From assembly GCA_018883985.1 (NCBI GenBank), contig JAHLFA010000053.1, positions 1 through 56,857 of the forward strand: a stretch of DNA of 56,857 nucleotides, given 5' to 3'. Under the pieces are notes generated by a model that worked only from the letters and a program-made list of their open reading frames with translations, searched no databases and was not told the origin of the DNA. The stretch comes from Candidatus Ruminococcus intestinipullorum (GTDB lineage Bacteria; Bacillota; Clostridia; Lachnospirales; Lachnospiraceae). Shown one piece after another: positions 1-56,857 of the stretch (positions within the stretch are counted from its first letter, which is position 1; each line of letters opens with the position of its first letter). A program made the position numbers and the translations under genes.

Positions 1-1
1 G

Positions 2-595
2 AGACAGATTCTGGATATGAAGGAAGGAAATTTTTTAAAGGACTTCTTAATAGATGCTTTGTGTGGAAAAAGCAGAAACACATCGTATTTATATTTTCAT
101 GTAGCAGATATTTTGCCAATACAAAATTTGATTGAAAATATGGTATGGACAATTCGAAACGAGCAGCCTAATAAACGTCGTTGTAATCAAATAACGATGG
201 GATTGCTTTTGCTTCAGCTTTTGAATCATATGGATCGAATGGAGGCTGGGAAAGGTGTATATGAAAAAGAATTGATGGATATGGTACATGAGTATATAGA
301 GGCACATTATAAAAATGGGTCATTGTCTGAATTGTCAGCAATTTTGGGATATGATTTGTACTGGTTGAGTAGAGAAATTAAGAAAAGGGCAGGTAAAACC
401 TATAAAGATTTACTTTTAGATAAACGGATGAAACAAACAGCATACCTCTTGAAGGAAACTACTTTGCCAGTAGTAGATATTATAGAATCTATCGGATATG
501 ATAATACCAGTTATTTCTATAAGAAGTTTAAAGAAACATATGGAGTTAGTCCAAAAGAATATCGGGAAGGGAAAAATAACGAACAAAATTTATAA
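2..595 (+). CDS. AraC-family transcriptional regulator, 5' end cut by window edge
   Basis: The reading frame is open to the left edge, so the annotated ATG at 17 is probably internal and the sensor domain lies outside the window. The last roughly 100 residues form a typical AraC/XylS DNA-binding domain: two helix-turn-helix units, the second being the conserved segment around IGYDNTSYFYKKFKETYG followed by VSPKEYR. The visible part ahead of it is helical and unrecognised. It lies 34 bp upstream of the arsC-like gene on the same strand. The effector cannot be inferred. Confidence in the family is high, in the boundaries low. Confidence 0.85.
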   Translation, partial: RQILDMKEGNFLKDFLIDALCGKSRNTSYLYFHVADILPIQNLIENMVWTIRNEQPNKRRCNQITMGLLLLQLLNHMDRMEAGKGVYEKELMDMVHEYIEAHYKNGSLSELSAILGYDLYWLSREIKKRAGKTYKDLLLDKRMKQTAYLLKETTLPVVDIIESIGYDNTSYFYKKFKETYGVSPKEYREGKNNEQNL

Positions 596-629
596 TACAT
601 ATAAAAATAAGAAAGGTAAACAATAACTT

Positions 630-1043
630 ATGGCAGAAAAAACCAAAGTGGCTTTTGTTTGTGTTCATAATTCTTGTCGTAGTCAAATCGCAGAAGCATT
701 GGGAAAATATCTTTCTTCAGACACTTTTGAGAGCTATTCTGCGGGAACAGAAACTAAGCCTAAAATAAATCAAGATGCAGTTCGTTTAATGAAAGAACTG
801 TATCAAATAGATATGGAAAAAACACAATATTCTAAATTGTTGTCAGAAATACCACAAGTAGATATTGTAATTACAATGGGATGCAATGTAAATTGTCCTG
901 CAATACCATGTGTATATAGAGAAGATTGGGGGTTGAATGACCCTACTGGGAAGGATGATGCTGAATTTTTAAAGGTAATTCAAACAATTCATGACAAAAT
1001 ATTAGAATTAACCAAAAGAATAGAACAAAATAAATTTTTATGA
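630..1043 (+). CDS. arsC: Arsenate reductase / low-molecular-weight protein tyrosine phosphatase family (ArsC)
   Basis: This 137-aa cytoplasmic protein has the P-loop C-X5-R near the N-terminus (Cys11 to Arg17, CVHNSCR) of the low-molecular-weight phosphatase fold. The downstream Cys85, Cys89 and Cys94 (MGCNVNCPAIPC) and the WGLNDPTGK segment are typical of thioredoxin-coupled arsenate reductases, which reduce arsenate to arsenite through a cascade of cysteines. No arsenite exporter or ArsR lies in the window, so an orphan detoxification or phosphatase role is possible. The ribosome binding site (AAAGG at about 612) is weak and rather far from the ATG. The family call is firm; the substrate is inferred. 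Confidence 0.85.
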   Translation: MAEKTKVAFVCVHNSCRSQIAEALGKYLSSDTFESYSAGTETKPKINQDAVRLMKELYQIDMEKTQYSKLLSEIPQVDIVITMGCNVNCPAIPCVYREDWGLNDPTGKDDAEFLKVIQTIHDKILELTKRIEQNKFL

Positions 1044-1062
1044 CGAAAAAAATTATTTTCAA

Positions 1063-1116
1063 GAGGATATCTATATGCTATAAACAAGTACCAACTTGTA
1101 GCATATGGATATCCTC
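1063..1116. terminator. Long hairpin between convergent genes, possible bidirectional terminator
   Basis: Arms 1063-1080 and 1099-1116 pair over 18 bp with one G-U, and an inner stem (1084-1089 with 1094-1099) extends the hairpin. It sits between the convergent arsC and deacetylase genes. There is no immediate T tract on the plus strand; on the minus strand a T-rich run follows about 13 nt later. Termination is likely but not certain. Confidence 0.45.
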
Positions 1117-1123
1117 GTATACA

Positions 1124-1933
1124 CTATCCATCTATATGTATTGTTTGTCCACTCTTAATACAGTACTCTTTTTCATTAATCATCATCCAGATATCAATTC
1201 GTGAAGGATTATATATATAATTCCCAGTTGTTGAATAAACAAGAGTCTTTGAAGCTTGTATGTATTCATAAATTTCGATATTGGATGCGTACCAAATTTC
1301 TTTTCTATCCCCAATGTATTGGCAAAAATCTTCAATATACTGCCAGTGTCCGTTTTCATCAAATTCGTAAGTATGTCCCCAAATAGAAAGTAGAAGAGGA
1401 TGATTATATGCAGAATTTTCAAGTGGAGATAAAAATTGTTTTGTTAAGGCAGAAAGAGAAGTATCTGCGTAATGGCAGGTTGGGTTCCAATGCATAAAAT
1501 TTTCTGGTAAGAAAAATTCATGAGTGGAGTGAGCAGTACGTCCATAAACAATACCACAGCATGTAGCCACCTGTTCAATTTCAGGTGAAAACTCACCAAA
1601 AGGATATGCCATTCCTTGAATTGGATGTTTTGTTAGAGTTTCCAGCTCTTTTTTGTTTTCAAGGATTTCATATGTAAGCATAGGAGTTGGGATAGTACGT
1701 AAGTGAGCATGTGTTTTTCCGTGTACTGCCACTTCAAATCCAGCATATAATTTGGAAAGCTCTTTCTTTTTATTCTGTGAGTTTGAATTAAGATTAAAAG
1801 TTGATTTTATATGATATTTTCTTAGTAATTCTATGAAACGTATGTCTTGTGAAACTCCATCATCAAAACTAAATGTGAATGCTTTTTTCTTTCCATCAGG
1901 AAAGAGAAGAATGTCTTTTCTTAAGTGAAGCAT
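1124..1933 (-). CDS. Polysaccharide deacetylase (NodB homology, carbohydrate esterase 4-like)
   Basis: The 269-aa protein carries NodB-type motifs: FSFDDG near residue 22 (motif 1, catalytic base and metal Asp), HGKTHAHL near residue 71 (motif 2, the H-x3-H metal site) and YPFGEFS near residue 110 (motif 3). There is no signal peptide or membrane segment, so it should act inside the cell or leave by an unusual route. A good ribosome binding site (AGGAG) precedes the ATG. It is co-oriented with and just downstream of a GNAT remnant. Substrate unknown; small-molecule amide or acetyl hydrolysis is as likely as glycan deacetylation. Confidence 0.8.
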   Translation of the reverse strand: MLHLRKDILLFPDGKKKAFTFSFDDGVSQDIRFIELLRKYHIKSTFNLNSNSQNKKKELSKLYAGFEVAVHGKTHAHLRTIPTPMLTYEILENKKELETLTKHPIQGMAYPFGEFSPEIEQVATCCGIVYGRTAHSTHEFFLPENFMHWNPTCHYADTSLSALTKQFLSPLENSAYNHPLLLSIWGHTYEFDENGHWQYIEDFCQYIGDRKEIWYASNIEIYEYIQASKTLVYSTTGNYIYNPSRIDIWMMINEKEYCIKSGQTIHIDG

Positions 1934-1974
1934 AAAAATCTCCTTTGTTTGTATAATATTATCTGATTTTGAGT

Positions 1975-2235
1975 CTAAAGGCTCATGTACAAAAGTGGGT
2001 AAGGGTTTCCTTGCTCGTCAAAATCTGTTCGCTTATAAGTTTGAAACCCCATGTGTTCATAAAACCCTTTTGCCTGAGGGTTTTGTTCATTTACAGTTAC
2101 TTTTCGCATTGGGTAGTGTTCCATTCCAAATTGAATCAGTTGTCTTCCTAATTCTTTGCCCCGTTCTTCTGGTGTGATAAAAAGCATTTCAAGAATCTCA
2201 CTTTCAATTCCCATAAAGGCAACAGGCTTATTTTT
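1975..2235 (-). pseudogene. Remnant of a GNAT-family N-acetyltransferase
   Basis: The 79-aa ORF from the ATG at 2214 contains only the C-terminal half of a GNAT fold: the acetyl-CoA loop region (ITPEERGKELGRQLI) and the motif-B segment (NEQNPQAKGFYEHMGF). Complete GNATs are about 140-170 aa. GNAT-like coding sense continues upstream of the ATG (KNKPVAF) until an in-frame TAA at 2236-2238, which supports truncation rather than a real start. The missing half has been replaced by the rhaB promoter region. Almost certainly non-functional. Confidence 0.7.
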
Positions 2236-2292
2236 TTATTCTATCACAAGTCTAATTGCAAATAAAGTCTTAGTTTTAATCAAATAACGTCC

Positions 2293-2321
2293 TTATTTTG
2301 TGTGTTTTTCCTAATTATAAT
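2293..2321 (+). promoter_or_regulatory. Putative promoter of the rhaB-rhaA operon
   Basis: A consensus -10 TATAAT lies at 2316-2321. The matching -35 (TTATTT at 2293-2298, 17-bp spacer) is weak, consistent with an activator-dependent promoter. The rhaB ATG with a GGAGG ribosome binding site (2347-2351) follows at 2358. No operator is recognisable by eye. Confidence 0.4.
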
Positions 2322-2357
2322 GGTCAATAGGAGCAAAAAACTGGAAGGAGGTACAAA

Positions 2358-3788
2358 ATGAACAAGTATTATTTGGCGATTGATATCGGAGCATCTAGTG
2401 GAAGACACATTTTAGCGTCTATGCAAGATGGAAAGATGCAATTAGAAGAAGTATATCGTTTTGCAAATGGGATGCAAAACAAAAATGGAACATTGTGTTG
2501 GAATGTAGAACAATTATTTGAAGAAATAAAAAATGGATTAAAGAAATGTAAGGAGTATAATAAAATTCCATATACTATGGCTATTGATACATGGGCGGTA
2601 GACTATGTACTCTTAGATAAGGAGAATAAGATTCTAGGTGAAACAGTAGGGTATAGAGATCATCGCACGGAAGGAATGGATGAGAAGGTATACGAAAAAG
2701 TTTCATTAGAAAACTTGTATAATAGAACAGGAATCCAAAAACAAATTTTTAATACAATTTATCAGTTAATGGCTGTTAAGGAACAAAAACCTGAGTTGTT
2801 GGAAGAGGCAGATTCTATGTTAATGATTCCAGATTATTTCCATTTTCTTTTAACTGGAGTTAAGAAGATGGAATATACGAATGTGACAACAACGCAGTTG
2901 GTTAGCCCAATTACAAAAGACTGGGATTTTGAATTGATTGAAATGCTTGGTTTTCCAAAAAAGATTTTTAAAGAAATTTCAATGCCTGGTACAGTAGTTG
3001 GAAACTTTACAAAAGAAATTCAAGAAGAAATAGGATTTGATTGTACAGTTGTATTACCAGCAACACATGATACAGGTTCTGCAGTATTGGCAGTTCCTAC
3101 GAATGATGACCGTGCAATTTATATCAGTTCAGGAACCTGGTCTTTGATGGGGATTGAACGAAAAGATGCAGATTGTTCTTTAGAAAGCATGAGAGCAAAC
3201 TTCACAAATGAAGGTGGATATGACTATCGCTTTCGTTTCTTAAAAAATATTATGGGATTGTGGATGATTCAATCTGTTAAGAAAGAATTTACAGAAGATT
3301 TGTCTTTTGCAGAGATTTGTGCAAAAGCGTCAAGGGAAACTATTACTTCTATTGTAGATTGTAATGACGATTGCTTTCTCGCACCTGAGAGTATGATTGG
3401 GGCAGTGCAGGAATTTTGTAGAAATACAAATCAACAAGTGCCAGAAACAATAGGTGAGATTGCAGCTGTTATTTACAATAGCTTGGCAAAATGTTATGGA
3501 GATACCATCAAAGAAATTGAACAAATTACAGGAAATACATACGATACAATTTACGTGGTTGGTGGTGGGGCAAATGCTGGATATTTAAATGAATTGACAG
3601 CAAAATACACAGAAAAAAGGGTTTCTGCTGGCCCAACAGAAGCTACAGCAATTGGAAATATTATTGTGCAGATGTTATACGACGGAACCTTTGAGAATTT
3701 ATCAGAAGCGAGAACATGTATAGGACAGTCTTTTGATATTTCCCATTACAATGAGCAAGGTGAAAAAATTACAGTTTCAGTACTGTAA
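2358..3788 (+). CDS. rhaB: Rhamnulokinase (FGGY carbohydrate kinase)
   Basis: This 476-aa cytoplasmic kinase phosphorylates L-rhamnulose at C1. The FGGY fold is seen in DIGASSGR at the N-terminus (phosphate-1 loop), IDTWAVDYVLLD and YRDHRT (sugar-site region typical of RhaB), ATHDTGSAV and SSGTWSLMG (central ATPase motifs), and VVGGGANAGYL (adenosine motif). GGAGG precedes the ATG by 6 nt. The gene is followed 29 bp later by rhamnose isomerase, so the pair forms a rhamnose entry operon. A second RhaB-like kinase at 36853 sits beside fucose isomerase, leaving this one as the rhamnose enzyme. Confidence 0.93.
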   Translation: MNKYYLAIDIGASSGRHILASMQDGKMQLEEVYRFANGMQNKNGTLCWNVEQLFEEIKNGLKKCKEYNKIPYTMAIDTWAVDYVLLDKENKILGETVGYRDHRTEGMDEKVYEKVSLENLYNRTGIQKQIFNTIYQLMAVKEQKPELLEEADSMLMIPDYFHFLLTGVKKMEYTNVTTTQLVSPITKDWDFELIEMLGFPKKIFKEISMPGTVVGNFTKEIQEEIGFDCTVVLPATHDTGSAVLAVPTNDDRAIYISSGTWSLMGIERKDADCSLESMRANFTNEGGYDYRFRFLKNIMGLWMIQSVKKEFTEDLSFAEICAKASRETITSIVDCNDDCFLAPESMIGAVQEFCRNTNQQVPETIGEIAAVIYNSLAKCYGDTIKEIEQITGNTYDTIYVVGGGANAGYLNELTAKYTEKRVSAGPTEATAIGNIIVQMLYDGTFENLSEARTCIGQSFDISHYNEQGEKITVSVL

Positions 3789-3817
3789 CAATAAAACAAT
3801 ATAAAGGAGAGTGTATC

Positions 3818-5074
3818 ATGACAGTAAAAGAAAGATATGAATCAGCAAAAAAAATGTATGCAGAAATTGGTGTAGATACAGATAAGGTGTTAGAAACGCT
3901 AAAAGCTGTGCCAGTATCTATGCATTGTTGGCAAGGTGATGATGTAAATGGATTTGACCGTGAAGGTGCATTATCAGGCGGAATTCAAACAACAGGAAAT
4001 TATCCAGGAAAAGCAAGAAATGCAGAAGAATTAATGGCAGATATCGATGAGGTATTAAAATTAGTTCCAGGAACAAAAAAAATTAATGTACATGCATGCT
4101 ACGCTATTTTTGAAAATGGAGAATGGGCAGATCGCAATGAGTTAGAGCCAAAGCATTTTGCAAAATGGGTTGAATTTGCAAAAGAGAGAGGAATGGGGCT
4201 AGATTTTAATCCAACATTTTTCTCACATCCAAAGGCAGAAGATTATACATTAACAAGCCCAGATGAAGAAATTCGTAAGTTTTGGATTCAACATGGACAA
4301 GCATGTATCCGTATTTCTCAGTATTTTGCTGAAGAAACAGGCATGCCATGTGTTATGAATGTTTGGATTCCAGACGGATTTAAGGATATTCCAGCAGACA
4401 GATTAGGGCCAAGAGCAAGATACAAAGATTCTTTAGATCAGATTTTAAGTATTGATTACGATAAATCTAAAGTATATGTGTGTGTAGAATCTAAGGTATT
4501 TGGAATCGGACTAGAAGCATATACAGCTGGTTCAGCAGAATTTACAATGAATTACGTTGCAAATAAAGAGGGTACCATTCCACTTATGGATAATGGGCAT
4601 TATCATCCAACAGAAATGGTATCTGACAAAATTTCTTCTATGCTATTATTCCATGATAAAGTAGCACTTCATGTTACAAGACCAATGCGTTGGGATAGTG
4701 ATCATGTCGTATTGTTTGATGATGAAACAAAAGAAATTATGAGAGAAATCGTGAGAAACGATGCTTTGGAAAGAGTGTTTATTGCAACAGATTATTTTGA
4801 TGCAAGTATTAATCGAATTTCTGCATGGACAGTTGGTATGAGAAACATGCAAAAAGCATTATTAAATGCATTGTTACAGCCAAATGCAAAATTAAAAGAA
4901 CTTCAGGATACAATGCAATTTACTGAGCTTATGATGTGGCAAGAGGAATTAAAAACATATCCTATAGGAGATGTATGGGATTATTATTGTGAAATCAGTA
5001 ATGTTCCAGTAAGAGAATCATGGTTTAGCGAAGTGAAAAAATACGAAGAAGAAGTATTGAGTCAAAGAGCGTAA
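3818..5074 (+). CDS. rhaA: L-rhamnose isomerase
   Basis: The 418-aa protein is full length for RhaA, which interconverts L-rhamnose and L-rhamnulose using divalent metals. Recognisable segments are SMHCWQGDDVNGF near residue 34, KKINVHACYA, the metal-site region DNGHYHPTEMVSDKISSMLLFHDK, and HVTRPMRWDSDHVV in the C-terminal half. It has an AAGGAGAG ribosome binding site and is followed directly by a strong terminator at 5083, so rhaB-rhaA is a two-gene transcript. No rhamnulose-1-phosphate aldolase of the RhaD type follows; the class II aldolase of the microcompartment operon at 6008 is the likely next step. Confidence 0.95.
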   Translation: MTVKERYESAKKMYAEIGVDTDKVLETLKAVPVSMHCWQGDDVNGFDREGALSGGIQTTGNYPGKARNAEELMADIDEVLKLVPGTKKINVHACYAIFENGEWADRNELEPKHFAKWVEFAKERGMGLDFNPTFFSHPKAEDYTLTSPDEEIRKFWIQHGQACIRISQYFAEETGMPCVMNVWIPDGFKDIPADRLGPRARYKDSLDQILSIDYDKSKVYVCVESKVFGIGLEAYTAGSAEFTMNYVANKEGTIPLMDNGHYHPTEMVSDKISSMLLFHDKVALHVTRPMRWDSDHVVLFDDETKEIMREIVRNDALERVFIATDYFDASINRISAWTVGMRNMQKALLNALLQPNAKLKELQDTMQFTELMMWQEELKTYPIGDVWDYYCEISNVPVRESWFSEVKKYEEEVLSQRA

Positions 5075-5082
5075 ATTAAGAG

Positions 5083-5112
5083 AGGCATCCACTTTGTTGT
5101 GGGTGCCCTTTT
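5083..5112 (+). terminator. Rho-independent terminator of rhaB-rhaA
   Basis: Arms 5083-5091 (GGCATCCAC) and 5099-5107 (GTGGGTGCC) form a 9-bp stem with one G-U pair and a 7-nt loop, followed by CTTTT. It lies 8 bp after the rhaA stop codon and directly before the convergent PHP gene's stop. Confidence 0.8.
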
Positions 5113-5818
5113 ATATATTCGTCAATCGCTCTATAGAATAATTTAAAATCAATTCTTTTGGAAATTCTGCTAGTCTTACCATCTCCATAGCATGGTCAAA
5201 ATTTCCTACATATTTTGGGCCGTGGCTATCACTAGACAAAAGAATGGGGTATTTAAAATGCTTACAAAGATTAAGTAGCATTAAATCATTAAAGCGAGTA
5301 TCTCCACGATATCCGTTGGGGCGAAGGGAACTATCATTTAACTCCAAGAGAACATGATGCTCCATAGCTGCTTGGACGAGTGCTAAATAATCCACAGGAA
5401 ATTTTGTATCGTCACAATGCCCAATAATTTTCACATAAGGATTTTTCATAGCCTCGATATAGGCATGTGTATTCTCTGCAATACTCCCTGGCTTTTTTAC
5501 TGGTTTATGCAGACTGGCAATTACAAAATCTAAGCCCTTTAAGATAGCATTATCTAAGTCCAAAGAACCAGTATTATCAAGAATATTTACCTCGGCACCG
5601 TAGAGGATTTTTACCCCAAGTCTTTCTTTTGGGGCATAAGCTAAACTACGAAAATAAGATGGCTTGGCTCCATGCATTGTAGCAGGACCATGATCCGAAA
5701 TTCCTAATAGTTGAAGTCCTAGATTTTGTGCAGCCTTTGCCATATCCGTAATAGTAGCAGTAGAAGCATGTCCACTTGCAATTGTATGAGTATGGAGGTC
5801 AAATTCAAAAGAAGACAT
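5111..5818 (-). CDS. PHP-domain phosphatase (YcdX-like)
   Basis: This 235-aa cytoplasmic protein contains the metal-binding motifs of the PHP phosphoesterase family in order: DLHTHT (H-x-H) at the N-terminus, ISDHG, GAEVN, GHCDD and SSDSHG near the C-terminus. The family cleaves phosphate esters, often sugar phosphates, with a trinuclear metal site. It is monocistronic and placed between the rhamnose operon and the microcompartment operon, with its own sigma-A promoter. Because of that position it may act on a sugar phosphate, but this is only inference; histidinol-phosphatase activity is an alternative. Confidence 0.8.
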   Translation of the reverse strand: MSSFEFDLHTHTIASGHASTATITDMAKAAQNLGLQLLGISDHGPATMHGAKPSYFRSLAYAPKERLGVKILYGAEVNILDNTGSLDLDNAILKGLDFVIASLHKPVKKPGSIAENTHAYIEAMKNPYVKIIGHCDDTKFPVDYLALVQAAMEHHVLLELNDSSLRPNGYRGDTRFNDLMLLNLCKHFKYPILLSSDSHGPKYVGNFDHAMEMVRLAEFPKELILNYSIERLTNI

Positions 5819-5849
5819 GGTGAAAAATCCTTTCTAAGTTTTTATATAC

Positions 5850-5878
5850 AGTATGATAGATTTTTCAGTAAATGTCAA
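5850..5878 (-). promoter_or_regulatory. Sigma-A-type promoter for the PHP gene
   Basis: Read on the minus strand: -35 TTGACA (5878-5873), 17-bp spacer, -10 CATACT (5855-5850). It fires away from the microcompartment promoter, giving a divergent arrangement in about 110 bp. Confidence 0.6.
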
Positions 5879-5922
5879 TTCAATTAAAAAGAAAAACACA
5901 ATAGAAACAACACTTAAATGAG

Positions 5923-5951
5923 TTGACTGTTGTGGTTTTGTGTGGTAAAAT
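5923..5951 (+). promoter_or_regulatory. Sigma-A-type promoter of the microcompartment operon
   Basis: -35 TTGACT at 5923-5928, 17-bp spacer, -10 TAAAAT at 5946-5951. Transcription would start about 50 nt before the aldolase ATG at 6008. The flanking sequence is rich in short AACAAC and GTTGTGG motifs that could form an operator for the DeoR repressor encoded in the same operon, but no clean palindrome is visible. Confidence 0.65.
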
Positions 5952-6007
5952 CAAGAAAGAAACAACAAAAACAGAAGTTTGTTTTAATCCAAGGAGGAAA
6001 AAATAGG

Positions 6008-6814
6008 ATGATGAACGAATACGAAATTAAAAAAGAGATGTGTGAAATTGGACGTAGAGTATACAACCGTGGAATGGTTGCTGCCAATGACGGAAACTTT
6101 TCTGTAAGAATTAGTGAAAATGAAATTCTTTGTACACCAACAGGTGTAAGTAAGGGATTTATGACACCTGAGTATATTTGTAAAGTAGATTTAGAAGGGA
6201 ATGTAATTCAGGCAAATAAAGGATTTAGACCATCTTCTGAAATTAAAATGCACCTTCGTGTATATAAAGAAAGACCAGATGTGAAATCAGTAGTACATGC
6301 ACACCCAATGTATGCAACATCATTTGCGATTGCAGGTATTCCATTGACACAGCCAATTATGCCAGAAGCTGTTATTGCATTGGGATGCGTTCCAATTGCT
6401 AAATATGGTACACCATCAACAGAGGAGATTCCAGATGCAGTATCTGAATATGTACAGCATTTTGACGCAGTTCTTCTTGAAAATCACGGAGCACTTGCAT
6501 ATTCTGATTCCTTACTAAATGCATACTATAAAATGGAATCTTTAGAATTCTACGCACAGCTTTTATATCAATCTAAAATGTTAGGCGGACCTCAGGAGTT
6601 AAGCCCAGAACAAGTAGAAAGATTGTATGAACTTAGAAGAGAAATGGGATTAAAAGGAAAACATCCAGCAAACTTGTGTGCAAACGTAAAATCAGGAAAA
6701 CCAAGTTGTCATACATGTGGTGGAAACTGCAGCGATTCAACAAATACAAGTACAGATGCAGATTTAGTGGCTGCAATTACAAAAAAAGTAATGGAACAAT
6801 TAGGACTGAACTAG
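6008..6814 (+). CDS. fucA: Class II aldolase, L-fuculose/L-rhamnulose-1-phosphate type, with C-terminal cargo helix
   Basis: This enzyme cleaves 6-deoxy-ketose-1-phosphates to dihydroxyacetone phosphate and L-lactaldehyde with a Zn ion. Seen: ANDGNFSVR, the SSEIKMH segment with the catalytic Glu, HAHP (two Zn His) and ENHG (third His). The start at 6008 follows AAGGAGG by 10 nt; an earlier start at 5930 would overlap the promoter. The fold ends near residue 215. A linker with Cys224 and a Cys234-x2-Cys237-x3-Cys241 cluster follows, then the amphipathic helix DLVAAITKKVMEQLG at the C-terminus, which resembles BMC encapsulation peptides. It is the first gene of the BMC operon and the only aldolase of this kind in the window, so it probably serves both rhamnose and fucose. 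Confidence 0.9.
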   Translation: MMNEYEIKKEMCEIGRRVYNRGMVAANDGNFSVRISENEILCTPTGVSKGFMTPEYICKVDLEGNVIQANKGFRPSSEIKMHLRVYKERPDVKSVVHAHPMYATSFAIAGIPLTQPIMPEAVIALGCVPIAKYGTPSTEEIPDAVSEYVQHFDAVLLENHGALAYSDSLLNAYYKMESLEFYAQLLYQSKMLGGPQELSPEQVERLYELRREMGLKGKHPANLCANVKSGKPSCHTCGGNCSDSTNTSTDADLVAAITKKVMEQLGLN

Positions 6815-6832
6815 AAAAGAACGAGGTCTGTT

Positions 6833-7333
6833 ATGAATGAACAGGAAATTTCCAAAGCCGTAGAGGCTGTGTTAGAATCATGGAGTCGTAGTGGTCGAGA
6901 TAAGCATAAGGAATGCAAGCTAACATTAGACATTGCAAATGCTTTGATAGAAAGAGTGAAAGCATTTGCACATAAAATGGGAGTTCGTGTTGTGATTGCA
7001 GTATCCGATCAGGCAGGCAGACCTGTTGCAGTACAGTGTATGGATGATGCGTATATCGCAAGCTTTGATATTGCAGTGAATAAATCCTTTACTTCTGCAA
7101 GCCTTAAAATGTCAACAGAAGCTTTGAGTCACTTAAGTCAGCCAGGGCAATCTCTTTATGGAATTCAACATACAAATCAAGGGAGAATTGTTATTTTTGG
7201 TGGCGGTGAGCCATTAGAAGTGGACGGCAAGATTCTTGGTGCTTTAGGTGTAAGTGGAGGCAGTGCAAAGCAAGATACTGAGATTGCGGCTTATGGGAGA
7301 AAGATATTCAAGGAGGTATTGTCGTGTCATTAA
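6833..7333 (+). CDS. DUF336 / GlcG-HbpS family protein (PduO C-terminal domain-like), BMC-associated
   Basis: This 166-aa protein belongs to the GlcG/HbpS (DUF336) family, related to the C-terminal domain of PduO and known in some members to bind heme. The family signature is seen as IFGGGEPLEVDGKILGALGVSGGS near residues 123-146. The first 15 residues (EISKAVEAVLESWS) form a short amphipathic helix like the cargo tags on neighbouring genes, suggesting it is packaged. No adenosyltransferase domain is present, so a cobalamin role is not supported. It overlaps pduP by 10 nt. Its function in BMCs is not established; redox or cofactor handling with the PduS-like protein is a guess. Confidence 0.8.
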   Translation: MNEQEISKAVEAVLESWSRSGRDKHKECKLTLDIANALIERVKAFAHKMGVRVVIAVSDQAGRPVAVQCMDDAYIASFDIAVNKSFTSASLKMSTEALSHLSQPGQSLYGIQHTNQGRIVIFGGGEPLEVDGKILGALGVSGGSAKQDTEIAAYGRKIFKEVLSCH

Positions 7334-8712
7334 ATGAAAGAATGGTTCAGGATATTGTTCAGGAAGTTATGGCAAAGATGCAGCTTCAATCAGAAGTGTC
7401 AGGAAACCATGGGGTGTTTTCTGATATGAACGAAGCAATCGAGGCTTCAAAGAAAACTCAGAAAATTGTGGGACAAATGTCCATGGATCAAAGAGAACAA
7501 ATTATTTCAAATATAAGGAAAAAAACAAAAGAACATGCAGAGATGTTGGCTCGTATGGGTGTTGAAGAAACTGGCATGGGGAATGTAGGACATAAGATTT
7601 TAAAACATCAGCTAGTGGCAGAGAAAACACCTGGTACGGAAGATATTACAACGACAGCTTGGTCAGGAGATAGAGGTTTGACATTAGTAGAAATGGGACC
7701 TTTTGGTGTGATTGGAGCGATTACACCATGTACAAATCCAAGTGAAACTGTTTTATGTAATACAATTGGTATGTTAGCTGGTGGTAATACCGTTGTTTTC
7801 AACCCACATCCTGCAGCAATTAAAACTTCAATTTATGCAGTGAATCTAATAAATGAAGCATCATTAGAGGTAGGTGGTCCAGATAATATTGCTGTTACAG
7901 TCGAACATCCAACGATGGAAACAAGCAATATTATGATGAAGCATAAAGATATTCATTTAATTGCTGCCACAGGTGGACCAGGAGTGGTAACAGCAGTTCT
8001 CTCTTCAGGAAAAAGAGGAATTGGAGCAGGTGCTGGAAACCCACCAGCATTAGTGGATGAAACAGCAGATATAAGAAAAGCAGCAGAGGATATAGTAAAT
8101 GGATGTACATTTGATAACAATCTTCCTTGTATTGCAGAAAAGGAAATTGTTGCAGTAAATTCGATTGCAGATGAATTGTTACACTATATGGTACAAGAAC
8201 AAGGTTGCTATATGATTTCAAAAGAAGAGCAGGATGCACTTACTGCCGTAGTTCTTCAGAATGGCCGTTTAAATAGGAAATGTGTAGGTCGTGATGCAAA
8301 AACACTTTTGGGAATGATAGGGATTGTTGTACCAAATAACATTCGATGTATTGTTTTTGAAGGGGAAAAAGAGCATCCACTTATTGCAGAAGAGTTGATG
8401 ATGCCGATTCTTGGTTTGGTAAGAGCGAAGGATTTTGATGATGCAGTAGAAAAAGCTGTATGGTTAGAACATGGAAACAGACATTCTGCACACATCCATT
8501 CTAAAAATGTGGACAATATTACAAAATATGCAAAAGCTATGGACACAGCAATTCTAGTAAAGAATGGACCGTCTTATGCAGCACTGGGATTTGGTGGAGA
8601 AGGATACTGCACATTTACCATTGCCAGCAGAACAGGTGAAGGGCTTACAAGTGCAAGTACATTTACAAAGAGAAGACGTTGTGTCATGACAGATAGTTTG
8701 TGTATTCGGTAA
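7324..8712 (+). CDS. pduP: CoA-acylating aldehyde dehydrogenase (PduP type)
   Basis: The 462-aa enzyme oxidises an aldehyde (propionaldehyde, or possibly lactaldehyde) to acyl-CoA with NAD+. Seen: the ALDH core with GPFGVIGAITPCTNP (cofactor region), ATGGPGVV, and the catalytic Cys269 in FDNNLPCIAEKE, as in PduP/EutE. The GTG start at 7324 is favoured by GGAGG 7 nt upstream. Residues 4-20 (RMVQDIVQEVMAKM) form an N-terminal amphipathic tag followed by a short linker, the classical PduP encapsulation-peptide arrangement. It is translationally coupled to the upstream gene and precedes the Zn-alcohol dehydrogenase. Confidence 0.93.
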   Translation: MSLNERMVQDIVQEVMAKMQLQSEVSGNHGVFSDMNEAIEASKKTQKIVGQMSMDQREQIISNIRKKTKEHAEMLARMGVEETGMGNVGHKILKHQLVAEKTPGTEDITTTAWSGDRGLTLVEMGPFGVIGAITPCTNPSETVLCNTIGMLAGGNTVVFNPHPAAIKTSIYAVNLINEASLEVGGPDNIAVTVEHPTMETSNIMMKHKDIHLIAATGGPGVVTAVLSSGKRGIGAGAGNPPALVDETADIRKAAEDIVNGCTFDNNLPCIAEKEIVAVNSIADELLHYMVQEQGCYMISKEEQDALTAVVLQNGRLNRKCVGRDAKTLLGMIGIVVPNNIRCIVFEGEKEHPLIAEELMMPILGLVRAKDFDDAVEKAVWLEHGNRHSAHIHSKNVDNITKYAKAMDTAILVKNGPSYAALGFGGEGYCTFTIASRTGEGLTSASTFTKRRRCVMTDSLCIR

Positions 8713-8730
8713 AAGTCAGGAGGAGAAAAA

Positions 8731-9951
8731 ATGGAAATTAATTCAGCAAGTGTAGAAGCAGTTGTAAAACAAGTGCTAGAAAGTATGTTAGACAAACAGT
8801 CTATTGGAAGTACTGCTTCTGTACAGGCAAATGGGAATAATCATGAAATTCCAAAGACTGCTCGTGTAGCAATGTTAACAGCTTTGGAAAATTATGAAAT
8901 TAAAGAATTTCCAATTCCAGAAATTGGAGATGGCGATATTTTGGTAAAAGTAGAAGGATGTGGAATTTGTGGAACAGATGCACATGAATTTAAAAAAGAT
9001 CCTTTCAACTTAATTCCACTAGTTCTTGGACACGAAGGAACTGGGGAAATTGTAAAAATGGGAAAAAACGTTAAAGTAGATAGTGCAGGGAAACCTCTAA
9101 AGCTCGGCGATAAGGTTGTTACATGCATGATTTTCAAAGACAACCCTGAAATTACAATGTTTGATTTAAACAAACAAAACGTAGGGGGAGCAGATGTATA
9201 TGGATTGCTTCCAGATGATGAGATTCATTTAAATGGATGGTTTTCAGATTATATTTTGATTCGTGAAGGTTCTACTGTATTTAACGTAAGCGATTTGGAT
9301 TTGAAATCAAGAATTTTAATTGAGCCATGTGCTGTATTAATTCATGCAGTGGAGCGAGCTAAAACAACAGGAATTTTAAGATTTAACAGCCGTGTTGTTG
9401 TACAGGGATGTGGACCAATTGGCTTGATTTGTATAGCGATTTTGCGTACAATGGGAATAGAAAATATTGTAGCTGTAGATGGGGAAGAAAAACGATTGGA
9501 ATTTGCGAAGAGAATGGGTGCAGAGCATTCAGTAAACTTTAAGGATTTCCAAGGAATCGAAGCTCTTGCAAAAGGGGTAGAAGATGCATTTGGAGGACAT
9601 CCAGCAGACTTTGCTTTCCAGTGTACAGGTTCACCAGTTGCACATGCAAATATTTACAAGTTTATTAGAAATGGTGGAGGGCTTTGTGAACTAGGCTTCT
9701 TCATTAATGGTGGAGATGCAACAATTAACCCACATTTCGATTTATGTGCAAAAGAAATCACATTAGTTGGTTCTTGGGTATATACATTAAGAGATTATGC
9801 AACAACATTTGATTTCTTAAAGAGAGCAAAAGGAATTGGACTTCCAATTGATGAATTGATTACACATGAATTCCCACTAGAGCAAATTAATGAAGCACAT
9901 CGTACAAATTTAGCGATGGAAGGATTAAAGATTGCCATTATCAATCAGTAA
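8731..9951 (+). CDS. Zn-dependent medium-chain alcohol dehydrogenase with N-terminal cargo helix
   Basis: This 406-aa protein is an MDR-family NAD(P)-dependent dehydrogenase. Seen: the catalytic zinc region GCGICGTD (Cys77/Cys80), GHEGTGEIV (His101-Glu102), and the Rossmann motif VQGCGPIGL. The structural-zinc lobe with four cysteines is missing and replaced by a segment around FDLNKQNVGGADVYG. About 40 residues precede the catalytic core; the first 20 (ASVEAVVKQVLESMLD) are a cargo-type amphipathic helix, followed by a Ser/Asn/Gln-rich linker. Likely role: NADH-linked reduction of lactaldehyde to 1,2-propanediol or of propionaldehyde to propanol, recycling NAD+ for PduP. Substrate not determined. 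Confidence 0.88.
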   Translation: MEINSASVEAVVKQVLESMLDKQSIGSTASVQANGNNHEIPKTARVAMLTALENYEIKEFPIPEIGDGDILVKVEGCGICGTDAHEFKKDPFNLIPLVLGHEGTGEIVKMGKNVKVDSAGKPLKLGDKVVTCMIFKDNPEITMFDLNKQNVGGADVYGLLPDDEIHLNGWFSDYILIREGSTVFNVSDLDLKSRILIEPCAVLIHAVERAKTTGILRFNSRVVVQGCGPIGLICIAILRTMGIENIVAVDGEEKRLEFAKRMGAEHSVNFKDFQGIEALAKGVEDAFGGHPADFAFQCTGSPVAHANIYKFIRNGGGLCELGFFINGGDATINPHFDLCAKEITLVGSWVYTLRDYATTFDFLKRAKGIGLPIDELITHEFPLEQINEAHRTNLAMEGLKIAIINQ

Positions 9952-9981
9952 TAGAAATTGATTGTAAAAAGGAGAATAGAC

Positions 9982-10335
9982 ATGGCAGAAGCAGTAGGAA
10001 TGCTGGAAGTATACGGCCTAGCAACAGCCTTTGCAGCAGCAGATGCAGGATGTAAGGCAGGGAATGTTTGGCTAGAGAACTTTGATAAAAATAAACCAGC
10101 AAATGCAGATGCATTGCCAGTACCATTAATCGTAATGATTAAATTTCGTGGAAGTGTATCTGATGTAAGAGCAGCCCTAGAAGCTGCAAAGAGAAAGGCA
10201 GAAGAGTTGGCGGGTGTAGTGAATGTATATGAAATCTCTAGACCGACAGAAGATACAGAAAAGATGCTAAAACTCAATGCGTTTGACAAAGGAAAGTTAC
10301 ATATTGTAGAGGAAAAAGAATTAGAAGAGAATTAG
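9982..10335 (+). CDS. BMC-H shell protein with internal insertion and C-terminal extension
   Basis: This 117-aa protein has the BMC (Pfam00936) fold, starting MAEAVGMLEVYGLATAF. An insertion around DKNKPANADALPVP replaces the usual short pore-region loop, and the C-terminus runs on in a charged tail (EEKELEEN). GGAG lies 7 nt before the ATG at 9982. It would form hexameric shell facets; the altered loop may give a different pore from its paralogues. The insertion and tail make it the most divergent of the four BMC-H copies here. Confidence 0.85.
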   Translation: MAEAVGMLEVYGLATAFAAADAGCKAGNVWLENFDKNKPANADALPVPLIVMIKFRGSVSDVRAALEAAKRKAEELAGVVNVYEISRPTEDTEKMLKLNAFDKGKLHIVEEKELEEN

Positions 10336-10347
10336 GAGGATATCAAA

Positions 10348-10623
10348 ATGGCACAGCAGGCATTAGGAATGATTGAAACAAGAGGACTTACAGCAGCAAT
10401 CGAGGCAGCAGATGCAATGACAAAATCAGCAGAGGTAACACTTGTAGGAACAGAAAAAATTGGTTCAGGTCTTGTAACAGTTATGGTTAGAGGAGATGTA
10501 GGAGCTGTAAAGGCTGCAGTAGAAGCAGGAGCAGATGCAGCAGGAAGATTAGGAGAATTAGTGGCAACACATGTAATTCCAAGACCACATGTTGATGTAG
10601 AAAAGATTCTTCCAACAGTATAA
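10348..10623 (+). CDS. BMC-H shell protein (PduA/PduJ-like)
   Basis: The 91-aa protein is a canonical hexameric [21 protein letters not shown] start, the [17 protein letters not shown] segment with the pore-lining Lys-Ile-Gly-Ser-Gly, and the C-terminal [20 protein letters not shown] precedes the ATG. It is almost identical, at DNA level too, to the core of the BMC-H gene at 11086, pointing to recent duplication or gene conversion. It is probably the major facet protein with a small-polar-molecule pore. Confidence 0.95.
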
Positions 10624-10677
10624 GATTTGCGAATAGAAGCTGTAAGAACGATAGGATAAGGATAAAGGAGAAGTTTC

Positions 10678-10962
10678 ATGGGACAAAGTTATGGTTTTTT
10701 TGAAATCCCAAGTGTTACAGCAGCAATTGATGCAGTAGATATTATGTGTAAAACAGCCGATGTTGAGATGGTAACATGGGAGAAAAAGTTAGGTGGACGT
10801 CTTGTAACGGTTATTATTCGAGGAGATGTATCTTCTGTAACACAAGCTCTTGAAGCTGCCGCAAATAATGGAATCAAAAAGCCTGTATGTTATACAGTGA
10901 TTCCAAGTCCCCATGAAGAGGTTATCAAATTAATCAGCAAGAGCGTGAATCGAATACGTTAG
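10678..10962 (+). CDS. BMC-H shell protein, divergent
   Basis: The 94-aa protein has the single BMC domain: GFFEIPSVTAAIDAVDIM start, then TWEKKLGGRLVTVIIRGD where the pore loop carries Lys-Leu-Gly-Gly instead of Lys-Ile-Gly-Ser-Gly, and YTVIPSPHEEVIKL near the end. The aromatic-rich N-terminus (SYGFFE) differs from the PduA-like copies. Ribosome binding site AAAGGAG. It is a distinct facet protein, probably with different pore selectivity. Confidence 0.88.
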   Translation: MGQSYGFFEIPSVTAAIDAVDIMCKTADVEMVTWEKKLGGRLVTVIIRGDVSSVTQALEAAANNGIKKPVCYTVIPSPHEEVIKLISKSVNRIR

Positions 10963-10974
10963 GAGGCAGTTGGC

Positions 10975-11337
10975 ATGGCAGGGGAAAAGAAGACGACGAC
11001 AGCCAAAGCTCCGTCTAAAACGGTACAAAGAGTGAAAAAGACGGTACAAAATGCAGCGGCCAGGGATGTAAAGGAGGAAAGAAAAATGTCACAAGAAGCA
11101 TTAGGAATGGTAGAAACAAGAGGTCTTGTAGCATCAGTAGAAGCAGCAGATACAATGTTAAAGGCGGCAAATGTAGTATTAGTAGGAACAGAAAAAATTG
11201 GCTCAGGTCTTGTAACAGTTATGGTTAGAGGAGATGTAGGAGCTGTAAAATCAGCAGTAGAAGCAGGAGCAGATGCAGCAGGAAGACTGGGAGAATTAGT
11301 AGCAACACATGTATCCCAAGACCACATACAGATGTAG
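10975..11337 (+). CDS. BMC-H shell protein with alternative N-terminal extension and C-terminal frameshift
   Basis: Two starts are plausible. The ATG at 10975, with its own GGAGG, gives a Lys/Ala/Thr-rich 37-residue extension ahead of a normal BMC-H. The internal ATG at 11086 is preceded by a stronger AAGGAGG and matches the start of the 10348 paralogue. The domain is canonical ([14 protein letters not shown] pore segment), but a one-base deletion near 11311-11314 (GTATCCC where the paralogue implies GTAATCC) puts the last residues out of frame (HVSQDHIQM). Restoring one base would read on through [17 protein letters not shown] and stop at 11361-11363. It could be a real lesion, a sequencing error, or a mildly altered C-terminus. 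Dual initiation would give a long and a short shell subunit. Confidence 0.8.
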
Positions 11338-11379
11338 AAAAGATTCTTCCAGCAATCAAATAATGAAACAATAAGTAAG

Positions 11380-11428
11380 TTCGCGGCCTTATGATTTTAT
11401 ACAATTATGAGGCTTGCGAATCATTTTT
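11380..11428 (+). terminator. Intra-operon hairpin with T run, possible attenuator between shell genes and pduL
   Basis: Arms 11380-11394 and 11405-11420 pair (TTCGC/GCGAA, then GCC/GGC, then six A-T or G-U pairs) with a small internal loop, followed by TCATTTTT. This is a terminator-like structure inside the operon. It could give partial termination, so that BMC-H messages exceed those of pduL, the vertex and the PduS/PduT genes, or it could stabilise the upstream mRNA. Confidence 0.55.
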
Positions 11429-11444
11429 GATGAGGAGATTCAAT

Positions 11445-12095
11445 ATGGACAATAGCAGTGTGGCATTCATTACAAAAATAGTATTAGAAACAGTAGAAAA
11501 ACAAAAGTCTTCTGAAAATGAGCCAGGATATTTGGTTCCCGTAGGAGTGTCGGCAAGACATATTCACCTGACACAGGAGCATATCGAGATATTATTTGGG
11601 TCTGGCTATCAATTGACAAAGAAAAAAGAGTTGATGGGTGGGCAATATGCATCAAATGAAACGGTTACAATTGTAGGATTGAAACTTCGAGCAATTGAAA
11701 ACGTTCGAATTTTGGGTCCAGCAAGAAGTAAATCCCAAGTGGAGATTTCTGCAACAGATGCTATTAAATTGGGAGTAAAGGCTCCCATTAGAGAGTCAGG
11801 AAATATAAAAGGCAGTGCACCGATTGCAGTAGTTGGACCAAAAGGGGTAATTTATTTAGAAGAAGGATGTATTATTGCAAAAAGACATATCCATATGCCG
11901 CCGAAAGATGCACAGGCAGCAGGCGTGCAAGATGGTGACGTGGTATCTGTAAAAGTAGAAAATGAAAGAGGAACTGTATTTAATAATGTGCAGATTCGAG
12001 TAGATGATAGCTTTACATTAGAAATGCATATAGATACAGATGAAGCAAATGCGGCTGGAATTTCTACTGGACAGACTGTAAGGGTGATAAAATAA
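11445..12095 (+). CDS. pduL: Phosphate propanoyltransferase (PduL)
   Basis: This 216-aa enzyme converts acyl-CoA and phosphate to acyl-phosphate and CoA, recycling CoA inside the compartment for PduP. The two Zn-binding His motifs are clear: VSARHIHL near residues 36-42 and AKRHIHMP later, plus LEMHIDTDEANAAG near the C-terminus. The ATG at 11445 has GAGGAG 8 nt upstream; the longer frame to 11391 would start inside the hairpin. The N-terminal helix SVAFITKIVLETVEK is the cargo-tag type, followed by a short polar linker. It yields acyl-phosphate for ATP synthesis by an acyl kinase not encoded here. Confidence 0.93.
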   Translation: MDNSSVAFITKIVLETVEKQKSSENEPGYLVPVGVSARHIHLTQEHIEILFGSGYQLTKKKELMGGQYASNETVTIVGLKLRAIENVRILGPARSKSQVEISATDAIKLGVKAPIRESGNIKGSAPIAVVGPKGVIYLEEGCIIAKRHIHMPPKDAQAAGVQDGDVVSVKVENERGTVFNNVQIRVDDSFTLEMHIDTDEANAAGISTGQTVRVIK

Positions 12096-12137
12096 TAACT
12101 CGTATAAGAAAAATCGCAAGAGAAAAGAGAGGATAAG

Positions 12138-12404
12138 ATGCTGGTAGGAAAAGTAGTAGGAAGTGTTATCTCAACACGTAAAAGTGAAAATTTAATCGGC
12201 AGTAAATTTATGATTGTGGATGTGTTAGACCAGATGCAAACTGTGGGAAAACAACTCGTTGCGATTGATAAGATTGGTGCAGGTATAGGTGAATATGTGT
12301 TGGTGGCACAAGGGAGTGCTGCAAGAATTGGCTGTGACATGGAGAATGCACCTATTGATGCGGCAATTGTTGGAATTATAGATGATGGAACAGGACTGGA
12401 GTAG
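12138..12404 (+). CDS. BMC-P pentameric vertex protein (EutN/CcmL/PduN family)
   Basis: The 88-aa protein has the EutN/CcmL signature: MLVGKVVGSVISTRK start, LIGSKFMIVDVLD, VAIDKIGAGIGEYVLVAQGSAAR, and the C-terminal PIDAAIVGIIDD. These proteins form pentamers capping the 12 vertices of the shell. It is the only BMC-P in the window, which is enough to close a shell. It is followed by the PduS-like gene after a few nucleotides, indicating tight coupling. Confidence 0.95.
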   Translation: MLVGKVVGSVISTRKSENLIGSKFMIVDVLDQMQTVGKQLVAIDKIGAGIGEYVLVAQGSAARIGCDMENAPIDAAIVGIIDDGTGLE

Positions 12405-12408
12405 TGAA

Positions 12409-13758
12409 ATGATGGATATAAAAGAATTAAGCAGCATATTGCAGCAAAATGGAATTGTTGGAGCAGGTGGTGCAGGATTTCCAACATATGCTAAATTAGA
12501 TCAACGGGCAGAAACTATTATCCTAAACTGTGCAGAATGTGAGCCATTACTACGATTACATAGACAATTACTGGAAAAGTATGCACGTGAAATTATAGAT
12601 ACGTTTCATCTTATAGGACAGGCAGTAGGTGCAAAAGAAGTAATCATAGGTATTAAAAAGGCATATAAGCAAACGATAGAAGCAGTAGAATGTGTAATGG
12701 GACAGTACAAGGAAGTACGTCTTGGCCTTTTGGATGAGGTGTACCCAGCGGGGGACGAGGTTGTTCTAATATACGAAGTGACTGGCAAGGTTGTTCGTCC
12801 AGGAGGACTTCCTATTGAAAGTGGTGTTGCTGTATTTAATGTAGAAACAATTTATAATGTATGGCGTGCAATGCAGGAAAAAACACCAGTTGTGGATAAG
12901 TTGGTTTCTGTAGTTGCAGAAGTGGAAAAGCCAATTACAGTTCGTGTACCTTTAGGAACTACTATTCAAGAAGTAGTTGACTTAGCTGGTGGAACAACAA
13001 TAAAAGATCCCGTATACTTTATTGGAGGACCAATGATGGGATTCATTGGAAGTGGTTCACAGCCTGTAACGAAAACAACCAATGCAGTACTTGTGCTTCC
13101 ACAAGATCATTATCTTGTAAAACGCAAGAGGAGTAAATCTTCTATCGACATGAAACGTGCAGCTGCATGTTGTTGTCAGTGTTCTATGTGTACAGATTTA
13201 TGTCCAAGAAATCTGTTGGGACATCCAATTGAACCACATTTATTTATGCGTGCAGCAACATGTAAGGATGTACAAAAGCCAAATGTTTTTATCAATACAT
13301 TTTTCTGTTGTTCTTGTGGAATTTGTGAGTTATACTCTTGTCCACAGGAGTTATCTCCAAGAACATTAATGTTAGAGTATAAAAACGGATTACGTGCAAA
13401 TGGATTACGTGCACCAGAAGTAGTTGCAGATGCAGTAGGATATGAAAGAGCATATAGACGAGTTCCTATGGAACGATTGATGTCAAGATTGGACTTGACA
13501 AAATATAATAAAGAAGCTCCATTGGACGAGTCAACAGTGGCAGTAAGGCAGGTAAAGATTATGCTAAGCCAACATATAGGAGCACCAGCCGAAGCAATAG
13601 TAAAAGTTGGAGAACAAGTTACTAGAGGGCAGATGATTGCCCAGCCAGCAAAAGGGTTGAGTGTGGGAATACATTCCTCTGTAGATGGATTGGTAAGTGA
13701 AGTAAATGAGAAATATGTGGTCATAGTGGCTAAGGAAGGACGTGCAGATAATGAGTAA
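12409..13758 (+). CDS. pduS: PduS-like flavo-iron-sulfur protein (RnfC-related)
   Basis: This 449-aa protein (start at 12409, GGAG 7 nt upstream; the longer frame from 12382 overlaps the vertex gene) begins with the Rnf/Nuo-51-like NAD/FMN region (GIVGAGGAGFPTYAKL). It contains two Fe/S motifs: Cys255-x2-Cys258-x2-Cys261-x3-Cys265-Pro and Cys300-x2-Cys303-x2-Cys306-x4-Cys311-Pro. In B12-dependent Pdu compartments PduS donates electrons for cobalamin repair and binds the shell protein PduT. Here no cobalamin enzyme is present, so electron transfer across the shell or NADH reoxidation is more likely. Its stop overlaps the BMC-T start. Confidence 0.9.
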   Translation: MMDIKELSSILQQNGIVGAGGAGFPTYAKLDQRAETIILNCAECEPLLRLHRQLLEKYAREIIDTFHLIGQAVGAKEVIIGIKKAYKQTIEAVECVMGQYKEVRLGLLDEVYPAGDEVVLIYEVTGKVVRPGGLPIESGVAVFNVETIYNVWRAMQEKTPVVDKLVSVVAEVEKPITVRVPLGTTIQEVVDLAGGTTIKDPVYFIGGPMMGFIGSGSQPVTKTTNAVLVLPQDHYLVKRKRSKSSIDMKRAAACCCQCSMCTDLCPRNLLGHPIEPHLFMRAATCKDVQKPNVFINTFFCCSCGICELYSCPQELSPRTLMLEYKNGLRANGLRAPEVVADAVGYERAYRRVPMERLMSRLDLTKYNKEAPLDESTVAVRQVKIMLSQHIGAPAEAIVKVGEQVTRGQMIAQPAKGLSVGIHSSVDGLVSEVNEKYVVIVAKEGRADNE

Positions 13759-14299
13759 GGCAATTGGGATGGTAGAATATAAAACTACATCAGCAGGTGT
13801 AGTAGCAGCAGATTCTATGGTCAAAACATCTGAAGTAAATATTATTGAAGCTCAAACCGTATGTCCAGGAAAATATATTGTAATTATTACAGGAGATTTA
13901 AGTGCGGTAAATTCAGCTGTGGAAAATGCACAAAGATTACACGGCAAGCACCTTATAAACAGTTTCGTTTTAGGGAATCCACATGAATCTATTTTTCCTG
14001 CAATTTACGGAGCAGCAGAAATTCATGACGTATCAGCATTAGGAATCATCGAATCTTATGATGCTTCTTCAATTATTGTGGCAGCAGATGAAGCAGCTAA
14101 AACAGCAATTGTAGAGTTAATCGAAGTACGTTTGGCTAGAGGTATGTGTGGAAAGTCGTATCTTATGTTGACAGGAGAGATAGCGGCAGTAGAAGCAGCA
14201 GTTGAAAGAGCGAAAGAAGCTATCTCAAAAGATGGCATGTATTTGGATTCAGCAGTGATTGCACATCCAGATGCACAAATAAGAGATGCTATTTTATAA
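13751..14299 (+). CDS. pduT: BMC-T trimeric shell protein with Fe/S-type pore cysteine (PduT-like)
   Basis: Two tandem BMC domains are visible (about residues 1-90 and 95-182), so the protein forms pseudohexameric trimers. Cys38 in TVCPGKY sits at the position that in PduT holds a 4Fe-4S cluster on the trimer axis. The ATG at 13751 is chosen because AAGGAAGGA ends 10 nt upstream; the GTG at 13742 is too close to it. The gene overlaps the pduS stop, consistent with physical coupling of the two. It probably conducts electrons between PduS and the outside. No second BMC-T (PduB type) is present. Confidence 0.92.
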   Translation: MSKAIGMVEYKTTSAGVVAADSMVKTSEVNIIEAQTVCPGKYIVIITGDLSAVNSAVENAQRLHGKHLINSFVLGNPHESIFPAIYGAAEIHDVSALGIIESYDASSIIVAADEAAKTAIVELIEVRLARGMCGKSYLMLTGEIAAVEAAVERAKEAISKDGMYLDSAVIAHPDAQIRDAIL

Positions 14300-14325
14300 T
14301 ATTAAATTCACCAGGAGGCAATAGA

Positions 14326-15090
14326 ATGCTCGCAATAGAAAGGCGTAACGAAATATTAGAAAAACTGCAGACAGACAGAAGGGTCGTTGTGAGTGAGTTA
14401 AGTCAAATTTATAATGTTTCTGAAGAAACAATTCGCCGTGATTTAGAAAAGCTCGTAAACGATGGATATGCTATCAAAAGCTATGGTGGAGCTGTAATCA
14501 ATGAAAATACAAGTATTGATCTGCCATTTAACATTCGAAAAAAGAGAAATGTAATAGGAAAACAAAAAATAGCAGATTTAATAGCAAACCTTGTTCAGGA
14601 TGCAGATAGTATTATGTTAGATGCTAGTTCTACAGCTGTCTATATTGCAAAAGCACTGAAAGAGAAAAAGCATTTAACATTGATAACAAATTCTATGGAA
14701 ATTATGCTCGAGTTGTTTGATGTGCCAGAATGGAAAGTAATGTCTACTGGAGGAGTTTCCAGAGAAGGTTCTTTTGCACTTGTTGGTGCTCAGACAAATC
14801 GGATGTTACAGTCTTATCATGTAGATAAAGCGATTATATCTTGTAAGGGATTGGATTTTGAGGCTGGAATTACAGACTCAGACGAGTTGCTTGCAGATAA
14901 CAAAAGAACGATGTTAGAGGCAGCAAAAGAGAGGATTCTTGCAGTAGACAGCAGTAAGTTTGGAACTACGGCATTTATGACAATCGCAAAGTTAAGAGAT
15001 ATTACAACAATTGTAACAGATGAAAAACCAGATACAAAGTGGTTAAAGAGGTTTCAGGAGTTAGGAATAGAGTGCATCTATCCAGAGTAG
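14326..15090 (+). CDS. DeoR-family transcriptional regulator of the microcompartment operon
   Basis: This 254-aa repressor has the DeoR helix-turn-helix at residues 1-60 (ERRNEILEKLQ, VSELSQIYNVSEETIRRDLEKL, GYAIKSYGGAV) and a DeoRC sugar-phosphate-sensing domain (DASSTAVYIAK, LITNSMEI, STGGVSREG, DKAIISCKGLD). The family usually responds to a phosphorylated sugar, here plausibly fuculose- or rhamnulose-1-phosphate. It is co-directional, 26 bp after the BMC-T gene and 12 bp before the Fe-alcohol dehydrogenase, so it is probably autoregulated. Confidence 0.92.
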   Translation: MLAIERRNEILEKLQTDRRVVVSELSQIYNVSEETIRRDLEKLVNDGYAIKSYGGAVINENTSIDLPFNIRKKRNVIGKQKIADLIANLVQDADSIMLDASSTAVYIAKALKEKKHLTLITNSMEIMLELFDVPEWKVMSTGGVSREGSFALVGAQTNRMLQSYHVDKAIISCKGLDFEAGITDSDELLADNKRTMLEAAKERILAVDSSKFGTTAFMTIAKLRDITTIVTDEKPDTKWLKRFQELGIECIYPE

Positions 15091-15102
15091 AGGGGATATT
15101 GT

Positions 15103-16248
15103 ATGAAAAGCTTTGACATTAAGACAAAGGTGTATTTTGGGGATCGTGCATTGGATCGTCTTGCAGAAATTCCTTATAAAAAAGTTTTAGTAATTACAGA
15201 TCCGTTTTTAGCACAAAGTAGTATGTTTAATCTGATAACGGATCCATTGAAAAAGGGAAATATAGAATATGATGTTTTTCAGGATGTAGTTCCTGATCCA
15301 CCAATTGATAAGATTAGTGAAGGTGTTAAAAGATTATTGGAATACAAGCCTGAGGCAATTATTGCAGTAGGAGGAGGCTCTGCGATAGATTCATCAAAAT
15401 CTATTCGTGAGTTTGCACTTCGCATTGAAAATTATGGAGAAGTTGGTTTAATTGCAGTTCCAACAACAAGCGGAACTGGTTCAGAGGTTACCTCTTTTGC
15501 TGTTGTATCAGATCCAAAAGAGCAAAGAAAGTATCCGTTGGTTTCTAAAGATATGACACCTGATGAGGCTATTTTAGATGCAGAGCTTGTAAAAAGTGTT
15601 CCACCATCTGTAACAGCAGATACAGGAATGGATGTGTTTACCCATGCATTGGAAGCATGTGTAAGTATTGACAAAAATGACTTTGCTACAGCTTTGGCAG
15701 AGAAAGCGATTGAAATATGTGGAGTATTTTTATTGCGTGCATATTTAGATGGTGAAGATACACATGCTAGACAAAAGATGCATGCAGCGTCTTGTTTGGC
15801 AGGGTTGGCATTTAATTCGGCTTCATTGGGATTAAATCATGGAATGGCTCATCAATTAGGAGCTACATTCCATATTCCACATGGTAGAGCAAATGCGATG
15901 CTGCTTCCTCATATTATAGAGTTTAATAGTGATATTAATAAGCACAGTAAGAGTCAAAGCAAATATTTACCAGCAGTGGAACGTTATAAAACGGTAGCAA
16001 GAATTTTAGGTTTGAGCAGTTATAATACGATTATGACAGTGAGAAACCTTGTGAATTGGGTTCAGTTTATGTTAAAGGAAATGGATATTCCACTTTCCAT
16101 ATCACAGATGGGAAAAATATCAAAAGAGGAATATTTTGCCCAGATTGAAAGAATGGCAGAGGCTGCTTTGGTAGATGGTTGTACAGCGACAAATCCTAGA
16201 GTACCTAGTAAAGCTGATATTATGAGGATTTATGAAGAACTTTGGTAA
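15103..16248 (+). CDS. Iron-containing alcohol dehydrogenase (PduQ/FucO-like)
   Basis: The 381-aa group III ADH carries the NAD-binding GGGSAIDSSKS, the PTTSGTGSEVTSF segment, and iron ligands in DVFTHALEA (Asp and His), GLNHGMAHQLG and HIPHGRANA. Members reduce propionaldehyde to propanol (PduQ) or L-lactaldehyde to 1,2-propanediol (FucO). It lacks the N-terminal helix tag of the other enzymes. It is the last gene of the BMC operon, followed by a terminator. With the Zn-ADH at 8731 the operon has two reductases, one perhaps for each aldehyde. Confidence 0.9.
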   Translation: MKSFDIKTKVYFGDRALDRLAEIPYKKVLVITDPFLAQSSMFNLITDPLKKGNIEYDVFQDVVPDPPIDKISEGVKRLLEYKPEAIIAVGGGSAIDSSKSIREFALRIENYGEVGLIAVPTTSGTGSEVTSFAVVSDPKEQRKYPLVSKDMTPDEAILDAELVKSVPPSVTADTGMDVFTHALEACVSIDKNDFATALAEKAIEICGVFLLRAYLDGEDTHARQKMHAASCLAGLAFNSASLGLNHGMAHQLGATFHIPHGRANAMLLPHIIEFNSDINKHSKSQSKYLPAVERYKTVARILGLSSYNTIMTVRNLVNWVQFMLKEMDIPLSISQMGKISKEEYFAQIERMAEAALVDGCTATNPRVPSKADIMRIYEELW

Positions 16249-16278
16249 AAAGTTCCTAAGATATGTGGATAAAATATA

Positions 16279-16325
16279 GGAGATAATAAAAGTATGTGAA
16301 TAAGTACTCTTATTATCTCCTTTTT
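16279..16325. terminator. Terminator of the BMC operon, probably bidirectional
   Basis: Perfect 11-bp arms GGAGATAATAA (16279-16289) and TTATTATCTCC (16310-16320), followed by TTTTT on the plus strand. The convergent DUF624 gene ends 8 bp beyond. Confidence 0.8.
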
Positions 16326-16327
16326 CA

Positions 16328-16981
16328 TCATTCAAAATGTTCTCCTGTCGCTTCCAAATCCTTTTCTAATTCATCAGGAATATATTTTCTAAAGATAAAA
16401 ATGAAAATATTGGAGGTTAAATAACCTACCAGTCCTGCACCACAGCAAAGAAGAAGTCCTGCTAATGGTGGGAAGGAGATTAAAAGCAGTAAAAGCATCC
16501 CATAGATAGCGATTAAAAATAGAGAACAGGGAAAATGTCTTATAGACATAATCAATGCATTTTTAACATTTTCAAATACAGGATTTTCAAATTTTGCCTG
16601 TACTGGAAATATGTAAATTGACAGTAACAGCAATGGAATCAAAAAGATAGAGCAACTTACAAGCATAAATGAGCCTATCATACCATCGAGTGCCATTCCA
16701 ATACGTAAATCGCAAAAAAATACAACTGAGATTACAAGAAGAATAAGCCAAATGATAGTGGATTGACGAAAATTCTCTCGAAAAGATTTTCTAAAATTCT
16801 TTGTTACATACCCTTCTCCAGTTCTAATTCGTTTCATACAACTGTAATAGAGTGCCGTAGTAGATGCCCCAATTGTAACAATAGGGATGCTATGTATAAG
16901 CCATAAAAAATGTAAGGTTACCATATCTGCAACAAAATATAAGAAGCGAGAAAACATACTGTCGTAGGAAAATAAATTCAT
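16328..16981 (-). CDS. DUF624 / YesL-family membrane protein
   Basis: This 217-aa protein has about five hydrophobic segments (around residues 18-40, 75-95, 103-125, 150-170 and 172-195). The N-terminal pattern ending in PIVTIGASTTALYY is typical of the YesL (DUF624) family. These proteins are commonly encoded beside ABC importers for plant oligosaccharides; their function is unknown. Here it is divergent from such an importer at 17294, which supports a link to arabino-oligosaccharide uptake. Confidence 0.82.
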   Translation of the reverse strand: MNLFSYDSMFSRFLYFVADMVTLHFLWLIHSIPIVTIGASTTALYYSCMKRIRTGEGYVTKNFRKSFRENFRQSTIIWLILLVISVVFFCDLRIGMALDGMIGSFMLVSCSIFLIPLLLLSIYIFPVQAKFENPVFENVKNALIMSIRHFPCSLFLIAIYGMLLLLLISFPPLAGLLLCCGAGLVGYLTSNIFIFIFRKYIPDELEKDLEATGEHFE

Positions 16982-17293
16982 AAAGTAACTCCTTTCTAGT
17001 GTTAAGTTTAATTATAACTATATTATAATCTTTTTCTAGAAAAAAACCAATTATAAATAATAGAAAAAAGTAACGAAATTGATTAAAATAGTTTAGTTTA
17101 ATCTAAAATATAGAAAAAGTAATTAGGAATATTAAACAAAAATATTGATATTAAATTGTAAATAACAATGAAAATGATATTCTATTTTAGAAAAATATAA
17201 AAATAAATTGATTAATCTAAATATAGGTGGTATGATGAATCCATCAACAAACAATATGTCATTGCATACATGAAGAAAAGGGGGAAACAAATT
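16982..17293. promoter_or_regulatory. AT-rich divergent regulatory region between DUF624 gene and arabinan ABC operon
   Basis: The 312-bp region is very AT-rich and holds no ORF. A clear promoter faces right: -35 TTGATT (17208-17213), 17-bp spacer, -10 TATGAT (17231-17236). A near-identical sequence, TTTAATCTAAAATATAG at 17097-17113 and TTAATCTAAATATAGG at 17212-17227, occurs twice in direct orientation about 115 bp apart, the second copy inside the promoter spacer. This could be a pair of operators. No regulator gene sits beside the operon. Confidence 0.55.
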
Positions 17294-18685
17294 ATGAAAA
17301 TGAAAAAACTTATTTCAGTCGGCGTTGTTGCTGCAACACTGGCAACAACTGTTCTTGCGGGGTGTGGGAACTCTGACTCTGGTGAGACAAAGGACGGAAA
17401 GAAGAAGTTATCGGTATTCATCTTTGCAAATGACCATGAGTCCAAAGTATACAAGGACATGATTGCAAAATTCCAAGAGGATCATGCAGACACAATTGCG
17501 AGCATAGATGTTCAGATTACAACACAAGAAGAGTATTCTAAGACATTGACTGGAATGATGACAGCTGGGGATCTTCCAGATGTATTTTATGTAGGACCTG
17601 AGTCAGTTGAACAGTTTGTAGAGAATGGATATATTGCAAACTTACAACCAATTTTAGAAGAGCAGGGAATCTCAACAGATGGTCTTGTAGCACAGGAAGC
17701 GTTAGATAGCTATCGTTATGATGGGGAAAAAGCAGGTGCAGGTGATTTATATGCTCTACCAAAAGATGCTTCCGTATTTGCATATGCTTACAATAAAGAC
17801 ATGTTTGATAAAGAAGGAATTCCATATCCAGATCCAGAAAATCCATACACATATGAAGAGTTTGTAGAAGTTTGTAAGAAGTTTACAAAGGATACTGATG
17901 GAGATGGTGAGATTGACCAGTGGGGATGTGGTATGGCAAACGCATTCATGCTTCAGCCATTTATTTGGTCAAATGGAGCTACATATTTAACAGATGACTA
18001 TAAAACAGTTAATGTTGATACACCTGAATTTAAAGAGGCACTTCAGAAGTATGTAGACCTTACTCTTGATTATAAAGTAACACCTACAGTTGAACAGGAT
18101 GCTTCTTTAGGAGTATACCAGAGATGGTTAGCAGGACAAGAAGCATTCTATGCATGTGGAACATGGGATGTAGCTGCATTTATGGATGATGAAACATTCC
18201 CATTTGAATGGGATTTGTGTGCATGGCCAACAATGTCAAGCGGTAAGAGTATGACATGGCTTGGAACAGTAGGTTTCTGCGTATCTGCAAAGAGTAAAAA
18301 CCAAGCAGAGGCAACAGAACTTGTTTCTTATCTATGTACAAATGAAGAAGGACAAAAAGAACTTTCAGGAATTACAGGTGGACAGTCTATTCAGCTTCCA
18401 AACATCAAGTCTTTAGCAGAGGGTGAGTTTATGACAGCAATTAGTGACGGAACACTTCAATTCCCATCAAATGTAGATGTGTTCTTCAACTATTTGAATG
18501 GAACAGACAAGTATGAAGGAAGATTCCAGGAATCTACATATACTCCAAATGCAGAGTGGAGTGATATCTTCTTGGAAGGTCTTGACAATGTTAAGAATGG
18601 TTCTATGACTGTAGATGAATACATTACAGAAGTACAGCCAAAGATGCAAGATGCTCTTGATGAAGCATGGGAAAGTGTAGAGTAG
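17294..18685 (+). CDS. Sugar ABC transporter substrate-binding lipoprotein
   Basis: This 463-aa family-1 solute-binding protein has a lipoprotein signal ending in the lipobox VLAGC (Cys at about residue 22), followed by an acidic/polar linker. The start at 17294 follows AGGGGG by 9 nt; a start at 17270 would lack a binding site and lengthen the signal. Typical segments include GMMTAGDLPDVFYVGPE and the Trp/Tyr-rich ligand region. Beside two permeases and three arabinan-degrading glycosidases, it probably binds arabino-oligosaccharides. No ATPase is encoded nearby; a shared MsmX-type ATPase elsewhere would be needed. Confidence 0.92.
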   Translation: MKMKKLISVGVVAATLATTVLAGCGNSDSGETKDGKKKLSVFIFANDHESKVYKDMIAKFQEDHADTIASIDVQITTQEEYSKTLTGMMTAGDLPDVFYVGPESVEQFVENGYIANLQPILEEQGISTDGLVAQEALDSYRYDGEKAGAGDLYALPKDASVFAYAYNKDMFDKEGIPYPDPENPYTYEEFVEVCKKFTKDTDGDGEIDQWGCGMANAFMLQPFIWSNGATYLTDDYKTVNVDTPEFKEALQKYVDLTLDYKVTPTVEQDASLGVYQRWLAGQEAFYACGTWDVAAFMDDETFPFEWDLCAWPTMSSGKSMTWLGTVGFCVSAKSKNQAEATELVSYLCTNEEGQKELSGITGGQSIQLPNIKSLAEGEFMTAISDGTLQFPSNVDVFFNYLNGTDKYEGRFQESTYTPNAEWSDIFLEGLDNVKNGSMTVDEYITEVQPKMQDALDEAWESVE

Positions 18686-18694
18686 GTTGTAGTT

Positions 18695-18775
18695 GAGAAC
18701 TGGTTTTTGGGGCTAGTTTTCTCAGAAGAGGGTGAGAATATTCGCTATGGTTTTGGTCGGTATTTTCACCTTCTT
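18695..18775 (+). other. Two tandem hairpins between binding-protein and permease genes
   Basis: Hairpin 1 pairs GAGAACTGG (18695-18703) with CTAGTTTTCTC (18713-18723). Hairpin 2 pairs 18726-18741 with 18760-18775 over 16 positions with G-U pairs, followed by TCT. Such structures after a binding-protein gene often protect the upstream mRNA or terminate partially, so that binding protein exceeds permease. Confidence 0.5.
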
Positions 18776-18795
18776 TCTGTCTGGAGGTATAAAGT

Positions 18796-19722
18796 ATGAG
18801 TGAAGTAAAAGTGAAACCAGTAAAGAAAAAAATGAATAAAGCAGAGTTTAAAGAGCACTGTTGGGGATTAGCGTTTGTATCTCCTCCATTTATTGGATTT
18901 CTTACATTTATGGCATTTCCTATTGTGTTTGCATTTATTGCCAGTCTAACTAAATGGAATGGTATGAATAACATGATGGACAATTTCGTTGGAGTGGCAA
19001 ACTATGTAAAATTACTTGGAGATGAAAAGTTCTGGAAAGTGCTATTAAATACAGTAATCTATATGCTTGGTATTCCAATCGGTATGATTCTTTCATTAGT
19101 TATTGCAGTAGGAATGAATAGAAAGATTAAGGGGATTAGGTTCCTACGTACATTATATTATGTACCAGTTATTTCTTCCTTAGTTGCAGTTGCTATCTTG
19201 TGGATGTGGGTATTTAACTATGACTATGGATTACTTAACAGTATTATTAAGACATTAACAGGTGTTCATGGACCAAACTGGTTAGGAGATGAATTCTGGG
19301 TAAAAGTATCGCTAATCATATTTATGGTTTGGAAAGGGCTAGGAGGATCTATTATTTTGTATCTTTCAGGTCTTCAAAGTATTCCAAGAGATTATTACGA
19401 GGCGGCAAAGATTGATGGAGCGAGTGGATTTAATTTGTTTAGACATATTACCGTACCACTTGTATCACCAGTTACGTTTTATCTGTTGATTACAGGTTTA
19501 ATAGGAGGATTCCAAGTATTTGTAGAGGTACTGGTTATGGTTCCAACTGGAGGTTTAAATTACAGTGCTGCGACAGTAGTATTCTATTTATATGACAAAG
19601 CATTTGGAAGCAACCAGATGGGTTACGGTTCAGCTATGGCATTTATCCTTGCAATCTTTATCTTTATTGTAACTGCAATAAACTTTAAAGTTCAGGATAA
19701 ATGGGTAAAAACGATAGAGTAG
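18796..19722 (+). CDS. ABC sugar transporter permease 1 (MalF/UgpA-type)
   Basis: The 308-aa inner-membrane protein has six hydrophobic segments and the ABC permease EAA loop (EAAKIDGASGFNLFRHITVPL, near residues 202-222), which docks to the ATPase. It forms a heterodimer with the next gene's product. GGAGG precedes the ATG. Its context with GH43 and GH51 enzymes suggests import of arabino-oligosaccharides. Confidence 0.93.
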   Translation: MSEVKVKPVKKKMNKAEFKEHCWGLAFVSPPFIGFLTFMAFPIVFAFIASLTKWNGMNNMMDNFVGVANYVKLLGDEKFWKVLLNTVIYMLGIPIGMILSLVIAVGMNRKIKGIRFLRTLYYVPVISSLVAVAILWMWVFNYDYGLLNSIIKTLTGVHGPNWLGDEFWVKVSLIIFMVWKGLGGSIILYLSGLQSIPRDYYEAAKIDGASGFNLFRHITVPLVSPVTFYLLITGLIGGFQVFVEVLVMVPTGGLNYSAATVVFYLYDKAFGSNQMGYGSAMAFILAIFIFIVTAINFKVQDKWVKTIE

Positions 19723-19734
19723 GGGGATGAAAAT

Positions 19735-20604
19735 ATGGCTAATCTTGACGAAAAAAGTTCAGAGCTTAAAACAAAAAAAGCCAAAGTAGTAGATGGAGTC
19801 GTTTTTGCTCTTCTTCTTATCGGTGCAGTTGTAATGGTATTTCCATTGGTTTATATGGTTTTAAGTTCTTTCATGACAAAAAACCAAATATTATCTGCAA
19901 ACTTTAGTATCATTCCTAATCCTTGGAAATTTGGAAAGTATGCAGAAGTACTTCAGAAACCAGAATTCTTGAGAGGTTTGAGAAATACATTGACAGTAGC
20001 ATTTCCAGTATTGCTTGTAGGAGGATTTACATCTTCTTTGGCCGCATTCTCTTTTAGTAAATTAAAGTTTAAAGGAAAGAGTGGTATATTTCTTGGACTT
20101 TTAGCAACTATGATGATTCCATTTGCAGTTGTAATGATTCCACAATATGTAATGTTTACAAAAATAGGTTGGACAAACAATCTTTTACCTTTGATTATTC
20201 CAGGACTTTTTGGAAATGTTGGTATTATCTTCTTCTTACGACAGAACTTAACAAGTGTTCCAGATTCGCTTGTTGAGGCAGCAAAGATAGATGGATGTAG
20301 TTATTTTAAAATGTATTACAGCATATTCCTTCCTCTAATGAAAGGGGCTTTAATGACACAGCTTATTTTATGGTTTATGGGAATATGGAATGATTATCTT
20401 GCACCAACTATCTTCATTCAGGATGAGAAGTGGTTTACTCTTCAGGTTGTAATTCGCTCATTTAATGCATATTATGCAGTTAATAGTGATTACCCATTGA
20501 TAATGGCAGCTTCGGTATTGGCGATTTTACCTACATTGCTTCTATTCTTTTTCTTCCAAAGATACATTATTGAATCGATGGCAGTTTCAGGAGTGAAAGG
20601 ATAG
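19735..20604 (+). CDS. ABC sugar transporter permease 2 (MalG/UgpE-type)
   Basis: The 289-aa membrane protein has an N-terminal cytoplasmic stretch, six membrane segments and an EAA loop (EAAKIDGCSYFKMYYSIFLPL) near residues 182-202, ending in the typical ESMAVSGVKG. It partners the permease 12 bp upstream. The GH43 gene follows immediately, placing import and intracellular hydrolysis in one transcript. Confidence 0.93.
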   Translation: MANLDEKSSELKTKKAKVVDGVVFALLLIGAVVMVFPLVYMVLSSFMTKNQILSANFSIIPNPWKFGKYAEVLQKPEFLRGLRNTLTVAFPVLLVGGFTSSLAAFSFSKLKFKGKSGIFLGLLATMMIPFAVVMIPQYVMFTKIGWTNNLLPLIIPGLFGNVGIIFFLRQNLTSVPDSLVEAAKIDGCSYFKMYYSIFLPLMKGALMTQLILWFMGIWNDYLAPTIFIQDEKWFTLQVVIRSFNAYYAVNSDYPLIMAASVLAILPTLLLFFFFQRYIIESMAVSGVKG

Positions 20605-20612
20605 AACATATA

Positions 20613-21938
20613 ATGGAAAGAACATTATTGCTGAATTATACTGATATTAGGAGCAATCCTATTGTGTGGTCCCACGATCCCTCTATGATGTGGGACCCAG
20701 TAAGTAAAAAATATTATTCATATAGTACCGATGTGTATAGACCTGAGTTTGGACTATGTGAAAAAAGAGGAATTCCAGTTAGGAGTTCAGATGATTTAGT
20801 TCATTTTAAGTATGAGGGAACAGTACTTTCTAAGAATGCGTCAAAAGAAGGTGCAGATAATGGTTCAGTTCCTGAAACAGAGGGATTTTGGGCACCTTTT
20901 GCAGAGTATGTAGAGGGGGAATATCGTCTATACTATTCTGCAACAAGAGCGTTTGGAAGTTCCGAGTCAAGAATTTGGCTTGCTGTATCAGATAATCCGA
21001 CAGGACCTTTTGAAAATAGAGGTGTTGTTGTGGATACGTGGGGTACGGATAACACGTATCCTAACGGAATTGATCCCCATATTGTACGAGAAAAGGAAAG
21101 GTGCTACCTTGTTTATGGTTCTTTTTTTGGAGGTATCTATATAAAAGAATTGGACGAAGCAACAGGGTTATCAAAAGATGGAAATGCAAAGAGTTTAGGA
21201 ACATGTATTTCAAAGAAACCAATAGATAGTCCAATAGATGGACCAGAAGGGGCAGCTGTAATTTACGTACCAGAAACGGAGTATTTTTATCTATTTCAGT
21301 CCTATGGATGGTTAGGTGATACGTATGATATTCGTGTAGGACGTAGTCGTAGTGCAGTGGGACCATATGTAGATATGAAAGGACAGAATCTAGCAGGAGA
21401 AGCTCTAGGGGTCAAGCTAGCTGGCAGCTATCAATTTTGTTCTAAGAATCCTAATGTTAAGGAAAACGGAAATGGCTGGGAATGGGGTGGCATCAGAGGG
21501 CCAGGGCATGGAGTACCATTCTATGATCCACAGAGTAAAAGATACTTTTTTGTTCATCATTTTCGAGATGGTGCCTCTGTGAACTATCATTATGATGAAG
21601 AGGAAAATCGTGCAAGTTATGAAGTACATTATATGATGATACGTCCTATGTTTTTTGTAAATGACTGGCCAGTATTTGGTCCAGAACCATATCAGGGAGA
21701 ACAGTTTGAGCCAATTTCTCTGGAAAGGATTACAACGACTGGTGAATGTCTGACATTTATTGATAGAGATAATAGTATGGTAATTTCCAAAGAGATAAGC
21801 TCAGAAGATATCATGAAATATGGAAAGAACTGTATAGTATATAAGTGTACTGATTTTGAAAATGATGGGGAGATAGTTGCTGTCACAGGAATTGATGATT
21901 CAGGTCTTGTATATTGGGGAAAATTCTCCATTTTATGA
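20613..21938 (+). CDS. Cytoplasmic GH43-family glycosidase (arabinan/arabino-oligosaccharide active)
   Basis: This 441-aa protein lacks a signal peptide and has the five-bladed propeller signatures of GH43: WSHDPSMMWDP (catalytic-base Asp), GFWAPFAEYVEGEYRLYYSA, YPNGIDPHIV (pKa-modulating Asp) and DGPEGAAVIYVPETEYFYLF (catalytic-acid Glu). It resembles arabinanase or arabinosidase subfamilies. Directly after the permeases, it probably trims imported arabino-oligosaccharides. The ribosome binding site is weak (AAAGGA, about 13 nt), so translation may depend on upstream coupling. Confidence 0.87.
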   Translation: MERTLLLNYTDIRSNPIVWSHDPSMMWDPVSKKYYSYSTDVYRPEFGLCEKRGIPVRSSDDLVHFKYEGTVLSKNASKEGADNGSVPETEGFWAPFAEYVEGEYRLYYSATRAFGSSESRIWLAVSDNPTGPFENRGVVVDTWGTDNTYPNGIDPHIVREKERCYLVYGSFFGGIYIKELDEATGLSKDGNAKSLGTCISKKPIDSPIDGPEGAAVIYVPETEYFYLFQSYGWLGDTYDIRVGRSRSAVGPYVDMKGQNLAGEALGVKLAGSYQFCSKNPNVKENGNGWEWGGIRGPGHGVPFYDPQSKRYFFVHHFRDGASVNYHYDEEENRASYEVHYMMIRPMFFVNDWPVFGPEPYQGEQFEPISLERITTTGECLTFIDRDNSMVISKEISSEDIMKYGKNCIVYKCTDFENDGEIVAVTGIDDSGLVYWGKFSIL

Positions 21939-22067
21939 TAATAAAATAGATGGAAAGTAAGCAACAACTCAATATGGCGGCTCATAATCTGTAGAAATGT
22001 ACAGGCGTATGGGTTGACTTTTTTATTTGAAAATGAATGTGCTGTATTTTAATTTTAGGGGGGAAAT

Positions 22068-23531
22068 ATGAAAAAAGTAGTTGTGTGTGCTCTTTTGCTT
22101 TTGTCTTTAACAGTAACAGCATGTACGAAGAAGGAGAATTTAAAGGCAGATAAACCAGTAGAAAAAGAGTTTGCTGAAGTATCAGTTCATGACCCTTCTA
22201 TTGTAGAAGGAGAAGATGGAAGTTATTATATTTTTGGGTCACATCTGGCAGTGGCAAAAACAGATGATTTGATGAATTGGACATATGTCAATCAAGGAAT
22301 AAAAAATGATAATGAAATTGTTCCTAATGTATATTCCGTGATGAAAGATGCATTTGAGTGGTCACACAGTAATACATTTTGGGCTCCAGATGTAGCAAAG
22401 TTGAACGATGGAAAATATCATTTTTATTACTGCAACTGTCAAGGGGATATGCCAGTATCTTGTTTAGGAACAGCTGTTTCAGATGGAGTGGCAGGTCCTT
22501 ATACAAATGAAGGATTAATGTTAAGATCGGGAATGGGTGGTTCTGAAAAAGATGAAGATGGGAATCTTTATCAGGCAGCAACAGATCCAAATGTAGTAGA
22601 CCCTAATGTATTTTATGATACAGATGGACGTCTATGGATGATTTATGGCTCTTATTCAGGTGGAATCTTCATTAAGGAAATGGATCCAGAAACTGGATTT
22701 CAGTTAGAGAAAGGTTATGGCGAGAAGCTGTTAGGAGGAAATCATTTAAGAATTGAGGCTCCTTATGTGATTTACAATGAGGACACAGGATATTATTATT
22801 TGTTCCTCTCATTTGGAGGACTTGATTCTGATGGTGGGTATAACATCCGTGTATGTCGCTCTGAAAATCCAAATGGTCCTTATGTAGATTCTATGGGACA
22901 AGAGATGACAGATTGTAAAGGTGCATATGGCTCTGCATTTGATGATGTGGCAGCAGCACAGTATGGTACAAAGCTAATGGGTGGATACAGATTTGACTGG
23001 ATGGAAGGTGAAGAAGGAGAGAACCGCAAGGGTTATCTTTCCCCTGGTCATAATTCCTGCTTGTATGATGAAGAGTTAGGAAAGTATTTTATTATCTATC
23101 ATACTCGGTTTGAGAATAGTGGTGAGGAACATCAGGTGAGAGTACATCAGATGTTTTTTAATGAAGATGGATGGCCAGTCATTGCGCCATATAGGTATAC
23201 AGAGGAAATATTGGCACCATGCGATAAAAAAGAACTTACTGGAACATATAAACTAATCAATCATGGAAGAGATATTTCTGCACAAGCAAAGGTATCAGAA
23301 GAAATTGAATTAAAGAAAAATGGAGAAATCAGTGGCACCCATGAAGGAACATGGCGACTCGTAGGAGATTATAATATAGAAATTTCTATGGATGGAGATA
23401 CCTATAAGGGTGTATTCTTAAAACAGTGGGATGAAGATGGAAAAAAATATGTTATGACTTTTACGGCATTGTGTTCTGAAACAGGCGTTTCTATATGGGG
23501 AAGCGGTTTGAATGCATTAGAATTGGAATAA
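22068..23531 (+). CDS. Extracellular GH43 lipoprotein, probable endo-1,5-alpha-L-arabinanase
   Basis: This 487-aa protein has a lipoprotein signal (lipobox LTVTAC, Cys at about residue 19), so it is anchored outside the membrane. The GH43 propeller shows VHDPSIVEGEDGSYY (base Asp), FWAPDVAKLNDGKYHFYY, DPNVFYDTDGRLWMIYGSYSGG and RIEAPYVIYNEDTGYYYLF (acid Glu), a set typical of endo-arabinanases. The last 100 residues (TGTYKLINHG onward) form the extra C-terminal beta domain found in this subfamily. It would cut arabinan at the cell surface to supply the ABC importer. Expressed from the same strand, possibly with an extra promoter in the preceding 130 bp. Confidence 0.88.
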   Translation: MKKVVVCALLLLSLTVTACTKKENLKADKPVEKEFAEVSVHDPSIVEGEDGSYYIFGSHLAVAKTDDLMNWTYVNQGIKNDNEIVPNVYSVMKDAFEWSHSNTFWAPDVAKLNDGKYHFYYCNCQGDMPVSCLGTAVSDGVAGPYTNEGLMLRSGMGGSEKDEDGNLYQAATDPNVVDPNVFYDTDGRLWMIYGSYSGGIFIKEMDPETGFQLEKGYGEKLLGGNHLRIEAPYVIYNEDTGYYYLFLSFGGLDSDGGYNIRVCRSENPNGPYVDSMGQEMTDCKGAYGSAFDDVAAAQYGTKLMGGYRFDWMEGEEGENRKGYLSPGHNSCLYDEELGKYFIIYHTRFENSGEEHQVRVHQMFFNEDGWPVIAPYRYTEEILAPCDKKELTGTYKLINHGRDISAQAKVSEEIELKKNGEISGTHEGTWRLVGDYNIEISMDGDTYKGVFLKQWDEDGKKYVMTFTALCSETGVSIWGSGLNALELE

Positions 23532-23558
23532 AGAGCAAATATTGGGAGGAAGAATAAA

Positions 23559-25061
23559 ATGGCTAGAATGGTAATTAATCCAAATAGAAAACTTAGTAAA
23601 ATTAATAAGGAAATTTACGGACATTTTTCAGAACATCTTGGAAGATGCATTTATGAAGGGATTTATGTAGGCGAAAATTCTCCTATAGAAAATGTAAATG
23701 GAATGCGTACAGATGTAGTAGAGGCTCTAAAGGCAATCAGAGTACCAGTACTTCGTTGGCCAGGTGGATGTTTTGCAGATGAATATCATTGGAAAGATGG
23801 GATTGGTCCTGTAGAAGAGAGAAAGAAAATAGTAAATACACACTGGGGTGGTGTTGTTGAAGATAATAGCTTTGGTACTCATGAGTTTTTTGAATTGTGT
23901 AGACAGTTAGGGTGTGAGACTTATATCAATGGAAACCTTGGAAGTGGAACAGTTCAGGAAATGCAAGAGTGGGTTGAATATATGACTTTTGATGGTGTTT
24001 CTCCAATGGCAGAGTTAAGAGAGAAAAATGGTCATAAAGACCCTTGGAAAGTGGATTTCTTTGGAGTAGGCAACGAAAATTGGGGTTGTGGCGGAAATAT
24101 GAATCCTGATTTTTATGCCAATGAATATCGTAGATATCAGACGTATGTACGTGACTATAATGCTGGTCATCACATTCAAAAAATTTGTGGAGGAGCAAAT
24201 GTAGACGATTATGATTGGACAAGGGAGGTATTATCTACATGCTTCAAACATTCTCTTCCAGCTCAGCACGGATTTATGGATGGTCTTTCTCTTCATTACT
24301 ATGTGCATCCAGAAGGATGGGAAATCAAAGGAAGTGCAACGGATTTTGATGATAAGGTATGGTATAAGACACTTGGAAAAGCACTCTATATGGAAGAGTT
24401 GATTGAACGTCATGGTAAGATTATGGATGAATTTGATCCTGAGAAAAAGATTGGTATGATTGTAGATGAATGGGGTACATGGTTTACATGTGAGCCAGGA
24501 ACAAACCCAGGTTTCTTATATCAACAAAATACTATGAGAGATGCACTTGTAGCAGGAATTACACTGAATATTTTTAATAAGCATAGTGATCGTGTGAAGA
24601 TGGCAAATTTAGCACAGATTGTGAATGTGTTGCAGTCAGTAATTTTAACAGAAGGCGATAAGATGATTAAGACACCAACATATCATGTATTTGATTTATA
24701 CAAATACCATCAGGATGCTGATTTAGTGGATAGTAGTATTGAAACACAGACAATTGGTGTAGATGAAGAGTGGAAAGTTCCTAATCTTACAGAATCTGTT
24801 TCAATAGATGAAAATGGAGTAATGCATGTGACAGTAACAAATCTTTCTTTAGAAGAAAGCTATGATATTGATGCACTTATTACAGATTGGGATGTAAAAG
24901 ATGTAAAAGGTGAAATTGTGACAGAAGAGATGCATGCTATGAATACGTTTGAAGAGCCAGAGAATGTCACAGTTAAGAACTTTGATGGAGTTCAGATTAC
25001 AGAGCGTGGGGTGAAGTTTACAGTTCCTCCATGTAGTGTACTTCATTTAGAATTGAGGTAA
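23559..25061 (+). CDS. Alpha-L-arabinofuranosidase, GH51
   Basis: The 500-aa intracellular enzyme releases terminal L-arabinofuranose. GH51 features: [20 protein letters not shown], the acid/base Glu173 in GVGNENWG, the nucleophile Glu304 in VDEWGTWF, and a C-terminal beta-sandwich ending with [19 protein letters not shown] ribosome binding site is present. Together with the two GH43 genes it completes arabinan-oligosaccharide breakdown to free arabinose; araA/B/D are not in the window. Confidence 0.95.
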
Positions 25062-25068
25062 GAGAACT

Positions 25069-25329
25069 ATGTCAGATGAACAGAGAATATGCAGAAAATG
25101 CCTTTTAAGAGATTTGCCAGAGCAAGAATATTTTCAAAATATGTATCAATATATTGCAAATCTTTCAGAGGATGATAAAGTTTCTGACGAAGAATATGAG
25201 TATAGGCTGTCCCAATGTCAAGGATGTGACCATCTTCTAAAGGGGATGTGCCAGCTGTGTGGGTGTTTTGTAGAAATGCGTGCAGCAATTGCTGTACGTC
25301 ACTGCCCGGGGATTGAGAAAAGATGGTAA
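25069..25329 (+). CDS. Small cysteine-rich protein, probable zinc ribbon
   Basis: The 86-aa protein starts 7 bp after the GH51 stop. It has CRKC near the N-terminus, then CQGC, CQLCGC and a final Cys in RHCPGI, enough for one or two metal sites. Its start (CRKCLLRDLPE) looks like a small conserved clostridial family of unknown function (DUF6171-like by memory, not verified). The tail of an arabinan operon offers no clear role; it may be a chance neighbour. Function unknown. Confidence 0.65.
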   Translation: MSDEQRICRKCLLRDLPEQEYFQNMYQYIANLSEDDKVSDEEYEYRLSQCQGCDHLLKGMCQLCGCFVEMRAAIAVRHCPGIEKRW

Positions 25330-25349
25330 GGCTCTAAGAATAATAAAGG

Positions 25350-25388
25350 ATCCTCGTAAGTTCATTTAACCTAAGAGCTTACGAGGAT
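25350..25388. terminator. Hairpin after the arabinan operon, possible bidirectional terminator
   Basis: Perfect 11-bp arms ATCCTCGTAAG (25350-25360) and CTTACGAGGAT (25378-25388) with a 17-nt loop, between convergent genes. No strong T tract follows (TAATATATATTA), so termination efficiency is uncertain. Confidence 0.5.
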
Positions 25389-25397
25389 TAATATATA

Positions 25398-25625
25398 TTA
25401 CGCAACATTATTATAGTCAATTACAGCAAATTCGGTCAGCATTGTCTTTAGTTTTTTGAGAATATCTTCAATTTTTTGTAATGTTACACCATTTAAATAT
25501 TCTTCACCACATTGCGTACATTTTTTACAAGGGACATTTTTAATAATAATGTAACATCCGTGATATTCTGTCATATATGTTGTAGTATCTAATTTAATAT
25601 CACCTTTGCACATAAAACACATCAT
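25398..25625 (-). CDS. YgiT-type zinc-finger protein (MqsA N-terminal-like)
   Basis: This 75-aa protein carries two CxxC pairs, CFMC near the start and CKKCTQCGEEY in the middle, the pattern of YgiT/MqsA N-terminal zinc domains. It overlaps the upstream DUF4258 gene by 4 nt. Such pairs are usually annotated as toxin-antitoxin-like modules with the zinc protein as antitoxin. There is no helix-turn-helix domain here, so it is the short version without an obvious DNA-binding part. Confidence 0.75.
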   Translation of the reverse strand: MMCFMCKGDIKLDTTTYMTEYHGCYIIIKNVPCKKCTQCGEEYLNGVTLQKIEDILKKLKTMLTEFAVIDYNNVA

Positions 25626-25945
25626 TTTCTATTCTCCTTTCTTGTTTGCAGATCATATTCCCATTGCTGAACATCAGGATAATAAGCTGTTATAATCCAA
25701 AGAGTTTCAAGGTTGCTTCCAACAACTACATGGAGATATTGTTTATTTATGGAAAGACCGAGTATCAGACAGCTTGGAAAAGGATAATCATTAGGATATT
25801 CTTCAATTATTTTTCCAGTTGATATACATGATAAAATATCAGAGGTAGTAATACCTCGTTGTTCTAATCGTTTAGCAGCATGAAGGGTAATCTCTATATT
25901 TTCTAGTTTACATAATGTACGCAAATCATTTATATTCAATTCCAA
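25622..25945 (-). CDS. DUF4258 protein, putative toxin-like partner
   Basis: The 107-aa protein has the DUF4258 pattern: HAAKRLEQRGITTSDILSCI, GKIIEEYPNDYPFPSCLILG, then a C-terminal strand around VVGSNLETLWIITAYYPD. This fold resembles small RelE/BrnT-like nucleases, but activity is unproven. The start is TTG at 25945, supported by GAGGTGA 7 nt upstream. It precedes and overlaps the zinc-finger gene, the usual toxin-first order of mqsRA or higBA modules. It sits next to two broken genes. Confidence 0.75.
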   Translation of the reverse strand: MELNINDLRTLCKLENIEITLHAAKRLEQRGITTSDILSCISTGKIIEEYPNDYPFPSCLILGLSINKQYLHVVVGSNLETLWIITAYYPDVQQWEYDLQTRKENRK

Positions 25946-26035
25946 CTATATATCACCTCTCTTTTTTTCAAAATCTAATCTGTAACGTGTATTTATAATA
26001 TCATAATTATCGAAAATATGTAACTGAATAGAAGA

Positions 26036-26590
26036 TTATTCTGGAGTGGATGTTTTATAAATAATAGGAATACGTATTTCCACATCAGTTCCTTTCTTTA
26101 GTTGGCTTTTATAACGAAGACCATAATTTGTTCCGTAAAGAATCTGAAGACGACAATGTGTATTGTATACCGCAATATTGTTACCTGAACCATGATAAGA
26201 TGAGTGAGCTTCATTAATTAAATTGTTCAGTTTATCAGATTCTATACCAATACCATCATCTGAAATTAATATAACAATATCCTGCTGATCTATCCAACCT
26301 GTTAAAACAATAGTTCCAGATTTTTCAGGCTTTTCCATAATTCCATGAATAATAGAATTTTCTATGACTGGCGGAAATGTAAGTTTAGGGATGGGAAATT
26401 CTAACAAGGTATCTGGTATATCAACTAGGAATTGTATGCTATCGTGAAAGCGCATATTCTGTAATTGAATATAAATGGAAACATGTTCAATTTCATCAGC
26501 AATCGTGGATAAATTTTCTTTTCTACTTAAAGTAAGTTTGTAGAATCTAGAGAGTTTTTGAATCGCTAAAGTTACTTCTGTTGAGCAACT
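26036..26590 (-). pseudogene. 5'-truncated sensor histidine kinase (YesM/LytS type)
   Basis: Reading on the minus strand, histidine-kinase sequence is open from about 26590 to the stop at 26036. Seen are the region after the phospho-acceptor (KLSRFYKLTLSRKE then EHVSIYIQLQNMRF), the N box PPVIENSIIHGI, the G1 box DDGIGI and the G2-like SGNNIAVYNTHCRL. The sensor, membrane part and His are missing, and a TAA stands at 26591-26593. The likeliest in-frame start, ATG at 26455, gives only an ATPase fragment. It abuts a broken permease gene at 26585. Non-functional remnant of a sugar-sensing two-component system. Confidence 0.82.
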
Positions 26591-26595
26591 TTAGC
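26565..26595. repeat. 9-bp perfect inverted repeat at a rearrangement junction
   Basis: GCTAAAGTT (26565-26573) and AACTTTAGC (26587-26595) are exact inverted copies separated by 13 bp. They lie exactly where the truncated histidine kinase (minus strand) meets the truncated permease (plus strand). Confidence 0.75.
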
Positions 26596-27321
26596 ATGTA
26601 TGGTGTGTAATAAAGAATTGCCATTTATTCTTGTTATACTAACGGCATTGCTGGTTAGTACAATTTGCGGAATTATCAATGGTATAATTTTGACAAAATT
26701 CACAGAGTTACCTCCTATGATTGTAACATTAGGGACACAGATTATCTTTCGTGGGATAGCAGAAATATCTTTAGGCAGTGGAGGATCTATTTCACTAACT
26801 AATACAGAAGGGTTTCGTGTATTATCTGGAAAAATAGGAATTGTGCCATATATTTTTTTTGTAGTTATTATATTTGCTGTTGTATTCGCATTGGTGTTAG
26901 GAAGAACAACGCTTGGAAGAAGTATTTATGCCATAGGTCCAATAGAATAGCAGCATACTATTCAGGAATCCCTGTACAAAGAATTCGGCTCCTTGTTTAT
27001 ACTATTACAGGCTTGATGTCTGGTATAGCGGCTTTATTTCTTGTATCTTCCCTTTATGGAGCTAATACAACAACTGGAAATGGCTTTGAAATGGATGCTA
27101 TTGCAATGGCTGTTTTTGGAGGAATTTCTACAGCAGGAGGAAAAGGTCGTCTAATAGGAGGCATTTTTTCAGCATTTGTTATCATATGCCTTAGAATTGG
27201 TTTAGGTCAAATTAATATGAATCCTCAATTAATTCTTGTAATATTAGGAATATTGCTTGTTTTAGCAGTACTAATACCAAATATTATAGGAGATATAAAA
27301 TATAAAAAGAAGTCTATTTAG
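26585..27321 (+). pseudogene. Broken ribose/rhamnose-type ABC permease (RbsC family)
   Basis: The first frame (ATG at 26600) begins in the middle of an RbsC-type permease (ELPFILVILTALLVS, then IVTLGTQIIFRGIAE), so roughly the N-terminal third is missing. It stops early at 26950 because of a one-base loss near 26938-26941; the next frame carries on without a gap (NRIAAYYSGIPVQRIR, then GMDA-type segment EMDAIAMAVFGGISTAGGKGRLIGG) to 27321. It lies directly upstream of the binding protein at 27363. With the ATPase gene also absent, the importer cannot work from this locus. Confidence 0.85.
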
Positions 27322-27362
27322 ATTGTATTGAAAACTATATGAAGAAAAAGGAGATATTAACA

Positions 27363-28421
27363 ATGAAGAAGAATTATATTAGTACCATATTGTGTGTAGC
27401 AATTTTATCTTTATCTGTAATAGGTTGTGGAAGTACAACAGAAAAAGAAGGGAAGGAAGATGTAGCAAATTCTGAAAATTCAGGAAAGAAAACATACGCA
27501 ATTGTCACAAAATCAGCAGGAAATCCATACAATGAAAGAGAAGCAGATGGATTTAAAGAAGTAATTGAAGCGGCTGGAGGAGAGTGTATTATAAAACATC
27601 CTGAACAAGCCACAGCAGATGCACAAGTTTCTGTAATACAGTCATTGATTTCACAGGGAGTTGATTCCATTTGTATAGCAGCAAATGATGAAAATACACT
27701 TCAAGCATCATTAGAAGAAACAATGAATGCAGGAATCAAAGTATCTTGTTTGGATTCTAAAACAAACGCAGATAGTCGAATGACTTTTGTGAATCAGGCT
27801 GGTACTGAGGAAATTGGACAAACATTGATGGATGCCGTTTATGATATTACAGGTGGTGAAGGACAGTGGGCAATTTTATCAGCAACATCTCAAGCTACTA
27901 ATCAAAATGCATGGATTGATGCAATGAAAGAAGTGATGAAAGATGATAAATATTCTAAGTTAGAATTAGTAGAAGTTGCTTATGGAGATGATGAACCACA
28001 GAAATCAACAGACCAAACACAAGCGCTATTATCAAAATATCCAGAGTTAAAGTTAATTTGTGCTCCTACAACAGTAGGAATTAATGCGGCGGCAAAGGTA
28101 TTACAAGATGAGAAATCAGAAGTTAAGTTAACAGGACTTGGACTTCCTTCAGAAATGGCAGAGTATATAGGGGATGATGATTCACATTCTTGTCCATATA
28201 TGTATTTATGGAACCCAATAGATGTAGGACGATTAGGTGCATACACATCATTAGCACTTGTAGAAGGAACTATTAGTGGAAATACAGGGGATACCTTTAG
28301 TGCTGGAGAAATGGGAGAATATGAAGTAGTCAAAGCAGCAGATGGAGGAACAGAAGTTATATTAGGAGCACCATTCCGATTTGATTCATCCAATATTGAT
28401 GAATGGAAAGAGATATATTAA
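27363..28421 (+). CDS. Rhamnose-type sugar-binding lipoprotein (periplasmic-binding-protein type 1 fold)
   Basis: The 352-aa protein has a lipobox LSVIGC and a type-1 binding-protein fold (KSAGNPYNEREADGF, LISQGVDSICIAANDENTL, ILSATSQATNQNAW, GLGLPSEMAEYI) closest to rhamnose or autoinducer-2 binding proteins (RhaS/LsrB). The start at 27363 has AAGGAGA 9 nt upstream; the earlier ATG at 27339 lacks one. Rhamnose mutarotase follows, which favours rhamnose as ligand. Its permease is broken and the ATPase absent, so it may be an orphan feeding another transporter, or may be decaying. Confidence 0.85.
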   Translation: MKKNYISTILCVAILSLSVIGCGSTTEKEGKEDVANSENSGKKTYAIVTKSAGNPYNEREADGFKEVIEAAGGECIIKHPEQATADAQVSVIQSLISQGVDSICIAANDENTLQASLEETMNAGIKVSCLDSKTNADSRMTFVNQAGTEEIGQTLMDAVYDITGGEGQWAILSATSQATNQNAWIDAMKEVMKDDKYSKLELVEVAYGDDEPQKSTDQTQALLSKYPELKLICAPTTVGINAAAKVLQDEKSEVKLTGLGLPSEMAEYIGDDDSHSCPYMYLWNPIDVGRLGAYTSLALVEGTISGNTGDTFSAGEMGEYEVVKAADGGTEVILGAPFRFDSSNIDEWKEIY

Positions 28422-28460
28422 ATCCATAAACACCAGCACACAATATAAGGGAGAAAATGT

Positions 28461-28775
28461 ATGATAAGAAAAGGGTTTAAAATGAAATTATATCCAGGAA
28501 TGGAGCAAGAATATGAAAAGCGACATGACCAATTATGGGGAGAGATGAAACAAATGATCCATGAATATGGAGGACATAACTATACCATATTTTTGGATCG
28601 AGATACACATGTATTATATGGTTATATAGAAATAGAAGATTTACAAAAATGGGAGGATAGTGCAAACACTGATATAAATAAAAAATGGTGGGAATTTATG
28701 TCAGATATCATGGAAACAAATCCAGATAATAGTCCAATATCCTCAGATTTACATCAGGTTTTCCATTTAGATTAA
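28461..28775 (+). CDS. rhaM: L-rhamnose mutarotase
   Basis: The 104-aa protein interconverts alpha- and beta-L-rhamnose for the isomerase. Family features are the GFKMKLYPGMEQEYEKRHDQLW start with its conserved His, YTIFLDRDTHVLYGYIE, and the KKWWEFMSDIMETNPDNSP segment. It lies 39 bp after the binding protein, with AGGGAGA upstream, and converges on an AraC gene only 9 bp later. It links this broken transporter to the rhaB-rhaA operon 23 kb upstream. Confidence 0.93.
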   Translation: MIRKGFKMKLYPGMEQEYEKRHDQLWGEMKQMIHEYGGHNYTIFLDRDTHVLYGYIEIEDLQKWEDSANTDINKKWWEFMSDIMETNPDNSPISSDLHQVFHLD

Positions 28776-28784
28776 AGAATCTGA

Positions 28785-29672
28785 TTATAAATCCATTTGC
28801 ATATCTCGAAAATCTTTAGGGGAAATACCATATTCCTTTTTAAAGGCACGATAAAAACTGGAGTAGTCACCGAAACCAAAAGACTGATAGGCTTCGGTGA
28901 TACTCATTTGTCCTTGAATGGCTTGTTTACAAAGTGCTAAACGTTTTTTGGTAATATACTGGTGGATAGATAAGCCTAAGTTGTCCTTAAAAACATGGGA
29001 AATATGGTATTTGCTCATATAAAATTCTTTTGCTAAACAATCTAGAGATAAATTCTCATCTAAATGTTCCTCTATATAAGATAAAATTTTCTGATAAAGA
29101 GCAACTTCTTCAATCTTTGAAATCGGATGATTTCGTTTATAGAGTATTCTATTCAAAAATAAAATTAAATCACTTATACAAAGGTTAAGTTGTGTTGAAC
29201 GTCCAAAATGTGAAGAATGTTCTTCTTCTATAAGCTGAATAATTTTCGATTGAATTGTGTAAAACTGTATCTTCTCATTATGAAAGATAAAGCATTGATT
29301 TTCCAATACATAGGTTGGTAAATAGCCGTAGTCACAGGAGTTTGAGAGTAAATAATCATAATAATTCTGACTAATCCAAAGGACAAATCTTCGGTAAGGA
29401 ACCTTCATATTATGAATAATTGGCCGATGAGGTATATATGGAGGAACTACAAGAACATCACCAAATTTAAGTGAATAAACCTGCCTTGCAATTTCTATAC
29501 TAATATCACCCTCAAGAAAAAAATAAAATTCATAATAATCATGTGTATGAAGATCTACTTTTGAGAGATTATAATCATCATAGTAATAAATTTCAAAATC
29601 TTTGGACAACATATATTGTCTTGTTTGAAATGTAGTTTGGAGATGTTTTTTCATAAAAAGGTTCCTTTCCAT
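28785..29672 (-). CDS. AraC-family regulator, divergent from the glucuronate operon
   Basis: The 295-aa protein has an N-terminal cupin sensor (DLHTHDYYEFYFFLEGDISIEI, then FGDVLVVPPYIPHRP) and a C-terminal AraC helix-turn-helix pair (LDCLAKEFYMSKYHISHVFK and ITEAYQSFGFGDYSSFYRAFKKEYG). It is transcribed away from uxuA with about 150 bp between, the usual layout of a local activator. A uronate or its metabolite is the probable effector. Confidence 0.88.
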   Translation of the reverse strand: MERNLFMKKHLQTTFQTRQYMLSKDFEIYYYDDYNLSKVDLHTHDYYEFYFFLEGDISIEIARQVYSLKFGDVLVVPPYIPHRPIIHNMKVPYRRFVLWISQNYYDYLLSNSCDYGYLPTYVLENQCFIFHNEKIQFYTIQSKIIQLIEEEHSSHFGRSTQLNLCISDLILFLNRILYKRNHPISKIEEVALYQKILSYIEEHLDENLSLDCLAKEFYMSKYHISHVFKDNLGLSIHQYITKKRLALCKQAIQGQMSITEAYQSFGFGDYSSFYRAFKKEYGISPKDFRDMQMDL

Positions 29673-29824
29673 ATGAATTAAAATAGGTATGTACTATAAG
29701 TGTACTATGCAATCACAAGATTTACAATGTATACAACAAGTAAATCAATGGTATGGAGAGGAAAGTTTTTTATAATAGAATTAACATAGTTAGTAGAGAG
29801 AAAAAAAGAGAGGTATGAAAAAGT

Positions 29825-30898
29825 ATGGAAATGACACTAAGATGGTATGGATCAAAATTTGATACGGTTACATTAGAGCAAATTCGTCAGATTCCAGGAG
29901 TAACAGGAGTGATAACAACGCTTTATGATACAAAGCCTGGTGAGGTATGGAGTAGAGAACGAATTCAGGAAATGAAAAAAGAAGTGGAGAATTTTGGACT
30001 TCATATTTCAGGAATTGAAAGTGTGAATGTTCATGATGCCATTAAAACAGGAGCATTAGAACGTGAACAGTATATTGCAAATTATATAGAAACATTAGAA
30101 AATTTGGGGAAAGAAGATATCCATTTAGTTTGTTATAACTTTATGCCTGTATTTGATTGGACGAGAACAGAATTGGCTAGAAAGCGTCCCGATGGTTCTA
30201 CTGTATTGGCATATACACAAGAAGCTGTAGATGCTTTAAATCCAGAGAAAATGTTTGAGTCGATCGCAGGAGATATGAATGGGACTGTGATGCCAGGGTG
30301 GGAACCAGAGCGTATGGAAAAAGTAAAAGAATTATTTGAAATGTATAAAGAAATTGATGAGCAAAAGTTGTTTGAGAATTTGAAATATTTCTTAGAAAAA
30401 ATTATGCCAGTATGTGATGAATATAACATTAATATGGCAATTCATCCAGATGATCCAGCATGGAGTGTATTTGGTTTGCCTCGTATCATTACAAATAAAG
30501 AAAATATTTTAAAATTAATGAAACTAGTAGATAATCCACACAATGGAGTTGCATTTTGTTCAGGTTCCTACGGGACAAACTTAGATAATAATCTTCCAGA
30601 TATGATTCGTTCTCTAAAGGGAAGAATTCATTTTGCACATGTAAGAAATCTAAAGTTTAATTCCCCAACAGATTTTGAGGAAGCAGCACATTTATCCTCA
30701 GATGGAACATTTGATATGCATGCAATTATGAGAGCTTTGTTTGATATTGGATTTGACGGGCCGATTCGTCCTGACCATGGGCGAATGATTTGGGGTGAAG
30801 TTGGAATGCCTGGATATGGTCTTTATGATAGGGCATTAGGAGCTGCCTACTTAAATGGTCTATGGGAGGCTATTGAAAAGGAGGCGGCAAGAAAATGA
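29825..30898 (+). CDS. uxuA: D-mannonate dehydratase
   Basis: The 357-aa enzyme dehydrates D-mannonate to 2-keto-3-deoxygluconate. It is full length for UxuA and shows MTLRWYGSKFDTVTLEQIRQIPGV, the NVHDAIKTG region, NMAIHPDDPAWSVFGLPRI (metal-site His and Asp), CSGSYGTNLDNNLP, HFAHVRN and RPDHGRMIWGE. The ATG follows AGAGAGG. It heads the glucuronate operon; its stop overlaps the next start (ATGA). A -10-like TATAAT at 29771-29776 without a good -35 suggests activator-dependent expression. Confidence 0.95.
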   Translation: MEMTLRWYGSKFDTVTLEQIRQIPGVTGVITTLYDTKPGEVWSRERIQEMKKEVENFGLHISGIESVNVHDAIKTGALEREQYIANYIETLENLGKEDIHLVCYNFMPVFDWTRTELARKRPDGSTVLAYTQEAVDALNPEKMFESIAGDMNGTVMPGWEPERMEKVKELFEMYKEIDEQKLFENLKYFLEKIMPVCDEYNINMAIHPDDPAWSVFGLPRIITNKENILKLMKLVDNPHNGVAFCSGSYGTNLDNNLPDMIRSLKGRIHFAHVRNLKFNSPTDFEEAAHLSSDGTFDMHAIMRALFDIGFDGPIRPDHGRMIWGEVGMPGYGLYDRALGAAYLNGLWEAIEKEAARK

Positions 30899-32505
30899 AA
30901 TTAAATACAGTTGGAGTAAAACAGAGAGAACAGTGGGAGGAAGCAGGATATTTTATTCCACAATTTGATAGAGAAATCGTAGCAAAGGCGACAAAGGAAA
31001 AACCATTATGGATTCATTTTGGTGGGGGAAATTTATTTCGTGCATTCCAAGCAAATGTTGTACAAAAGCTGTTAAATAACGGTGTCCTAGATAGAGGTTT
31101 GATTGTAGCAGAAGGATTTGATTATGAAATTGTGGAAAAGATGAATCGACCTCATGATGATTATACCATTCTAGTTACATTAAAATCAGATGGAAGTGTT
31201 GAAAAAACAGTAGTAGGAAGTATTGTGGAATCATTAACAGTAAATCCAGAAAACACACATGACTATAATAGACTAAAAACAATTTTTTCAGCAGATTCCT
31301 TGCAAATGGTATCATTTACGATTACAGAGAAAGGATATAGTTTACAAGATGGAGAAGGAAGATTCCTTTCAGATGTGGAATTAGATTTTGAGAATGGGCC
31401 ATCTTTAGCTAAGAGTTATATGGGAAAAATTGCAGCATTATTGTATTTGCGTTATTTAGCAGGAGAAAAACCTATAGCAATGGTAAGTATGGATAATTGT
31501 TCCCATAATGGGGATAAATTATATGAGGCAATTCAAATGTTTGCTGATAAATGGAGTGAAAATGGAAAAGTAGAATCGGGGTTTGTACGTTATATTCAGA
31601 CAAAAGAAAAAGTATCATTTCCATGGACAATGATAGACAAAATTACGCCACGCCCAGATGCTTCCGTAGAACGTATTTTGAAAGAGGATGGTGTGGAAGA
31701 TTTAGAGCCGATTATTACCTCAAAAAATACGTACGCAGCTTTGTTTGTTAATGCAGAAGAATGTGAGTATCTTGTAATAGAAGATGATTTTCCAAATGGC
31801 AGACCTGCTTTAGAGAAAGGTGGAGTTATGTTTGCCACAAGAGAAATTGTGGATAAGGTAGAAAAGATGAAAGTATGCACCTGTTTAAATCCTTTGCATA
31901 CAACACTTGCTATATTTGGATGTCTTTTAGGATATCGCAAAATATCTGAAGAGATGAAAGATACCCAGTTAAAAAAATTGGTGGAAAAAATAGGGTATGA
32001 AGAGGGGCTTCCTGTTGTTGTAAATCCAGAAGTCATTGATCCAAAGGAGTTTATAGATACAGTAGTAAATATTCGCTTTCCTAATCCATTTATGCCCGAT
32101 ACACCACAGCGTATTGCAACAGATACTTCTCAAAAACTAGCAATACGATTTGGAGAAACAATCAAAGCATATGTAAAGTCTAATGAATTAGATGTGAAGA
32201 ATTTGAAAATGATTCCTCTCGTATTTGCAGGATGGATACGATATTTAATGGGAATTGATGATTATGGGAAGAAATTTGAATTAAGTGCAGATCCATTGCT
32301 TGAAATCTTACGACCATATGTTTCCCAGTTGACTATTGGAGAAACACAACATGTAAAGGAAAAAATACAGCCAATACTAAATATGACACAAATATTTGGA
32401 GTAGATTTGGAAGAGATTGGTCTTGCAGATACTGTTTGTATGCATTTGGAGGAAATGTTAAAAGAGGTAGGAGCTGTTCGAGAAACATTAAAAAAATATG
32501 TGTAG
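30895..32505 (+). CDS. uxuB: D-mannonate oxidoreductase / fructuronate reductase (mannitol dehydrogenase family)
   Basis: The 536-aa protein belongs to the long-chain mannitol dehydrogenase family. Seen: the N-terminal HFGGGNLFRAF cofactor region, the VSMDNCSHNGDKL motif and the CLNPLHTTLAIFGCLLGY segment with catalytic His. It reduces D-fructuronate to D-mannonate with NADH, the step before UxuA. AAGGAGG lies 8-14 nt before the ATG, which overlaps the uxuA stop. Confidence 0.92.
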   Translation: MKLNTVGVKQREQWEEAGYFIPQFDREIVAKATKEKPLWIHFGGGNLFRAFQANVVQKLLNNGVLDRGLIVAEGFDYEIVEKMNRPHDDYTILVTLKSDGSVEKTVVGSIVESLTVNPENTHDYNRLKTIFSADSLQMVSFTITEKGYSLQDGEGRFLSDVELDFENGPSLAKSYMGKIAALLYLRYLAGEKPIAMVSMDNCSHNGDKLYEAIQMFADKWSENGKVESGFVRYIQTKEKVSFPWTMIDKITPRPDASVERILKEDGVEDLEPIITSKNTYAALFVNAEECEYLVIEDDFPNGRPALEKGGVMFATREIVDKVEKMKVCTCLNPLHTTLAIFGCLLGYRKISEEMKDTQLKKLVEKIGYEEGLPVVVNPEVIDPKEFIDTVVNIRFPNPFMPDTPQRIATDTSQKLAIRFGETIKAYVKSNELDVKNLKMIPLVFAGWIRYLMGIDDYGKKFELSADPLLEILRPYVSQLTIGETQHVKEKIQPILNMTQIFGVDLEEIGLADTVCMHLEEMLKEVGAVRETLKKYV

Positions 32506-32516
32506 GAGGGGAGAAT

Positions 32517-33935
32517 ATGAAGCCATTTATGGATAAGGATTTTCTTCTGGAAACAGAAACTGCAAAGTTGCTTTACCACAAGTATGCAGAAAAAATGCCA
32601 ATATTGGACTATCACTGTCACATTAATCCGCAAGAGATTGCAGAGGATAAGAAATTTGAAAATATTACCCAAGTGTGGCTTGGAGGAGATCATTATAAGT
32701 GGCGTTTGATGCGTTCCAATGGAATCAAAGAGTGCTATATTACTGGAGATGCTTCAGACTATGAAAAATTTCAAAAGTGGGCAGAAACTCTTCAGAGAGC
32801 AATTGGAAACCCATTGTATCATTGGAGTCATTTGGAACTTCAAAGATATTTTGGATATTATGGCGTTTTGAATGGAGAAACTGCAGAAGAAGTATGGAAT
32901 TTTTGCAATGCAAAGTTAAGAGAATCCAACATGAGTGCTAGAAGTTTTATTTGTAAATCAAACGTGACATTACTATGTACAACAGATGATCCAGTGGATG
33001 ATTTAAAATGGCATAAAATACTCCGAGAAGATGAAAGTTTCAAGGTGCAGGTTCTTCCAGCATGGCGTCCAGATTTAGTAATTAAAATTGAAAAATCAGG
33101 ATTTGCACAGTATGTAAAAAAGTTAGGAGATGCAGCAGAGATAGAAATAAAAACATTTACAGATTTGAAAAAAGCACTTGTAAAACGGATGGAATTTTTT
33201 CATGAAATGGGATGTCTTGTATCGGATCATGGATTGGATTATGTCATGTATGCTCCAGTATCTGAGGATGATATTGAAACAATTTTTGAAAAGGCAATTT
33301 TAGGACAATCTATTAGTAAGAAAGAGGAAAAACAGTACAAGACTGTAATGATGGTATTTTTAGGAAGGCAATATTGTCGTCTTGGATGGGCAATGCAGCT
33401 TCATTATGGAGTAAAACGTGATAATGATGTGAAACGTTTTCTTAAATTAGGTGCAGATACGGGATTTGACTGTATCAATACGTATGCTCCATCTACAGAA
33501 TTAGTTGATTTTTTGAATGCATTAAGTGAAACAGATGAGTTGCCAAAGACAGTTATTTATAGCCTGAATCCAAATGATAATGCAGCAATAGGATCCATTA
33601 TAGGATGTTTTCAAGATTCCAGTATTGCAGGGAAAATTCAACAAGGAAGTGCATGGTGGTTCAATGATCATAAAAAAGGGATGATAGAGCAAATGACATC
33701 TCTAGCCAATCTTGGACTATTAAGTAATTTTATAGGTATGCTGACAGATTCTAGAAGTTTTCTTTCTTATACAAGACATGAATATTTTAGAAGGATTTTA
33801 TGCAATTTACTTGGAAATTGGGTTGAGAACGGTGAATATCCAGCAGATGAAAAAGTTTTGGGGCGTATAGTAGAAGATATTGTATATAAAAATGCAGTGC
33901 GATACTTTAATTTTTCATTAGAAATAAATTTATGA
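32517..33935 (+). CDS. uxaC: Glucuronate (uronate) isomerase
   Basis: The 472-aa enzyme converts D-glucuronate to D-fructuronate, and galacturonate to tagaturonate. The start at 32517 (MKPFMDKDFLLE) follows AGGAGGGG; the longer frame from 32436 runs inside uxuB. Features: LDYHCHINPQEIAEDKKF with the metal H-x-H, TTDDPVDDLKWH, LPAWRPD, and a C-terminal TDSRSFLSYTRHEYFRRILC. Because only mannonate enzymes accompany it and no tagaturonate reductase, the operon is dedicated to glucuronate. Confidence 0.95.
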   Translation: MKPFMDKDFLLETETAKLLYHKYAEKMPILDYHCHINPQEIAEDKKFENITQVWLGGDHYKWRLMRSNGIKECYITGDASDYEKFQKWAETLQRAIGNPLYHWSHLELQRYFGYYGVLNGETAEEVWNFCNAKLRESNMSARSFICKSNVTLLCTTDDPVDDLKWHKILREDESFKVQVLPAWRPDLVIKIEKSGFAQYVKKLGDAAEIEIKTFTDLKKALVKRMEFFHEMGCLVSDHGLDYVMYAPVSEDDIETIFEKAILGQSISKKEEKQYKTVMMVFLGRQYCRLGWAMQLHYGVKRDNDVKRFLKLGADTGFDCINTYAPSTELVDFLNALSETDELPKTVIYSLNPNDNAAIGSIIGCFQDSSIAGKIQQGSAWWFNDHKKGMIEQMTSLANLGLLSNFIGMLTDSRSFLSYTRHEYFRRILCNLLGNWVENGEYPADEKVLGRIVEDIVYKNAVRYFNFSLEINL

Positions 33936-33951
33936 TTGTGGGAGGGAAAAT

Positions 33952-34809
33952 ATGGATGAGATTTTAAAGAGAATAGGGAAGATTGGAATTGTTCCTGTTG
34001 TTGTTTTACAAGATGCAAAGGATGCGAAACCCTTGGCAAATGCTTTGTGTGAGGGAGGATTACCATGTGCAGAAGTTACATTTCGTACAGCTGCTGCACA
34101 AGAGTCTATTCGCATTATGACAGAGGAATTTCCACATATGTTGGTTGGTGCAGGGACGGTTTTGACCACAGAGCAGGTAGATAGGGCGGTGAATGCGGGG
34201 GCAAAGTTTATCGTAAGTCCAGGACTAAATCCAAAGGTAGTTCGCTATTGTATAGAAAGAGGAATCCCAGTAACACCAGGTACCTCCAATCCAAGCGATG
34301 TGGAACAGGCAATGGAATTAGGATTAGAAGTAGTGAAGTTCTTTCCAGCAGAGGCATCAGGTGGGATTTTGATGATACAGTCCATGGCAGCACCTTATAC
34401 AAAAATGAAATTTATGCCAACAGGAGGAATACAGATATCCAATATGAATAGCTATCTTACGTTTCCAAAAGTTTTAGCGTGTGGAGGCAGTTGGATGGTA
34501 AAAAATGAATTGATTGAGGCAGGCAAATTCGATACAATCAAAAAATTGACAAAAGAAGCAGTCATGAAGATGTTAGGTTTTCAATTATTCGATTCCTTTT
34601 TTATAGAAGGATTGAAACATTCAGATTTAAATGAAAAAGGGGATATTGTTGTTGGAACAAATTACGTAGAGCGTGCAGTATATTATTTGGAATCTCGTGG
34701 GGTCAAGTTTGATATGGAGAGCGCAAAGTACGAAGGAGAAACAATGACAGGGATATACTTAAAGGATAAAATTGCAGGATTTAGCGTATACTTGATGCAA
34801 AATAAATAA
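33952..34809 (+). CDS. KDPG/KHG aldolase with extra C-terminal domain
   Basis: Residues 1-205 are a class I KDPG aldolase: VPVVVLQDAKDAKPLA, Glu41 in CAEVTFRT, VGAGTV, and the Schiff-base Lys129 in VVKFFPAEASGG. It cleaves 2-keto-3-deoxy-6-phosphogluconate to pyruvate and glyceraldehyde-3-phosphate. The family is normally about 205-215 aa; this 285-aa protein carries about 75 more residues (IVVGTNYVERAVYYLESRGVKF, then GIYLKDKIAGFSVYLMQ) that look like half of a VOC/glyoxalase-type beta-alpha-beta module. That reading is by pattern only. Operon position between uxaC and kdgK fits the pathway. Confidence 0.9.
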   Translation: MDEILKRIGKIGIVPVVVLQDAKDAKPLANALCEGGLPCAEVTFRTAAAQESIRIMTEEFPHMLVGAGTVLTTEQVDRAVNAGAKFIVSPGLNPKVVRYCIERGIPVTPGTSNPSDVEQAMELGLEVVKFFPAEASGGILMIQSMAAPYTKMKFMPTGGIQISNMNSYLTFPKVLACGGSWMVKNELIEAGKFDTIKKLTKEAVMKMLGFQLFDSFFIEGLKHSDLNEKGDIVVGTNYVERAVYYLESRGVKFDMESAKYEGETMTGIYLKDKIAGFSVYLMQNK

Positions 34810-34842
34810 GCAATTGGGATACGATTTGGGAGGAAAAGCGCA

Positions 34843-35868
34843 ATGAGTGAAAAGGTTGTAACATTTGGGGAAATTATGCTTCGGTTGGCACCAGAAGGAA
34901 ATTATCGTTTTGTACAGGCAGAAAAGTTTGGAGTCACATACGGTGGTGGAGAAGCAAACGTGGCTGTTTCTTTGGCAAATTATGGATTTGATGTTTCATT
35001 TGTAACAAAGTTGCCAAAGCATGAAATAGGACAGGCAGCAGTGAATTCTTTAAGAAAATATGGAGTAGATACGTCGAAAATTGTTCGTGGTGGTGAGCGA
35101 GTAGGGATTTATTTTTTAGAAAAAGGAGCTTCTCAACGTCCTTCAAAAGTAATTTATGATAGAGCTGGTTCCTCCATCTCTACTGCAACATTCGAAGATT
35201 TTCATTGGGAAGAGATTTTTGAGGGTGCAAAGTGGTTTCATTTTACTGGTATTACTCCCGCATTAAATGAAAATGTGTCAGCTATTTGTTTGGAGGCATG
35301 TAGAGTAGCAAAACAAATGAATGTTAAAATTTCCTGTGACTTAAATTATCGAAACAAACTATGGAGCAAAGAAAAGGCAAGAGAAGTTATGAGGGAACTT
35401 TGCAATTATGTGGATATTTGTATTGCAAATGAAGAAGATGCAGCAGATGTATTTGGAATTTATGCAGAAAATACAGATGTAACAACAGGAACGGTAAATC
35501 AGCAAGGATATAAAGCAGTAGCAAAACAACTTGCAGACGCTTTTGGGTTTGAGAAAGTAGCAATTACATTACGGGAATCTATTTCAGCAAATGATAATCA
35601 TTGGTCGGCCATGTTGTTTGATGGGGAAGAATATTATTTTAGCAAAAAATATAAAATGCACATTGTAGATCGTGTAGGTGGTGGAGATAGTTTTTGTGGT
35701 GGTTTTATTGCAGCTATATTAAATCAATATGATTCTCAGTCAGCTATTGATTTTGCAGTGGCAGCTTCTTGTTTAAAACATTCCATTGAAGGGGATTTCA
35801 ATATGGTATCTATGGAGGAAATTACAAAGTTAGCAGCAGGAGATGGATCGGGACGTGTTCAGAGATAA
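34843..35868 (+). CDS. kdgK: 2-dehydro-3-deoxygluconokinase (PfkB family)
   Basis: The 341-aa ribokinase-family enzyme phosphorylates 2-keto-3-deoxygluconate to KDPG. Seen: the N-terminal FGEIMLRLAPEGNYRFVQA with GGGEANVAVSLANYG, GERVGIYFLEKGASQRPS, and the C-terminal ATP/catalytic motif DRVGGGDSFCGGFIAAI with the catalytic Asp. It is the last gene of the operon; the convergent AraC gene ends 6 bp away, leaving no room for a standard terminator. Confidence 0.93.
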   Translation: MSEKVVTFGEIMLRLAPEGNYRFVQAEKFGVTYGGGEANVAVSLANYGFDVSFVTKLPKHEIGQAAVNSLRKYGVDTSKIVRGGERVGIYFLEKGASQRPSKVIYDRAGSSISTATFEDFHWEEIFEGAKWFHFTGITPALNENVSAICLEACRVAKQMNVKISCDLNYRNKLWSKEKAREVMRELCNYVDICIANEEDAADVFGIYAENTDVTTGTVNQQGYKAVAKQLADAFGFEKVAITLRESISANDNHWSAMLFDGEEYYFSKKYKMHIVDRVGGGDSFCGGFIAAILNQYDSQSAIDFAVAASCLKHSIEGDFNMVSMEEITKLAAGDGSGRVQR

Positions 35869-35873
35869 TATTG

Positions 35874-36722
35874 TCATTCTTTTAAATATTTTTTTGGAGT
35901 ACGCCCCTTATATTTCTTAAATGTTTTTATGAAATAACTTAGGTCATTAAATCCAGAGTTAAATGCAATCTCAGTAATGGATAATTCTGTTGTCATAAGT
36001 TGGTAGCAAGCACGTTCAATTCGGTAATAATTTAGGTAATCAATTGGAGTACGGTGTGTCATTTCATGAAAGAAACGACAAAAATATTTAGGTGACATAT
36101 TTACACTTTGTGCAATCTCTTCTAATGTAAGTTGAGAATGGTAGGAGGATTCCATAAATTCCAAAGCTTGTTTTAGTTGAAGAATTCTTCTGTGATTTCT
36201 TGGTTCTTGAGAGGGAGAGGGATTGAAATAGTTTTTTGCGAATATTGTTCCAAAAAGCTGATATAAGGTTCCCATTATAATCAGTTGATACCCATTATGT
36301 CGAGTAGCGGCAGCATCAAATAGAGCTAATGCAATGCGATGAATATCTGTATCAGTTCCTGAGTAACATTTTTGGATTTGTACTTTATGGTCAATGATGC
36401 TTCGTATCAATTGATTACAGGAATCATTTTTATGCAAGAGCATATTCATATCAAAGACAATGCAGTCATATGTACAGTTTTTTGGAATTCCTGAGTGGAT
36501 AGAACCAGCGGGTACAAAGAGAATATCGTTTTTTTGAGCAAAAAAATCTTCCTCATCAATGGTTAAGGTAAAGTTCCCTTCTACAATGCGAATGAGTTCA
36601 AATTCCACATGCCAGTGAAAAGACATAACATATTGAGGATGTGAGGGGGTTACATGATGATATTCCAGTGGAAAGTCAATAGTTCCTCGTTGTCTGTTTT
36701 CTCTATAATTTATATATTGCAT
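35874..36722 (-). CDS. AraC-family regulator, divergent from the fucose genes
   Basis: The 282-aa protein has a cupin sensor (MSFHWHVEFELIRIVEGNFTLTID, KNDILFVPAGSIHSG) and a C-terminal AraC DNA-binding domain (LEEIAQSVNMSPKYFCRFFHEM and ITEIAFNSGFNDLSYFIKTFKKYKGRTP). It is divergent from the kinase-fucI-dehydrogenase genes with about 130 bp between and probably activates them; fucose or fuculose is the likely effector. Confidence 0.88.
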   Translation of the reverse strand: MQYINYRENRQRGTIDFPLEYHHVTPSHPQYVMSFHWHVEFELIRIVEGNFTLTIDEEDFFAQKNDILFVPAGSIHSGIPKNCTYDCIVFDMNMLLHKNDSCNQLIRSIIDHKVQIQKCYSGTDTDIHRIALALFDAAATRHNGYQLIIMGTLYQLFGTIFAKNYFNPSPSQEPRNHRRILQLKQALEFMESSYHSQLTLEEIAQSVNMSPKYFCRFFHEMTHRTPIDYLNYYRIERACYQLMTTELSITEIAFNSGFNDLSYFIKTFKKYKGRTPKKYLKE

Positions 36723-36852
36723 AGTTCCTCCAGGTGAATATTATTATATTTTTTACCATTATAGCACAAGTAAATTTATAGATACAATGATAGAATGAGG
36801 TGGAAAATATAGAGATATCACTTCTAACATATTTGTGAAGGGAGGGGACGTT

Positions 36853-38331
36853 TTGGATACAAAGAAGAAACAAGTCCTTGCATTTGATTTTGGTGGAGGA
36901 AGTGGAAGAGCAATCTTAGGAGCTTTGCAAAATGACAAAATTCAAATAGAAGAAGTTTATCGTTTTTCCAATGACCCAGTGATGCTAAATGGGACGATGT
37001 ATTGGGATACATTACGCCATTTTTTTGAAATAAAACAAGGCATTTTAAAAGCGAAACAACAAGGTGGATTTCAAAGTATCGGAATTGATACATGGGGAGT
37101 TGATTTTGGACTTCTAGATGAACATGGCAATTTGGTGGAAAGTGCAATTCATTATAGAGATGACCGAACAGTTGGAATGCAGGAAAAGGTATTTCAAAGG
37201 GTTTCAAAGGAAGAGTTATATCAAATTACAGGAAATCAATTTGAAAATTTTAATACAATTTTCCAATTATATTCCTTACTAGAGCAAAGACCATGGATTT
37301 TAGAGAGAGCAGATACACTTTTATTAATGCCAGATTTATTTAATTATTTCCTAACTGGGGAAAAGAGAGCAGAATATACCATGGCTTCTACTACACAGCT
37401 ACTAGATGCGAAACAGAAGATGTGGTCAAACGAGATATTAGAAGCATTGCATATTCCTAAAAAGCTCTTACCAAAGATTATACCAAGTGGTACAGTTGTA
37501 GGAGAATTAAAAGAAGATATTTGTACGGAATTAGGAGTTGAGCCAGCAAAAGTCATAGCAATTGCAGGACATGATACACAAAGTGCTGTTGTAGCTGTAC
37601 CAACACAAGAGGAAGAGTTTTTGTTCATTAGTTGTGGGACATGGAGTTTGTTTGGAACGGAACTAGAAAAGCCTCTAATTGGAGAGCAATCATTTCAGTG
37701 TAATATCAGTAATGAAGGTGGATATGGGAATACTACCACATTACTAAAGAATATTATTGGTTTGTGGCTTGCACAGGAAAGTCGCAGACAGTGGATAAAA
37801 GAAGGGCAAGAGTATACCTTTGGTGAGTTGGAGGAAATGGCACAACAAGCAGAGCCATTCCAAAGCTTTATTGATCCAGATGCCCCAGAGTTTGTATCGG
37901 CAGGGAATATCCCAGAACGCATTCGTGAGTTTTGTAGAAGAACAAATCAGAAAGTACCAAACACAGTTGGGGAAGTTATGTGCTGTATCAATCAAAGCTT
38001 GGCATTAAAATATCGTTTTGCACTGGAGCAAATTGAGAAGTGTACAGGAAGAACATATGCCTGCATTCATATGATAGGCGGAGGTATTCAGAGTAAACTT
38101 CTTTGCCAAATGACAGCACAAGCCAGTGGAAGAAAGGTAATTGCAGGTCCTATTGAGGCAACAGCTTTAGGGAATATAGCTGTGCAATTGATGGCACTAG
38201 GAGAGATTGCAAATATCAAAGAGGCAAGACGTATTATTGCGAATTCGCAGCAAACATTGGAATATATTCCTAAAAATCGTGAACAATGGGATGCTGCTTA
38301 TGAAAGATTTCAAACATTTATACAAGAGTAG
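36853..38331 (+). CDS. FGGY kinase of rhamnulokinase type, probable L-fuculokinase
   Basis: About 492 aa. The start TTG at 36853 is chosen because GGGAGGGG lies 6 nt upstream; the GTG at 36835 precedes that site. Motifs parallel those of RhaB at 2358: [51 protein letters not shown] and [11 protein letters not shown]. The sequence is RhaB-like rather than FucK-like, but the gene is followed directly by L-fucose isomerase, so L-fuculose is the likely substrate. It may also accept rhamnulose. Confidence 0.87.
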
Positions 38332-38345
38332 AGGAGGATTTAAAA

Positions 38346-40151
38346 ATGGCAAAATCAAGATTAATTGGAGATTATCCAGTAATTGGAATTCGACCAACGA
38401 TTGATGGAAGAAGAGGTGCATTAAAGGTACGTGAATCTTTAGAGGAGCAGACAATGAATATGGCAAAGTCTGCCGCTAAATTATTTGAAGAAAATTTAAA
38501 ATACAGCAATGGAGAACCAGTAAAGGTTGTCATTGCAGATACAACAATTGGACGTGTTGCTGAGGCAGCAGCATGTGCTGATAAGTTTAAAAAAGAAGGC
38601 GTTGATATTACATTGACTGTAACTCCTTGCTGGTGCTACGGAGCAGAAACAATGGATATGGATCCAATGACAATTAAAGCTGTATGGGGATTCAATGGTA
38701 CAGAAAGACCAGGAGCTGTTTATCTTGCCTCTGTATTGGCAACACATGCTCAAAAAGGACTTCCTGCATTTGGAATTTATGGACATGATGTGCAAGAAGC
38801 AAACGATACTTCAATTCCAGAAGACGTGAAAGAGAAGTTGTTGCGATTTGGTCGTGCCTCAGTAGCAGCTGCAACAATGAGAGGCAAATCTTATTTGCAA
38901 ATTGGTTCTATTTGTATGGGGATTGGTGGTTCTATCATAGACCCAGCATTTATTGAAGAATATTTAGGAATGCGTGTGGAATCTGTAGATGAGGTAGAGA
39001 TTATTCGCCGTATGACAGAAAATATTTATGATGAAGAAGAATATCAAAAGGCTCTTGCATGGACAAAAGCACATTGCAAAGAAGGTTTTGATAAGAACCC
39101 AGAAGAGTTACAGAAAACAAGAGAAGAGAAGGATGCTGACTGGGAATTTATCGTAAAAATGATGTGCATTATTAAGGATTTAATGAATGGAAATCAGAAT
39201 TTACCAGAAGGGTGTGAGGAAGAAAAAGTTGGCCATAATGCATTGGCAGCAGGGTTCCAAGGACAAAGACAATGGACAGACTTTTATCCAAACTGCGACT
39301 TCCCAGAAGCGATGTTGAATACTTCTTTTGACTGGAACGGAGTACGTGAACCTTATATATTAGCAACAGAAAACGATGTTCTCAATGGATTGGGAATGTT
39401 ATTTAATAAATTACTTACAAATCGTGCACAGATTTTTGCTGATGTTCGTACATACTGGAGTCCAGAGGCTGTAAAGAGTGCAGCAAATGGATATGAATTA
39501 GAGGGAAAAGCAAAAGAAGCAGGTGGATTTATTCATTTGATTAACTCTGGAGCAGCTTGTTTAGATGCCAATGGTCAGGCAAAGGATGCCAATGGAAATG
39601 GTTGTATGAAGCCATGGTATGAAGTAACAGAGGAAGATCAAAAAGCAATTTTAGATGCTACAACATGGAATTATGCAGATGTAGGATACTTCAGAGGAGG
39701 TGGATATTCTTCTAGATTCGTGACAGAAGCAGAGATGCCTGTGACAATGATTCGCTTGAATCTAGTGAAGAATTTAGGACCAATGCTTCAGATTGCTGAA
39801 GGATGGACAGTGAAACTTCCAGATGAAGTAACAGATGTATTGTGGAAACGTACAGACTACACATGGCCATGTACTTGGTTTGCACCAAGAGTAACAGGAG
39901 AAGGTGCATTTAAGTCTGCATACGATGTAATGAATAATTGGGGAGCAAATCATGGAGCAATCAGCTATGGGCATATTGGTGCAGATTTAATTACACTATG
40001 CTCAATATTGAGAATTCCAGTAGCTATGCATAATGTACCTGAAGAGAAGATATTTAGACCATCTGTTTGGAATGCATTTGGACAGGATAAAGAAGGACAG
40101 GACTTCAGAGCATGTCAGGCATATGGACCTATGTATAAAACAATCAAATAA
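38346..40151 (+). CDS. fucI: L-fucose isomerase
   Basis: The 601-aa enzyme converts L-fucose to L-fuculose with a Mn ion; length and sequence match FucI. Recognised segments: [81 protein letters not shown], the [14 protein letters not shown] metal-site region, and [20 protein letters not shown] near the end with an active-site His. AGGAGG precedes the ATG; 14 bp separate it from the kinase. The aldolase that would follow is only found in the BMC operon. Confidence 0.96.
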
Positions 40152-40181
40152 GATATCAGATAAAGAAAAGGGGAATCAATT

Positions 40182-41282
40182 ATGGCAAATATTTTAATTA
40201 GTCCTAATAAGTATGTACAAGGTGCAGGTGAACTTGGAAAACTGGGAACATATGCAGCGAATTATGGAAAAAAAGCACTGATTCTAATTACAGAATCTGG
40301 ATATAAACGATGTGGTCAGATAGTAGAACAAGGGTTTTTGGATGGAAACGTAGAGAAAATATACGAGTATTTTCATGGAGAATGTAGCAAGAAAGAAATT
40401 CAAAGACTTCAGGAAATTGTAGAAAAAGAATCATGCGATATGGTAATAGGTATCGGTGGTGGAAAGATACTTGATACAGCAAAAGCAGTAGCATATTATG
40501 CTTCGATTCCAGTATTGATTTGTCCTACAATTGCATCAACAGATGCACCATGTAGTGCATTATCCGTAATTTATACAGAAGAGGGTGTATTTGAAGAATA
40601 CCTTTTCCTACCAGCAAATCCAAATCTAGTATTGATGGATACAGAATTGATTGCGAAATCACCAGTACGTTTGACAATAGCTGGAATGGGAGATGCATTG
40701 GCTACATATTTTGAAGCTAGAGCATGTCAGGTAAGCAATGCTACAAGCTGTGCAGGAGGAAGTGTTACTTTAGCATCTATGGCATTGGCAAAACTTTGTT
40801 TTGATACGTTGATGGAAGAGGGAGTAAAGGCAAAATTAGCTCTAGAAGTAGGAGCATGTACGCCTGCTGTTGAGAAAATTATCGAAGCAAATACATTGTT
40901 AAGTGGTATTGGATTTGAAAGTGCTGGATTGGCAGGAGCACATGCGATTCATAATGGCTTGACTGTGTTGGAGGAATGTCATTCTATGTATCATGGCGAA
41001 AAGGTAGCATTTGGTACTATTACACAGTTAGTTCTAGAGAATATTCCTGCTGAGGAATTAGAGGATATTATTGCTTGGTGTATTGAGTTGGGATTGCCAG
41101 TTACTTTCAAAGAACTTGGGATAAAAGAGGTAACAGATGAAAAGTTAATGGCAGTTGCACAAGCTGCATGTGCAGAAGGTGATACGCTTCATAATATGCC
41201 ATTTGAGGTTACACCACAGAAAGTATGTGCGGCATTGAAAGTAGCAGATGCTTATGGTAGATACCTTTTAGAAGAAAAATAA
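40182..41282 (+). CDS. Glycerol dehydrogenase-like (GldA) NAD-dependent dehydrogenase
   Basis: The 366-aa protein is a GldA-type member of the iron-containing ADH superfamily, usually Zn-dependent. Features: GIGGGKILDTAKAVAYY (NAD), PTIASTDAPCSALSVIY, MGDALATYFEARAC (metal Asp), AGAHAIHNGL and MYHGEKVAFGT (metal His). Directly after fucI it may handle a three-carbon product of fucose cleavage (lactaldehyde, dihydroxyacetone or 1,2-propanediol), since GldA enzymes accept vicinal diols. Substrate is inferred. Confidence 0.88.
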   Translation: MANILISPNKYVQGAGELGKLGTYAANYGKKALILITESGYKRCGQIVEQGFLDGNVEKIYEYFHGECSKKEIQRLQEIVEKESCDMVIGIGGGKILDTAKAVAYYASIPVLICPTIASTDAPCSALSVIYTEEGVFEEYLFLPANPNLVLMDTELIAKSPVRLTIAGMGDALATYFEARACQVSNATSCAGGSVTLASMALAKLCFDTLMEEGVKAKLALEVGACTPAVEKIIEANTLLSGIGFESAGLAGAHAIHNGLTVLEECHSMYHGEKVAFGTITQLVLENIPAEELEDIIAWCIELGLPVTFKELGIKEVTDEKLMAVAQAACAEGDTLHNMPFEVTPQKVCAALKVADAYGRYLLEEK

Positions 41283-41350
41283 AGAGCAGTAGCATTTTTT
41301 CTTAGAAGAAGCATAAATTAAAAAAAAACAAGAATAGGGGAAGAGGGATT

Positions 41351-42115
41351 TTGGAAAAAATGGCAGTAGAAATGAAAGGGAAGCAAGTTCAAGTTTATTT
41401 GGAATTTGGACTTGCAATCCTACTGATTATTTTGTTAGTAGGATTAGCTGCCAAAGAAAAAAAGATTAGAGAACAAAAGACACAACAATCGGTGCAGGAG
41501 CAAAAAGAAAGTCATGAGGTTGCCGAAAATGAGGAAGAAACACATCCGTCACAGCCAGTGGAAGAAGTAATTGCAGATGGACAATATCCAATCATGGGTG
41601 AAAGCATAGTGACAGCAAATCAAATGGCAGAATATTTCCTTTCTATGGGGCAGCCCTATCCTGCACAGGAATTAGCAAAAGGTGGAGCAAGTGACTTGGA
41701 AACTTTTTGTGAGATTTACTGTGAAGAAGCGAGTGCAGAAGGGGTACGTCCAGAAGTTGCTTTTGTACAAACTATGAAAGAAACAGGATTTCTTCAATTT
41801 GGAGGCGATGTATCAATTGAACAATTTAACTTTGCAGGATTAGGGACTACCGGGGGAGGTGTCCCAGGAAATTCTTATCCAGATGTCCGAACAGGCGTGC
41901 GAGCGCAAATACAACATCTAAAAGCATATGCAACGGAAGATACGTTGCAAGGTGCATGTGTAGATGAGAGATATGAATATGTAAAAAAAGGGTCAGCACC
42001 TTATGTAGAATGGTTAGGGCAGCAAGAAAATCCTTTAGGCGTTGGTTGGGCAACAGCAGAAGATTATGGATATTCTATTGTGGAGATGATTAAAAAATTA
42101 AAACAGATAGGATAA
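41351..42115 (+). CDS. Membrane-anchored glucosaminidase (GH73-like)
   Basis: The 254-aa protein has an N-terminal membrane anchor (about residues 18-36), a Glu/Gln-rich linker, and a C-terminal N-acetylglucosaminidase domain: YCEEASAEGVRPEVAFVQTMKETGFLQFGGDV with a likely catalytic Glu, NFAGLGTTGGG, and VRTGVRAQIQHLKAYA. It would trim peptidoglycan outside the membrane. The start is either TTG at 41351 or ATG at 41360 (AGAGGG at 41342). It stands alone between the fucose genes and the T-box. Confidence 0.87.
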   Translation: MEKMAVEMKGKQVQVYLEFGLAILLIILLVGLAAKEKKIREQKTQQSVQEQKESHEVAENEEETHPSQPVEEVIADGQYPIMGESIVTANQMAEYFLSMGQPYPAQELAKGGASDLETFCEIYCEEASAEGVRPEVAFVQTMKETGFLQFGGDVSIEQFNFAGLGTTGGGVPGNSYPDVRTGVRAQIQHLKAYATEDTLQGACVDERYEYVKKGSAPYVEWLGQQENPLGVGWATAEDYGYSIVEMIKKLKQIG

Positions 42116-42160
42116 GAGTTGTGGAAATTTTGTGAATAATATGAAGATTTTTTAAATTCC

Positions 42161-42189
42161 TTGACAAAATGAAATCAGACAGATATCAT
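42161..42189 (+). promoter_or_regulatory. Sigma-A promoter of the valS T-box transcript
   Basis: Consensus -35 TTGACA (42161-42166), 17-bp spacer, -10 TATCAT (42184-42189). It gives a leader of about 300 nt before valS. Confidence 0.75.
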
Positions 42190-42195
42190 TGTTTG

Positions 42196-42475
42196 TAGTC
42201 AATACAGATAATAAGTTTTTATAAAGGTTATGAGGAAGAGGAGTACACATTTACTATTGACAGAGAGAACTACTCTAAGGCTGGAAGGTAGTTTCAATAA
42301 AGGGCTGTGGAAGGTAGCTTCTGAACTGGATATCTGAACGAGATGAGTAAGATTTCCCGTTGTTGTTCACGTTATAGAACAAAAAGAGAGGTATACAGGC
42401 ATTTCGTGCCTTGTATATAATTAAGGTGGTACCGCGAGATATTCGCCCTTTACATAATGTGTAAAGGGCGTTTTA
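42196..42475 (+). promoter_or_regulatory. T-box leader (tRNA-Val sensing) upstream of valS
   Basis: The conserved T-box sequence AAGGTGGTACCGCG lies at 42423-42436. A terminator follows: arms CGCCCTTTACA (42444-42454) and TGTAAAGGGCG (42460-42470) with a TTTT tail. Upstream sequence folds in the manner of T-box stem I, with a GGAAGGTAG motif twice (42282-42290 region and 42309-42317). Uncharged tRNA-Val should bind and favour antitermination. I could not fix the specifier codon by eye. Confidence 0.92.
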
Positions 42476-42493
42476 CTTTATAAGGAGGAAATT

Positions 42494-45142
42494 ATGAATA
42501 AGGAATTAGCAAAAACGTATAATCCAAAAGAAATTGAAGAAAAGTTATATGAAAGATGGTGTGAAAATAAGTATTTTCATGCAGAAGTGGATCGCAGTAG
42601 AAAACCATTTACTACTGTAATGCCACCACCAAATATTACTGGAAAATTGCATATGGGACATGCTCTAGACAATACACTTCAGGATATTTTAATTCGTTAT
42701 AAAAGAATGCAAGGGTACAATGCATTGTGGATTCCAGGGACTGATCATGCTGCAATCTCTACAGAAGTAAAAGTAACAAATCAGTTGAAAGAAGAAGGAA
42801 TTGATAAGAAAGAATTAGGAAGAGAAGGCTTTTTAGAGCGTACTTGGCAGTGGAAGGAAGAATATGCTGGAACAATAGAGAACCAACTAAAGAAACTTGG
42901 AATTTCTTGTGATTGGGATAGAGAACGCTTTACTATGGACGAAGGGTGTTCAAAGGCAGTAGAGGAAGTGTTTATCAAGTTATATGAGAAGGGATATATT
43001 TACAAAGGTTCTCGAATTATTAACTGGTGTCCAACATGTAAAACATCACTTTCTGATGCAGAGGTTGAACATGAGGAAAGAGATGGTAATTTCTGGCACA
43101 TCAAATATCCAATTTTAGGAACAGATAGATTTTTGGAGATTGCAACAACACGTCCTGAAACATTATTGGGAGATACTGCAATTGCAGTGCATCCAGAAGA
43201 TGACAGATATCAGGATATTATTGGGAAAAAAGTTCTTCTTCCATTAGTGAATAGAGAAATTCCTGTTGTAGCAGATTATTATGTAGACAAGGAATTTGGG
43301 ACAGGAGCAGTAAAGATAACACCAGCACACGACCCAAATGATTTTGAAGTTGGGAAAAGACATAATCTAGAAGAAATTAATGTAATGAATGATGATGCTA
43401 CAATTAATGAAAAGGGTGGAAAATACGCTGGTATGGACCGATATGAAGCAAGAAAAGCAATTGTAGAGGATTTGAAAGAACAAGGATATCTTGTAAAGGT
43501 AGAGCCACATTCTCATAATGTTGGAACTCATGATAGATGTGGTACAACCGTAGAGCCTTTAATCAAACAACAGTGGTTTGTAAAAATGGAAGAATTAGCA
43601 AAACCTGCAATCGAGGCTTTAAAAACAGGAGAGTTAAAATTTGTTCCAGAGCGTTTTGATAAAATTTATTTACACTGGTTAGAGAATATTAAAGATTGGT
43701 GTATTTCTAGACAGATATGGTGGGGACATCGTATTCCAGCATACTATTGTGATGCATGTCAGCAGTTTGTAGTAGCAAGAGAGATGCCAGATGTATGTCC
43801 ACATTGTGGAGGAACACACTTTACACAGGATGAAGATACTTTAGATACATGGTTTAGCTCTGCACTTTGGCCTTTTTCTACATTAGGATGGCCAGAAAAA
43901 ACAGAAGATTTAGATTACTTCTATCCAACAGATGTTCTTGTAACAGGTTATGATATTATTTTCTTCTGGGTAATTCGTATGGTATTTTCAGGCTATGAAC
44001 ATACAGGAAAATCGCCATTCCACACAGTATTGATTCATGGATTGGTAAGAGATTCCCAAGGCCGTAAGATGAGTAAGTCTTTAGGAAATGGAATTGATCC
44101 ATTGGAGATTATAGATCAATACGGAGCTGATGCACTAAGAATGACATTAGTAACGGGAAATGCACCAGGAAATGATATGCGTTTCTACAATGAAAGAGTA
44201 GAAGCCAGCCGTAATTTTGCCAATAAGGTATGGAATGCATCTAGATTTATTATGATGAATATGGCTGAAAATGTTACAGAGAAACCAGATGAAGCACTGT
44301 TTAATCCAGCTGATAAATGGATTTTATCAAAAATTAATCAATTGACAAAAGATGTAACAGAAAATATGGATAAATTTGAACTAGGAATTGCTGTTCAAAA
44401 AGTATATGACTTTATCTGGGATGAATTTTGTGATTGGTATGTGGAAACTGCAAAATATAGAATTTATCATGCAGAAGAAGACAGAGCATCTGCAAATTGT
44501 GTACTTTGGGTATTAAAGACAGTATTAAAGGATGCATTAAAACTTCTTCATCCATTTATGCCATTTATTACAGAAGAAATTTACAGCGTATTAGTACCTG
44601 AAGAAGAATCTTTGATGATATCAGCATGGCCAGTATATAAAGAAGAATGGAACTTCGCAAAAGATGAAGTGATTATGGAACGTGTGAAAGATATTACAAG
44701 AGGTATTCGTAATATGCGTGCAGAAATGAATGTTCCGAATAATAGAAAAACAAAAGTATATATTGTATGTGAGGATGTAGAAATTTCAGAAGGAATCAAA
44801 GGCGTAGAGGAATCTGTGAAACCATTGATGATGGCATCTGAAATTTTAATTCAGCCTACAAAAGAGAACATAGCAGATAATGCAGTTTCTATTGTTGTAC
44901 CAGATGCAGTTGTGTACTTACCATTGGAGGATTTAGTTGATTTTGAGCAAGAATTAGCTAGACTTCAAAAAGAAGAGGAAAAGTTAAATAAAGAAATTTC
45001 TAGAGCAAAAGGTATGCTTTCAAATGAGCGTTTCATAAGTAAAGCACCAGAAGCAAAGGTACAAGAGGAGCGTGCAAAACTAGAAAAGTATACACAGATG
45101 TTAGAGCAGGTACAGGAGAGAATGGCAGGCCTGAAGAAATAG
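42494..45142 (+). CDS. valS: Valine--tRNA ligase
   Basis: The 882-aa class I aminoacyl-tRNA synthetase charges tRNA-Val. HIGH motif in [19 protein letters not shown] in [14 protein letters not shown], the CP1 editing domain with [13 protein letters not shown] and [17 protein letters not shown], and a C-terminal coiled-coil ([21 protein letters not shown], end [12 protein letters not shown]) that binds the tRNA. Expression is controlled by the T-box leader. It heads an operon with the next four genes. Confidence 0.98.
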
Positions 45143-45157
45143 TATGTGAGGATATTC

Positions 45158-47329
45158 ATGAAAGAAAGTCAAAAAATACAGAATGTAAAAGAATATTTAA
45201 AGGCTAGGAGAGAGCGACGTCGTGAAATTTTAGAACGACGTCGCAATGGAAGATTTGCAAAAAAACTTCAGCCAATATATCACGTAATGAATCAGTTTTC
45301 ATTAATTTTTCATTACCTTTTGGCATGTGTATTAAATTTTACAATTGAAGTTATATCACGGCATTCTTTTTTAAGAGCTTGGGAATATATGGTTCAGACA
45401 CCAAAAGTGTTTTTGTTCAATTCCTGTTTGATTTTTGCAACATTTTCCATAGTATATCTTGTTCGAAGAAGAGTGTTTACTCGAATTCTTTTAAGTGTAT
45501 TTTGGATTGCACTTGGAATCTGTAATGGATATATGCTGATGAAACGAGTTACACCCTTTAATGCACAGGATTTAAAAGCATGGTCAGAGGGGCTTGCAGT
45601 TTCTAAAAATTATTTTTCAGGATTAGAATTTGTATTATTAGGAATTGGGATTGTAGCAGTCATTATTTGGATTATTTCCATGTGGAGAAGAGGTGGTCAA
45701 TTTACAGGGAAAATGCATCGAATATTGGCACTTGTTATGATAGTAGCATCTTTTGGAGCTTGTGCGGTATTAACAGATATAGCGATTGATAAACGTGTTA
45801 TTTCAAATTACTTTGGAAATATTGCATTTGCATACCAAGATTATGGATTTCCGTATTGTTTTTCTTCTAGTTTATTCAATACAGGAATTTCTGAGCCAGC
45901 AGGATATAGTAAAGAAGCGATAGACACCATCACAAATGAAGGTAGTATGACTGAGAGTACTACAGGTTTAAAAGATGGGGAGATGCCAAACATTGTTGTA
46001 GTACAATTGGAATCATTTTTTGATCCAACAGAGGTTGAATGGTTACAGTTTTCAGAGGATCCAATACCAAATCTTAGAAAGCTATTTAAGGAATATTCCA
46101 GTGGATATTTTAAAGCACCTTCTGTAGGAGCGGGTACTGCAAACACAGAATTTGAAGTTCTTACAGGGATGAGTATGCGATTCTTTGGACCTGGTGAATA
46201 TCCATATAAAACATATGTTAAGACAAAGCCTATAGAAAGTGCCGCTTCTGCATTAACAGCATTAGGGTATGGGGCAGAAGCATTGCATAATAATGGAGGA
46301 AATTTCTATAGTCGTGCACAAGTATTTAATCATATGGGATTTGATCATTATACAAGTAAAGAATTTATGAATATTCTTCAAACAACCCCAAATGGCTGGG
46401 CAACGGATGACGTATTACTTTCAAATATTGAGGAGTCTATGAATACAACAGAAGGTCAAGATTTTGTCTTTACAATCAGTGTTCAAGGGCATGGAGAGTA
46501 TCCAACAGAAAAGGTAATTGAGAACCCTAAAATTGTAGTAACAGGTCCAGAGGATGAAGGAAAGAAAAATGCATGGGAATATTATGTAAATATGGTTCAT
46601 GAAATGGACAAATTTGCTGGAGATTTAGTAAAGCAGTTAGAAGAGCGAGGAGAACCAACAGTTTTAGTTTTCTATGGGGATCACCTTCCAACCATGGGAT
46701 TAGAAGCCAAAGACTTAAAAAGTCGATATTTATATAATACCAATTATGTGATTTGGGATAATATTGGATTAAAGCAAGAGGATAAAAACTTATCTGCATA
46801 TCAAATTATGGCAGAGGTGTTTGAACGATTGGATATTCATTCTGGAACGATCTTTAATTACCATCAAGAAAGAAGACAGACGAAAAATTATCTATCCGAT
46901 TTGGAAATGTTGCAATATGATATTCTTTACGGAGAACAGTATGCATATAGCAAAATAGGAAGTCCAATTCCAGAGGCTCATATGGCAATGGGGGTTAAGG
47001 ATGTCACATTGAGCAATATCGTTACACAGTCCGATGGAAGCTATAGCCTATATGGCGAGAATTTTACAAAACAAAGTAAAGTGTATGTAAATGGAGAACA
47101 GACGCAAGGTTCATTCTTGAATAATACAAGGATTGATTTAAAATCAATAGAATTGAAAGATGGAGATATAATTCAAGTTAATCAAGTAGGATCAAGCAGT
47201 ACTATTTTCCGAGAATCAAAAAGCTATGAGTATCAGGATGGTACATTAAAGGAGCTTCCTGATAGTGAAGATAAAGTAGAAGTGGGAAGAAATGCATTTG
47301 TAAAGAAAGATAGGAAAGATGAAGAGTAA
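45158..47329 (+). CDS. Sulfatase-family membrane enzyme, lipoteichoic acid synthase-like
   Basis: The 723-aa protein has a basic N-terminal cytoplasmic stretch, five hydrophobic membrane segments in the first 230 residues and an extracellular sulfatase-fold domain: VQLESFFDPT (metal Glu), GAGTANTEFEVLTG (nucleophile Thr), SVQGHGEYP and YGDHLPTMG (metal Asp/His). The enzyme class polymerises glycerol-phosphate onto lipid anchors. A further C-terminal beta domain of about 100 residues (VTLSNIVTQSDGSYSLYGENF on), IPT-like, is not in the minimal LtaS. The start at 45158 has GAGG 6 nt upstream, preferred to the GTG at 45146. Confidence 0.87.
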   Translation: MKESQKIQNVKEYLKARRERRREILERRRNGRFAKKLQPIYHVMNQFSLIFHYLLACVLNFTIEVISRHSFLRAWEYMVQTPKVFLFNSCLIFATFSIVYLVRRRVFTRILLSVFWIALGICNGYMLMKRVTPFNAQDLKAWSEGLAVSKNYFSGLEFVLLGIGIVAVIIWIISMWRRGGQFTGKMHRILALVMIVASFGACAVLTDIAIDKRVISNYFGNIAFAYQDYGFPYCFSSSLFNTGISEPAGYSKEAIDTITNEGSMTESTTGLKDGEMPNIVVVQLESFFDPTEVEWLQFSEDPIPNLRKLFKEYSSGYFKAPSVGAGTANTEFEVLTGMSMRFFGPGEYPYKTYVKTKPIESAASALTALGYGAEALHNNGGNFYSRAQVFNHMGFDHYTSKEFMNILQTTPNGWATDDVLLSNIEESMNTTEGQDFVFTISVQGHGEYPTEKVIENPKIVVTGPEDEGKKNAWEYYVNMVHEMDKFAGDLVKQLEERGEPTVLVFYGDHLPTMGLEAKDLKSRYLYNTNYVIWDNIGLKQEDKNLSAYQIMAEVFERLDIHSGTIFNYHQERRQTKNYLSDLEMLQYDILYGEQYAYSKIGSPIPEAHMAMGVKDVTLSNIVTQSDGSYSLYGENFTKQSKVYVNGEQTQGSFLNNTRIDLKSIELKDGDIIQVNQVGSSSTIFRESKSYEYQDGTLKELPDSEDKVEVGRNAFVKKDRKDEE

Positions 47330-48617
47330 ATCGTATCAAGAGGCACAGGAATATATACTAAACATCCCTAAATTTACGAAAAAAAATAGTTTAGACCATA
47401 CAAGAAAATTTTTATCATATCTTGGAAATCCACAAGAGAACTTTCGTGTAATTCATGTGGCAGGCACAAATGGAAAAGGTTCTGTATGTAAATATTTAGA
47501 AGCAATGCTTTTAGCTGAGGGGGAAACATGTGGAATGTTTGTTTCCCCTCATTTAATTTCTATGAATGAAAGAATTTTAATCAATGGTCAAATGATTTCA
47601 AAAGAATATTTCGCTGCTCTTTTTGAAAAGGTATTAGAGGCGGTTGAGAAGATGAAATTGGATGGATTGTCACATCCTACATTTTTTGAATTTTTATTTG
47701 GAATGGCTATGTTAGGATTTTTTGAATCAGGGATAGAGATTGTAGTTTTGGAAACTGGATTAGGCGGAAGATTAGATGCTACAAATGTAATTGCAAATCC
47801 GTTAGCCTGTATTATCACTTCCATTGGAAAAGATCATGTGGAATTTTTAGGGAATACTTTAGGCGAAATTGCAAAAGAAAAAGCAGGGATTATAAAAAAA
47901 GAAGTCCCTGTTATTTACGCAGATACGCAAGAAGAATCGAGCAAGGTAATAGAGAAAAAAGCACAAGAGTTAGGCTGTCGTTGTAAAAAAATAGGGAAAG
48001 ATGCGTACGAAATTCTTCAAATTCAGGATAAATATATTGCATTTTCATGCACAAATGCGTATTATGAAAATGTCACATGGAGATTGCATAATACAGGAGT
48101 ATATCAGCCAGAAAATGCGATGCTTGCAATGGAGGCTATGAAAGAAATTTTTGGAAAATATGGACATCCTCATCTTTGGAAAAAAGCCTTAGAAGATGTG
48201 ATATGGGAAGGTAGGATGGAAGAAGTTTTACCAAATTTTTATGTAGATGGTGCACATAATTTGAGTGCAATAGAAGGTTTTGTGCAAAGTGTATCCAACA
48301 ATAAAAATAATAAAATTTTACTTTTTTCTGTAGTTGGTGATAAAAATTATAGAGAAATGATACAGGTACTTTGCCAGAAATTAGAAGTAGATTTTTATTT
48401 GATTACAGAAATAGAAGATGCTCGTGCAGCACAGGTAGATGAATTAAAGAAGATATTTGAGGAATATACAGATAAACCAGTCTTAATTAGACGTTCTTTA
48501 AAAGAGGCATTACTGTATCTACAAATACAGCAAGGAGAAAGAACGGTCTATTGTGTAGGGTCTTTGTATTTGACGGGGATGATAAAAGCGATAATTCGGG
48601 AGGATTTGTTATGTTAG
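47319..48617 (+). CDS. folC: Folylpolyglutamate synthase / dihydrofolate synthase
   Basis: The 432-aa Mur-ligase-fold enzyme adds glutamates to folates. Features: VIHVAGTNGKGSVCKYL (P-loop), FVSPHLISMNERILING, ETGLGGRLDATNVI, TSIGKDHVEFLGNTLGEIAKEKAGI, and WEGRMEEVLPNFYVDGAHN. It overlaps the preceding gene by 11 nt and the following small gene by 7 nt. Confidence 0.96.
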   Translation: MKSKSYQEAQEYILNIPKFTKKNSLDHTRKFLSYLGNPQENFRVIHVAGTNGKGSVCKYLEAMLLAEGETCGMFVSPHLISMNERILINGQMISKEYFAALFEKVLEAVEKMKLDGLSHPTFFEFLFGMAMLGFFESGIEIVVLETGLGGRLDATNVIANPLACIITSIGKDHVEFLGNTLGEIAKEKAGIIKKEVPVIYADTQEESSKVIEKKAQELGCRCKKIGKDAYEILQIQDKYIAFSCTNAYYENVTWRLHNTGVYQPENAMLAMEAMKEIFGKYGHPHLWKKALEDVIWEGRMEEVLPNFYVDGAHNLSAIEGFVQSVSNNKNNKILLFSVVGDKNYREMIQVLCQKLEVDFYLITEIEDARAAQVDELKKIFEEYTDKPVLIRRSLKEALLYLQIQQGERTVYCVGSLYLTGMIKAIIREDLLC

Positions 48618-48745
48618 ATTACGAAAAAGAACTGAAAAAGTTTAAGCCCAGTTTGGAGGTAGAGGATATAGAAGATGCTGTGTATCAAGAGGATTTATCA
48701 GATATGAAAGATCTTTTAAAACAGGTAATGGAGCAAACAAAATAA
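48611..48745 (+). CDS. Small acidic protein of unknown function (44 aa)
   Basis: The ATG at 48611 overlaps the folC stop and follows GGGAGG by 6 nt, a strong translation signal for such a short ORF. The product is acidic and mostly helical by composition (LEVEDIEDAVYQEDLSDMKDLL). It lies 21 bp before the TPR gene in the same operon. No homology is recognised; overlap, binding site and placement argue that it is real. Confidence 0.6.
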   Translation: MLDYEKELKKFKPSLEVEDIEDAVYQEDLSDMKDLLKQVMEQTK

Positions 48746-48766
48746 AAGGATAATGGTGAGGAGTAG

Positions 48767-50086
48767 ATGAACTATACGAAAAAAATCCTGCGCCAGTCAA
48801 ATTACTGGTATAATGATGGGCTAAGAAAGGCACAGATTAGAGATATGTCAGGTGCGATTCTTTCCCTTCGGAAAAGTTTGCAATATAATCGGGCAAATAT
48901 TGATGCAAGAAACCTTTTGGGACTTGTATATTATGGTCGGGGAGAAGTAGCAGAAGGACTTGTCGAGTGGATTATTAGCAAAAACCTTAAACCAAAGGAT
49001 AACATTGCAAATTATTTTATAGATGAGGTACAGAAGTCAGCAAATCAATTAGAAGTGATTAACCAAGCGGTCAAAAAATATAATCAGTGCTTGAACTATT
49101 GTAATCAGCAAGGTGAAGATTTAGCAATTATACAGCTACAGAAGGTGATTTCACGACACCCTACATTTTTAAAGGCGTATCAATTACTAGCGTTACTATA
49201 TTTACATACAGAGCAGTATGCAAAGGCAAGACAAGTATTGCGTACTGCAAAAAAACTAGATACGACCAATGAAATGACTCTTCGATATATTCATGAGTTG
49301 ACAAAACAGCAAGGGAAGAAATCGAAACCCAAGTCAAAAGGAGACAGTGTTGAATATAGTTTGGGAAATGAAACAATTATTCAACCAGCACATTCCCGTA
49401 TGAGGGAGATTACAAGTAAGATTGCTGTAACGAATGTTTTAGCAGGAGTGTTGATAGGAGCTGCAGTTGTATGGTTTTTGATTATTCCAGCTGTGGAGGA
49501 GTCAAAGTCTAATACAACAAACAAACAGATTGTAGAATACAGTACAAGGATTCATGCATTAGAAGCACAGGTAAGTGCACAGACGAAGACTTTAGATGAT
49601 TATAGAGCAGCAGAGTTAGATAAGGAAGCGGCACAGAAGAATGCAGCAAGTACTGCAGATAGTTATGAAAGTTTAATGACTGCATCAGAACAATATAGTT
49701 CAGGAAGTTATAGTGAAGACACCGTTGCAGATACATTATTAAATGTAAACCCTAATGTTCTTGGACAAGGGGGGCAAACATTATATACAGAGATATCAGA
49801 ATCTGTTTTTCCAATTGCATGCCAATCTCGTTACAATAGGGGAGTGGAAGCATTGAATGTTGCGAACTACCAAGGAGCAATTGAAGCATTTCAAAAGGTA
49901 ATCAAGATGGACGAGCAGTATGAAGATGGAGGAGCGTTGTTTAATTTAGGAACTTCTTATATGCGAAACGGCGAGAATGATAATGCAAAAACCTATTTTA
50001 ATCGGGTGATAGAGCTGTTTCCAAATTCGGAAAATGCAGCTGCAGCACAAAGCAGCCTGAATTCTATGGATGAGGCAAAGGGATAA
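48767..50086 (+). CDS. Tetratricopeptide-repeat membrane protein
   Basis: The 439-aa protein has an N-terminal cytoplasmic TPR region (repeats at about 20-55, 100-130 and 135-170, such as FLKAYQLLALLYLHTEQYAKARQ), one membrane segment at about residues 222-243 (VLAGVLIGAAVVWFLIIPAV), a coiled-coil linker, and an extracellular C-terminal TPR pair (YNRGVEALNVANYQGAIEAF and ALFNLGTSYMRNGENDNAKTYF). This topology with TPRs on both sides suggests a scaffold for an envelope complex. Function unknown. Last gene of the valS operon, ending at a terminator. Confidence 0.85.
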   Translation: MNYTKKILRQSNYWYNDGLRKAQIRDMSGAILSLRKSLQYNRANIDARNLLGLVYYGRGEVAEGLVEWIISKNLKPKDNIANYFIDEVQKSANQLEVINQAVKKYNQCLNYCNQQGEDLAIIQLQKVISRHPTFLKAYQLLALLYLHTEQYAKARQVLRTAKKLDTTNEMTLRYIHELTKQQGKKSKPKSKGDSVEYSLGNETIIQPAHSRMREITSKIAVTNVLAGVLIGAAVVWFLIIPAVEESKSNTTNKQIVEYSTRIHALEAQVSAQTKTLDDYRAAELDKEAAQKNAASTADSYESLMTASEQYSSGSYSEDTVADTLLNVNPNVLGQGGQTLYTEISESVFPIACQSRYNRGVEALNVANYQGAIEAFQKVIKMDEQYEDGGALFNLGTSYMRNGENDNAKTYFNRVIELFPNSENAAAAQSSLNSMDEAKG

Positions 50087-50096
50087 AGTACGAAAG

Positions 50097-50126
50097 AAAA
50101 GGATGTGTATATAGCACATCCTTTTT
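50097..50126 (+). terminator. Rho-independent terminator of the valS-to-TPR operon
   Basis: Arms AAAAGGATGTG (50097-50107) and CACATCCTTTTT (50115-50126) form a stable stem with a short loop and a T run. It separates housekeeping genes from the sporulation block. Confidence 0.85.
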
Positions 50127-50156
50127 GTGTGCAAAAATATGAAAGGGGTAGGATAT

Positions 50157-50477
50157 ATGAAATTAGAATATCAAATTCAGGAAAACTGTTTAACTATATT
50201 TTTACCAAAGGAAGTAGACCATCATAATGCAGAAGAAGTAAAAAAAGGAGCAGATGCAATTATAGAAAAAGAGCATATAAAATATGTTATTTTTGATTTT
50301 GCAAATACAGAATTTATGGATAGTTCTGGAATAGGGGTCATTATGGGAAGATATCGAATGATATGCCTGATAGGAGGAGAAGTTTGGGCTGTGCATACGA
50401 GTGCAAGAATTAAGAAAATACTTACCATGTCAGGAGTGACAAAAATCATGCAGATTTATGAGGAGGAAAAGAGATGA
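50157..50477 (+). CDS. spoIIAA: Anti-sigma-F factor antagonist SpoIIAA
   Basis: The 106-aa STAS-domain protein has the phosphorylatable Ser57 in EFMDSSGIGVIMGRY. Dephosphorylated SpoIIAA releases sigma-F from SpoIIAB in the forespore. The start at 50157 is preceded by AGGGG; the frame from 50127 would begin inside the terminator region. It overlaps spoIIAB by 4 nt. Confidence 0.95.
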   Translation: MKLEYQIQENCLTIFLPKEVDHHNAEEVKKGADAIIEKEHIKYVIFDFANTEFMDSSGIGVIMGRYRMICLIGGEVWAVHTSARIKKILTMSGVTKIMQIYEEEKR

Positions 50478-50929
50478 GTATCACAAATGAAATGGAAATT
50501 ATATTTGATAGCCGTTCAGAGAATGAAGGGTTTGCAAGAGTTGCTGTAGCTGCTTTTATGACACAGCTCAATCCAACGATTGAAGAGGTTGCAGATGTAA
50601 AAACGGCTGTTTCAGAGGCTGTTACAAATTCCATTATACATGGATACGAAGATATTATCGGAAAGATATCAATTCGGACTCGCATATTAGAAAAGGAATT
50701 GATTGTGGAAATAAAAGATCAAGGAAAGGGGATAGAGGATATCAAACAAGCGATGGAACCAATGTATACAAGTAAACCAGAGCAAGAGCGTTCGGGTATG
50801 GGATTTGCGTTTATGGAGGCGTTTATGGATGATATACAAGTGTATTCTCAATCTGGATATGGGACGAAAGTGGTTATGAAGAAAACAATTGGAAAAGGAA
50901 GGGAATTATGGACCACACAATCGCTTTAA
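50474..50929 (+). CDS. spoIIAB: Anti-sigma-F factor SpoIIAB (serine kinase)
   Basis: The 151-aa GHKL-fold kinase phosphorylates SpoIIAA and holds sigma-F inactive. Motifs: N box SEAVTNSIIHGYE, G1 EIKDQGKGIEDI, and G2 SGMGFAFMEAFMD. Its start overlaps spoIIAA and its end overlaps sigF by 22 nt, the conserved spoIIA operon layout. Confidence 0.97.
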   Translation: MSITNEMEIIFDSRSENEGFARVAVAAFMTQLNPTIEEVADVKTAVSEAVTNSIIHGYEDIIGKISIRTRILEKELIVEIKDQGKGIEDIKQAMEPMYTSKPEQERSGMGFAFMEAFMDDIQVYSQSGYGTKVVMKKTIGKGRELWTTQSL

Positions 50930-51627
50930 TTAAGAAATCACACGATGGAGATAAACAAGCGAGGGAACAATTAGTAGAAGAGAATATGGGACTTATATGG
51001 TGTGTGGTAAAAAGATTTTATGGAAGGGGTGCAGAAGCAGAAGATTTATTTCAAATAGGAAGTATTGGACTTTTAAAAGCCATTGATAAATTTGATTTGT
51101 CGTATGAGGTGAAATTTTCTACATATGCAGTACCCATGATTTCAGGGGAAATAAAAAGATTTTTAAGAGATGATGGGATGATTAAGGTAAGTAGATCGTT
51201 AAAAGAGTTATCTTATAAAATTTTTCAGGTAAGAGAAAAAATGCAGGATGAATTAAATCGTGAGCCTACTTTAGAGGAGCTTTCGCAAAGAATGCAAATA
51301 AGTAAGGAGGAGTTAGTAGAGGCAATGGAAACAGGTGCAGAGGTAGAATCTCTGTATAAACCTATCCATCAAAAAGAAGGGAGTGAGATACGATTATTAG
51401 ATAAATTAGAAGAAAAGGAGAGAAAAGAAGAAAAAATTTTAGACCACATGTTATTAAAACAGCTTATTGAAACACTTAATAAAGAAGAAAGACAATTAAT
51501 TTATTTAAGGTATTTTGCAGACAAAACCCAGTCAGCAGTTGGAGAGCTGTTAGGCATTTCTCAAGTTCAAGTGTCTAGAATGGAAAAGAGGATTATGAAA
51601 AATTTAAGAAAATTAAGCACCGAGTAA
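50908..51627 (+). CDS. sigF: RNA polymerase sigma-F factor
   Basis: The 239-aa sigma-70 family protein has region 2 (AEDLFQIGSIGLLKAIDKFDLSYEVKFSTYAVPMISGEIKRFLRDDG), region 3 around EPTLEELSQRM, and region 4 with the helix-turn-helix TQSAVGELLGISQVQVSRMEKRIMKNL. It directs the first forespore-specific transcription. Third gene of spoIIA. Confidence 0.96.
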   Translation: MDHTIALIKKSHDGDKQAREQLVEENMGLIWCVVKRFYGRGAEAEDLFQIGSIGLLKAIDKFDLSYEVKFSTYAVPMISGEIKRFLRDDGMIKVSRSLKELSYKIFQVREKMQDELNREPTLEELSQRMQISKEELVEAMETGAEVESLYKPIHQKEGSEIRLLDKLEEKERKEEKILDHMLLKQLIETLNKEERQLIYLRYFADKTQSAVGELLGISQVQVSRMEKRIMKNLRKLSTE

Positions 51628-51631
51628 AGCC

Positions 51632-51660
51632 GTATAATTTCTAAAATATGACAAATACTA
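51632..51660 (+). promoter_or_regulatory. Putative forespore (sigma-G/F type) promoter for the spoVAA-spoVAB unit
   Basis: GTATA (51632-51636), 17-bp spacer, AATACTA (51654-51660). This resembles the sigma-G consensus (GNATA ... CATACTA) and matches the two promoters found at 53457-53485 and 53494-53522. It starts 5 bp after the sigF stop. Confidence 0.5.
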
Positions 51661-51709
51661 AACCTATATGCCGATAAGTAAATTGTCGGAGAAAGGTTTG
51701 GGTATAGAA

Positions 51710-51877
51710 ATGGAAAATGGAAAAAGAAAAGTATTACTTAGTTTGCTTGCAGTTATTCTTGCAGCAGTCGTTATAGGGAGTATCTATTATTATCAAAAAA
51801 TATCAATGCCTCAAGATGATGGGGAGGGGATACTTATTAGAGCTGTACAGGGGGTAATGTATGGCTACGAATCATGA
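51710..51877 (+). CDS. Short single-membrane-segment protein between sigF and spoVAA
   Basis: The product from ATG 51710 is 55 aa: a basic start, one membrane helix (VLLSLLAVILAAVVIGSIYYY) and an acidic/polar end. An in-frame ATG at 51668 would add 14 residues; neither start has a strong binding site (AAAGG at about 51693). It overlaps spoVAA by 17 nt and could be translationally coupled to it. No family is recognised. Confidence 0.5.
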   Translation: MENGKRKVLLSLLAVILAAVVIGSIYYYQKISMPQDDGEGILIRAVQGVMYGYES

Positions 51878-52526
51878 TATATTATATATAAAATGTGACC
51901 GAAATGTAGAGATTACAAAACGAACAGTAACTTTAGGAGATATAGCTGTTATGGAAAGTGGCAACAAAACGTTGCTTTCTAAATTAAAAACAATGACATT
52001 ATTTAAGATTTCAGAAGATAAAAAACAAAGATATGTCATTTCTGTATTAAAAATTATTGAATGTATTCATGAGAAATATCCTAATTTGGAAGTACAAAGT
52101 CTAGGTGAGCCAGATATGATTGTCACCTATGAGTCAAAAAAAACACCTCCTAAATGGTTTCATATTATTAAGGCGGGATTTGTAACAATTGTCATATTTT
52201 TTGGTGCTGCATTTTCTATGATGGCATTTAATAATGATGTAGATATTACAAATCTGTTTGATCAAATTTATATAGCTGTAACAGGGGAAGAAGCAAAAGG
52301 TTTTACAATGCTGGAATTAACTTACTCGATTGGTGTTGCTGTTGGAAGTATCGGATTTTTTAATCATTTTGGAAAAAGACGATTTACAGTAGACCCAACT
52401 CCAATTGAAATTGAGATGCGTCTTTATGAAAATGATATTCAAACTACGTTGATTGAGGCAGCATCTAGAAAGGGGGAAGAGTTAGATGTTGGCAAAGCAA
52501 CTCCTACTAGCAATCATAGGACTTAG
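51861..52526 (+). CDS. spoVAA: Stage V sporulation protein AA
   Basis: The 221-aa protein has an N-terminal soluble domain (VTLGDIAVMES, LKTMTLFKISEDKKQRYVISVLKIIE), and two hydrophobic segments near residues 105-125 and 150-170 followed by FNHFGKRRFTVDPTPIEIEMRLYE, the SpoVAA family signature. SpoVA proteins move dipicolinic acid into the forespore. It overlaps spoVAB by 41 nt. Confidence 0.92.
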   Translation: MATNHDILYIKCDRNVEITKRTVTLGDIAVMESGNKTLLSKLKTMTLFKISEDKKQRYVISVLKIIECIHEKYPNLEVQSLGEPDMIVTYESKKTPPKWFHIIKAGFVTIVIFFGAAFSMMAFNNDVDITNLFDQIYIAVTGEEAKGFTMLELTYSIGVAVGSIGFFNHFGKRRFTVDPTPIEIEMRLYENDIQTTLIEAASRKGEELDVGKATPTSNHRT

Positions 52527-52902
52527 TGCAGGTACCATAGCAGCTGGAGGATTATTCGCATTTGTTGTAGAGCTTGGAGTGATTTCAGATTTTGCAGATC
52601 GTACCCATACAGCAGATAAAGTTCTTCTTTATGAGGATAGTACAATGCTCGGTGGAATTATAGGGAATCTTCTTTTTTGTTATCAAATTCCTCTTCCATT
52701 TGGAACATGGATTTTGCCATGGATTGGAGCATTATGGGGGATTTTTGTAGGATGTTGGGCAATGGCATTGGCAGAAGTATTAAACGTTTTTCCAGTATTT
52801 ATGAGAAGAATACGAATTGTAAAGTATTTAGGAATATTTGTGATTGCGACAGCAATAGGAAAAGGTGTAGGGGCATGTATTTTCTTTCTAAAGGGCTGGT
52901 AA
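52486..52902 (+). CDS. spoVAB: Stage V sporulation protein AB
   Basis: The 138-aa membrane protein has three or four hydrophobic segments and the family pattern GLSAGTIAAGGLFAFVVELGVISDFADRT, ALWGIFVGCWAMALAEVLNVFPVFMRR. AAAGGGGG precedes the ATG. It acts with SpoVAA in dipicolinate uptake. It is followed by a terminator rather than by spoVAC, unlike the Bacillus operon. Confidence 0.93.
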   Translation: MLAKQLLLAIIGLSAGTIAAGGLFAFVVELGVISDFADRTHTADKVLLYEDSTMLGGIIGNLLFCYQIPLPFGTWILPWIGALWGIFVGCWAMALAEVLNVFPVFMRRIRIVKYLGIFVIATAIGKGVGACIFFLKGW

Positions 52903-52915
52903 AAAAGAATAGAGT

Positions 52916-52955
52916 AAGGGGCATATCACGTGATGGATATGCCCCTTAATTTTAT
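52916..52955. terminator. Terminator between convergent spoVAB and spoVAC, bidirectional
   Basis: Arms AAGGGGCATATC (52916-52927) and GATATGCCCCTT (52936-52947) are fully complementary, followed by AATTTTA. It lies between convergent stop codons. Confidence 0.75.
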
Positions 52956-52960
52956 CTAAT

Positions 52961-53422
52961 TTATCGTATAGCTCCCCATATCCAATAAAGAAATCCAAGG
53001 AGTGAACTTGTAAAGATTCCATATAGAATGACGGGACCTGCGATTGTAAAGATTTTACATCCAATTCCAAATACCTGTCCTTCTTTTTTGTATTCAATGG
53101 CAGGTGCTGCTACAGAGTTTGCAAATCCTGTAATTGGCACGAGGGCTCCTGCACCTCCCCATTTTGCGATTTTAGGATATAAGCCAATACCAGTAAGTAG
53201 AATACTAAGTAGTATTAACATCAAGGAAGTCCAGTTGCTGCAGTCAGTTTTTGAAAGATTCAGGGATTCGCAATAGTTAAAAATCCCTTGTCCAATTGTA
53301 CAGATAATACCTCCAGTGATAAATGCTTTTATCATATTAAGATATACATTGTGTACAGGAGTTTTTTTCTTTACGTAATCGGCATATTGTTTTTGTAAGT
53401 TTTCTTTTTCTTCTTGTTTCAT
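52961..53422 (-). CDS. spoVAC: Stage V sporulation protein AC, inverted relative to the spoVA block
   Basis: The 153-aa protein matches SpoVAC: MIKAFITGGIICTIGQGIFNY, the conserved GGAGALVPITGFANSVAAPAIEYKKEGQVFG loop, and TIAGPVILYGIFTSSLLGFLYW; about four membrane segments. It is a mechanosensitive-type channel subunit for dipicolinate. It lies on the minus strand between spoVAB and spoVAD, whereas in Bacillus all spoVA genes run together. It has its own sigma-G-type promoter on the minus strand, so it should still be expressed in the forespore. Confidence 0.95.
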   Translation of the reverse strand: MKQEEKENLQKQYADYVKKKTPVHNVYLNMIKAFITGGIICTIGQGIFNYCESLNLSKTDCSNWTSLMLILLSILLTGIGLYPKIAKWGGAGALVPITGFANSVAAPAIEYKKEGQVFGIGCKIFTIAGPVILYGIFTSSLLGFLYWIWGAIR

Positions 53423-53456
53423 AAAGTAGCCTCCATCTTTTTTCTGTAGTTTTTTA

Positions 53457-53485
53457 TAGTATCTGAAAAAAACGAGAGAATATGC
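53457..53485 (-). promoter_or_regulatory. Sigma-G-type promoter for spoVAC
   Basis: On the minus strand: GCATA (53485-53481), 17-bp spacer, GATACTA (53463-53457), about 35 nt before the ATG. It closely resembles the sigma-G consensus. Confidence 0.65.
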
Positions 53486-53493
53486 AAAAATAC

Positions 53494-53522
53494 GAATATT
53501 TTAGTTGTAAGAATACATACTA
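53494..53522 (+). promoter_or_regulatory. Sigma-G-type promoter for spoVAD-spoVAE
   Basis: GAATA (53494-53498), 17-bp spacer, CATACTA (53516-53522): an exact sigma-G consensus. Transcription would begin about 53529, which rules out the in-frame ATG at 53524 as the spoVAD start. Confidence 0.75.
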
Positions 53523-53556
53523 AATGAACGAGAATTTAATAGAAGGAGGAGAGAAA

Positions 53557-54567
53557 ATGAATCATATAAAAGGAAGTCAAAGTATTAGTTTTGAAGAATC
53601 TCCTTATATTATAAGCAGTGCCTCTGTAGTTGGAAGTAAAGAATCAGAAGGACCATTAGCCAAACTATTCGATATGTCTAGTACAGATGATTTATTTGGT
53701 GGAAGTACTTGGGAAGAGGCTGAGAGTACTATGCAAAAAGAGGCGTGTACTCTTGCGATAGGTAAGGCTAATGTTTCAGCTAAGGAGATTCGTTATCTAT
53801 TTGGTGGTGATTTACTAAGACAGGGAGTAGCTACTTCTATGGGAGTAGAGGAGCTGCAAATCCCAATGTTTGGATTATTTGGAGCATGTTCAACATCAGG
53901 CGAGGCATTGGCTCTAAGTGCAATGAGTATTGCTGGAGGTTACGGTGAGTATATGTTGGCTGTTACTTCAAGTCATTTTGGAAGTGCAGAAAAAGAATTT
54001 CGATTTCCATTAGGGTATGCCAATCAAAGACCATTATCAGCCCATTGGACAGTAACGGGAAGCGGAGCTTTTTTAGTGGGGAAAAAGAAGAGTCATGTGA
54101 GGATAACTGGTATTACAGTAGGGAAAATTGTGGATTATGGATTAAAAGATTCTCAAAATATGGGAGCGTGTATGGCACCAGCTGCAGCAGATACCATTTT
54201 AACAAATTTAGAGGATTTTGGGAGAAGTGTGCAAGCATATGATCGAATTGTTACAGGCGATTTGGGATACATTGGACAATCCATTCTTTATGATTTTATG
54301 AAACAAAAAGGACACGATATCGAAGGAATCCATTTAGACTGTGGGGTACAGATTTTTGATCAGGATAAACAAGATACCCATGCAGGAGGAAGTGGTTGTG
54401 GATGTGCAGCCGTAACATTATCAGCATATGTTTTGCCTAAAATTCAAAAAGGCGAATGGAAACGGGTGCTATTTGTACCAACGGGAGCATTAATGTCTAC
54501 GGTTAGTTTTAACGAAGGTGCAAGTGTTCCAGGGATTGCACATGGGATTGTACTGGAACACTGTTAA
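53557..54567 (+). CDS. spoVAD: Stage V sporulation protein AD
   Basis: The 336-aa soluble protein has the thiolase-like fold of SpoVAD, which binds dipicolinic acid: PYIISSASVVGSKESEGPL, DDLFGGSTWEEAES, GLFGACSTSGEALALSAM, FRFPLGYANQRPLSAHWTVTGSGA, AGGSGCGCAAV and PTGALMSTVSFNEGASVPGIAHGIVLE. GGAGG precedes the ATG at 53557. It is transcribed from the sigma-G promoter just upstream, with spoVAE. Confidence 0.96.
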   Translation: MNHIKGSQSISFEESPYIISSASVVGSKESEGPLAKLFDMSSTDDLFGGSTWEEAESTMQKEACTLAIGKANVSAKEIRYLFGGDLLRQGVATSMGVEELQIPMFGLFGACSTSGEALALSAMSIAGGYGEYMLAVTSSHFGSAEKEFRFPLGYANQRPLSAHWTVTGSGAFLVGKKKSHVRITGITVGKIVDYGLKDSQNMGACMAPAAADTILTNLEDFGRSVQAYDRIVTGDLGYIGQSILYDFMKQKGHDIEGIHLDCGVQIFDQDKQDTHAGGSGCGCAAVTLSAYVLPKIQKGEWKRVLFVPTGALMSTVSFNEGASVPGIAHGIVLEHC

Positions 54568-54582
54568 GATGGGAGGAAAAGT

Positions 54583-54939
54583 ATGGACTATATTAAAGCA
54601 TTTTTAATTGGAGGATTGATTTGTGCATTGGTTCAAGTTTTACTAGATAGAACAAAACTAATGCCAGGGAGAATCATGGTACTTCTCGTGTGTTCTGGAG
54701 CAATTCTTGGATGGTTAGGTTTTTATGAGCCTTTTCAAAAATTTGCAGGTTCAGGTGCAAGTGTTCCCCTTTTAGGATTTGGGAATGTATTGTGGAAAGG
54801 GGTAAAGGAAGCGATTGATAAGCAAGGTTTTATTGGAATATTTACAGGAGGTTTCAAGGCCAGTGCAGCAGGAATTAGTGCAGCATTGATTTTTGGGTAT
54901 TTAGCATCTATAATATTTGAACCGAAAATGAAAAAGTAA
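54583..54939 (+). CDS. spoVAE: Stage V sporulation protein AE (SpoVAEB type)
   Basis: The 118-aa membrane protein shares its fold with SpoVAC: YIKAFLIGGLICALVQVLLDRTKL, GSGASVPLLGFGNVLWKGVKEAI, TGGFKASAAGISAALIFGYL. It has about four membrane segments. It follows spoVAD by 15 bp with GGGAGGA upstream. No SpoVAEA, SpoVAF or GerA-type genes follow, so this is the short clostridial version of the locus. Confidence 0.94.
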   Translation: MDYIKAFLIGGLICALVQVLLDRTKLMPGRIMVLLVCSGAILGWLGFYEPFQKFAGSGASVPLLGFGNVLWKGVKEAIDKQGFIGIFTGGFKASAAGISAALIFGYLASIIFEPKMKK

Positions 54940-54981
54940 AATAAAAGTTAAAACTATGTAAAGTTTTTGTTGTTTTTTGTC

Positions 54982-54990
54982 TGCTAGAAT
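54982..54990 (+). promoter_or_regulatory. Extended -10 promoter candidate for the Na/Pi cotransporter
   Basis: TGCTAGAAT (54982-54990) is an extended -10 element; no good -35 is visible 17 bp upstream. The cotransporter ATG follows at 55046. Confidence 0.35.
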
Positions 54991-55045
54991 GTTATCGTAA
55001 TATGGACAAGATATTATGCAGAGCTATTATATTAGGAGGAAACAT

Positions 55046-56683
55046 ATGCATTACGCAAGCATTATTATCCCTTTTGCTGGGGGACTTGGGATGTTTATTT
55101 ATGGGATGCAGATTATGGCCCAAGGATTGGAAAATGCTGCTGGAAGCAGAATGAAAACTTTGCTAGAAGCATTGACAAAAAACAAATTTTTTGGAGTACT
55201 GCTTGGAGCATTTATTACAGCAGTCATTCAAAGTTCATCAGCAACTACAGTTATGGTAGTTGGATTTGTAAATGCTGGTATTATGAACCTGACCCAAGCT
55301 ATGGGTGTAATTATGGGGGCAAATATCGGTACGACAGTAACAGGATGGTTAGTATCAAGTGTGGAGTGGGCAAAGGCTCTTAGTCCAGCAAATTTGGCAC
55401 CAATCGCAGTTATGGCAGGTGTCATCGTGATGTTGACAGGAAAACGACGTTCTACAAAGGATATCGCCAGTATTATTGTAGGATTTGGAATTTTATTTAT
55501 TGGAATTACAACGATGTCAGATTCGGTAAGTCCTCTTCAAGAATCAGAAGGATTTAGAAACTTATTTGTTGTACTAGGACGCAATCCATTTTTAGGAATT
55601 ATAGCAGGTGCACTTGTAACAGCAGTTATTCAAAGTTCATCAGCATCAGTGGGGATCTTGCAAAGCTTATCTGCAGCGGGGTTGGTTCCATTCAATGCAG
55701 CAGTTTATATCATTATGGGGCAAAATATTGGAACATGTGTTACGGCAATTATGTCTAGTATTGGAGCAAAAAAGACAGCAAAGACAGCTGCTGTGATGCA
55801 TTTACTTTTTAATATAATTGGAACCATTATTTTTAGTATTATAGCAATTGTATTTTTTAAAGTAATTAATCCAGCGTACGGAGTTGGATTTATTACACAG
55901 ACGGAAATCAGTGCAGTGCATACTATTTTTAATATCGGAACAACAATTTTGCTTTTCCCAGTATCTGACTGGATTATTCGCTTAGCGAAGCGATTGGAAA
56001 GAGAAGATAGTAAAAACCGTGACGAAAGTACACTGTTATTAGATGATAGGATGTTAGAAACACCAGGGATTGCACTTCAATCTACAGTGCATGAGATGAT
56101 ACGTATGGGGAAATTAGTAGTTGGAACCCTGGAGAGAACACGAGAGCTTCTTGTTATTAAAAGTAAAGAAGATATAGAAAAAATAAGAGAAGAAGAAAAT
56201 ATTACAGATGACTTGTGTCGTGGACTTAGTGAATATGCTATTAAGCTTAATACACTTTCTATCAATGAAAAGGAGCATCAGCAGGTAGCTAGTATTCTTC
56301 AAATTATTTCTGATATAGAGCGTGTAAGTGATTATTGTGAGAATATTTCAGAGTTTGCAGAAGACATGAAAAAGCACAAGGCTGTTTTTTCAGAAGTTGC
56401 ATATGAAGAAATAGCAGAGATGGAAGCTGTATGTATTGATTGTTTCCGTTATGCTATCGAGGCATTGGAAGAAAATGATAAACAGAAAGCATTGGTTGTA
56501 ATTGAGAAAGAACGAAAGGCTGACGAATTAGAGAATTCTTTGAGGACGGCACATATGAAACGTTTAGCTAGAAATTCGTGCAATACACAATCGGGAATAG
56601 TGTTCTTAGATACATTAATCTGTTTAGAGCGTATTTCTGACCATGCAAGGAATATCGCAGAAGAAGTACTTGCTATGGATTAA
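55046..56683 (+). CDS. Na+/phosphate cotransporter with C-terminal PhoU-like domain
   Basis: The 545-aa protein has two copies of the NptA/PNaS repeat, each containing the QSSSAT/S motif (AVIQSSSATTVMVVGFVNAGI near residues 56-76 and AVIQSSSASVGILQSLSAAGL near 194-214) and the paired GANIGTTVT/GQNIGTCVT motifs. About eight membrane segments are followed, from about residue 330, by a helical PhoU-like domain (SISERSDYCEN-like segments, ERISDHARNIAEEV at the end). It imports phosphate or exports with sodium coupling. The ATG at 55046 follows AGGAGGA; the frame from 55016 lacks a site. Confidence 0.93.
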   Translation: MHYASIIIPFAGGLGMFIYGMQIMAQGLENAAGSRMKTLLEALTKNKFFGVLLGAFITAVIQSSSATTVMVVGFVNAGIMNLTQAMGVIMGANIGTTVTGWLVSSVEWAKALSPANLAPIAVMAGVIVMLTGKRRSTKDIASIIVGFGILFIGITTMSDSVSPLQESEGFRNLFVVLGRNPFLGIIAGALVTAVIQSSSASVGILQSLSAAGLVPFNAAVYIIMGQNIGTCVTAIMSSIGAKKTAKTAAVMHLLFNIIGTIIFSIIAIVFFKVINPAYGVGFITQTEISAVHTIFNIGTTILLFPVSDWIIRLAKRLEREDSKNRDESTLLLDDRMLETPGIALQSTVHEMIRMGKLVVGTLERTRELLVIKSKEDIEKIREEENITDDLCRGLSEYAIKLNTLSINEKEHQQVASILQIISDIERVSDYCENISEFAEDMKKHKAVFSEVAYEEIAEMEAVCIDCFRYAIEALEENDKQKALVVIEKERKADELENSLRTAHMKRLARNSCNTQSGIVFLDTLICLERISDHARNIAEEVLAMD

Positions 56684-56687
56684 GTGG

Positions 56688-56727
56688 ATGGATTTAGGAG
56701 TGAATAAACTTCTAAATCCATTTTTTA
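56688..56727 (+). terminator. Rho-independent terminator of the Na/Pi cotransporter gene
   Basis: Arms 56688-56700 (ATGGATTTAGGAG) and 56709-56721 (CTTCTAAATCCAT) with an 8-nt loop and a T6 run. Confidence 0.85.
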
Positions 56728-56738
56728 GGTTCTATAAT

Positions 56739-56788
56739 AAATGTTGGGGTGTGATTTTACAATTACATTTCCAACATTTTATTTTTTT
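56739..56788 (+). terminator. Second hairpin with T tract
   Basis: Arms AAATGTTGG (56739-56747) and CCAACATTT (56771-56779), with further inner pairing (TGTGAT with ATTACA), followed by TATTTTTTT. It could back up the upstream terminator or mark the border of the next unit. Confidence 0.6.
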
Positions 56789-56852
56789 GTTAAAATAAAA
56801 AGAAACCCCCAAGCGCCAATCTTCCACAATCAATCACTCGGAGGTGCATACA

Positions 56853-56857
56853 ATGCA
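56853..56857 (+). CDS. Start of an unidentified ORF cut by the window edge
   Basis: CGGAGG at 56839-56844 followed by ATG at 56853 looks like a strong translation start. The preceding stretch from about 56800 (AAACCCCCAAGCGCCAATC) is more GC-rich than the local background, which might mean an insertion-sequence end or another gene leader. Only two codons are visible, so no identity can be given. Confidence 0.3.

Follow-up and report, generated by a model that had tools for sequence, protein, structure and literature searches.

A GRM5-type fucose/rhamnose microcompartment operon without a glycyl-radical enzyme, and its probable use of an unlinked B12-dependent diol dehydratase

Catalogues of bacterial microcompartments (BMCs) are described as assigning function from the genes that lie near shell genes, and shell-free cargo loci therefore escape them. 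The GRM5 fucose/rhamnose BMCs of C. phytofermentans and R. inulinivorans (Petit 2013, PMC3557285) are reported to encode an aldolase, a DUF336 protein, PduP, a Zn-dependent alcohol dehydrogenase (Zn-ADH), shell proteins, PduL, PduS and a DeoR regulator, the same set as in the operon studied here; the glycyl-radical enzyme (GRE) and activase found in the locus there are absent here, where a B12-dependent PduCDE is encoded at an unlinked locus. According to Axen 2014, only one PVM-like locus encodes a core alcohol dehydrogenase, and the PVM-like loci were read as possible GRM5 fragments. Fucose/rhamnose BMCs have also been read as a dehydratase-free pathway by Ravcheev 2019, who concluded that planctomycete PVM-type BMCs carry out lactaldehyde dismutation.

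Gene content of the microcompartment operon

We analysed a 56.8 kb stretch of DNA (the window, meaning the whole stretch) together with the 2.14 Mb metagenome-assembled genome (MAG) to which it belongs, which is 83.5% complete and in which the operon at 5923..16325 lies on contig C39. The initial annotation had listed an aldolase, PduP, PduL, two ADHs, six shell proteins, PduS-like and DUF336 proteins and a regulator; ORF reading and Pfam/NCBIfam profile searches confirmed all of these as ORFs, each with its main Pfam match above the cut-off. The shell set comprises four BMC-H, one BMC-P and one BMC-T protein. The operon and its upstream genes read as follows.

2358..3788, + strand: rhaB-type sugar kinase, FGGY family (Pfam FGGY_N/C; named from the adjoining rhaA)
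3818..5074, + strand: L-rhamnose isomerase RhaA (Pfam RhaA, 633 bits)
5111..5818, - strand: PHP-domain protein (Pfam PHP; gene order of relatives)
5923..5951, + strand: predicted promoter, read from the sequence (-35 TTGACT 5923-5928, 17-bp spacer, -10 TAAAAT 5946-5951)
5931..5945, + strand: predicted operator TGTGGTTTTGTGTGG, within the -35/-10 spacer and common to the pduC upstream region
6008..6814, + strand: class II aldolase, presumed fuculose/rhamnulose-1-phosphate aldolase (Pfam Aldolase_II; C-terminal encapsulation-like tag by eye)
6833..7333, + strand: HbpS/DUF336 protein (Pfam HbpS-like; N-terminal tag-like helix by eye)
7324..8712, + strand: PduP, CoA-acylating aldehyde dehydrogenase (NCBIfam NF011927, 662 bits; best solved match 4c3s; N-terminal tag-like helix by eye)
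8731..9951, + strand: Zn-ADH (Pfam ADH_zinc_N/ADH_N; N-terminal tag-like extension by eye)
9958..10335, + strand: BMC-H shell protein 1 (Pfam BMC)
10348..10623, + strand: BMC-H shell protein 2 (Pfam BMC)
10678..10962, + strand: BMC-H shell protein 3 (Pfam BMC)
10975..11337, + strand: BMC-H shell protein 4 (Pfam BMC; its end shifted out of the frame seen in relatives)
11391..12095, + strand: PduL phosphate propanoyltransferase (Pfam PTAC, NF011652; N-terminal tag-like helix by eye)
12138..12404, + strand: BMC-P (EutN/CcmL) vertex protein (Pfam EutN_CcmL)
12382..13758, + strand: PduS/RnfC-like flavo-iron-sulfur protein (Pfam Complex1_51K, RnfC_N, SLBB, Fer4_17)
13742..14299, + strand: BMC-T shell protein with two BMC domains (two PF00936 stretches)
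14326..15090, + strand: DeoR-family regulator that may read the shared operator (Pfam DeoRC/HTH_DeoR)
15103..16248, + strand: Fe-dependent ADH (Fe-ADH), no obvious tag (Pfam Fe-ADH)

The genes rhaB and rhaA sit upstream of the operon. The aldolase starts at ATG 6008 after AGGAGG, the mechanical TTG start at 5930 not being used; since all NCBIfam models shown score below cut-off, its substrate is a presumed one. The NCBIfam neighbours of the Fe-ADH, AdhE and lactaldehyde reductase, are likewise both below cut-off. About the last seven codons of BMC-H 4 are out of frame compared with three relatives, possibly through an assembly error. In many relatives, gene order shows that the PHP gene flanks a slot holding a GRE and an ORF of about 265 aa, presumed to be the activase. 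Between the PHP gene and the aldolase no GRE was found here or in the nearest relative. The comparison of gene order covered GRE-bearing relatives only.

An unlinked B12-dependent dehydratase with a conserved tag

Profile searches of the assembly gave no PFL-like (PF02901) match in this 83.5% complete MAG and a single PF02286 match, on another contig, C1; the window is thus devoid of a dehydratase of either class, as had been claimed from its sequence. The C1 match is a PduC (C1:33267-34931) followed by PduD, PduE, PduG, PduH and a cobalamin adenosyltransferase, and Pfam identifies in this operon the large, medium and small subunits (PF02286, PF02288, PF02287) and the reactivase (PF08841/PF18427) of a B12-dependent diol/glycerol dehydratase. 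It had been proposed that a dehydratase is encoded elsewhere and packaged in trans, and a genome search for a tagged GRE had been set as the test. In outline the proposal gains support from an unlinked enzyme on C1 with an apparent packaging tag; the enzyme is the B12-dependent PduCDE and not a GRE. The finding named beforehand as speaking against a pathway without dehydratase was a tagged GRE only; a B12 enzyme was not covered.

Six BMC domains were counted in the assembly (five listed, all in the window) and six in the window operon, which is therefore the only shell locus of the assembly. No BMC domain lies near pduC in the four relatives with full BMC listings, and homologues of the operon's shell proteins were absent, by eye and BLAST, from eight pdu neighbourhoods. 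In the literature a satellite BMC locus is one whose shell genes lie at a distance from the main locus, and the pduC locus is not of that kind. An Rfam scan of the window and of loci L055 and L067 returned one T-box and no cobalamin riboswitch.

The PduD N-terminus carries an encapsulation-like tag, kept in all 30 genus loci read (of 33 genomes with PduC) and followed by a fast-diverging linker: identity is 0.84 over alignment columns 1-20 and 0.17 over columns 31-50, where half the positions are gaps. The 28 PduDs of an overlapping set likewise begin with such a tag, and in sequence this terminal tag with a variable linker is the pattern of encapsulation-peptide cargo. PduD aligns from residue 1 with the diol dehydratase beta subunit 1dio_B, with another diol dehydratase beta entry (5yrt_B) only from residue 46, and with the glycerol dehydratase beta subunit only from 51. 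In a helical-moment test against shuffled versions of each terminus, PduD and HbpS scored high, with 3% and 4% of the shuffles reaching their values, and the aldolase, PduP, ADH and PduL did not. The start of the adenosyltransferase, which is not regarded as a tag, scored high as well (1%), so the helical moment does not tell tags apart from other termini.

A predicted shared operator and co-occurrence across the genus

Allowing at most one mismatch, TGTGGTTTTNTGTGG occurs at exactly two sites in the 2.14 Mb assembly, at the operon promoter and 126 bp before pduC (reversed control: 0). The window promoter carries the exact operator, for which 0.01 occurrences are expected by chance in the window, and the pduC site has one mismatch. 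Of the 70 exact sites in 58 Mediterraneibacter genomes, 61 are no more than 300 bp upstream of fucA (33) or pduC (28), against two sites in all for the reversed control; the nine exact sites elsewhere include two in genomes that lack shell genes (G003, G011). The exact operator was present at fucA in 20/20 genus loci tested, and the pduC operator of one genome (G012) has three mismatches. The 303 background regions (8 exact, 4 with one mismatch) contained fucA/pduC regions; after removal of 29 overlapping regions, none of the remaining 274 upstream regions was within one mismatch.

Outside the genus the operator is not present at every locus: 26 of 80 named loci have 2-4 mismatches in the fucA core (exact, 35; one mismatch, 17; too short, 2). 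Where the slot of a named locus holds no GRE (27 loci), the fucA operator is exact in 21, and 20 of these 21 genomes carry PduC; the other six loci have 2-4 mismatches and none of their genomes has PduC. Upstream of GRE genes in named loci (n = 42) there were three exact sites and six with one mismatch, three regions being too short, while ten GRE loci (L051-L054, L185-L190) show 2-3 mismatches. Because several of the exact or one-mismatch sites occur where fucA has none, the operator may precede the GRE in some GRE-first operons.

PduC is present in 30/33 genus genomes with a full tagged aldolase vs 3/25 without (Fisher 7e-10, a descriptive value only because related genomes are not independent), and, by hand comparison, in 33/37 genomes with shell genes and 0/21 without. 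In two of the three PduC-less exceptions with a full tagged aldolase, the operon includes a glycyl-radical dehydratase. One genome (G053, locus L134; 90% complete) has the operon and operator and neither PduC nor a diol-dehydratase-type GRE; L131, its near kin, has PduC. Lachnoclostridium sp. An76 (L131) and An169 (L150) are commensals that carry PduCDE and whose slot is free of a GRE. Five genus genomes have both dehydratases.

Proposed pathway, alternatives and known compartments

Taken together, these data very probably describe a GRM5-type fucosome that has lost the GRE from its operon and relies instead on a B12 diol dehydratase that is encoded at an unlinked locus, regulated together with the operon and packaged in trans. 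PduCDE, its reactivase PduGH and the cobalamin adenosyltransferase, at a shell-free locus, would functionally replace the GRE gone from the operon, and the PduD tag would target the dehydratase into the shell made by the window operon. A shared TGTGG-N5-TGTGG operator would control both loci and their induction, its reader probably being the operon's DeoR protein. The tagged aldolase would split fuculose/rhamnulose-1-phosphate into DHAP and lactaldehyde, which the Fe-ADH likely converts to 1,2-propanediol; PduCDE would then yield propionaldehyde, to be reduced to propanol by the Zn-ADH or taken by PduP and PduL through propionyl-CoA and propionyl-phosphate, and then to propionate. With an apparently tagged B12 enzyme elsewhere under what seems to be the same switch, propionate and propanol are the most likely products of the organelle, formed by this usual route with an exchanged enzyme. 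The genus propanol and propionate data come from R. gnavus, in which only the propanol rise on mucin is reported as significant; as this species carries PduCDE and is listed as GRM5, its product data cannot tell the two dehydratases apart.

The operon without a dehydratase would also fit the second reading of the initial annotation, a different BMC type in which PduP acts on lactaldehyde itself. In the form proposed for planctomycete PVM, PduP would oxidise lactaldehyde to lactoyl-CoA, which PduL and then a kinase would turn into lactate, and the 1,2-propanediol formed by an ADH would be an end product; PduCDE would then serve a separate pathway. Ravcheev 2019 found PduCD in 10/13 Pvm-BMC genomes, co-localised in 6/13, the form of the enzyme not being given in the text available. 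Against this reading stand the shared operator, the conserved PduD tag and PduC co-occurrence, and six of the seven PduC-negative genomes without a GRE in the slot have a diol-dehydratase-type GRE elsewhere. Moreover, PduP keeps the hydrophobic pocket L421, F423, I433 of Cphy1178, with I or L at 421 and I at 433 in 69/69 ORFs (the retrieval pattern itself required F423). Cphy1178 prefers propionaldehyde and has negligible glyceraldehyde activity, its accessible data including no lactaldehyde assay; judged from sequence, these residues argue against PduP oxidising lactaldehyde itself. Lactaldehyde dismutation was set aside on the operator, tag, co-occurrence and pocket, and we regard it as very unlikely.

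A GRE missing from the MAG and packaged in trans, with PduCDE secondary, gains some room from the 83.5% completeness, from the lack of a PFL-like gene when 56/58 genus genomes have one, and from those genomes with both enzymes, in three of which (G008, G026, G057) the GRE is off the operon. However, with an E-value limit of 1e-150 that GRE finds a match in only 7/58 genomes of the genus, and the PHP-aldolase interval holds no GRE here or in the nearest relative; we give this explanation very little credence. PduC, the alpha subunit, scores 902 bits against 1iwp_A, the glycerol dehydratase of K. pneumoniae, and 831 bits against the diol dehydratase 1dio_A, as expected if PduCDE were a glycerol dehydratase (3-HPA/1,3-propanediol) only borrowing the shell. 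Its operator is nevertheless common to the fucose operon, no other dehydratase was found for the fucose route in the assembly, and PduCDE is reported to accept either substrate, which makes this a highly improbable role.

The search of the whole genome, together with the tag and the operator, points to a B12-dependent propanediol route, which predicts that many Mediterraneibacter need cobalamin to convert fucose to propionate. We lean, with some reserve, towards the fucosome shell as a stable chassis with stepwise dehydratase exchange: a tagged unlinked B12 enzyme comes under the operator, both enzymes coexist (5/58 now), and the GRE then leaves the operon, at least twice in the genus if its ancestor carried the GRE there. 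Such exchange would leave compartments whose signature enzyme cannot be located near shell genes. The arrangement would be a testable intermediate in signature-enzyme exchange between compartments.

Of the features that define GRM5 in the literature, this operon has the class II aldolase, DUF336, PduS, DeoR and Zn-ADH genes together with its shell genes, and it lacks the GRE and activase. PVM-like loci (Axen 2014; Sutter 2021) are described with a class II aldolase and, in most of them, DeoR, both present here; the missing core alcohol dehydrogenase, a trait reported for all but one of those loci that is common rather than strictly defining, differs from the Fe-ADH and Zn-ADH of this operon. 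The dehydratase identified in trans, with its tag and the operator common to both loci, is a further difference. With PDU it shares the B12-dependent PduCDE, PduGH, adenosyltransferase and PduP/PduL, and the PduD N-terminus that aligns with 1dio_B. Unlike in PDU, the dehydratase is not encoded with shell genes (C1 vs C39), an aldolase lies in the shell operon, and DeoR replaces PocR. Our literature search, made on listings and selected passages of open-access journal papers, found no earlier description of the unlinked-dehydratase arrangement. Because PduCDE has been noted in R. gnavus and the Clostridium methylpentosum fucose/rhamnose BMC (Ravcheev 2019) also has a B12 dehydratase, co-localised there and unlinked here, we regard this compartment as a variant rather than a new kind.

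The microcompartment operon and a B12-dependent dehydratase locus

Every gene attributed by the initial annotation to the fucose/rhamnose microcompartment (BMC) operon was recovered as an ORF within 6008-16248, the main Pfam match of each scoring above its cut-off. The aldolase scores below cut-off with all NCBIfam models shown, and its substrate is thus assigned from context. The 5' end of the operon displays the following features:

rhaB, 5' of the operon (named from adjacency)
rhaA, 5' of the operon
5923-5951, predicted promoter read from the sequence (TTGACT 5923-5928, 17 bp spacer, TAAAAT 5946-5951)
6008, ATG start codon of the aldolase gene (fucA)

Encapsulation-like tags were recognised by eye at the C terminus of the aldolase and at the N termini of HbpS, PduP, the Zn-ADH and PduL, while none was seen in the Fe-ADH. 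A helical-moment test did not tell the tags apart from other termini, so the tags are called from sequence pattern and, in the case of PduD (see below), from conservation. Compared with three relatives, the fourth BMC-H (10975-11337) is out of frame over about its last seven codons, through a genuine change or an error of assembly. Elsewhere in the window, a T-box leader (RF00230, 42221-42453) lies 5' of an 882-aa ORF that by eye resembles valyl-tRNA synthetase.

The initial annotation saw no diol dehydratase in the window, neither a glycyl-radical enzyme (GRE) nor a B12-dependent one, and suggested as one of two readings that the dehydratase is encoded at a different locus and packaged in trans. 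No PFL-like protein was found in our assembly, a MAG of 2.14 Mb in 137 contigs (the window being C39) that is 83.5% complete; since 56 of 58 genomes of the genus, taken as Mediterraneibacter (Lachnospiraceae), have one, this absence may reflect incompleteness. The assembly has a single PF02286 match, on contig C1, within a locus for a B12-dependent dehydratase (PduCDE) and its reactivase (PduGH):

C1:33267-34931, pduC
C1:34944-35594, pduD
C1:35595-35987, pduE
C1:35984-37807, pduG
C1:37797-38138, pduH
C1:38153-38716, adenosyltransferase

PduC matches glycerol dehydratase with 902 bits versus 831 bits for diol dehydratase. Six BMC domains are present in the assembly (five listed, all within the window) and six in the window operon, which therefore accounts for all of them. 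Homologues of the operon's shell proteins were absent from seven further pdu neighbourhoods (loci L056, L058, L061, L063, L067, L069 and L071), and no BMC domains lie near pduC in the four relatives for which all BMC domains were listed, whose genomes carry 9 to 13 BMC domains, with extra shell genes elsewhere. Satellite shell genes are scattered in these relatives (G012:C1 near 1943742, 2352420 and 3273990). In G046 the pdu operon ends about 3 kb from the gene for a different GRE, 35% identical to the diol-dehydratase type (L071 3982-6399).

A conserved, tag-like PduD N terminus and a shared predicted operator

The first 20 residues of PduD are conserved in 30/30 loci (L021-L050, covering 30 of the 33 PduC genomes of the genus), with a mean pairwise identity of 0.84, and are followed by a linker (identity near 0.17, about half gaps) and then by a conserved domain. 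Alignment with the diol dehydratase beta chain 1dio_B starts at residue 1, with another diol dehydratase entry, 5yrt_B, at residue 46, and with K. pneumoniae glycerol dehydratase beta chains only at residue 51. In Salmonella, the PduD N terminus targets the dehydratase to its compartment.

The upstream regions of fucA and pduC have in common the motif TGTGG-N5-TGTGG, exact in 20/20 regions at fucA (L001-L020) and in 26/30 at pduC; 28/30 of the latter have at most one mismatch, the exceptions being G012 with three and G008, whose region is at a contig edge, with four. None of 274 other upstream regions (L055-L074) comes within one mismatch. Allowing one mismatch, TGTGGTTTTNTGTGG occurs at exactly two sites in our genome, 5931-5945 in the window and C1:33127-33141, 126 bp 5' of pduC; the reversed pattern gives 0 sites, and shuffles predict 0.01 sites each for the window and for the 20 kb that surround pduC. 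Across the 58 genomes, TGTGGKWTTNTGTGG has 70 exact sites (reversed control, 2 in total), with 33 within 300 bp 5' of fucA, 28 5' of pduC and nine elsewhere (G003, G005, G008, G011, two in G032, G036, G049 and G057); shell genes are absent from G003 and G011, and the sites of G008 and G036 are close to the ends of contigs. The pduC upstream regions of GRE-bearing loci, mostly outside the genus but including M. massiliensis, show the operator with 0 or 1 mismatch in 8/8 tested. The fucA site sits in the -35/-10 spacer of the predicted promoter, a position that would be expected of a repressor site, and the operon's DeoR protein is its likely reader. Of the fucA upstream regions of 80 named loci, 35 contain the exact core, 17 have one mismatch and 26 have two to four (two were too short), so the wider family does not carry the operator throughout. 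Three GRE-first operons (L091, L123, L155) have an exact core 5' of the GRE and not 5' of the aldolase.

Distribution of the two dehydratases

A full tagged aldolase is present in 33/58 genus genomes, and PduC in 30 of these 33 versus 3/25 others (Fisher 7e-10), the genomes of this and the following counts not being phylogenetically independent. Two of those three have aldolase fragments; counting them in gives 32/35 versus 1/23. Compared by hand, PduC occurs in 33/37 genomes with BMC domains and 0/21 without. At E up to 1e-150, 7/58 genomes have a diol-dehydratase-type GRE, together with PduC in G008, G012, G018, G026 and G057 and without it in G010 and G030; it adjoins the aldolase in G010, G012, G018 and G030, while G008, G026 and G057 retain it at a distance from the aldolase and its operon. 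The 33 full-aldolase genomes thus comprise 25 with PduC only, five with both, two with GRE only and one, G053, with neither; G053 is 90% complete and its near kin L131 has PduC.

We also searched 49 named genomes, from 50 hand-chosen loci of the 80 and overlapping with the genus set. PduC is present in 20/27 without a GRE in the slot between the PHP gene and the aldolase, versus 8/22 with one. At fucA, 21 of these 27 carry the operator without mismatch, and all but one of the 21, G053, have PduC (20/21); the remaining six have two to four mismatches, no PduC and a GRE elsewhere in the genome (68-80% identical to the two reference GREs), in one case on the same contig, probably some 11 kb upstream. 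Six Clostridia assigned outside the genus (L185-L190) carry a diol-dehydratase-type GRE away from the slot beside the aldolase, and their fucA lacks the operator.

In a quick tree of 68 loci, built on a concatenation of four proteins of the operon (loci whose upstream contig was too short being scored as unknown), the window groups beside L076, whose order is RhaA-PHP-FucA with no GRE between, and the GRE-bearing locus of G012 is sister. A separate 19-locus clade also lacks the slot GRE (17 scored, two unknown), and GRE state requires at least six changes. Because the GRE-bearing state is widespread around the two GRE-less groups, the simplest interpretation is that the operon lost its GRE twice within the genus; gains on the same tree are a formal alternative. 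Two genomes have an extra BMC-H just upstream of the aldolase (G046:C12:55903-56085, G018:C4:524851-525036), and in several loci the sequence upstream looks, by eye, to encode an EutP/PduV-like GTPase; the 190 bp PHP-aldolase gap of the window has room for neither.

Proposed pathway and known locus types

The simplest model joining these facts is an unlinked dehydratase that would be co-induced and tag-packaged. PduCDE would be switched on together with the shell operon, packaged by its tag and convert 1,2-propanediol to propionaldehyde, from which PduP and PduL would make propionyl-phosphate and the Zn-ADH propanol. The initial annotation had alternatively suggested that PduP acts on lactaldehyde. 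The best solved match of PduP is 4c3s, which we take to be Cphy1178 of C. phytofermentans. In the available part of its description, Cphy1178 prefers propionaldehyde and is inactive on glyceraldehyde, which its authors ascribe to I421 and I433, replaced by Glu and His in E. coli lactaldehyde dehydrogenase. The window PduP has L421, F423 and I433, and 69 PduP ORFs from the 80 named loci, found by a pattern that itself required F423, have L and I (59) or I and I (10) at 421/433. Available excerpts on C. phytofermentans give propanol and propionate as products on fucose and rhamnose. Those on R. gnavus ATCC 29149 report both on mucin and fucosylated glycans, with a significant rise only for propanol on mucin, and mention PduCDE homologues; as this strain is also listed as GRM5, its products by themselves do not separate the two dehydratases.

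Among published BMC classes, the window locus differs from GRM5 only by missing the GRE and activase, and it fits the PVM-like loci as far as the available description goes (Axen 2014), except that alcohol dehydrogenases are present. In the part available, Ravcheev 2019 describes some genomes in which PduCD is not co-localised and concludes that it lies outside the pathway; in this genus, the tag-like PduD N terminus and the predicted operator argue otherwise.
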